29,970 nucleotides of DNA. It comes from a virus. Positions 1 through 29,970 of the stretch are shown piece by piece. The notes under the pieces are model-generated. The model searched no databases. It was not told the DNA's origin and saw only the letters and a program-made list of their open reading frames with translations. Location of the stretch: positions 1 through 29,970 of the IMG/VR virus record IMGVR_UViG_3300032118_002429. One strand, given 5' to 3'. The first letter of the stretch is position 1. Each line of letters begins with the position of its first letter. The translations under genes and the position numbers were made by a program.

Positions 1-145
1 GCTCCCCGTCGGCCCCGAGGCAGCGGTGGCGCGGCGCGCCCCGGCTCCCAATCCGGCAGCGCCGGCACTCCGGGTCGCGGGCCTGCGGCGGGCACGACTC
101 CACCAGGGCCCGCGCCCCCTGCGGGTACAGCGGGATCGACTCCAC
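1..145 (-). CDS. Partial: N-terminus of Cys-rich protein, possible family-4 uracil-DNA glycosylase-like or UDG/DNA polymerase protein
   Basis: The first 48 codons of a gene running off the left edge. I chose a GTG start at 145-143, three bases past the TAG stop (151-149) of the upstream gene in the same frame. The visible protein has a Cys near residue 18, then ECRRC with the CxxC pair, an Ile-Gly-Ser-Arg stretch, and RCLGADGE. This spacing resembles the N-terminus of family-4/5 uracil-DNA glycosylases, where Cys residues bind an iron-sulfur cluster just before a phosphate-contact loop. Phages also carry this domain beside or fused to DNA polymerase. The position downstream of initiator, helicase and primase genes suits a DNA metabolism role. 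The catalytic part lies outside the window, so this is inference from a short motif; another zinc-binding protein is possible. No clear Shine-Dalgarno is seen. Confidence 0.5.
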   Translation of the reverse strand, partial: MESIPLYPQGARALVESCPPQARDPECRRCRIGSRGAPRHRCLGADGE

Positions 146-148
146 GAG

Positions 149-727
149 CTAGCTCTTGGCCTGGGCTGCCAGGTGCAGGAGCACGCGCTCCTCGAGCTTC
201 TGCACGCGCTGGAGCAGCGGCACCCGCGGCTTCAGCTCGCGCAGCTTCGCGAGGATGTCCGCCTCCGTCACGACCCCGGGACACGACATCACCCAGTCGA
301 CGATGACCCCGAGGCGCGCCGCGTTGGTCACCGCGACCGGGACGCCGTCCGCGCTCGCCGGTGCCGGAGTCGAAGCGGGCTCCCCGGCCGGCTCCTCGGC
401 CTGCGGCGAGAGCTGCTCGCGCCCCCTGGTGGTCCCCTCGTACTCCTGCTCGGCCGCGTCGCGATCCCCCGCGATCCGCTGCGGTGACGCGTTGGGGCTC
501 TCGATGGGGGGTTCGACCGGGGACTTGCCCCCCTTCACGGCCTCCTTCATCGCCGGGTCGATGGCCGCGAGGGCCCCGTTGGCGAGGTGTCGCAGGATCT
601 CGTGGGCCGCCGACAGATCCAGACCCCGGATCGTAAAGGACCCCTCCTCCCCGTCGAATGCAACCGTGCGGATGCGCCCCAGGATCTCGGCCTCGGCTTG
701 ATAGCTGATGAGCTTGGTGATCGCCAT
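149..727 (-). CDS. Conserved-type phage protein of unknown function, 192 aa
   Basis: 192 aa, ATG at 727-725, preceded by a purine-rich GAGGGGAG ribosome binding site about 8 bases upstream. Residues 1-60 look like a compact alpha/beta domain with repeated Leu/Ile and acidic residues. Residues 65-130 are a Pro/Ala/Glu-rich linker, probably disordered. The last 60 residues look helical, with a Leu/Val/Glu/Arg pattern around KLEERVLLHL. There is no signal peptide, membrane segment or catalytic motif I recognise. It sits downstream of the primase gene across an 84-bp gap and upstream of the partial Cys-rich gene, so it is most likely an accessory factor of the replication operon. I do not recognise the family. 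Confidence 0.75.
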   Translation of the reverse strand: MAITKLISYQAEAEILGRIRTVAFDGEEGSFTIRGLDLSAAHEILRHLANGALAAIDPAMKEAVKGGKSPVEPPIESPNASPQRIAGDRDAAEQEYEGTTRGREQLSPQAEEPAGEPASTPAPASADGVPVAVTNAARLGVIVDWVMSCPGVVTEADILAKLRELKPRVPLLQRVQKLEERVLLHLAAQAKS

Positions 728-811
728 GGTTCAGTCTCCCCTCGTTTCAGGTTCAGCGGTCTTCGTTCCCTGCCTATAGACTTGCGCGCCCCGGCGCGTT
801 TTCCCCCCGGT

Positions 812-1663
812 TCAGCTCGAAAGGCAGCGTGAGACCTCCTCTCGCAGCCACGCCACGGGCACCTCGTCGGGGTCCGTCTTCGGGGGCAGGCGCACCGCGC
901 CGGCCCGCTGCCCCCCGAAGCGCAGCCGCATCGCGAGCATCTCGCCCTCCTCCCACGCGTCCCCGTCCAGGACCACCGCCACGGGCCGGCGCGAGGACTG
1001 CAGGGCCTCGAGCTGGGACCCGCCGACCTTGCCCAGGAGGGCCACGCCGTCCGGCCAGCACCCCGGGCAGAGGGCATCGAGCACCCCCTCCACCACGATG
1101 ACCGGGTCGTCCCCCTCCTCCAGCAGGGCGCGGTGGTTGTAGAGGACCTCACCGCGGGCCATGCCCGCCGGGTAGAGGTAGGGACGCTCGGCCTGGCGGA
1201 CCCAGGAGCGGGCGACCCAGCCGAGCCAGGTCTCCCCGTCGTCGGCCCGGATCGGCACGACCACGCGCCCCCCGTAGCGCCCGGTGGCGCAGGCGCCGAT
1301 GCCCGCCCACGCCCACGTCGCCTCGGGCAGGCCGCGGCGCCGCAGGAACTCCCGCGCCGGCTCGAGACAGGCGGCCCCCGCCCCCGCCGCGGACCAGAGC
1401 GGGGTGAACCCGTCCGGCGCGTCCATCTCGTGCGCGACCACCGCCGGCATCGGCCCCGCGGTCGTGGAGTCGCCGTGGACGCGCCCACCGACCCCGCACT
1501 TAAAGCAGCAGTAGCGACCCGACTCGTGCACGCCGAAGCTCTGGCGCCGGTCGGCCTTGCCGGTACGCTCGACGCAGAACGGGCAGTGCCCCCGCCGCCA
1601 CCCGGTCCCCGACGGCGGGGACCCGGCGATGGCCGCGCGGATGTGGTCGGCCCGGGTCGCCAT
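812..1663 (-). CDS. DNA primase with CHC2-type zinc finger and Toprim domain
   Basis: 283 aa. The ATG (1663-1661) overlaps the helicase stop as TGATG; there is no separate Shine-Dalgarno, so translation is probably coupled. The same frame is open far upstream, but that part lies inside the helicase gene and is a shadow. A zinc-ribbon has Cys27-x2-Cys30 and Cys53-x2-Cys56, as in the CHC2 domain of DnaG and T7 gp4 primases. The Toprim core has Glu192 in VIVVEG and the DxD pair Asp233/Asp235 in VVLDGD, which bind catalytic metal. The protein should make RNA primers for lagging-strand synthesis, working with the helicase encoded immediately upstream. At 283 aa it is a short phage-type primase without a DnaG C-terminal helicase-binding domain, much like the primase half of T7 gp4. 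I am confident of the class. Confidence 0.9.
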   Translation of the reverse strand: MATRADHIRAAIAGSPPSGTGWRRGHCPFCVERTGKADRRQSFGVHESGRYCCFKCGVGGRVHGDSTTAGPMPAVVAHEMDAPDGFTPLWSAAGAGAACLEPAREFLRRRGLPEATWAWAGIGACATGRYGGRVVVPIRADDGETWLGWVARSWVRQAERPYLYPAGMARGEVLYNHRALLEEGDDPVIVVEGVLDALCPGCWPDGVALLGKVGGSQLEALQSSRRPVAVVLDGDAWEEGEMLAMRLRFGGQRAGAVRLPPKTDPDEVPVAWLREEVSRCLSS

Positions 1664-3015
1664 CAGAACGGCACCGGCTCGAGGTTGGCGGCCTGCAGCA
1701 CCGGCACCATGCGCCCGCACTCCCAGTCGTGCGGCAGCGGGCCCACGATGGAGTCCCCCTGCCCGTAGCGGTACTTGCCGACCTTGTAGATGACGCCGTC
1801 CTCCTTCGAGGTGAGGGTGACCACCAGGTCGGCCACGCGGATCTTCGCGACGCTGTCGGCCACGTCCTCCTTCTCGATGAGCGAGGTGCGGTCGGCCTTC
1901 TTCTTCTTCGTCCCCGGCGTCTGCCGGATGTTGCGGGACTGGCACGCGGTCAGCACCCAGAGCGAGTGCTCGTGGGCGAACAGGCGGAACTTCTCGAACA
2001 CGCGCCCGAACGCGGCGGACCCGTTCTCCTCCTTCCGCGCGTCGGCGCGGATCTTGTCGCCGTAGTCGATGACCAGCAGGTCGGGGTAGATCCCCTCCCG
2101 GGCACGGTACAGCTCGACCCAGGAGAACAGGTCCTCGGGCGTCGCGACCCCGGCCGGGAACTCCTGGCACCAGAACCGCCCGAGCCGCGGGAGCAGCGCG
2201 TCGAGCTTCAGCGAGGCCTCCTCCAGGTGGCCGTTGAGGATGCTGTTGATCGGCACCCCGGTGAGGGCCGCCTTGAGCCGCGCCATCACCCACGGGACCG
2301 GCAGCTCCAGGGTCGCGTAGAGGACCGAGCGCCCGAGCAGCAAGGCGTTCGCGCAGACGGTGTTCATCATCATTGACTTCCCACCACCTGTCGAGCTGAT
2401 GACCACGGACTCGGTCCCGCGCGGCGGCCCCCCGCCGAGCTGCATGTCCAGCTCCTGGATCCCGAGCGAGAGCCGCTCGAGGTCATGGATCGAGTCGATG
2501 CTCCGGCGCGCCTCCGCCATCGGGGTCCCGAGCGAGATGTCGACGCGCCCGATCCCCTCCATGCGGTCGAGGCACTCACGCGACCGCTTCGCGTCCCCGG
2601 GCGCGCTGTTGTAGGAGTCCATCAGTCCGACCACCGCCTCGTGGTGCAGGCGCTTCTGGATCGTCGCGCGCACCAGGGCCGCAACCTCGGCCTCGTCGTG
2701 CTCGTCCTCCGCGGCGTCCCGCAGCATCGCGGCCAGCGCCGCCACCTCGTCCGGCGTGACCTGCCCCCGCCCCTGCATCGACCGGACCTGCTGGAGCACC
2801 AGGCCGAGGTTCGAGGGCCCGTGCCCGACCTCCCGGGCGATGGCCTGCGCCGCGAGCAGCGCGAGGCGCACCGCCCCCTGCGTCATGCCGTCTGGCTCCA
2901 GCGCGTGCCCCACCAGCCCGAAGAACCGCTGGCTGGAGCACGACAAGTATGCGACCGAACGCTCGAACGCGGGCGTGAAGTCGTAGGGCTGCGCCGACCG
3001 CTTCTTCTCCGCCAT
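1663..3015 (-). CDS. Replicative DNA helicase, DnaB-like (SF4, RecA fold)
   Basis: 450 aa, ATG 3015-3013 with the strong ribosome binding site GGAGGAGGG, five bases away. Residues 10-140 form a helical N-terminal region like the DnaB N-terminal domain (AVRLALLAAQAIAREV and later helices). A linker follows, then a RecA-type ATPase. Walker A is SSTGGGKS (207-214), the likely catalytic Glu is E237 in YATLE, Walker B is LLVIDYGD with Asp317, and TACQSRN is the later sensor-like motif. The protein should be a hexameric 5'-to-3' helicase that unwinds the replication fork. It lies directly between initiator and primase genes, the expected order for a phage replication operon, and overlaps the primase start by one base. 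No separate loader gene is obvious; the upstream initiator may do this job. Confidence 0.93.
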   Translation of the reverse strand: MAEKKRSAQPYDFTPAFERSVAYLSCSSQRFFGLVGHALEPDGMTQGAVRLALLAAQAIAREVGHGPSNLGLVLQQVRSMQGRGQVTPDEVAALAAMLRDAAEDEHDEAEVAALVRATIQKRLHHEAVVGLMDSYNSAPGDAKRSRECLDRMEGIGRVDISLGTPMAEARRSIDSIHDLERLSLGIQELDMQLGGGPPRGTESVVISSTGGGKSMMMNTVCANALLLGRSVLYATLELPVPWVMARLKAALTGVPINSILNGHLEEASLKLDALLPRLGRFWCQEFPAGVATPEDLFSWVELYRAREGIYPDLLVIDYGDKIRADARKEENGSAAFGRVFEKFRLFAHEHSLWVLTACQSRNIRQTPGTKKKKADRTSLIEKEDVADSVAKIRVADLVVTLTSKEDGVIYKVGKYRYGQGDSIVGPLPHDWECGRMVPVLQAANLEPVPF

Positions 3016-3027
3016 CGATCCCTCCTC

Positions 3028-4587
3028 CTACCAGATCCAGCGACCGCGGCGCACGTCCTCGTCGAGCATCATCTGCTGCTGCTCGACCTCGGCGCGCGCC
3101 TCGGCGACCATCTCGTTGTACGTGTCCCCGGGGAAGAAGTGCGCCACCAGGCGCGCCGCCTCGTCCAGGGTCCTCCCGCGTACGGCCACCGCCAGGGAGC
3201 ACCAGCGGTTCAGGAGCTTCCGGTGCGTGCCCCCGATCGGCAGGTGCCAGCGCGAGTCGTTGGACCCGCACTCGTGCAGGAACCACTCCCACTTCGACTC
3301 CATGCGCCGCGCCGAGAACACCCACGCCATGGTCGGAGGCTTGCGCTCCCCGGCCGCGGTTTGCGCCCAGCAGCGGATCGACCACTGCACCCAGACCGCC
3401 GGGGACACGCCCTCCTCCCGCAGGAACCTTCCCGCCGCGGTCAGCGCGGCGAAGTGCTTCGACCGCGCGACGTCGCCGCGCCGACCGTACTGACCCTCGT
3501 AGGTCGACCGCAGCTCCCCCCAGTAGGCCTCGGCGCACATCGTGGCAGCGCGGAGGTCGGGGGCCTCGTCCGGGATCACGGGCGGCGGGGGCACCGTCGC
3601 GGGCCTGATCACCTCGACGCCCGGGTACGGCGGCATCATCGAGCGACAGCCCCGCGGACCCCCGGCGGCCCGCACGTCGCCGCCCAGCGAGAACCCCAGC
3701 CGGGGGTCGCGCGGCGGACCCTCACCCCCGGTCGGCGCGCAACCCGCGCCCCCTCCGGCCGACCCCGCGGACGACCCGCGCGTCACGGTCGGGGACGAGT
3801 TCCCCGCGGTCGCGGCGAGGACCGGAGGATGCCAGGTCGGGAAGGAGGTCTCGGCTTTTGTTTTTGGGGTGGTTTGGGGTGCCCGAGCAGCGCGGGACGC
3901 GCTCGGGCCTTCTCTTACGCTAGTAAGAGAAGTAGAGCCTTTACGATCGGATAAGGAAGTTGCTATTAGATTGCTCCCGCCTTTGATTTCCACGGGAGGG
4001 CCCGATCCGGCCCGATCCGGCCTGCGGCTCCCGCCTTTGATTTCGCCCTTCCGGGGCCGGCCCGCGCCCGGCCGGCGACCCCCGCGGCCGGCCTGCTTGA
4101 GCCACTGGACCGTGCGCCAGGGCACGGAAACCTCGACGAACGCTACGAAGCCCCAGACCACGCGCACCGGGACCGGGACGTAGGCGTCGCCGATCTGGCG
4201 CTCGTTCCACTCCCGGGCCGGATCCACCAGGCCGGCCCGGCCGAGCCGGGTCATCGCCCGCCCGTACTGCTTGAGGTTGAGCCGGGGCAGGCCGAACCCC
4301 AGCTCGCGGAGCGCCATCACCCCCTCCCAGCACTCCCAGGTCTTGCGGTTGCGGCCGCGCAGCAGGCGCCGGTACAGCTCCCATGCGTTCGGCCCGAGCT
4401 TGCGCCGGAGCAGGTCCAGCGGGACCTGGTGCGACCGGCACCGCCGGCGGTCGACGCGGTCCGGCAGCCAGTCCTCCGACCCGACCCGGTGTACGACCAC
4501 GGGCGGGACGAAGCGCGGCGGGGAGGAGGGGAGTGGTGGGGCTCGGTCGGACGGGGCAGGAGGAGGAAGCGACGACGATGCCAGCAC
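3028..4587 (-). CDS. Replication initiator / replisome organizer (lambda O-like arrangement) with internal origin
   Basis: 519 aa from a GTG at 4587-4585. I prefer it because GGGAGG lies seven bases upstream; the in-frame ATG at 4650 has no ribosome binding site and falls inside an inverted-repeat arm. After a Pro/Ser-rich start, residues about 45-120 read as a winged helix-turn-helix (PNAWELYRRLL, LKQYGRAMTRLGRAGLV). Next is an AT-hook-like basic stretch (GRRPGAGRPRK), then a low-complexity linker where EIKGGS occurs twice because the DNA there carries iterons. Residues about 340-519 are a second helical domain rich in Trp and Arg, perhaps contacting helicase. It sits 12 bases upstream of the DnaB-like gene. 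The DNA-binding N-terminus, origin-bearing linker and C-terminal domain match lambda O in layout only; I claim no homology. Function is inferred from context and layout. Confidence 0.78.
   Translation of the reverse strand: MLASSSLPPPAPSDRAPPLPSSPPRFVPPVVVHRVGSEDWLPDRVDRRRCRSHQVPLDLLRRKLGPNAWELYRRLLRGRNRKTWECWEGVMALRELGFGLPRLNLKQYGRAMTRLGRAGLVDPAREWNERQIGDAYVPVPVRVVWGFVAFVEVSVPWRTVQWLKQAGRGGRRPGAGRPRKGEIKGGSRRPDRAGSGPPVEIKGGSNLIATSLSDRKGSTSLTSVREGPSASRAARAPQTTPKTKAETSFPTWHPPVLAATAGNSSPTVTRGSSAGSAGGGAGCAPTGGEGPPRDPRLGFSLGGDVRAAGGPRGCRSMMPPYPGVEVIRPATVPPPPVIPDEAPDLRAATMCAEAYWGELRSTYEGQYGRRGDVARSKHFAALTAAGRFLREEGVSPAVWVQWSIRCWAQTAAGERKPPTMAWVFSARRMESKWEWFLHECGSNDSRWHLPIGGTHRKLLNRWCSLAVAVRGRTLDEAARLVAHFFPGDTYNEMVAEARAEVEQQQMMLDEDVRRGRWIW
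3881..3908. repeat. Second hairpin beside the origin palindrome
   Basis: Perfect 8-bp arms GCCCGAGC and GCTCGGGC around a 12-base loop. It abuts the 3909-3932 palindrome without a gap, giving two adjacent hairpins inside the coding region. There is no T-run, so it is not a simple terminator. Confidence 0.65.
3909..3932. repeat. Palindrome in the candidate origin
   Basis: Arms of 10 bp (CTTCTCTTAC and GTAAGAGAAG) around the 4-base centre GCTA. It directly adjoins the AT-richer stretch, in the place of the inverted repeat of the lambda origin. Confidence 0.75.
3973..3990. repeat. Iteron copy 2, 18 bp
   Basis: Exact copy of the 18-mer at 4027-4044. Between the two lies a tandem pair of the 10-mer CCCGATCCGG (4001-4010 and 4011-4020). 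The AT-richer stretch begins right beside this copy. Confidence 0.8.
4001..4020. repeat. Tandem 10-bp repeat between the iterons
   Basis: CCCGATCCGG occurs twice head to tail. It could be part of the origin or simply a slippage product in the low-complexity linker of the initiator gene. Confidence 0.6.
4027..4044. repeat. Iteron copy 1, 18 bp
   Basis: Plus-strand sequence GCTCCCGCCTTTGATTTC, identical to the copy at 3973-3990. Starts are 54 bp apart, which keeps the reading frame and nearly five DNA turns. Likely initiator binding site (inference). Confidence 0.8.
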
Positions 4588-4641
4588 GAAAAAACCTCCC
4601 AGCTTCAGCGAGGACGTCCAGGGCGCGCACCGAGGAACCGG

Positions 4642-4721
4642 AAACCACAAGCAGAAGAAAACAGGTCCCGCGGAACCCCAGGCGGCCTCGCTCAGGCCGG
4701 GAGGTTCTCTGCTTGTGGTTT
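4642..4721 (-). other. Structured leader: long inverted repeat with nested hairpins upstream of the initiator
   Basis: Perfect 14-bp arms (AAACCACAAGCAGA at 4642-4655 and its complement at 4708-4721) enclose 52 bases. In the minus-strand transcript the enclosed part can fold further: GAACC pairs with GGTTC, and inside it CGGCCT pairs with AGGCCG around GAGCG. The structure ends about 55 bases before the GTG start of the initiator gene. No T-run follows it in the direction of transcription, so it is not an ordinary terminator. It could be a leader controlling initiator translation, an antitermination site or a processed RNA. The pairing is seen; the function is unknown. Confidence 0.55.
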
Positions 4722-4794
4722 TAGCTCATCCCGGGACCGCGCGCAAGCCCCGAGGCGGCTTCAACCTTCAATTTTCAGGTCAACTACAGCGCCC

Positions 4795-4824
4795 CTTATA
4801 TCCCACTCCGTGGGCGAAAGGCAA
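4795..4824 (-). promoter_or_regulatory. Possible promoter before the replication genes
   Basis: On the minus strand, TTGCCT (4824-4819) and TATAAG (4800-4795) are 18 bases apart. The spacer holds the dyad CCCAC-GGA-GTGGG (4812-4801 region), which could bind a regulator. The -35 match is weak. It lies in the only gap of more than 200 bp in the left minus-strand operon, just upstream of the structured leader. Confidence 0.35.
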
Positions 4825-4850
4825 GCATTTTTTACAAGCACCAGGAACCA

Positions 4851-5075
4851 CTAGAGACTTCTCCACCCCGGCCCTCGTCCGGTGGGCTGCCGCGCCCAGG
4901 CGACGAGCAGGCGGAAGTCGTGGGTGGGCATGCGGAGCACCACGGCGGCCCCGACGGGGTCGCCCAGCTTCTCGAGCCTCCGCGCCAGGGCGGCCGGGCT
5001 GCTCCGGTGCCTCCTCCCGCCGTGCTGGACGATCTCCAGCAGGCGCGGCATCAAGACGTCGTCGACGTAAGACAT
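4851..5075 (-). CDS. Small protein of unknown function, 74 aa
   Basis: 74 aa, ATG 5075-5073, with a strong GAGGAGGTG ribosome binding site five bases upstream. It overlaps the end of the SF2 helicase gene by 25 bases in another frame, and the ribosome binding site lies inside that gene. A longer open frame exists upstream but is a shadow of the helicase. The protein looks mostly helical and basic, with MPRLLEIVQH, a run of His/Arg around residue 22, and a hydrophobic VGAAVVLRM segment. No family is recognised. It is the last gene before the 263-bp gap that precedes the initiator, so it may be a small replication or regulatory factor. Confidence 0.72.
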   Translation of the reverse strand: MSYVDDVLMPRLLEIVQHGGRRHRSSPAALARRLEKLGDPVGAAVVLRMPTHDFRLLVAWARQPTGRGPGWRSL

Positions 5076-6448
5076 GCTTGCACCTCCTCGACGGTGACGT
5101 GGTAGCCCTCGCGCTCGTAGGCGCGGCGCCGGGCCTTGGAGTGCTTCTCGAGCCAGCGGTGGCCGCGGTCGTCGAAGTCGACGACCTGGAAGGAGTCCTT
5201 CCCGGGCGCGACGCGCATCCCGCGGCCGATGCGCTGAAGGGCGGCAATGATGCTCTTGCCCCCGGTCGCGACGATGACCGCGCGCAGGCCCGGGACGTCG
5301 ACCCCCTCCTGCATGATGACCGACGTGACCAGCACGTCCAGCTCCCCGGCCTCGAGCCGGCGCAGCGCGTCCCGCCGCGCGTCCGTGTCGTCCTCCCCCC
5401 ACACGAACTCGGCGCGGACTCCTTCCTTGAGGAGGCGCGCCAGCAGCAGCTCGCCGTGCCGGATCTGCCCCACGAACACGAGGCACGGCCGCGGGGCCCT
5501 CGCGGCCTCGCGCGCGACCAGGGCGTTGCGCGCGACCGACCGGACCACCTCCTCGCCGTAGACCCCCTGCCATGTCGGCCGGTCGGTGCGGTGCTGCACC
5601 GCGATCATGCGGATGCTCGGACGGGTCAGCACCCCCGCTTTGATGAGCTGCTCGGGCAAGATGCGGTGGATGACGGGCCCGAGTGAGGCCACTGCTAGGG
5701 TGCTGCGGCGGTCGCCGCGCGCGAGCGGGGTGCCGGAGACGCCGATCCGGTAGTAGGCCTCCTTGCACGCCATCGACGCGCGCCAATACGTGGCGCTCGG
5801 CAACGTGTGGGACTCGTCGACCAGGATGCCCTCGAACTGCCGCAGGAACCACTTCACCCGGTCGAGGTCCGCTGGCCGACGCATGGCGGCGGCGATGGTC
5901 TGGAACGTCGCGCAGACCAGGCGCTCCCGCACCTCGTCGGGGATCGGCTGCCCGTCCCCCACCATCTGGGCCGCCTGCCCGGTGCGCAGCGCGTACCGCT
6001 CCGCCACCTGCACCGTCAGCCCGGCCCGGTGCGCGACCAGGAGCCATCGACAGGGGAGGAGCTGCACGAGCCCGATCATCACCTCGCTCTTGCCGCTTCC
6101 CGTTGGATGATGCAGGATGCCGCGCCCACACTCGACCGCCCGCTTGACCGCCTCGAGCTGGTAGTCGCGCAGCCACCCCAGATCGACGGACCAGTCGGGC
6201 TCGCAGGGCCGGACCCGCCGGTCCTCGCGCTCGAAAGGGAAGCCCCGCGCCGCGCAGGCCGCGCGCACTTGCGGGACGTACCCGGTCGGGAACGCGTGGG
6301 TGATGCGCGAGTACATGTGGCGCTTGCCGTCGCCGTAACCCGACCAGTGCGCGCGATCGTCCGCGAACGACAGCAGGTCGTCGAGCCAGGACTCCTCCTC
6401 CGGGTCGGCCTCGACCCGGGTGTAGACGTTGCCAACCTGGAGCCTCAT
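5051..6448 (-). CDS. SF2 DEAD/DEAH-type helicase, UvsW/RAD25-like
   Basis: 465 aa. ATG 6448-6446 overlaps the preceding gene's stop as ATGA. Residues 1-90 form an N-terminal domain rich in charged and aromatic residues, comparable to the small substrate-binding domain before the motor in UvsW-like proteins. The motor follows with a Q-motif-like LRDYQLEAV (93-101), Walker A HPTGSGKS (114-121), DESH (211-214), SGTP (238-241) and the arginine-finger motif QRIGRGMR (405-412), so both RecA lobes are present. Such helicases remodel branched DNA, R-loops and stalled forks, and in T4 UvsW helps switch from origin- to recombination-dependent replication. The location in the replication operon fits. 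The DESH box and full motif set are seen; the substrate is inferred from family. Confidence 0.92.
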   Translation of the reverse strand: MRLQVGNVYTRVEADPEEESWLDDLLSFADDRAHWSGYGDGKRHMYSRITHAFPTGYVPQVRAACAARGFPFEREDRRVRPCEPDWSVDLGWLRDYQLEAVKRAVECGRGILHHPTGSGKSEVMIGLVQLLPCRWLLVAHRAGLTVQVAERYALRTGQAAQMVGDGQPIPDEVRERLVCATFQTIAAAMRRPADLDRVKWFLRQFEGILVDESHTLPSATYWRASMACKEAYYRIGVSGTPLARGDRRSTLAVASLGPVIHRILPEQLIKAGVLTRPSIRMIAVQHRTDRPTWQGVYGEEVVRSVARNALVAREAARAPRPCLVFVGQIRHGELLLARLLKEGVRAEFVWGEDDTDARRDALRRLEAGELDVLVTSVIMQEGVDVPGLRAVIVATGGKSIIAALQRIGRGMRVAPGKDSFQVVDFDDRGHRWLEKHSKARRRAYEREGYHVTVEEVQACLTSTTS

Positions 6449-6687
6449 GCGACCCGGAGCATTGACAGGAGCGCGGCGCGGATCGTGGGCGCTTCGCGAT
6501 AGCTCTCCGCGAACGAGCGGACCTCCACGAACAGCAGCGACCCGACGACCTGCCGGCGGATGGCCGGCTGCTCGCGGATCCGCTCGTACAGCGTCGCTGG
6601 GGTCACGCCCGTGATCTGGGCCAGGGTGGACACGGGCACGTAGCCCGCCGCCCGCATCGTCATCGCCAGCTTCTTCGTGATTCGCAT
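6445..6687 (-). CDS. Small helix-turn-helix DNA-binding protein, 80 aa
   Basis: 80 aa, ATG 6687-6685, with a very strong GGAGGAGGAG site directly upstream. The longer open frame upstream overlaps the sigma-like gene and is discarded. Residues 15-40 (GYVPVSTLAQITGVTPATLYERI) read as a helix-turn-helix of the MerR/excisionase type: strand, helix, TGVTPATLY turn and recognition helix. A beta hairpin-like VVGSLLFVEV wing follows, then a helical tail. Such proteins in phages are transcription regulators or recombination directionality factors; with no integrase visible, a regulator of the left operon is more likely. Its gene is coupled by ATGA to the SF2 helicase. No partner or operator is identified. 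Confidence 0.75.
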   Translation of the reverse strand: MRITKKLAMTMRAAGYVPVSTLAQITGVTPATLYERIREQPAIRRQVVGSLLFVEVRSFAESYREAPTIRAALLSMLRVA

Positions 6688-6701
6688 GCGCTCCTCCTCC
6701 T

Positions 6702-7289
6702 TCAGGCGCGGCTCGGCCGCGCGTCGTCTTCGTCTAGCCAAGCCCGCCACAGGACCCAGCTCCCCCGGCACTCCTCGCGCAGGCGTGAGGCGGCGCGGTA
6801 GACCCGCCCCACCGCCACGCCGGTCCGGGCCGCCACTGCGGCCGGGGACTCCCCTTCCAGCAACACGGGCCAGCCATGCTCGAGGTCGGGCAGGGCGTCG
6901 CGCAGGCGCAGCAGCTCCGCGCGCACGCGCATCCAGCGCCGCCGGTCGTCCAGCTCCGCCTCCGGGTCCCACCGGGGCCCGGGGAGACCCGGGTCGAGCG
7001 GGGCCCGGTGTAGGCCGGCCAGTTCTTCCAAGTGATGGTCCCCAGCACTGACCGGCGCGCTCTGCCGCCAGAGCGCCCCCCACATCGCGCGCCGGGCCGC
7101 GACCATCAAGTAGGACAGGCGCGGGACGCCGACGCGCCGGTCCCAGCTTGGGTCGGCCTCGAGCGCCGCCCGCCACCCGACCTGGCGCAGGTCCTCGACC
7201 TCGGCCCACCAGCAGCGGCGGCGCCCGCACAGGCGACGCGCCAATCGATCGAGCGGGCCCGCGAGGGACGCCGCCACCCGCGGGCTCAC
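6702..7289 (-). CDS. Putative sigma-70-family RNA polymerase sigma factor (ECF-like), phage encoded
   Basis: 195 aa, GTG 7289-7287, overlapping the upstream stop as GTGA and preceded by GGAGGG five bases away. The open frame continues upstream but that part shadows the 188-aa gene. Residues about 25-75 (EVEDLRQVGWRAALEADPSW, RLSYLMVAARRAMWGALWRQ) match the pattern of sigma region 2: an acidic DLxQxG helix and an aromatic helix that binds the -10 element. Residues about 125-170 (LEHGWPVLLEGESPAAVAARTGVAVGRVYRAASRLREEC) match region 4, a helix-turn-helix recognising the -35 element. A Pro/Asp-rich linker joins the two, as in ECF sigma factors. It may direct host polymerase to late phage promoters (inference). 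The protein is divergent, so a general two-HTH regulator is the alternative. Confidence 0.62.
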   Translation of the reverse strand: MSPRVAASLAGPLDRLARRLCGRRRCWWAEVEDLRQVGWRAALEADPSWDRRVGVPRLSYLMVAARRAMWGALWRQSAPVSAGDHHLEELAGLHRAPLDPGLPGPRWDPEAELDDRRRWMRVRAELLRLRDALPDLEHGWPVLLEGESPAAVAARTGVAVGRVYRAASRLREECRGSWVLWRAWLDEDDARPSRA

Positions 7290-7852
7290 TTCGCCCTCCG
7301 CTTCGAGACGTAGATGCGGCCCCCCGCTTTGGGGACGTTCTCCCGGTCCTGCACCGAGATCGGGATCCCCTCGGCGATGATCTGCGCGGTCCAGGTACGC
7401 CACTGTCTCACCGTCATCGTGCCGATGTCGGCCAGGCAGCGCCACATCCGCGCGCCCTTCTCCTTCACTCCCAGGACCGACCGCATCCGGTCTGTCGAGC
7501 GCGGCGTGTAGCAGGAGAACACCATCAGCTCGAGGCCGCCGCCCAGGCGCCAGGCCGCCTCCTCTTCGGGCGTCAGCGCCCGGGCCAGGACGTCCGCAAC
7601 CGAGATCGCGATGGCGCCGTGGTGGACCTCCCGCGAAGTGCTCCCGCGCAGGCCCTCGGACTGGAGGTCGGTCCAGGCGGCGCCCGGGTCGTCGCGGAGC
7701 GGGCCGACCCCCTCGACCACCTGCCACACCGGGACGCCGTCCGCGCGCTCGCGCGCGCGGTAGCGCGTGGCCTGGTACCGCACGCGGGGACGCGGGGGCG
7801 TCCCCGCGCTCGGGCTGATGAGGGTGCGGACCGCGTAGGCTTCCCGGGTCAC
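7286..7852 (-). CDS. Protein of unknown function, 188 aa
   Basis: 188 aa, GTG 7852-7850, overlapping the preceding stop as GTGA, with GGAGG seven bases upstream inside the previous gene. The first 70 residues look beta-rich, with RVRYQATRYRARERADGVPVWQVVEGVGPLRDD. The middle is helical (VADVLARALTPEEEAAWRLGGG), followed by ELMVFSCYTPRSTDRMRS, and the C-terminus is basic (GGRIYVSKRRAK). No enzyme motif, signal peptide or membrane segment is seen. It lies in a tightly coupled string from the 297-aa gene to the sigma-like gene. I cannot assign a family; the basic tail might point to nucleic-acid binding, but that is weak. Confidence 0.75.
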   Translation of the reverse strand: MTREAYAVRTLISPSAGTPPRPRVRYQATRYRARERADGVPVWQVVEGVGPLRDDPGAAWTDLQSEGLRGSTSREVHHGAIAISVADVLARALTPEEEAAWRLGGGLELMVFSCYTPRSTDRMRSVLGVKEKGARMWRCLADIGTMTVRQWRTWTAQIIAEGIPISVQDRENVPKAGGRIYVSKRRAK

Positions 7853-8742
7853 AGCGCCGCCTCCAGCGGGGCGAGCAGCTCGTCGGCGCCGTCGCCGGAG
7901 AGCTGGGCCACGACCAGGGCGCCGCGGAGGTCGGCCAGCTTCGACGTCATGTCGGTCAGGTGCCGGCCGAGGATCTGCTCGTACATCGCGATCTTGGCCT
8001 CGGCCTCCTCGCAGCGCGCGATCTGGGTGCCGACCGCGCGCTTGCCGATCTCGCCGGCCCGCGCCTGCTCCAGGTGCTTCTCCAGGTCGGCCGCGGTCGC
8101 GGCGGCGTCGTCCTCGAGCCCGTGCAGGACCGCCTCCAGCACCTCCGAGGTCCCCAGCATCGGGATGCGCTCGACGTGGTGCGCGCTGACGCCGACCAGG
8201 ACCGCGCGCCAGCGGAGCCAGGTGTCGACGTGCTCCTGGGGCACGTAGTAGATCCCGCCCGTGTCGCGCAGCGCGACGGCCCGGAGCCGTCCAACCAGGC
8301 GGCAGAGCCAGTCGGAGACGTCGTTGCTGGAGAGCGCCCCGAGCGCCGCGTCGTACCGCGCGTCGACCGACGCCTGCAGGCGGCCGACGTCCTCGCCGTT
8401 GCCGGGGGCTACTTCGGGGCGGCCGACCGCGTTGAGCCGCGCGGTGGCGCGGACGTGGTGGTCGACGGTCTCCTCGCTGGCCCGCTCGTCCACCAGCGCG
8501 TAGCCGGCCGCGCCAGCCAGGGGGCGCAGCAGGCGCCGCTTGTGGGCCTCGCCGCGCAGGGCCCGGCGCAGCGCCTTGCGGGGCGACGGGGCGGGCGGGA
8601 GCAGCGCGGGGTCGAGCCCGGCCGCCGCCCAGGCGTCGGCGAGCGCCCGGTAGTCGACGGTGCCGCTCAGGCGCCAGAACGTCTCGAGCCCCGCGTAGCG
8701 GGTCCCCTCGGGAACTGCATACCACTGATTGTCGTTGGTCAT
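7849..8742 (-). CDS. Phage protein of unknown function with coiled-coil C-terminus, 297 aa
   Basis: 297 aa, ATG 8742-8740, with GGAGGAC immediately upstream. The N-terminus has WYAVPEGTRYAGLETFWRLSG and an arginine-rich segment (RKALRRALRGEAHKRRLLRP) around residues 55-75. The middle has a conserved-looking GGIYYVPQEHVDTWLRW followed by a short helix. Residues about 200-270 are Ala/Glu/Lys-rich heptad-like helices, likely a coiled coil. It recalls a group of large uncharacterised proteins common in high-GC phages and encoded near replication genes, but I cannot name the family with confidence. It is second in the leftward operon from the divergent promoter, so probably made early. Confidence 0.8.
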   Translation of the reverse strand: MTNDNQWYAVPEGTRYAGLETFWRLSGTVDYRALADAWAAAGLDPALLPPAPSPRKALRRALRGEAHKRRLLRPLAGAAGYALVDERASEETVDHHVRATARLNAVGRPEVAPGNGEDVGRLQASVDARYDAALGALSSNDVSDWLCRLVGRLRAVALRDTGGIYYVPQEHVDTWLRWRAVLVGVSAHHVERIPMLGTSEVLEAVLHGLEDDAAATAADLEKHLEQARAGEIGKRAVGTQIARCEEAEAKIAMYEQILGRHLTDMTSKLADLRGALVVAQLSGDGADELLAPLEAAL

Positions 8743-8832
8743 CGTCCTCCGTCCTCTCTGCCCCGCTCGGGGGCGGCCCCGGCCGCCGGCTGCGGGCCGG
8801 CGCTGGGCGCGCGCGCGCCGGGGAGCATCATG

Positions 8833-9375
8833 CTACGAGGTCGCCTTCTCGACCTGCACCGCGCTGCGCGGCACGAAGTAGAGCTGCGTCTGGCCGGGAA
8901 TGCTCACGCTGAGGTAGCCGTTCTGGGCGTGCTGTACCACCAGACCGGTCGTCGCGGGCAAGAGGGCCGCGAACGTTGCCAACTTCTTCTCGCGCACGGA
9001 GACGACGGCGCCGACCGCGATGGCGTTGCGTACGTTCTTGCAGGGGGGCGTCCAGTCGGGCGGGAGCTGCGCGAGCATGATGACCGCCTTCTCGATCTGC
9101 CCGACCGCCCCGTCGACCACGGTCGCGATGGGATCGAGACACATCTTGTGCTCCAGGACGTCAACTTGTTTGCGAAGCAGGCCGGCCGCGTAGCCGAGCT
9201 TCGCTGCTGCGCGAGCTGGCTTCGACAGCGCGCGCTGGGCGGCGCGCTTCGTCGCGTGCTCCATCTTCTTTCGCGCCACCGTCATCTCCGCGCGCTCGCG
9301 GATGATGTCGGGGTCTTCGCTGGTCTTCGCCGCCTGGGGGTTCTTCGGGGTCGGGGTCTTCGTCAGCTTTGCCAT
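8833..9375 (-). CDS. First gene of the leftward operon, unknown function, 180 aa
   Basis: 180 aa, ATG 9375-9373, with GGAGG six bases upstream. An in-frame ATG at 9465 is rejected because it lies inside the promoter -35 region. Residues 1-95 are Lys/Ala/Arg-rich, mostly helical (RERAEMTVARKKMEHATKRAAQRAL), possibly a coiled coil that binds nucleic acid. Residues 110-180 look like a small beta domain (AIAVGAVVSVREK, LPATTGLVVQHAQNGYLSVSIPGQTQLYFVPRSAVQV). No catalytic motif is seen. As the first gene behind a near-consensus promoter it should be strongly and early expressed. A 90-bp GC-rich gap (8743-8832) separates it from the next gene; I see no clear terminator there. Confidence 0.78.
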   Translation of the reverse strand: MAKLTKTPTPKNPQAAKTSEDPDIIRERAEMTVARKKMEHATKRAAQRALSKPARAAAKLGYAAGLLRKQVDVLEHKMCLDPIATVVDGAVGQIEKAVIMLAQLPPDWTPPCKNVRNAIAVGAVVSVREKKLATFAALLPATTGLVVQHAQNGYLSVSIPGQTQLYFVPRSAVQVEKATS

Positions 9376-9433
9376 GGTCGTCCTCCTGCTGTCCTGGGTT
9401 GCGGTTTCGAGGTCCTCGTTCTCACAGCCCCAT

Positions 9434-9461
9434 TCTATAGCAGAGAAGGAATCGTTGTCAA
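9434..9461 (-). promoter_or_regulatory. Strong leftward sigma70-type promoter
   Basis: On the minus strand, a perfect -35 TTGACA (9461-9456) and -10 TATAGA (9439-9434) are separated by 16 bases. Transcription should start near 9427, giving a leader of about 50 bases to the ATG at 9375. It would drive the whole left operon and is readable by a host housekeeping sigma factor, so it is probably an early promoter. Confidence 0.82.
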
Positions 9462-9490
9462 GCATCTTTTTGTGTCTTAGTTTTTTACTC

Positions 9491-9519
9491 TTGACACCAT
9501 ATTCTGTCTCCTATATGAT
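9491..9519 (+). promoter_or_regulatory. Strong rightward sigma70-type promoter
   Basis: A perfect -35 TTGACA (9491-9496) and -10 TATGAT (9514-9519, five of six consensus bases) have the ideal 17-base spacer. The start would be near 9526, giving a leader of about 50 bases before the ATPase gene. Its -35 faces the leftward -35 across an A/T-rich stretch (9463-9489), so both can share upstream activation or one regulator. Confidence 0.87.
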
Positions 9520-9577
9520 GTAGATAGAAGTGGCGCTACCGCATCTTCACTGAGAACGGATACCTGGGAGGAGACCT

Positions 9578-10768
9578 ATGATCCAAGACGCGAGGCTGAT
9601 CGAGAGGCTGATTCGTGCTGCCTACTTCACCCCGTGCGGGGAGCGCGGGTGGGGGCTCCCGTTGGTGCTGTGGGGGCCTCCCGGTTGCGGGAAGTCCACC
9701 CACTTCAGGAAGTTCGCGCGCAGCGTCGGGAAGTTCTACAAGCGGCTGTCCCCCGCCGAAGAAGGGGAGGGAGCTTTCGGTGTGACCCCCGTGCCCCACG
9801 CTGGGCCAGACGGCTCCACCACCCTCTTCCATCCCCCGAGCGAGTGGGTGACCCGGTTGGAGCCCGGCTCGATCCTCTTGATTGACGACATTACCTGCAC
9901 CTCGCAGTACCTCCAGCCCGTCCTGCTCGGGGTGGTACTCGAGAAGGTCATCGGCGATTCGTTCTTGGGGAAGGGCACCCGGGTCTTCGGGGCGGGAAAC
10001 GCCACCGAGGACGTCGGCGGCGGGCAGGACCTCGGCGCGGCGCAGGCGAACCGGATGGGCCACCTCGACGTCGGCTACCCAACTGGGGAGGGCTGGGCCG
10101 ACTGGCTGCTCAGCGACGGCGGCGAGAACGGCCACGGCGAGCAGATCGACGTCGCGGCGGAGGAGCAGCGGGTGATGGCCGCGTGGCCTGCTGCCTACGC
10201 CTGGGCGCGGGGAGCGCTGGCGTCGTTCGCCAAGGCCAAGGCCGCGATGTTCATCAAGCCGGAGGCGGGCAACGACAAGGCGTCGCGCGCCTGGCCGAGC
10301 CCTCGCTCCTGCGAGTACCTCGCGCGCGCCCTCGCCGCCGGCCGCGTGCACGGCCTGTCCGAGGCCGAGACGGACGAGCTGATGACGGCGTTCGTCGGCG
10401 CGGGGCTGGTCGGCGAGCTGCGCGCCCACCTCAACAAGATCGAGCTGCCCGACCCGGCCGAGCTGCTAACCGGGAAGGTCAAGTGGCAGCACGACCCGCA
10501 CCGGCTCGACGTGGCCTGCGCGGTCCTGTCTTCCACCACCGCCTACGTCCTGTCGCAGCCGAACGGGCAGCGCGAGGCCCTGGCGATCGCGCTGTGGGGG
10601 CTCCTCGCCGGCATCGACCGCCCCGTCGACCTGCTCGTCCCGGCCGCGCACCAGCTCGTCAAGCACCAGCTCGCGATGTCGAGCCCGACACTCAAGTCGG
10701 CGGCCGGTCCGGTCCTCGTCAAGCTGCGCCCGGCCCTGGCGGCGGCGGGCGTGAGGTTCGAGTCGTGA
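9578..10768 (+). CDS. MoxR-like AAA+ ATPase
   Basis: 396 aa, ATG at 9578, with GGGAGGAG (9566-9573) four bases upstream. Walker A is GPPGCGKST (33-41), Walker B is LLIDDI (100-105) with Asp-Asp where many AAA+ proteins have Asp-Glu, and a GNATED segment near residue 150 fits the sensor-1 Asn. The second half is helical with an all-alpha lid region. The gene ends in GTGA overlap with the VWA/HExxH gene. MoxR ATPases typically pair with VWA-domain proteins to remodel or load cofactors into target complexes. The CobS subunit of cobaltochelatase is a relative and such phage ATPases are often labelled CobS, but nothing here shows cobalamin synthesis. Family and pairing are clear; the target is unknown. 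Confidence 0.88.
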   Translation: MIQDARLIERLIRAAYFTPCGERGWGLPLVLWGPPGCGKSTHFRKFARSVGKFYKRLSPAEEGEGAFGVTPVPHAGPDGSTTLFHPPSEWVTRLEPGSILLIDDITCTSQYLQPVLLGVVLEKVIGDSFLGKGTRVFGAGNATEDVGGGQDLGAAQANRMGHLDVGYPTGEGWADWLLSDGGENGHGEQIDVAAEEQRVMAAWPAAYAWARGALASFAKAKAAMFIKPEAGNDKASRAWPSPRSCEYLARALAAGRVHGLSEAETDELMTAFVGAGLVGELRAHLNKIELPDPAELLTGKVKWQHDPHRLDVACAVLSSTTAYVLSQPNGQREALAIALWGLLAGIDRPVDLLVPAAHQLVKHQLAMSSPTLKSAAGPVLVKLRPALAAAGVRFES

Positions 10769-12084
10769 GCACCGTCATCGGCTCCGCGGAAGACGTCCTG
10801 GGCGCTGGGCGCCTGGTGGTGCTCCGGCAGCTCCCGTACCTGTACGCGCGCCTCCTCGCCCTGGTCCCCCGGCCGACCCCCGGACTGGGGACCATCGGCG
10901 TCACAAAGCAGATGATCCTGATGTACGACCCCGCCGCGGTCGCGAGGTGGAGCGCCGCGCAGGCCGGCGGCGCGCTCGTGCACGAGATCATGCACCTCGC
11001 GATGGGCCACCACGCGCGCTGCGGGGCGCGCGACCCGCGCACCTACAACGTCGCCGGCGACCTCGCGATCAACCCCGGCGTCCTGGCCTCCGGCCTCCAG
11101 CTCCCGGAGGGCGTGGTGATGCCAGCCGCGCTCGGCCTGCCCTCGGACCTGACCGCCGACGAATACTACGACCTGCTCGCGCAGCGGCAGCCCCAGCCCC
11201 CGCCGCAGCAGCCGGGCGGCGGCGAGCAGGGGGGCGAGGGCGACGAGGAGGAGGGGAACGCGGGCGGGCAACCGGGCGAGGGCAAAGGCGAGGGGAAACC
11301 CGCCGGCCATGGGCACGAGCCCCGGGTCGGCGGCGGCTGGTGCGGGTCCTGCGCCGGCCGGTCGACCCCGGGCGAGCCCGCCCCGGGCGAGGACGTCCCG
11401 GGCGCCAGGTCCGAGGCCGAGGTCGCCCGCGCAGCCCGCGAGATCGCGGAGGCGATCCAGGAGGCGGCCGCCAAGGGCCAGGGCAACGTCCCGGCCGGGT
11501 GGGCGCGCTGGGCGCGGGCCGCGCTGGAGCCCCCGCGGGTCCCCTGGCAGACCGTCCTAGCCCGCGCGGTCCGCGCGGCCTGCGCGCGCCGGCCCGGAGC
11601 GGTCAGCCTCACCTCGACCCGGATGGGGCGCAGGCAGGCCGGGGTGGGGTACGGTCCCGGCCGCCCGGTCCTGCCGGCCCTGTACTCCCCGGTGCCAGAG
11701 GTCGCGGTCGTGGTCGACACGTCGGGGTCGATGGGGCAGGCCCAGCTCGAGGCGGCGATGAGGGAGTGCAGGGGGGTGTTGAAAGCGGTCGGCGCCCGGG
11801 TCCGGTTCCTCGCCGCGGATGCCAGGGTCCACACATGCGAGTGGGTCGAGGACTGGCAGACCGCCGCGAAGCTGCTGAAAGGCGGCGGCGGGACGAGCTT
11901 CGTCCCCGCGTTCGAGAAGCTCGCCGCGTCCCGCCAGCGGCCGAGCGTGGTGGTCTACCTGACCGACGGCTGGGGCACCGCCCCGGCTTGCGAGCCCCCC
12001 TGGACCCGGACGATCTGGGGACTGGTGGGGGACTCGAGCCGGGCGCCCTGCGCCTGGGGCACCCCCGTCCAGATCGATGACTGA
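10765..12084 (+). CDS. VWA-domain protein with N-terminal HExxH metallopeptidase-like domain (DUF2201-type)
   Basis: 439 aa, GTG 10765-10767, overlapping the ATPase stop as GTGA. Upstream open frame is a shadow. The N-terminal domain has HEIMH (73-77), a zinc-metallopeptidase motif, followed by GHH and a later DLAINPG. Residues about 145-215 are a Gly/Glu/Gln/Pro-rich low-complexity linker with a WCGSC pair of cysteines. The C-terminal domain is a von Willebrand A fold with the MIDAS motif DTSGS (Asp318, Ser320, Ser322), a GGTSF threonine motif and TDGWG. This layout matches the putative metallopeptidase/VWA proteins that partner MoxR ATPases. It likely uses the VWA to recruit a target to the ATPase; whether HEIMH is active is unknown. 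Found elsewhere in bacteria and phages, but the phage function is not established. Confidence 0.85.
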   Translation: MSTVIGSAEDVLGAGRLVVLRQLPYLYARLLALVPRPTPGLGTIGVTKQMILMYDPAAVARWSAAQAGGALVHEIMHLAMGHHARCGARDPRTYNVAGDLAINPGVLASGLQLPEGVVMPAALGLPSDLTADEYYDLLAQRQPQPPPQQPGGGEQGGEGDEEEGNAGGQPGEGKGEGKPAGHGHEPRVGGGWCGSCAGRSTPGEPAPGEDVPGARSEAEVARAAREIAEAIQEAAAKGQGNVPAGWARWARAALEPPRVPWQTVLARAVRAACARRPGAVSLTSTRMGRRQAGVGYGPGRPVLPALYSPVPEVAVVVDTSGSMGQAQLEAAMRECRGVLKAVGARVRFLAADARVHTCEWVEDWQTAAKLLKGGGGTSFVPAFEKLAASRQRPSVVVYLTDGWGTAPACEPPWTRTIWGLVGDSSRAPCAWGTPVQIDD

Positions 12085-12104
12085 CCCCTTCCGCAAAAAC
12101 CGCG

Positions 12105-12132
12105 TTGCAGCGCAAGCCTCCAACCCTGTAAG
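12105..12132 (+). promoter_or_regulatory. Weak candidate promoter before the nuclease gene
   Basis: TTGCAG (12105-12110) and TGTAAG (12127-12132) are 16 bases apart in the 67-bp gap after the VWA gene. Both hexamers are imperfect, so this may be chance; the gap otherwise holds nothing I recognise. Confidence 0.25.
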
Positions 12133-12151
12133 ATGTCATCGGAGGGTCGTC

Positions 12152-12679
12152 ATGGGAGGGTCCGCCAGCAGGTCGAAGGGGTCGGCGTGGGAGCGCGAGG
12201 TCGCGCACCTGCTCCAGCCCGTCTTCCCGGCCGCCCGCCGGGGGCTCGGGCAGGCCCGGGGCGGCGCCGAGGTCCCCGACGTCGAGCGCACCCCGTACTG
12301 GGTCGAGTGCAAGTCGAGGAAACGCTGCAACATTCAGGCGGCCCTCGAGCAGGCTGAGCGGGCCCGCGCGCTGGCCCGCGACGAGCGCGTGCCCCTGGCG
12401 GCCTGCAAGGACACCGGCAAGCGCCCCATCGCGGCCATGTACCTGGACGACCTCTTGGCCCTGCTGGCGCTGGCCCACGGGGTGCAGGACTCCCCCCGGG
12501 AATCGCCCCAGGACGCGCCAGCAGCTCCGCTCTCGGCCGAGGGGGTCCCACCCGGGGTCCTGTCGGCCATCGACCTCTGCGGGCGCCTGGGCGCGCTCCT
12601 GCGCGGCCTGGCGGGTCCTGGGGGGGAATGTGTCCCGCGGTGGTATCCGTCACCCAGGGGGTCTAATGGGGGCCGCTAA
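12152..12679 (+). CDS. PD-(D/E)XK nuclease, Holliday-junction-resolvase-like
   Basis: 175 aa, ATG 12152, with GGAGGG (12141-12146) five bases upstream. An ATG at 12077 in frame lacks a ribosome binding site and overlaps the VWA gene, so I reject it. The N-terminus SKGSAWEREVAHLL with Glu14/Glu16 matches the first helix of archaeal Hjc-like resolvases. The active site would be Asp43 in PDVE and Glu52-x-Lys54 in VECKSRK, followed by a helix of AALEQAERA pattern. The last 70 residues are Pro/Ala/Gly-rich and look disordered, longer than in the typical family. Such enzymes cut branched DNA before packaging or act as repair nucleases. The gene lies in the plus-strand block, apart from the replication genes on the other strand. 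Confidence 0.78.
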   Translation: MGGSASRSKGSAWEREVAHLLQPVFPAARRGLGQARGGAEVPDVERTPYWVECKSRKRCNIQAALEQAERARALARDERVPLAACKDTGKRPIAAMYLDDLLALLALAHGVQDSPRESPQDAPAAPLSAEGVPPGVLSAIDLCGRLGALLRGLAGPGGECVPRWYPSPRGSNGGR

Positions 12680-13253
12680 AGCCGCCGCCCTGGCCGGCGG
12701 CCTCGCCCTGGCGGCCTGTCCGGCGGTCCAGGTGGCGATGCCCGTTCAGTCGGTTCCAGTCAAGCCCCCGCCCCAGGCCTCCCGGCCCGCCCCGGCGAGC
12801 CAGCCCGCGTCGTCCCCGGCAGAGCTGGACGAGTTGCTAGCGTACCGCTTGACCCACCGGGGACCACGCGACCGCGCGATCGCGGACGCGGCCGCGCGCT
12901 GGAGCTTGTCCCCGTACCTCCTCCGCGGCTTGCTCTGGCACGAGAGCCGCCTCGACCCGCGCGCTGAGCACCCGAGCACGGGCGCGCGCGGCGTGGCCCA
13001 GTTCACGCGGGGGGGCGCTGCCGCCGTGGCGCGGCTCCAGCGCCTCCGCGGGGTCCGCCTGGTCTTCTCATACGCGCGGGCGTTCGACCCGGAGCTGGCG
13101 ATCCCGGCGGCAGCGGAGCTGCTCCGCTACTTGCTCGACACCTGCGGTGGCGTGCACGCGGCCCTGACCGCGTACAACACCGGGAACTGCCGCGCGCGCG
13201 TCCCCGCGTTCGTGCGGGCCGTGCTGGGCTACGCGCAGGCGTTCGCGGGGTGA
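12666..13253 (+). CDS. Lytic transglycosylase (SLT-type) with lipoprotein signal
   Basis: 195 aa from ATG 12666, overlapping the nuclease gene end by 14 bases; AGGGGG lies four bases upstream. A GTG at 12630 in frame would put extra residues before the signal peptide, so I prefer the ATG. The N-terminus is a signal with Lys5, a hydrophobic AAALAGGLALAAC core, and a lipobox L15-A16-A17-C18, implying lipidation at Cys18 and membrane anchoring. A Pro/Ser-rich linker follows, then the SLT/goose-lysozyme-like fold: catalytic Glu93 in WHESRLDP, GARGVAQF (family GAxGLMQ) and AYNTG. The enzyme should cleave peptidoglycan glycan strands, for lysis or DNA entry. A lipoprotein transglycosylase far from the amidase-bearing cassette is unusual. 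Confidence 0.82.
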   Translation: MGAAKAAALAGGLALAACPAVQVAMPVQSVPVKPPPQASRPAPASQPASSPAELDELLAYRLTHRGPRDRAIADAAARWSLSPYLLRGLLWHESRLDPRAEHPSTGARGVAQFTRGGAAAVARLQRLRGVRLVFSYARAFDPELAIPAAAELLRYLLDTCGGVHAALTAYNTGNCRARVPAFVRAVLGYAQAFAG

Positions 13254-13257
13254 CCGC

Positions 13258-13668
13258 CTACGCGGCGGGCGGCGAGGGCTCGGCGGGCTCCTCGACGGGC
13301 GTGCGCAGGGCCTCCAGATACGGGAGGCACTTCCGCGCGACCATCGCGGTCAGCGGGTTGCCCTCGCAGGTCTTACCCGCCCCGTCCACGTAGGTTGGCT
13401 TGTCGAGCCAGCGGAGCAGCTCCTCGTGCGTCCCCGTCTCCAGCTCGACCACGTCGCCAGCCTGCGCGCCCTCGAAGGCATCGAGCATGCGCTGGGCCCG
13501 GCGCAGCTCCTTGAGCCCGCCCCGGAAGGGCGCGTAGGTGTCGGCGATGATGGTCAGCAGCTCCGTCATCGCGAACTTGACCGGCAACTCTGCCCCATCA
13601 ACCACGCGCGAACCGATCTGCACCGTCTCGGGAACCCGGATCTTGACCACGGCGTTGCCTTTGCTCAT
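13258..13668 (-). CDS. Last late gene, unknown function, 136 aa
   Basis: 136 aa, ATG 13668-13666, chosen over an in-frame ATG at 13719 because GGGGGAG lies five bases upstream of it and the earlier start has none. The protein begins MSKGNAVVKIRVPETVQIGSRVVDG, a beta-strand-like domain, followed by a helical segment (ELLTIIADTYAPFRGGLKELRRAQRML), an acidic patch, and a Pro/Glu tail (PVEEPAEPSPPAA). No catalytic motif is seen. It lies downstream of the long fibre gene, so it may be a small tail-associated or fibre-assembly protein (inference from position only). Its stop is four bases from the stop of the plus-strand transglycosylase. Confidence 0.72.
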   Translation of the reverse strand: MSKGNAVVKIRVPETVQIGSRVVDGAELPVKFAMTELLTIIADTYAPFRGGLKELRRAQRMLDAFEGAQAGDVVELETGTHEELLRWLDKPTYVDGAGKTCEGNPLTAMVARKCLPYLEALRTPVEEPAEPSPPAA

Positions 13669-13721
13669 CTTCGCTCCCCCTTTCAGGTGATCCAACAGCT
13701 TGCGCTCGAAGCGCCCCATGC

Positions 13722-13746
13722 GGGCTACTGTAGCAGACCGTAGCCC
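13722..13746 (-). other. Hairpin at the end of the fibre gene
   Basis: 7-bp arms GGGCTAC (13722-13728) and GTAGCCC (13740-13746) around an 11-base loop. It spans the fibre stop codon. No T-run follows, so it may affect mRNA stability or translation of the next gene rather than terminate transcription. Confidence 0.45.
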
Positions 13747-16700
13747 TGGAGGTCATCTAGGATCTGGTTGAGGGCCTGGAAGCCAGCGAGCATGTCCGTC
13801 CGCAGCGTGTTGAGGTCAGCGACCGCGGCGTAGGGCGTGCCCCCTTGTCCATCGGCGAGGCCCGTGAACGCCGAGGTCGAACTCGGGTTGATGGTGCGGG
13901 TCGCGGTCGCATAGGTCTGCGTGTAGGCCGCCGTCCGGGTCGTGCCCGCGACGCCGAAGAACCCCAGCGTCGTGACGGAGGAGGCGCAGATGTTGACCGC
14001 GCTGGTGATGGTGGCCCCGATGCTGACCGACCCGTTCGTGCCGGTGCCCTGCTTCAGTCCTCCGGTGATCTGCAGGTTTCCGCCGTTCGCGTTGCCGCTC
14101 CCCCCGGAGCCCGCGTAGCCGCCGCGAACGTAGGTTGTGCCCCCATATCCTGGGTCCTGGGCGCCGGCGCCCGGGCCTCCAGTTCCCGCGATGACGTTGA
14201 CGTTCCCGCCCCCAGCACCGATCACGCTGGTGGTCCCCGCTCCTCCCGTGCCGCCGTAGAGGTTGGCTTGGCCGCCATCGCCCCCGGCGAAGGTGCCGAC
14301 GCCGGCGCCCCCGGCGCCTCCCTGGTGATAGAGGTGATCCCCGGTCTTCGTGGACGCCTGGGCCGCAACGGTGATGCCCTTGGTGCTCGAAGCGCCCGCC
14401 GTCGAGGCGGCCCAAGTGATGGTGCTGCCGGCCGTGAAGTTGATCTTCCCGTCGTAGTAGATGCGCAGCGCCTCGGTCGCGCCGTTGTTTCCGACCTGAA
14501 AGATGAGGTCGGAGCCGGTGGTCCCCACCCCGCTCGTGGCGCGCAGCGTCAGCGCGTCGGTGGTGGCGGTCCCGCCGACGAGCACCTGCCCCCCGGCTCG
14601 GCCCGCCAGCAACGCATACTGGAGGTGGTCGTCGGCGGTCAACCCGGTCAGGACGCCATGGGCCGTCGCCACGTAGGTCCCCGACGGCAGGTTGGAGACG
14701 GAGCGGTAGTCCTGCACCTCGTCGTAGGTCGGCGTGCCCCCCTGGTTGTGGTAGATCACGCGGTAGAGGAGCTTCGCCTCCTTGTACGGCAGCGCGCCCA
14801 GCGAGAGGCTCTCGTAGGTGTTGTTGGCGCGCGCGTTGCTGATGTTGGTGTCGACCCGCTGCCCGATGACGACGGCGATGGGCTTGTTGACCGTGTTGAC
14901 CGCGTTCGTGGCGAAAACCCACAGGGCGACGTAGTTGCTCGTGGGCACCGCGGTGAGCGTGGTCCCGTTGTTGTAGCGTAAGCTCGCGCCATAGAGTGCG
15001 GTCTGCGCCGCATCCCACGCGAACGTGGACGATCCGTTGTAGTAGAGCACGTCGCAGGTCGTGTGGTCGGTGTCGCCTCCCCCGAAATTGCTGACGGAGA
15101 GGGTGATGTCCTCGTCCGCGATGTACCCGACCGTGATGGCGAAGGTCGTGTTCGTGATCGATGCGACCGTGAGCCCGGAGATGTAGCGCGCGCCCACCGT
15201 GGTGTGCAGGTAACCATGGGTCGCGCCGTCCATCGTGATCCCGTGCCGCTCCTCGGCGAGGATGCCCTTAGCGGTGCCCGCGTTCCAGTAGACGGTCGCG
15301 ACGATGGGCAACTGGAAACCGGGGAACACGCTGCTCTCGGTCAGGGTCCCGCTGGCATCGTAGTAGATGGTGTGCAGCCCGCTGGTGTCCGCGATCTGGA
15401 TCGACGCCGTCGTCTTGGCGTAGGCGACGCCGTTGACGTAGATGGTGTGGGCCCCCGTGATCGTGAAGGTGCGGGCGGGCCCCGAGTCCGTCCACGAAAG
15501 CGTCGCGACGCGATCGAGGAACCCGGTCGGCTCCTGCTGGTTGGTGAAGATGGTTGGGAGCAGCACGTTGTTCGCGGTGATGACTCCGCTGACGTCGAGC
15601 GCGGTGGCGGGGTCCAAGACGCCGATCCCCACGCGCCCGTTCCGCAGCACGAGGTTCGCGGCGTACCCCATGTTGCGCATCTCGATGTAGCCTGTCGCGT
15701 TCTGGTAGTAGACGAAGGCGTTGCCTTTGTTCGTCGAGTAGGCGCGGTTGAGCATGCGGACGAGCCACGGATTCGAGTCATCGGCAATGATGTCTATGAC
15801 TGAGACATCGCTTGTCTTGCCCCTGATCTCAAAGCGTGCTTCGGGAGTGACATTGACGCCAGTCAAGCCGTCTTTGTCGATGGTCACGCGCGTGGCGGCA
15901 GGGTTGGTCCCGTCTGACGTTTTGAAGTTGATCTGGGCTGGGGTGTAGGTGCCCGCCGTTCCCTGCTGCGCTGTCTGGATGAAAGCCGCCTGCGTAAATG
16001 CGGCACCGCTGTTGCCATAGAACCCCACGGATCCCAGTATCTCCGTGGTCACCGTCGCCACATGTGCCACGGTGTTGCTGTGGCTCTTGCGGAAGTCTAG
16101 TTCGGCATCCCAAGTGGGATCGGCAGCGTAGCAATCGGACAGGAAGGTATTGTAGTCGTTTGCCTTGACGCTATGGATTCTCGACGCCGCGCTGGCGGTG
16201 CCGATACCTATCATGTTATTGTACAAATAGAGGAGCTGAGTTCCTGCGCCGTCAGAGATCGCAGTCACACCTCCACCCTGGGCGTTGATATATAGATTTC
16301 CTGGAGCTACTACTGAACCTGTACCGGCGCCGACGGTGAGCACCCCCGAGGAGGCCATCGTCAGGGCGTTGGCGTACGCGCCTGAGTCGATCCGGCTCTG
16401 CAGCGTATACGTCGAGGCCCCCGCGTTGGAGGTCACGTCGACGAACTGCCGCCAGTCGGCGTTGTGCCCGCCCGTGCCGCCCGAGTCGAAGCTGGTGCCG
16501 CGCAACAAGAGGTTGTGGCTGTCGCGCGTTCCGTCGGAGCCCGGCTGCGTCATGTCGAGGATCAGGGCGTCGGCCGGGGTCGTGAATGCCGCGCCCACGT
16601 AGACGCACCCGGTGCCCTCGATGATCAGGATGCGGTTCTGCGTGGTGCCGCTGCCGCTGTAGGCGTAGATGTCAACGGCGTTGTTGGTGCTCGACCCAAC

Positions 16701-18437
16701 GTTGTGCCGCGTGCGGATAGAGTGCAGGTAGTCCGCGGTGCCGTCGTACCCGAAGCGGATCTGGGAGCCAGCGGTCCCGGTTCCCGCGTTCCCCGAGCGC
16801 AGGGTCAGGCTGCTGGGACTGCCGCTCGCGGCCCCAGTCACGTCCAGGGCGGTGGTCGGTGCGGCAACGCCCACCCCCACCTTGCCGTCGGCCTTGAGCC
16901 ACAGCATGTTGGGAGCGGTGGTGTTGTAGACGTTGTAGTCGGCCGCGTAGGCGTTGGTGGCGAACTTGTTGCCGGTCGCGTCCCAGAAGATCGCCGCTTT
17001 CTCGACTCCCGCGTTGTGGAAGCTGATGAAGGCGTTGTAGGACCCGCTCGCGTCCGCCCTGAATCCGGTGTAGCTCGTGGTGCTGCGCGAATAGACGATG
17101 CCCTGCACCGTCAACAGGCTGCCCGACTCGGGGCTCGAAGACCCGATGCTCACCTTCCCGTCGGTCTGCGCGCGCATCATCTCGACGTAGCCGCCGGCGC
17201 CGATCCGCGAGTAGTAGACAAGGCTCCCCGAAGGGGACGCCCCGGCGACCGTCTGGAGCTGGGTCGCGACCTCGACGAGCGTGCTGACCCCTCCCGCTCC
17301 CACCGTCCAGGCGTATCCCTGCTGGGACAGCATGGGCGCGTGCTGGAGCTGCGCCGCGTTGGTCGCCGCCGTGGGGTTCTGCACAAGCACGCCGACGCTC
17401 TGCGTGGTGGTGACCGACTCCATCTGGAGCAGTGCGGCGTAGGCGTTCGTGGCGGTGCTGCGCGATTGCAATCCCGTCCCACCGAGGCCCGCGCTGACGT
17501 AGATCGAGGTGGTGTAGTTGTCTGACGTGATCGATAGTCGACCCGTGCTGCTCAGGGTCAACATGCTCGCGTAGGAGGCCCCGTCGACGCGCTGCTGCAG
17601 GTGATAGGTCGACGCCCCCGCGCTGGAGGTCACGTCGACAAACTGCCGCCAGTCGGCGTTGTGGCCGCCCGTGTCATAGGAGGTGCCCCGGATGACGAAG
17701 CCGTGGGAGTCGCGCGTGCCCGCGCCCGTCGGCTGCGCAATGAGGAGCTGGAGCGCGTCAGCTTGGGTGGTGAGCGCGCCCCCGACCTTCAAGACCTTGC
17801 CGGAGTCGTCCCAGAACAGGTTCCCGTTGTCCTGCCCGTAGACGCCGCTGGCGCCCGCGAAGACCACCGAGCCCGCCGTGAACGCGGTCCCCGTCCCGGT
17901 CCCGCCGTAGGTCACGCCGAGCACCCCGCCCCCGCCCGAGGTGGTCAGGTAGCCCGAGGCGTCGGTGAACACCATCGACGAGGGGGAGAGCCCGGCGAGC
18001 TTGACCCGGCCGTCGCCGCGGACCGCGAGCCAGTCGTCGATCCCGCCGTAGCTCTGCACTGCGAACAGGTTCTCGTCCGCGCCGATGGACGGGCTCGCGT
18101 TGCGAATGAGCACGCCCTTCCGCGTCGCGTCGAGCACGATGGTCGCGGGGTAGGCCCCCGCCGAGTAAGCGTCCTGCAGGTCGATCCCGGTGAGGGCGGT
18201 GGTCAGGCAGACCCAGGTGATGGGGCTGTAGTCGGAGAGCATCCAGACCGTGTTGTCGCTCTCCTGGTAAGCAATGCGCCCCACGTCGGCCTCGGTGAAC
18301 CCGGTCGCCGCCAGACGCGCCTCCTCGTCGACGTAGATGATGGCGTAAGCGGAGAAGTGCGTCTCCAGGTCGAGGACGCGCGTCAGCGCGAGGTCGGCCT
18401 TGTACCAAGCATCGACCCAATTGGTGGGGCTGGACAT
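13725..18437 (-). CDS. Long tail fibre / receptor-binding protein, 1570 aa
   Basis: 1570 aa, ATG 18437, with GGAGGAG upstream. The N-terminus (about 1-130) is non-repetitive, probably the attachment part. The shaft holds repeated Gly-Gly-Thr, Ser/Thr and Asn-rich strands and several copies of the fibre motif vGIGxxxPxxxLdVxG (for example VGVGVAAPTTALDVTG and VGIGVLDPATALDVSG). Two blocks of about 75 residues, near 225-300 and 621-697, are near copies sharing HNADWRQFVDVTS. Near residues 1380-1500 is a Gly-rich stretch, and the last 30 residues (LRTDMLAGFQALNQILDDLQG) look like a trimer coiled coil. No S74 chaperone motif is seen. The protein should bind the host surface at the tail. Base composition in 15780-16330 is visibly lower in GC than the flanks. 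Confidence 0.9.
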   Translation of the reverse strand: MSSPTNWVDAWYKADLALTRVLDLETHFSAYAIIYVDEEARLAATGFTEADVGRIAYQESDNTVWMLSDYSPITWVCLTTALTGIDLQDAYSAGAYPATIVLDATRKGVLIRNASPSIGADENLFAVQSYGGIDDWLAVRGDGRVKLAGLSPSSMVFTDASGYLTTSGGGGVLGVTYGGTGTGTAFTAGSVVFAGASGVYGQDNGNLFWDDSGKVLKVGGALTTQADALQLLIAQPTGAGTRDSHGFVIRGTSYDTGGHNADWRQFVDVTSSAGASTYHLQQRVDGASYASMLTLSSTGRLSITSDNYTTSIYVSAGLGGTGLQSRSTATNAYAALLQMESVTTTQSVGVLVQNPTAATNAAQLQHAPMLSQQGYAWTVGAGGVSTLVEVATQLQTVAGASPSGSLVYYSRIGAGGYVEMMRAQTDGKVSIGSSSPESGSLLTVQGIVYSRSTTSYTGFRADASGSYNAFISFHNAGVEKAAIFWDATGNKFATNAYAADYNVYNTTAPNMLWLKADGKVGVGVAAPTTALDVTGAASGSPSSLTLRSGNAGTGTAGSQIRFGYDGTADYLHSIRTRHNVGSSTNNAVDIYAYSGSGTTQNRILIIEGTGCVYVGAAFTTPADALILDMTQPGSDGTRDSHNLLLRGTSFDSGGTGGHNADWRQFVDVTSNAGASTYTLQSRIDSGAYANALTMASSGVLTVGAGTGSVVAPGNLYINAQGGGVTAISDGAGTQLLYLYNNMIGIGTASAASRIHSVKANDYNTFLSDCYAADPTWDAELDFRKSHSNTVAHVATVTTEILGSVGFYGNSGAAFTQAAFIQTAQQGTAGTYTPAQINFKTSDGTNPAATRVTIDKDGLTGVNVTPEARFEIRGKTSDVSVIDIIADDSNPWLVRMLNRAYSTNKGNAFVYYQNATGYIEMRNMGYAANLVLRNGRVGIGVLDPATALDVSGVITANNVLLPTIFTNQQEPTGFLDRVATLSWTDSGPARTFTITGAHTIYVNGVAYAKTTASIQIADTSGLHTIYYDASGTLTESSVFPGFQLPIVATVYWNAGTAKGILAEERHGITMDGATHGYLHTTVGARYISGLTVASITNTTFAITVGYIADEDITLSVSNFGGGDTDHTTCDVLYYNGSSTFAWDAAQTALYGASLRYNNGTTLTAVPTSNYVALWVFATNAVNTVNKPIAVVIGQRVDTNISNARANNTYESLSLGALPYKEAKLLYRVIYHNQGGTPTYDEVQDYRSVSNLPSGTYVATAHGVLTGLTADDHLQYALLAGRAGGQVLVGGTATTDALTLRATSGVGTTGSDLIFQVGNNGATEALRIYYDGKINFTAGSTITWAASTAGASSTKGITVAAQASTKTGDHLYHQGGAGGAGVGTFAGGDGGQANLYGGTGGAGTTSVIGAGGGNVNVIAGTGGPGAGAQDPGYGGTTYVRGGYAGSGGSGNANGGNLQITGGLKQGTGTNGSVSIGATITSAVNICASSVTTLGFFGVAGTTRTAAYTQTYATATRTINPSSTSAFTGLADGQGGTPYAAVADLNTLRTDMLAGFQALNQILDDLQGYGLLQ

Positions 18438-18496
18438 CCGCTCCTCCGTTGGTTAGGGGACCGTCCCGGGCAAGGGCGTGGTCGTCATGCGGCCGA

Positions 18497-19780
18497 CTAG
18501 AACACCAGCCGCCGGGTCCCGATGGTGCTCACGATGAGGACCTTCTGCCCGACCGTCGGCGTGAACGGCAGCGGTGAGTAAGTGTAGAGCGCGCCGTTGG
18601 TGTTGGTGAAACGGTCGATGTTCCGCGCGACCGATGTGCCGCCGGGCTCACGGACGACCATGATCATGTTGTTGAAGTAGTCGTTCGCTTGAGTGAGTGC
18701 CGTGCGGACCTGGGTCGAGGTGGAACCAGAGGCCACGGTGGTCTCCGTCAGCGCCTGCGCCGCGATCTGGTTCATGGCGTACCCGAAGGTCGATGCCGTC
18801 TGGTGCTTGCTCAGCTCTCGATTCCAGATAGCGGCAGGCAGGGTGGCGTCGGCCGTGATCGTCAAACCCGACCCCAGGTCTACCCAGTAGCCGGTGCCAC
18901 CAACCCGGAAGTCCCCCGCCGTGTTCGATCCCTGTACCAGGATGAACCCGGTGAAGGAGATGTTGGTCGTGCCGCCGGTCTGCCCCGCGAGGGAGATGGC
19001 CCCCTGGACGTTGGAGAGGTTGGTCCCAGATGTCCCATTGACGTTCACGGTAGGAAGAACCGTCACCTCCGGCGTGACGTTCACGAACGTGGCTTGCCCA
19101 CCAAGCAATTGAGTGATGTTGCCGGCGAGGGCGATGTCCGTGTAGTGACCCTGGTACTGGGTCAGGGCCGTCAACCGGCAGCAATGGCAGGTCACGAACC
19201 CGTTCTGCTGCCCCGTCAAAGTGAAGTGATCGAAGTGGGAGTTGGTCACGTCGCAGTTGTTCATCGTCAACGTAGACAGGAAAGCATTCTCCGGCTGCGC
19301 CAGGAACCTCCACCTGACGTGAGGGGTGCCAGAGGGGAGGGTCAGGTTGCCGCGGATGACGTAGGTCGAGTACCCGTACCGGTTGGCAATCGTCCTCGCG
19401 TCGGCGATGTTGTCCACCGGCTTGAAGGGCGCGCCTATCGGGTACGCGGTGCCCGCGAAACCCCCGCCCGTGGTGTCGATGTGGACCGCATCGCTCGTGA
19501 ACGCCTTCTCGTCGTCGATCCAGTTGAACTCGCCATAGTTCTTCTGGAGTGTCCCCGTGAACCTGTAGATGTAGGTGTTCTTGCCCGAGGTCGGCGGGGT
19601 CGTCATCGCCACCGTGTAGCGGTAGATCCCCGTACCGGCGATCTCAGTGCAGGCAGCCGAGCTGAGCGCCACCGAAGCCCCGGTGCCCTTGTTCCAGATC
19701 GCGCAAGTGACCGTGTCCCCCGTCTCGAGGACCTCCGAGAGCACCGGGGTCTGGTCTAGCGTATAGATGGTCGCCGACAT
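18497..19780 (-). CDS. Beta-helix-type tail protein, 427 aa
   Basis: 427 aa, ATG 19780-19778, with GAGGG six bases upstream. The open frame further upstream lies in the neighbour. After an N-terminal beta domain (TYTLDQTPVLSEVLE-like strands) comes GGGFAGTAYPIGAPFKP with DNIADARTIANRYG, a motif I recognise from phage tail and baseplate-associated proteins that lead into a right-handed beta-helix. The following 150 residues, rich in Thr, Asn and Gly, would form the helix. The C-terminal part has two helices (YAMNQIAAQALTE, VRTALTQANDYFNNM) and a strand-rich end. Likely a structural or receptor-contact component of the tail. Its gene lies between the 461-aa gene and the long fibre, with a 59-bp gap to the latter. 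Confidence 0.78.
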   Translation of the reverse strand: MSATIYTLDQTPVLSEVLETGDTVTCAIWNKGTGASVALSSAACTEIAGTGIYRYTVAMTTPPTSGKNTYIYRFTGTLQKNYGEFNWIDDEKAFTSDAVHIDTTGGGFAGTAYPIGAPFKPVDNIADARTIANRYGYSTYVIRGNLTLPSGTPHVRWRFLAQPENAFLSTLTMNNCDVTNSHFDHFTLTGQQNGFVTCHCCRLTALTQYQGHYTDIALAGNITQLLGGQATFVNVTPEVTVLPTVNVNGTSGTNLSNVQGAISLAGQTGGTTNISFTGFILVQGSNTAGDFRVGGTGYWVDLGSGLTITADATLPAAIWNRELSKHQTASTFGYAMNQIAAQALTETTVASGSTSTQVRTALTQANDYFNNMIMVVREPGGTSVARNIDRFTNTNGALYTYSPLPFTPTVGQKVLIVSTIGTRRLVF

Positions 19781-19782
19781 GG

Positions 19783-21168
19783 TTACCCTCGCAGGGGATC
19801 CGTCTTGATCTCTTCCAGAGCCAAGGTCAAGGCTAGAGGAGCAGCTAAAGTCTTCACAATCTTGACCTCCCGCCACCCCGTCTTGGTCACCCAGAGGGTG
19901 ATCGGGTTGTAATCGACATTAGGGAGACTGGAGTCGGTCACGTAAAACGTGAACACCTGCTGCGCGATAGAACCCCCCGCCCCCGTCGTCACATCCCACA
20001 GGGGCGCGGAGACGAGAGGATTCTGCGTCACGTCCCATGCGCGAACCCGTACCCCGCTGATGTTGGTCCCGGCAGTATTTTTGCAGTTCACGTCGACGGT
20101 CCACTGGTGCAGGGTAATTAGCCCAGAGAAGAAGCTCGACACCGTAGACGGGTCCATGTAGCAGTTCTTGAAAGTCTTGGTACCCCCAGAAACGAAGCCG
20201 AAAATGCTGTTGGTGGCATTTACGATAGAGATGTCTGTGGCGGTGAAGTCACCCCCACCGGAGGTGAAGATCCCAATGCCACTTCCCGATCCAGCAGCGT
20301 CGATCTTGACGTCGTTGAAACTGGGGTACAGATGACTCGCACCTATGGATGCGTAGACAGAGCAGCTATTGACCGTCGCCACATCCGTGACGGCGGACCC
20401 CCAGAGGGCATTGCCAGACAACCCAAGTCCTAAAGCAGAATTGAGAAGAGAATCCCAGGACTCGACGCGCTGGCAAGCCACTTTCCATGCCGCCTCAACT
20501 GCGCTGATCGTGGAAGCATGCGCCTCCATGTACCCATATCGCGTAGACCCGTTGGAGTATGACGGAGCCCCGGCAATCGACTCGATGACGGATCCGAGCC
20601 TCGATGTGGGGGCACTGCCCAGCGTTCCCGCCCCGAGGGTGAGCGTGCTCGGATAGGTTGCATTTCCCCCTACCCATAGTGAGTAATACTTGATTGACTC
20701 CATCTGAGAGACAGCGGTAGTCACGGCCGTCTGGTCCGGCGTCCCCACGATGATCGAACAGTTCAATATGGGGCGGGTTGCGCTCGTGATGTCGTGGTAG
20801 CCCCAGCCGGCACTGATCGATTGCTGCACCAGCGCATTGAACAGGTTAGCGGTGTCTGCGCCGTTGACAATCATGACGGGATGGGTGGAGGTCGAAGTGA
20901 CTGCAGCAGCCAGCTTGAAGGACCCACCCCCGGTGATGTTGACCGTCTCCAGTCCAGTGAATGCGGTGCCGTTGAGACGCAGGATGCGCGTCGAGTTGGG
21001 GGTGCCGTTAAAGCTCTGACCGAAGGTCATGACGTACCCGGTGGCCCCGGAAGTCGCGCCAGTTATGTGGGCGAGATACCACACCGGCCCAACCACGTCG
21101 GTGATGGTGTTCCACCGCTCCCACAGGTAGATGCCGCCGTGACCCAGTCTGGTGAACGAATACGCCAC
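19783..21168 (-). CDS. Tail-associated beta-rich protein, 461 aa
   Basis: 461 aa, GTG 21168-21166, sharing one base with the preceding TAG stop (TAGTG); a G-run lies upstream. The sequence is rich in Gly, Ser, Thr and Asn with repeated short strands, for example NSTRILRLNG, GSGSGIGIFTSGGGDFTATDISI, NSIFGFVSGGTKTFKNCYM. A C-terminal stretch (CKNTAGTNISGVRVRAWDVTQ) resembles an Ig-like or carboxypeptidase-regulatory-like strand pattern found in tail proteins. No signal or membrane segment is seen. GC content is clearly lower than in the baseplate and replication genes, suggesting recent exchange. Function is inferred as a fibre or spike component from location. Confidence 0.75.
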   Translation of the reverse strand: MAYSFTRLGHGGIYLWERWNTITDVVGPVWYLAHITGATSGATGYVMTFGQSFNGTPNSTRILRLNGTAFTGLETVNITGGGSFKLAAAVTSTSTHPVMIVNGADTANLFNALVQQSISAGWGYHDITSATRPILNCSIIVGTPDQTAVTTAVSQMESIKYYSLWVGGNATYPSTLTLGAGTLGSAPTSRLGSVIESIAGAPSYSNGSTRYGYMEAHASTISAVEAAWKVACQRVESWDSLLNSALGLGLSGNALWGSAVTDVATVNSCSVYASIGASHLYPSFNDVKIDAAGSGSGIGIFTSGGGDFTATDISIVNATNSIFGFVSGGTKTFKNCYMDPSTVSSFFSGLITLHQWTVDVNCKNTAGTNISGVRVRAWDVTQNPLVSAPLWDVTTGAGGSIAQQVFTFYVTDSSLPNVDYNPITLWVTKTGWREVKIVKTLAAPLALTLALEEIKTDPLRG

Positions 21169-21494
21169 TACTTGCCCCCGAGGATCTTCGTGTCGGCGGC
21201 CTTGGCTGCCGCGATCTTGGTCTCTATGGCCGCCACGAACTCGGAGGCGGCAATTCCCGTCGTAGCTTCAAAGGTGCTCTCAACTATGGCCCGCTGTTCC
21301 TCGATGTACGCGATCAGCTCTTGGTAGTTGTCCAGGCCCCCGCATAGGTCCAACACCGCATCCTGAATGTGCTGGGGGACCTCATCAAGACTCGGCGTAC
21401 GGTAGAAGGCACGCATCCACTGCTCCGTGGCCTCCTTGCTCGCGTTCGCGGACAGCGACGCCATCGCCTTTAGCTGGTCCAATTCGTAGGCCAT
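21168..21494 (-). CDS. Small helical protein, 108 aa
   Basis: 108 aa, ATG 21494, with GGAGGGGG seven bases upstream. Residues are mostly helical and acidic, with the early YELDQLKAMASLSANASKEATEQWMRAFYRTPSLDEV and a later ESTFEATTGIAASEFVAAIETKIAAAKAAD heptad-like stretch. It could be a small tail-tube-associated or scaffold-like protein; no family is recognised. It sits between a 225-aa virion-type protein and the 461-aa protein in a tightly spaced series. Confidence 0.68.
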   Translation of the reverse strand: MAYELDQLKAMASLSANASKEATEQWMRAFYRTPSLDEVPQHIQDAVLDLCGGLDNYQELIAYIEEQRAIVESTFEATTGIAASEFVAAIETKIAAAKAADTKILGGK

Positions 21495-21514
21495 AGAGAA
21501 ACCCCCTCCTGGTT

Positions 21515-22192
21515 CTACCCGTACCAGTCCACCCAGAAGTAGTCGTCCACCCCGACGGCCTCAAGGTAGAGCTGCGAGGGGGCGTTCCCGTCCTCCATGG
21601 TGGCTGGGATCGGGATGGGCATGGGCCGGGCCGTGTAGCCCCCGTCGGGGTTGAACACCGCCACGAGGTCGGCCCAGTGCGTCTTGGTGGCCTCCGTGAA
21701 GCCGTACTTGGCGACGCCGGAGGCGGCCAGGGTCTGCCGGATCATGTGGATGTAGACCGACCGGGCGCCCAGCGGGATCGGCACGAGGGTGCTGCCCTCG
21801 CTCGCCACCGTCAGCACGGCGCTGCGGCTGAGGGGCCGGTCGATGGTCCGGGGGTCGAGCATGCAGGCGAGGGCGACCGTGCTGGGCGCGGCGCCCCCGG
21901 TCAGCTTCCGCCGCCAGAACTTCTTGCTGAGCGGGAACCAGAAGCCCACCCCCGAGGTGGACGCGGGGACCGCCCAGGTCTCCGTCGTGGCGTAGGACCC
22001 GTCGCTGTCCACGTCGCTCTCCTGCAGCTCGAGCGTGATGGCGGTCGTGGAGCTGATGGTGAGGTCCACCCGGTTGTACCCGTCGGTGCATTTCCCAGCG
22101 CCCTTGGACACCGCGCCCGCCCCGAGCGAGGCGCTGGCGTAGTCGTTGCCGGTGTCGGAGATGCGGATTGGCAGTGCGAACATGTACGGCAT
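21515..22192 (-). CDS. Virion-type beta-rich protein, 225 aa
   Basis: 225 aa, ATG 22192, with GAGGG five bases upstream. The pattern is strand-rich: MFALPIRISDTGNDYASASLGAG, VDLTISSTTAITLELQESD, ETWAVPASTSGVGFWFPLSKKFW. C-terminal strands carry TLVPIPLGARSVYIHMIRQTL and end in YFWVDWYG. Proteins of this look and size occur in tail regions as small capsid- or tail-decorating components. No enzyme motif is seen. Coupled by position with the 118-aa gene (gap of nine bases). Confidence 0.65.
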   Translation of the reverse strand: MPYMFALPIRISDTGNDYASASLGAGAVSKGAGKCTDGYNRVDLTISSTTAITLELQESDVDSDGSYATTETWAVPASTSGVGFWFPLSKKFWRRKLTGGAAPSTVALACMLDPRTIDRPLSRSAVLTVASEGSTLVPIPLGARSVYIHMIRQTLAASGVAKYGFTEATKTHWADLVAVFNPDGGYTARPMPIPIPATMEDGNAPSQLYLEAVGVDDYFWVDWYG

Positions 22193-22201
22193 GGCGTCCC
22201 T

Positions 22202-22558
22202 CTACTTCGTGAACTCGGTGACGCGCGCGTAGCCGTTGGCCGCGTCCCAATACCCGTTGATGGCTCCGACGTAGCCGAAGGGGACCTCGTAGTAACTACC
22301 AGACCCCATCTTGGCCGTGAAGCTCGTCGTGGACGCCCCCGTGCCGAGCTTGAGGTAGCAGTTGGCCGTCGAGTCATTGTAGATCGTGGCCCCGACCCGA
22401 GACGCGTTGGCGGCGAGGATCGCGGTGTCGGCTGCGGCCGCAGCCACGTTGGTGAACGCGTCGTTGGTGACTGCGGCGGGGGATACCGTGGCGGTGATGG
22501 GCGGAAACTCGTCGATGTCGACGACTTGGTGTCCATCCTTTCCTGGCGTCGTAGTCAT
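22202..22558 (-). CDS. Small tail-region protein, 118 aa, conserved in many phages
   Basis: 118 aa, ATG 22558, with GGAGTA upstream. After a Pro/Thr start, the stretch ATIYNDSTANCYLKLGTGASTTSFTAKMGSGSYYEVPFGYVGAINGYW is a beta pattern I recognise from small virion-associated proteins in several phage tail regions: an NDS turn, a short strand and a GYVG-GYW end. It carries no catalytic motif. It is probably a minor virion or adhesin-associated protein. Family membership is by pattern, not verified. Confidence 0.7.
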   Translation of the reverse strand: MTTTPGKDGHQVVDIDEFPPITATVSPAAVTNDAFTNVAAAAADTAILAANASRVGATIYNDSTANCYLKLGTGASTTSFTAKMGSGSYYEVPFGYVGAINGYWDAANGYARVTEFTK

Positions 22559-22562
22559 CGCG

Positions 22563-22877
22563 CTACTCCGTTCGCAGGTTGTGGGCGCTCAGCGTCGCCG
22601 CCGGCGTGCCCAATAGGTACGCGGTGGTCGAGATGCGCAGCGACTTCCAGGCCCCAATGACGTGCACCGGGAGGACCTCGCCGACCGCGGCCTCCCCGAA
22701 CGGGATCCAGCGCGCATCGTCTTGGGTCACCTCGACCTGAAGCGTGGCGGGCGACACGGTCCCGACCATGTCGCCCGGGTCCAGCACCACCGTCATGTTC
22801 GTGAACTCGTCAACCTTCCGCGGAGTCCCCTTGGCGACGCTCGCCATGCACTCCAAAGCGTGGGTTTCATATCTCAC
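22563..22877 (-). CDS. Small tail-region protein, 104 aa
   Basis: 104 aa, GTG 22877-22875, with GGAGGTG upstream and a four-base gap to the next gene. It is strand-rich: MTVVLDPGDMVGTVSPATLQVEVTQDDARWIPFG, then VLPVHVIGAWKSLRISTTAYLLG. The composition suggests a small beta-barrel or jelly-roll domain similar to those in tail proteins. No function is assigned. Confidence 0.65.
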   Translation of the reverse strand: MRYETHALECMASVAKGTPRKVDEFTNMTVVLDPGDMVGTVSPATLQVEVTQDDARWIPFGEAAVGEVLPVHVIGAWKSLRISTTAYLLGTPAATLSAHNLRTE

Positions 22878-22901
22878 GGGACACCTCCGCTCGCACTGCG
22901 A

Positions 22902-23213
22902 TCATGCGAATGCCAGGATACGATAGGACCAGCCTGCTGTGCAAGATACTCGGATGGTCACGCTGGTGTGTGTGCCCTCGGTGATGACGGGCCGGGTGTA
23001 GAGTCCAGAGGGGGCCGAGACCAACGCGATGAACACCAGGGTGGGCACTGCCGGGGTCAAGGTCGTCCCGACCATGGTGCCGAGCCCGTGAGGGGTGAGC
23101 TGATCTGACCCGGTGCCGACGATGACGTCGGAAACGAACACCCCCGTCTCGGCCGCCATCGCGTAGCCGAGCGGGCTGGTCGCCTTCCGCAGCGTGAGGA
23201 TGTTGGTCGCCAT
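22902..23213 (-). CDS. Small tail-region protein, 103 aa
   Basis: 103 aa, ATG 23213, three bases after the preceding TAG; there is no clear Shine-Dalgarno, so translation probably couples to the upstream membrane protein gene. The protein has a Gly/Thr/Val-rich beta pattern (ETGVFVSDVIVGTGSD, TLVFIALVSAPSGLYTRPVITEGTHTSVTIRVSCTAGWSYRILAF) without a catalytic motif. It is probably a virion surface protein encoded just downstream of the lysis cassette. Confidence 0.65.
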   Translation of the reverse strand: MATNILTLRKATSPLGYAMAAETGVFVSDVIVGTGSDQLTPHGLGTMVGTTLTPAVPTLVFIALVSAPSGLYTRPVITEGTHTSVTIRVSCTAGWSYRILAFA

Positions 23214-23216
23214 GGC

Positions 23217-23879
23217 CTACTGGGTCGCGGCCGGGGGCACGGGCTTCGGGTCCTCGTTGACCACCTTGTCGCTCGGCCAGCCCAGCTTCTTGAGGACGGC
23301 GTAACCGCCCGCGGCGCCGAGCGCGGTTCCCACCCCGTCGATGACCAGGGACAGGTCGAGCCTCCGGCCCTGCTGCAGACCGTTGACCAACACCGCGAGC
23401 GTGCCGGCGAGGAGGGCCATGGCGGCCCCGCCGCGGTCCGTGTTCGGCCAACGCAAGAACCCCCCGAGATTCCCGTCCCGCAGCTTGTCGGGCAGCCACC
23501 CAGCCAGCAGCACCCCGAAGCGCCGGAGGCCGAGCACGAGGGCCGCCAAAATGAGGAACACGGCCAGGCGCCACTGCGAGCCGCGCACGGCGACGGCCAG
23601 CTCCTTCATGATCCCGGCCCCGTCTTCGATTCCCTTCGCCGGAGCCGAGGTCGGCGTGACGACCGGCTTCTCCGCGATCGCGGGGCTGGAGGCGGGAACC
23701 TTGGTCAGCGGCATCTTCGCGATCGGGGCGCCGGCCGCGGCCGGCTGCGTCGCGGCAACCTTTGGCTGCTGTCCGTAGGCGACCGCGTGGTAGGTCAGCA
23801 CGGGCAGGCTGAGCAAGATCGCGAGCGTCACCCCGGCCCACATGCTCCAGAACACGGTGCTCTTGCTGCGGATCGTCAT
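23217..23879 (-). CDS. Multi-pass membrane protein, candidate holin, 220 aa
   Basis: 220 aa, ATG 23879-23877, with GGAGG five bases upstream; an ATG at 23891 in the same frame has no ribosome binding site. The N-terminus has a membrane segment (FWSMWAGVTLAILLSLPV), then an Ala/Pro/Thr-rich external stretch of about 60 residues. Three more hydrophobic segments follow (WRLAVFLILAALVLGL, GGAAMALLAGTLAVLV, LSLVIDGVGTALGAAGG), ending in a charged Lys/Pro tail. The position immediately after the membrane/coiled-coil and amidase genes fits a lysis cassette, in which holins make pores that release the endolysin. It is long for a holin, so another envelope protein is possible. Confidence 0.65.
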   Translation of the reverse strand: MTIRSKSTVFWSMWAGVTLAILLSLPVLTYHAVAYGQQPKVAATQPAAAGAPIAKMPLTKVPASSPAIAEKPVVTPTSAPAKGIEDGAGIMKELAVAVRGSQWRLAVFLILAALVLGLRRFGVLLAGWLPDKLRDGNLGGFLRWPNTDRGGAAMALLAGTLAVLVNGLQQGRRLDLSLVIDGVGTALGAAGGYAVLKKLGWPSDKVVNEDPKPVPPAATQ

Positions 23880-23890
23880 GGTGTCCTCCA

Positions 23891-24343
23891 TCAAGCGTTG
23901 TCGTCCCCCCCGCCCTCGCGGGTGGGGCCGATGAAGTGCCTGCCCGTGATTCCCCCGTACCGCTCCTCGCACCGCGTCTCCATCCGCACCAGGCGCCGCT
24001 CGATGTCGTCGACCCGGGCCCAGGCCGCGCGCTGGGAGTCGTACCGCTGGTCGAGGTTCCCGCGCATCGCCTGGACCTCGGCGTCGATCCTGGCGATGGC
24101 CCGGCCCTGCTTGTCCACCGATCCCTCGAGCACGGCGTCCCCCTTGCCCGCCTGCTCCAGGGCTGCGATCTGCCGGCCCTGGTCCACGTTCTGCTCGTGC
24201 AGGTTCGTGAGGGAGAGCTGGACCGCGCCCAGCTCCGACCGGATCGTGCCGTTCGCGACCCCAAGCCGCCAGATGGCGCCGACGATGAGGCCCAGCGCCA
24301 TGACGCAGCCCGTGCAGATGGCGACGATGGTGGCGGGGGTCAT
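23891..24343 (-). CDS. Membrane-anchored coiled-coil lysis protein (holin accessory- or spanin-like), 150 aa
   Basis: 150 aa, ATG 24343-24341, overlapping the amidase stop as ATGA. A single hydrophobic segment (IVAICTGCVMALGLIVGAIW, about residues 5-24) is followed by a long charged helical region: IRSELGAVQLSLTNLHEQNV, IAALEQAG, IARIDAEVQAM, WARVDDIERRLVRMETR. This is the pattern of phage lysis-accessory proteins of XhlA or Rz type. The ending GRHFIGPTREGGGDDNA has no lipobox. The direct neighbours are an amidase and a membrane protein, so it should act in lysis. Exact role is inferred. Confidence 0.68.
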   Translation of the reverse strand: MTPATIVAICTGCVMALGLIVGAIWRLGVANGTIRSELGAVQLSLTNLHEQNVDQGRQIAALEQAGKGDAVLEGSVDKQGRAIARIDAEVQAMRGNLDQRYDSQRAAWARVDDIERRLVRMETRCEERYGGITGRHFIGPTREGGGDDNA

Positions 24344-25155
24344 GCGTGGGCGCCCCCGAAGAACAGGCCGGTCTGACGCATCGCATAATAAGTTTTCGCG
24401 CCGGGCATCCCGTCCACGGCAATCGCGGGAGTTGCGCCGGCCCGGTTGAGCTGCTCCTGGCGCTCCCGCCAGGCCTCCAGGTCCTCGCCCGCGTCGAAGT
24501 CGAAGCGGTCGAAGCCGTCCCGGTCGTGGTTCGCCAGGGCGTCCATGATGAAGTCGCCGGGGTCGCCCGCGCCCCGGTTGGCCGAGCAGTCCCGGTGCCC
24601 GAAGACGCCGTAGCACCCGGGACCGCCCCCGGCCGCGAGGCGCCGGAGCGGGCCCCCGTGGTAGGCCGCGGGCACCTGGCGCGGGACCTCGAGCAGGTCG
24701 CAGAGCGCCCGGACCAGGACCGCCGCGGCCTCGATGGTGGCCCCCCAGATCCCGGCGTCCGCGTCCTGGTAGCACTCGATGCCGATGCTCGGCGGGTTCA
24801 TGTGCTCGGCGTGGTAGGCGACCTCGAGCACGAGGTCGGCCAGGCAGGCGACCGTCCCGTCCCGGTCCACGACCAGGTGGGCGCCGGCCGGCTTCGGGCT
24901 GGTCGACCACCAGCGGGCGCAGGCATCGGCGCCCCCGGCCGGGCCCACCCCGGGCTTGATGTGCTGGAGGCGCAGGTCCTTCCCGCCCGGGATGCCCTTG
25001 GTCGTGTGCAGGACGATGCAGCGCGGGCGACGCTCGCCGCAGTGGTAGCCGTCACCGGCCTTGCCGATGCGCAGGCGCAGGCGGGCGTCGTCCTTCCACG
25101 AGCGCGACACCAGCCCGGGCACCTCGACGACCTGTCCACGGATGATCAGTCCCAT
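24340..25155 (-). CDS. N-acetylmuramoyl-L-alanine amidase (amidase_2-type endolysin)
   Basis: 271 aa, ATG 25155, three bases after the preceding stop. Zinc ligands fit His50 in IVLHTT, His187 in FGHRDC and Asp198 in GDPGD (family usually has Cys or Asp at this position). The AYHAEHMNPPSIGIE stretch matches the amidase_2 core. The C-terminal VDGMPGAKTYYAM resembles the end of a peptidoglycan-binding domain 1 repeat, though truncated. It should cut the amide between muramic acid and peptide stem during lysis. No signal peptide is seen, so export would need the neighbouring membrane proteins. The gene opens the lysis cassette between virion genes. Confidence 0.88.
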   Translation of the reverse strand: MGLIIRGQVVEVPGLVSRSWKDDARLRLRIGKAGDGYHCGERRPRCIVLHTTKGIPGGKDLRLQHIKPGVGPAGGADACARWWSTSPKPAGAHLVVDRDGTVACLADLVLEVAYHAEHMNPPSIGIECYQDADAGIWGATIEAAAVLVRALCDLLEVPRQVPAAYHGGPLRRLAAGGGPGCYGVFGHRDCSANRGAGDPGDFIMDALANHDRDGFDRFDFDAGEDLEAWRERQEQLNRAGATPAIAVDGMPGAKTYYAMRQTGLFFGGAHA

Positions 25156-25158
25156 GAT

Positions 25159-26505
25159 CTACCCGATGCGGTGGGCCGAGCAATAACCGTCGGCGAGATT
25201 CGCGGGCGCCCCAGAAGTCGAGATGCGGAAGTAGTCCCCGGCGTTCGGGAAGTAGTAGTCGGCGCTGATCTGCTGGTCGGTGGTGGTCCCCGCGCTGGAA
25301 GGTGCGATCAACGATCCCGCTTCGAGGGCCGTCTCTGGGGAAGCCCCGATCTTGACGTAGATTTGCATCAGGCGCGTTCCGGTCCCGCTCGCCGTCCACT
25401 GAACGGCGGCATTGATGTGGTACTTCCCCGGCGTGTTGATGTAGACCTTGTCGCGCGCCGCCGTCGACCACATGGAGTCGGTGTCGTAGTCCTCGGCGTT
25501 CCACTCGACGACTCCGGGTCCATAAATCCCGTGCACCCGGCAGTTCTTGTACCAGGCGTTTTCGTAGCCGAGCAGCTCGACGAGCTGCGACCCGACGGAC
25601 CCAACGGTCAGCGACTTGGGCGTCCCGGCGACCGCCTCTGCCCCGACGTAACCTGCGCCGTCCACCCCCGTGTCGACCGCCCCGGTGGCGACGAGCCGGT
25701 TGATGAGCGCGTTGAGGTAGCCGAGCAGGCTGCTGAAGTAGCCCTGCACCGTTCCGCCGACCGCGAAGGTCCCCGTGTAGCCGAGGTTGTCGGGGGAGCC
25801 GCTGATGGCCGTGGTCGTCACGACCGTTGCCGCGTGCTTGTCGGTGCTGCCCGCCAGGTGTCCGTTGAGCCAGCCGAGGATGTTTGAAACCGCCGTGGTC
25901 AGCAGGTTCTCGCGGACCGCGTGAGGCGTGCCCGCGATCACCACCGCGTCCTGACGGCGGTCCGTGACGATGTTGGCCGTGGTGATCTGGGTCTTCCCGT
26001 AGTTGAAGGGGATGTCGGCCAGGAGCACCATCGTCGGGTCGAGCGCGGGGTAAACGGGGATGCCCCCCTCCGCCCCCTGCTTGACGATGAACTCGCAGGA
26101 CTCGTTCTGGATGCGGTAGACGTCGGGCGGTCCCGACTTCTTGGCGTGGGGTTCGCTGAGCACGCGCAGTGGGCGGCAGAAGACGGAGATCCCCCTCCAC
26201 TGGCCCGGGGAAGTCACGGCCGTCGAAGCACCGAGGTAGTCCACCGCGCAGTTGACGTTCCCCGTTGCGGCCTGGACGACGCGGCTGCCGTCCGCGAGGT
26301 GGGCCACGCCGGCCGCCGCGTCGACGGTCAGGTTGGGGGAGGCGAAGGTCCCGACGTAGTGCTGGGCGACCCCGAGCCCGCTCGTCACACCGGAGAGGCC
26401 GACCGCGACCGTGGCGCGCTGGTCCGCCTCCTGCACCTGGTCGAAGGCGTCGTCCATCTGCGAGTCGGTGACGTACTGACCGAACCAGTATTTTCTAATG
26501 TCCAC
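25159..26505 (-). CDS. Virion or baseplate-associated protein, 448 aa
   Basis: 448 aa, GTG 26505-26503, with GGGAGG nine bases upstream; the ribosome binding site lies inside the end of the 35-aa gene. The N-terminus (DIRKYWFGQYVTDSQMDDAFDQVQEADQR) resembles the start of phage tail proteins with a helical fastener, followed by a beta-rich region. The sequence has two related stretches around VGGTVQGYFSSLLGYLNALINRL and the earlier VSNILGWLNGHL. The C-terminal third (YINTPGKYHINAAVQWTASGTGTRLMQIYVKIG) matches a C1q/TNF-like jelly-roll pattern, common in fibre tips. It may be a tail or baseplate accessory adhesin. Confidence 0.75.
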   Translation of the reverse strand: MDIRKYWFGQYVTDSQMDDAFDQVQEADQRATVAVGLSGVTSGLGVAQHYVGTFASPNLTVDAAAGVAHLADGSRVVQAATGNVNCAVDYLGASTAVTSPGQWRGISVFCRPLRVLSEPHAKKSGPPDVYRIQNESCEFIVKQGAEGGIPVYPALDPTMVLLADIPFNYGKTQITTANIVTDRRQDAVVIAGTPHAVRENLLTTAVSNILGWLNGHLAGSTDKHAATVVTTTAISGSPDNLGYTGTFAVGGTVQGYFSSLLGYLNALINRLVATGAVDTGVDGAGYVGAEAVAGTPKSLTVGSVGSQLVELLGYENAWYKNCRVHGIYGPGVVEWNAEDYDTDSMWSTAARDKVYINTPGKYHINAAVQWTASGTGTRLMQIYVKIGASPETALEAGSLIAPSSAGTTTDQQISADYYFPNAGDYFRISTSGAPANLADGYCSAHRIG

Positions 26506-26511
26506 GGGTAT

Positions 26512-26619
26512 TTACCTCCCGAGAATTCGTTTCAAGTATTCGACGAGCAATCGTGCACTTTCCCGCAGTTTTTCTGCGTGCGCAATATAGTAGGCTCGAT
26601 TAGATTCCTGCTTCGTCAT
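26512..26619 (-). CDS. Microprotein, 35 aa, in an AT-rich gap
   Basis: 35 codons plus TAA, ATG at 26619-26617, five bases after the stop of the tail protein I-like gene and six bases before the GTG of the 448-aa gene. The protein begins MTKQESNRAYYIAHAEKL and continues as an amphipathic, basic helix (ESARLLVEYLKRILGR). The GGGAGG site of the next gene overlaps its last codons, which couples translation. Codon usage is unlike neighbours (TCT, AAT, TAT, ATT, AAA), as is base composition. No clear ribosome binding site is seen; coupling to the upstream stop is likely. It could also be only an AT-rich leader. Confidence 0.5.
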   Translation of the reverse strand: MTKQESNRAYYIAHAEKLRESARLLVEYLKRILGR

Positions 26620-26624
26620 GACAA

Positions 26625-28100
26625 TCACGGCCACGTCTTGACGCCCATCTCCCAGAGCCCGACGAAGTAGGCGAAGACGGGGCGCATGTAGTCGATGATG
26701 AGGAGCGCCTGCTGGCGCTGGGCATCCGTCAGCGCGATGTTAGACAGCACCTCGAACCCGTAGAGCCAGTGCCGGTCGTAACCCGGCCCGCACATCGCGG
26801 TCCCCGGGTCGGTCACGTAGATGCGGTGCGTGCCGGTCCCGGTGGTCGTCAGGTCGACGGCCTCGCCCCCCGCGGTGGCGGCCACTCGGAAGGTCCCCAG
26901 CGAGACGTCGACGTCGCGCACGTAGTAGGTCACGCCCGCGGCGAGCGGCGCCGGAAGCGTCCCGCTCGTCGTGAACTGCACCGGGTCGTCCAGCTCGAAC
27001 CGGCACGGCGCGTAGAGCGTGACGAGGTCCGTGCCCACGTCCGCGGAGAGCATCCACCCTGCGAGCAGGGAGCCCGCATCGGCGACCCGGTTGTCTCCGG
27101 TGCCCACCGTGGTGAGGTTGACGAGCGTACCGGGCCCCCCGGCTGGGGCGAAGCCTACTCGGAAGGCGTAGCCGGACACGTTCCGCACGTAGTAGGTGGT
27201 CCCCGCCACGAGCGGGGCCGGGAGCGTTCCGGTCGTGTTGAACGTCACCGGGTCGGGCTCGACGAAGGGGAAGTCCAGGCCGAGGGTGAGCTTGTCCGTG
27301 CCTGCGTCCGCGGTGACCGGCTGGCCGACCGCGTCGGTCCCGCCCAGGCGGTCGACCGGGATCTCCCAGGTGTCGTCGCGGGCTACGCACCGGATCGTCG
27401 CCTCCATCCCGGTGAAGAAACGCAGCCCGTTGATGATGCCGACGTCGGTCCCCTTCTGCTTGTAGATGCCGACCAGGACGGCCGCGAGTCGCCGCTTGTC
27501 CGCGTCGGTCAGGACGAAGGCGAAGGGGTTCCCGAGCCCGTACAGGATCGCGTCCAGATAGCGGATCGGCGTCAGCTCGTAGTCGATGATGTCGGGGAAG
27601 CGATCGAGGCGGTCGAGCGCGAGGTCCTGCAAGTCTTGGAAGCAGGCGATGAGGTACTGCAGGTCGCGGGTGACGTCCTCGGCGCGGTTCCGCGAGGGGA
27701 GCATCTGCCACAGGTCCCAGAGCCGGCGCGCCGGCTGCGGGGAGCGGTAGCCCGTGAAGGACGCCGGCGGCGTGCCCGGGGTCGGGTCGGTGTAGGTGGT
27801 GCCGATGGTGCCGACCACGTTCAGCGCGGTGAGCTGGTAGCCCGCGTTCGGCGTCGTCTCGTAGTCCAGCGTCAGGTCGACGCACTGGGGGACGTCCGTG
27901 GTCCCGACCGTGACGACCGCGACGCCGGTCACGGTCACCGGCATGGCCGGAACCGTCGTGGCCGCGATGGTGTAGTTGCCCGGCTTGAGGGCGTCGTTGG
28001 TCGCCCCCGGGTCGACCCGCTTGACCGCCCCCGACCAGGTGACGCGCAGCGTGGTCGTGCTGTAGGGGACGGCGCTGACGAGGGTGGGGCCGGCGGCCAT
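26625..28100 (-). CDS. Tail protein I-like (P2 gpI family) with inserted repeats, 491 aa
   Basis: 491 aa, ATG 28100, three bases after the baseplate J-like stop; no strong ribosome binding site, so coupling is likely. Residues 1-105 look like an Ig/Fn3-type domain (LVSAVPYSTTTLRVTWSGAV). Residues 120-235 fit the gpI core (RRLWDLWQMLPS, RFPDIIDYELTPIRYLDAILYGLGNPF, DKRRLAAVLVGIYKQKGT, LRFFTGMEATIRC). Two repeats, about 264-340 and 354-428, both with TGTLPAP, TYYVR and FRV, interrupt it before the gpI-like end (LLIIDYMRPVFAYFVGLWEMG). gpI links baseplate wedge to tail. The inserted repeats may add surface contacts. Confidence 0.82.
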   Translation of the reverse strand: MAAGPTLVSAVPYSTTTLRVTWSGAVKRVDPGATNDALKPGNYTIAATTVPAMPVTVTGVAVVTVGTTDVPQCVDLTLDYETTPNAGYQLTALNVVGTIGTTYTDPTPGTPPASFTGYRSPQPARRLWDLWQMLPSRNRAEDVTRDLQYLIACFQDLQDLALDRLDRFPDIIDYELTPIRYLDAILYGLGNPFAFVLTDADKRRLAAVLVGIYKQKGTDVGIINGLRFFTGMEATIRCVARDDTWEIPVDRLGGTDAVGQPVTADAGTDKLTLGLDFPFVEPDPVTFNTTGTLPAPLVAGTTYYVRNVSGYAFRVGFAPAGGPGTLVNLTTVGTGDNRVADAGSLLAGWMLSADVGTDLVTLYAPCRFELDDPVQFTTSGTLPAPLAAGVTYYVRDVDVSLGTFRVAATAGGEAVDLTTTGTGTHRIYVTDPGTAMCGPGYDRHWLYGFEVLSNIALTDAQRQQALLIIDYMRPVFAYFVGLWEMGVKTWP

Positions 28101-28103
28101 GGC

Positions 28104-29612
28104 TCAGATCGGGAGCCCCGTGGCCCCGTCAATCAAGGTGACCGTCCCGACCGCGGGGAACTGCATGATGTCGATGACGAGGTCGGCGTGCGATCCGTTC
28201 AAGGTGAAGTCCGCCAGGGCGGTCCCCATGCGGAGCACGCCACGCGTGTCGCGCACCACGTCGAACAGGTCGGAGAGCGCCAGGAGGCCGCTCGGGTTCC
28301 CGTCAACGTCCTTGAGGTTCCAGCCGAAGTCGACCAGGGTGTTCGGCGTTCCGTCCGCGTTGTTCGGGGCGAACCAGGCATCGAGGTTGGTGCGGATCGT
28401 GGTCCCCACGCTGGCCGGGACGTAGCCCTGCCGCACCCACAGCTTCGCGTAGACGTTGACGGTCAGGTAGACCGGATCGAGCACCAGGGTGCGGAAGGAA
28501 GTTGGCCCCGGGCGCGTGACCGTGATACCGGTCAGCACGGCCGCCTTGATCGCGGCGGAGGGGACACCTCCGCCCGCCGGGACGACGTAGAGCCAGCCGG
28601 TGTTCTCAGGGATGGCGCCGTTCTCGATGGGCGAGAGCATCAGGGCCCGCCCGACGCCGGGGACCAGCAGGGCCGCCGTCTCGTAGTCCTCCCGGGCGAT
28701 GCACCGGGTCTGCGTGCGGACGCTGGCCGGGATGAGCTGGCGCATCGTCTCGACCGACATGCGCTCCTCGCCGCCCGCTGCCGCCGCCGCGTTGGTCACG
28801 GTCACGACGACCGGGTTGGCGAAGACGTCGGTGTAGGTCCCGTCGATCTTGACGACGGTGCCCGCCTCGACGTTGCCGTCCGCCCCGCCCCCGGTCTTGT
28901 AGTCGACCGAGAAGGCCCCCGCCTCGGGGATCTTGCCGTTGACCCCGTTGCCGAAGGTCATCTTCGCACGGCTGTTCTGGTCGACGACCAAGGTGAAGTG
29001 CAGCGAGCTAGCGGTCGATCCCAGGAAGTCGGTCACCTGGGTGTAGGTCCCGGCGCCCACCGTGGCGGTCGCCGAGCCGTCGACGTAGGGGACGGCGGTG
29101 AGCGTGAACACCTGGTTCGGTGAGCCGTCGCTGACGAACGCGTCGACGACCGAGGTCGAGTGCTCGACCGTCCCGACCACGGAGAGGTTGCCCGCCAGGA
29201 TGCGCGCCTCCTCGAGAAGCTGGAACACGATGGGCGAGGTCACCTCCCCGGTCCGCACCGTGGTTCCGGCGGGGAACACCACGTCCCCGGCGGCCGCGAC
29301 CGGGATGGAGAAGGTCTCGTCGACCGTGGCCGCGGTGGCGCTGCGGGCCGCGAAGTCGACCAGCTTCCCAAGCGCGATCATCGAGCGGCGCTGGGTCGCC
29401 CAGGCGATGAAGCACTCCCGGGCCTGCTTGTTCTGGTAGAAGCTCAGGACGTCGCAGCACCACGCCTCAAGCTCGTTGATGACGTTCGCGAAGTTCGCCC
29501 GCTGGTGGTCGGTCCAGGTGGGCCAGGCGCTCTGCACGAGCGCCTGGATGCGGGCGTCGAGGGACGCCTTGTCGATGTCGGTGTAGTCGACGTTCTCGGG
29601 AAGCAGCGCCAC
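28104..29612 (-). CDS. Baseplate J-like protein (gp47/JayE family)
   Basis: 502 aa, GTG 29612-29610, with GAGGGG five bases upstream. It has the family pattern: an N-terminal helical part (IDKASLDARIQALVQSAWPTW), an alpha/beta middle, and the conserved VRTQTRCIAREDYETAALLVPGVGRAL, the hallmark of baseplate J proteins. The C-terminus carries TVTRPGPTSFRTLVLDPVYLTV and a final strand-rich region. In P2 and T4-like particles this protein forms the baseplate wedge, which supports tail contraction. The tail protein I-like gene follows immediately, the usual order. Length (502 aa) is typical for long J-like proteins. Confidence 0.9.
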   Translation of the reverse strand: MALLPENVDYTDIDKASLDARIQALVQSAWPTWTDHQRANFANVINELEAWCCDVLSFYQNKQARECFIAWATQRRSMIALGKLVDFAARSATAATVDETFSIPVAAAGDVVFPAGTTVRTGEVTSPIVFQLLEEARILAGNLSVVGTVEHSTSVVDAFVSDGSPNQVFTLTAVPYVDGSATATVGAGTYTQVTDFLGSTASSLHFTLVVDQNSRAKMTFGNGVNGKIPEAGAFSVDYKTGGGADGNVEAGTVVKIDGTYTDVFANPVVVTVTNAAAAAGGEERMSVETMRQLIPASVRTQTRCIAREDYETAALLVPGVGRALMLSPIENGAIPENTGWLYVVPAGGGVPSAAIKAAVLTGITVTRPGPTSFRTLVLDPVYLTVNVYAKLWVRQGYVPASVGTTIRTNLDAWFAPNNADGTPNTLVDFGWNLKDVDGNPSGLLALSDLFDVVRDTRGVLRMGTALADFTLNGSHADLVIDIMQFPAVGTVTLIDGATGLPI

Positions 29613-29624
29613 GTTTCCCCTCCC

Positions 29625-29867
29625 CTACGGTTGGGTCGGCTCGTCGTACGCCGCGGCGGCGGCCTTGGCGGCCTCCGCCTCCGCCGCCTTCTTCTCGGCC
29701 GCGATCCAGTCGTCGTGGCGCGCGTCGATGGCGTCGTGCAGGCGCTTGCGCAGCTCCTCCATCGAGGGGGGCTCGGGCCCCTTCACCAGCTCGGCGATGA
29801 CGTCGAAGATGGTCTTCGTGACCTCGGTCCCCAGCCCGATGAGGGCGGCCATCTGCGCCGGGGTCAC
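29625..29867 (-). CDS. Small helical protein, 80 aa
   Basis: 80 aa, GTG 29867-29865, overlapping the preceding stop as GTGA. A G-run precedes the start at a longer spacing. The protein is short and helical: TPAQMAALIGLGTEVTKTIFDVIAEL, then MEELRKRLHDAIDARHDDWIAAEKKAAEAEAAKAAAA, a probable coiled coil. It may be a tail chaperone or structural accessory. It sits 12 bases before the baseplate J-like gene. No family recognised. Confidence 0.68.
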   Translation of the reverse strand: MTPAQMAALIGLGTEVTKTIFDVIAELVKGPEPPSMEELRKRLHDAIDARHDDWIAAEKKAAEAEAAKAAAAAYDEPTQP

Positions 29868-29970
29868 TGGACACCCCCGAAGGTCGTCTGGTAGGCCGCG
29901 TAGGCAAGCACGAGGTCCCCCCACGCCTTGGCGACGTCGGTCACCACGGTGGCGAGCTTGGCCTGCCAGC
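29864..29970 (-). CDS. Partial: C-terminus of a protein of unknown function
   Basis: The last 34 residues of a gene that begins beyond the right edge; in the window it reads WQAKLATVVTDVAKAW and ends GDLVLAYAAYQTTFGGVQ, TGA at 29866-29864. The stop overlaps the GTG of the 80-aa gene. It looks helical. The context (baseplate J-like gene next but one downstream) suggests a small tail or baseplate gene. Too short to classify. Confidence 0.6.
   Translation of the reverse strand, partial: WQAKLATVVTDVAKAWGDLVLAYAAYQTTFGGVQ

Follow-up and report, generated by a model that had tools for sequence, protein, structure and literature searches.

What is the function of the dense cluster of repeats and palindromes at 3853–4044 of this phage DNA, buried as it is within a protein-coding gene? 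The sequence is IMG/VR record IMGVR_UViG_3300032118_002429, a single contig that is a fragment of a phage genome; the whole stretch of 29,970 bases is termed the window below. Its GC content is about 70–72%, and it carries genes for helicase, primase, tail, baseplate and lysis proteins. An earlier note on this DNA had claimed that an origin is embedded in the initiator gene. Our analysis supports that claim on three grounds, these being the conserved layout of the site, the constraint that acts upon its DNA and its gene context, and from these sequence comparisons we consider it very probable that 3853–4044 is a phage replication origin located inside the gene of its own initiator.

The putative replication initiator gene (3028–4587, minus strand) belongs to a compact replication module. 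In the coding direction the order in the window is a UvsW-like helicase (5051–6448, minus strand; phrog_16, E 1e-68), which is the upstream neighbor of the initiator in the conserved module, then the initiator, a DnaB-like replicative helicase (1663–3015, minus strand; phrog_19, E 2.7e-36; DnaB_C) and a primase with zinc ribbon and Toprim domains (812–1660, minus strand; phrog_47, E 1e-23). The start of the primase is taken from the open frame; the protein contains conserved Cys residues and the Toprim motifs EG..D and DGD. The open frame of the initiator ends at 3028, and the first TTG of that frame is at 4650. A Shine–Dalgarno sequence GGGAGG at 4595–4600 is placed seven bases ahead of the GTG at 4587, so that translation likely starts at this GTG rather than at TTG 4650, and the protein is most likely 519 aa in length, predicted to comprise a winged-helix N domain, a disordered linker and an all-helical C domain. 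The leader of the gene (4593–4721, minus strand) has structure of its own, in the form of two interleaved inverted repeats. One has perfect 14-bp arms at 4642–4655 and 4708–4721; the other has imperfect 31-bp arms at 4593–4623 and 4676–4706, and pairs the Shine–Dalgarno GGGAGG with CCTCCC. The RNA fold of the leader has z = −3.4, and it looks like a translation switch or a pseudoknot.

All the elements that the note had described, from the two exact direct repeats to the second hairpin, are present in the sequence. Along the coding strand they are arranged in the order iteron 1, tandem 10-mer, iteron 2, AT-rich 40 bp, hairpin 1, hairpin 2 and a C/A-rich tract. Iteron 1 (4027–4044, minus strand) is the 18-bp sequence GAAATCAAAGGCGGGAGC, with a TCAA core that is common to relatives, and iteron 2 (3973–3990, minus strand) is identical to it. 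The two are 54 bp apart start to start, with 36 bp between them, and within this interval lies the tandem 10-mer (3999–4018), which is specific to the window and perhaps represents degenerate iterons. Apart from the 18-mer and the 10-mer array, the window has no repeats of at least 14 bp at 10–130 bp spacing. The 40 bp that follow (3933–3972), the presumed DNA unwinding element, stand out as had been stated; they are 62.5% AT compared with 28% for the gene, a content practically unequaled by other 40-bp segments in the first 9 kb. Hairpin 1 (3909–3932) is a palindrome with perfect 10-bp arms and a 4-nt loop, which is TAGC on the coding strand and GCTA, of the GNNA type, on the template strand. 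Only one other perfect hairpin with arms of at least 9 bp and a loop of 3–4 nt exists in the whole window. The strongest perfect hairpin in the window lies at 7783–7808; its arms are GC-rich and 11 bp long, and its loop has 4 nt. Hairpin 2 (3881–3908) has 8-bp arms, GCCCGAGC/GCTCGGGC, and a 12-nt loop, and abuts hairpin 1 exactly. The C/A-rich asymmetric tract past the hairpins occupies 3853–3880 (minus strand). The single strand of the site has a folding z of −3.2, and a search of Rfam gave nothing credible.

Is this arrangement peculiar to a single phage? No match was given by single-sequence searches of viral contigs with the initiator or the helicase, by the iteron pair used as a DNA pattern against viral contigs, by megablast of the window against phages or by tblastn of the window initiator against phage records, and the initiator has no family match in Pfam or PHROG. 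The UvsW-like helicase was aligned with its Herelleviridae counterparts, and a scan of IMG/VR viral contigs using this alignment identified 80 relatives, at identities of up to 51%; further relatives came from primase and helicase alignments made within the clade. Searching with an HMM built on the C domain of the initiator gave 67 distinct initiator genes, most of them just upstream of DnaB. These comprise 45 that are full length (at least 360 aa), 19 that are short (about 200–320 aa) and 3 short ones cut by a contig end. The relatives mostly keep the order UvsW-like helicase, initiator, DnaB-like helicase, primase. Of the relatives tested, 15/15 encode a family A DNA polymerase of their own, and thus the replication system appears largely self-sufficient. 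A search of 84,980 bacterial and archaeal genomes with one primase alignment found no relatives, which hints that the phages of this group are virulent.

The layout proves to be shared. Absence of the repeats from close relatives would have spoken against an origin; in the event the repeats, the AT-rich spacer and the palindrome all recur in the same order within the linker, in many relatives that are 35–51% identical in the neighboring helicase. Exact direct repeats (at least 14 bp, 10–130 bp spacing) are found in 24 of the 45 full-length initiator genes (window included) compared with 4 of 185 control genes (p 2e-16), and strong hairpins (perfect, arms of at least 9) in 23/45 compared with 7/185 (p 1.5e-13), where the genes for helicase, DnaB and primase at these loci serve as controls, and effects peculiar to disordered linkers might therefore contribute to the differences. 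About half of the full-length relatives lack either repeats or hairpins when these are defined so strictly. The sequence of the iterons differs between phages, with a common TCAA core that usually takes the form A(A/T)TCAA(A/G) followed by a free half. The layout is thus kept, while the linker protein and the sequence of the repeats both diverge.

The spacing of the elements is also constrained. Iteron cores have a density of 8.65 per kb within the 200 bp that precede the hairpin, compared with 0.81 per kb elsewhere in the same genes, and hairpin 1 begins a median of 34 bp past the end of the last iteron (interquartile 29–39). The spacer in 26 relatives has a mean of 57% AT compared with 35% for the gene, and is nowhere AT-poorer than the gene. 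Selection of the 26 used for the spacer and core figures involved a rule for the first base of the loop; hairpin counts within that set are therefore not independent, and the unbiased count is that of the census of 45 genes. When both strands of all relatives were searched for a combined motif of two like iterons and a hairpin there were 12 matches, 11 of which were in the initiator gene, compared with 0 in block-shuffled sequence. The second hairpin, which the note had flagged as having no known counterpart in lambda, recurs as well. A second, mostly GC-rich hairpin lies no more than eight bases beyond the first in 16/34 genes, where 2.2 are expected from random places in the same genes (200 trials, sd 1.5, largest 8). 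No clear counterpart of the tandem 10-mer was seen in the relatives, and for that reason it was dropped as a conserved part of the origin.

The whole element is held within the disordered linker of the initiator. AlphaFold2 provided with 38 sequences gave confident domains, where the single sequence gave a pLDDT of 38. The predicted winged-helix DNA-binding domain spans residues 22–136 (4093–4437, minus strand) with a pLDDT mostly of 80–95; the linker (3661–4089, minus strand) has a pLDDT below 50 at residues 171–280 and low from about 150; and the conserved helical C domain (3046–3633, minus strand) has a pLDDT of about 95. In VIA the N part best matches proteins of the winged-helix type, a plasmid Rep–DNA complex among them, at Z of about 5–6, which we take as support for the type of fold only. 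HTH_36 was found in two homologs (L174 and L175). Searches of PDB and BFVD with Foldseek yielded no significant match, nor anything clear for the C domain, which is without a recognized fold.

Presence of the iterons follows that of the N domain. The short initiators lack the N domain and the repeats alike; exact direct repeats are present in 0/19 of them, and strong hairpins in 3/19. A split case is provided by L157:4293–6262, where the N and C domains are encoded in two overlapping frames, through either a real split or a sequencing frameshift. L162:4943–6574 has, in place of this N domain, one of PHROG 1701 (DnaD-like loader) type, and the tandem repeat in the gene is a different one, CATCGAAGGGG. 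Thus the repeats are missing with the N domain in the short initiators and altered with it in L162, which ties the iterons to this domain. Iteron similarity and winged-helix similarity showed no correlation over 28 phages (Mantel r about 0), so that recognition of the iterons by the N domain draws no support from co-variation. At the short-initiator loci (L032, L022, L035, L030, L027, L044, L047 and others) the gene before DnaB encodes the C domain alone, a protein that may be a stand-alone helicase loader. Within the flanks examined at such loci there is neither winged-helix domain nor iterons, and a search for the site found none; the origin there must lie elsewhere.

Iterons bound by a winged-helix protein are often regulatory too, and the site might be an operator or partition-like site at which the initiator binds its own gene for repression or for DNA segregation, with replication starting elsewhere. 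The behavior of GC skew would agree with this. Proposed earlier as a marker of the origin, cumulative skew did not lend support; there is no switch at 3.9 kb, and the minimum is near 7–8.5 kb in a record that is only a fragment. Yet the AT-rich spacer and paired hairpins beside the iterons are better suited to an origin, as are the immediately adjacent genes for helicase and primase, and an origin fits better with the absence of the site where the winged-helix domain is missing. We therefore judge a purely regulatory or segregational role improbable, and retain the origin as the interpretation of 3853–4044.

The loops of the hairpins show a strand bias. The coding-strand loops of the 23 best hairpins are TTC in 10, TAC in 4 and TAAA in 2, the rest being TAGC, TATC, TCT and others. 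Read on the template strand, 16/23 are GNA or GNNA loops, compared with 0/23 on the coding strand. The template loop in the window is C-GCTA-G, and those of the relatives are mostly C-GAA-G and C-GTA-G, these being GNA or GNNA loops closed by a C:G pair. The excess of this loop type over control hairpins (16/23 compared with 2/7, p 0.07) is not significant alone; the argument rests on the strand bias together with the enrichment of hairpins. DNA minihairpins that have GNA or GNNA loops and G-C pairs are extraordinarily stable (PMC4686876). Extrusion of the promoter hairpins of phage N4 depends on the 5′ G, the 3′ A and the C:G closing pair, and the template-strand loop is the structured one (PMC4496689). 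The present hairpins resemble those of N4 in being short DNA hairpins with a template-strand loop of just this kind, and differ in that the N4 hairpins are promoters for the virion RNA polymerase; a search for a single-subunit RNA polymerase in 15 relatives found none, and the controls of the same search were also silent. We tentatively suggest that the hairpin may be a structural start signal. Extruded by supercoiling, with its GNA or GNNA loop on one defined strand and paired with a second hairpin, it might be recognized through its structure, whether by the helicase loader, by the primase of the phage or by an RNA polymerase, and so set the place or direction of first synthesis. If so, it would be a signal without known precedent in lambda or SPP1.

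The region that holds the hairpins is transcribed, and they could form in RNA; the initiator gene has another structured element in its upstream leader. The repeats and hairpins might accordingly act in the initiator mRNA, in pausing, processing or translation feedback, and have no part in an origin. A role in the mRNA leaves unexplained the iterons and AT-rich spacer held at a near-constant distance, and the GNA/GNNA signature is found on the template DNA strand and not at all on the coding strand. Moreover, we know of no stable RNA loop that matches loops such as TAC. Action at the level of the mRNA is on these grounds quite unlikely, and the elements are better understood as parts of a DNA origin.

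Selection for DNA function should also be visible in the codons, and the proposal that such function dictates codon choice here is supported. The codons at 3910–3999 have a GC3 of 0.33, where the rest of the gene has about 0.9–1.0 and the neighboring replication genes 0.92–0.97. GAA and AAA, which are used in both 18-mers, make up 6–7% of their synonymous sets elsewhere, and the probability of obtaining the 18-mer DNA once, given the peptide, is P = 0.0002. Two tail-gene stretches, 16238–16328 and about 19780–19876, have GC3 values as low as 0.33–0.40, like that of the origin segment, so that the low GC3 of the origin is alone no proof; these stretches are possibly foreign or likewise constrained DNA. 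In the relatives the iteron spacings within one gene are 21–24, 28, 37, 44, 47 or 49 bp. Many of the repeat spacings (22, 23, 28, 37, 44, 47, 49 bp) are not multiples of three, and hence the same repeat is often read in different frames within one gene; similarly, the hairpin loops begin at all three codon positions. The combination of rare codons with frame-independent repeats and hairpins points to selection acting on the element at the level of DNA. That the repeats are protein-driven, the by-product of a low-complexity linker that repeats the basic peptide EIKGGS, is scarcely credible, for while the linker is disordered and the two iterons of the window are read in one frame as EIKGGS, each of them contains rare codons, the spacings in relatives lead the same DNA to encode different peptides and the palindromes occur in all three frames.

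How might the elements of the proposed origin, with their conserved order and spacing, frame-independent constraint, strand-biased loops, link to the winged-helix domain and gene context, be put to use? By analogy with lambda and SPP1, the winged-helix domain would bind the two TCAA-core iterons, and this binding in supercoiled DNA would open the 40-bp AT-rich stretch. By analogy with N4, the adjacent palindrome would be extruded as a hairpin with its GNA/GNNA-type loop on the template strand. Hairpins 1 and 2 together would mark the edge of the bubble and present a structured single strand. Recruitment of the helicase is again modeled on lambda and SPP1: the C domain may contact or load the DnaB-like helicase of the phage, after which the phage-encoded primase would start synthesis.

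In its class of function the site would be an in-gene phage origin as in lambda and SPP1, an assignment that implies descent from neither. Direct-repeat iterons are found inside the initiator gene, AT-rich DNA adjoins them, and the gene, for a predicted DNA-binding protein of winged-helix type, stands beside those for a DnaB-like helicase and a primase. The iterons of lambda are 18–19 bp in length, several with TCAAAA, and a palindrome lies beyond its AT-rich tract. Iterons followed by an AT-rich tract lie in the middle of the lambda initiator gene O (PMC7466680), and the window likewise has iterons and then an AT-rich tract within its initiator gene. In contrast, the lambda iterons are four imperfect inverted repeats, whereas the two in the window are non-palindromic; GAAATCAAAGGCGGGAGC is without internal symmetry by inspection, and in the relatives a fixed TCAA half is joined to a free half. 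Lambda borrows the host DnaB and DnaG through P, whereas the window phage encodes helicase and primase, its relatives encode their own DNA polymerase and the gene order is like that of Herelleviridae. We know of no tandem hairpin pair with GNA loops in lambda. No Pfam, PHROG or tblastn match links the window protein to lambda O, although the two may share a remote winged-helix descent. The description of the locus as lambda-like thus stands for the layout and presumed working; it is not supported for descent, given the lack of a Pfam or PHROG link to O and the non-palindromic iterons.

The oriL of Bacillus phage SPP1, in gene 38, has direct repeats and an AT-rich unwinding element inside the initiator gene, with a phage DnaB-type helicase, and staphylococcal phage 80alpha is a probable counterpart with its origin in the initiator gene (PMC6316719, PMC5499656). 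The window shares with SPP1 the direct repeats and AT-rich element in the initiator gene and the phage-encoded DnaB-type helicase. SPP1 differs in having a separate loader, gp39, and in using the host primase, and a conserved hairpin pair is not described for it in the available parts of these sources.

By gene order the closest module is that of Herelleviridae, which runs helicase, ‘HTH DNA binding protein’ of about 540 aa, DnaB-like, SbcD (SbcCD-like), exonuclease, primase. The order is the same apart from the inserted genes, and the protein is similar in size and domain layout; the UvsW-like helicases are about 31% identical and the DnaB proteins about 20%. Comparison of the initiator with the Herelleviridae winged-helix protein using hhalign gave a weak match, with E of about 0.006 for the N domain and 0.05–0.08 for the C domain, and the two may be homologous. 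The 11 Herelleviridae genes examined contain no such repeat or hairpin, and we found no literature on origins of such kind in this family.

Two things are new here, namely that a pair of hairpins with strand-biased GNA/GNNA loops recurs, and that it does so across a broad group of phages. TCAA iterons, an AT-rich spacer of about 34 bp, a GNA-loop hairpin and a second hairpin form a signature by which the presumed origin can be recognized in these diverse uncultivated phages, the initiators of which have no family match. The role of origin palindromes is an unsettled question, and it is made testable by a loop signature that is the one needed for extrusion of the N4 promoters. Dozens of naturally varied iteron sets, together with their matching initiators, would also allow recognition by the winged helix to be worked out.

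Two further features of the window lie outside the replication module. The long tail gene (13725–18437) contains 16- and 23-bp copies at 16427–16466 and 17624–17663, offset by 1197 bp in each case, which suggests that part of the gene has been duplicated internally. Judged by eye, the principal block of plus-strand coding, at 9578–12084, comprises an AAA ATPase-like frame and, after it, one that has a VWA-like stretch.
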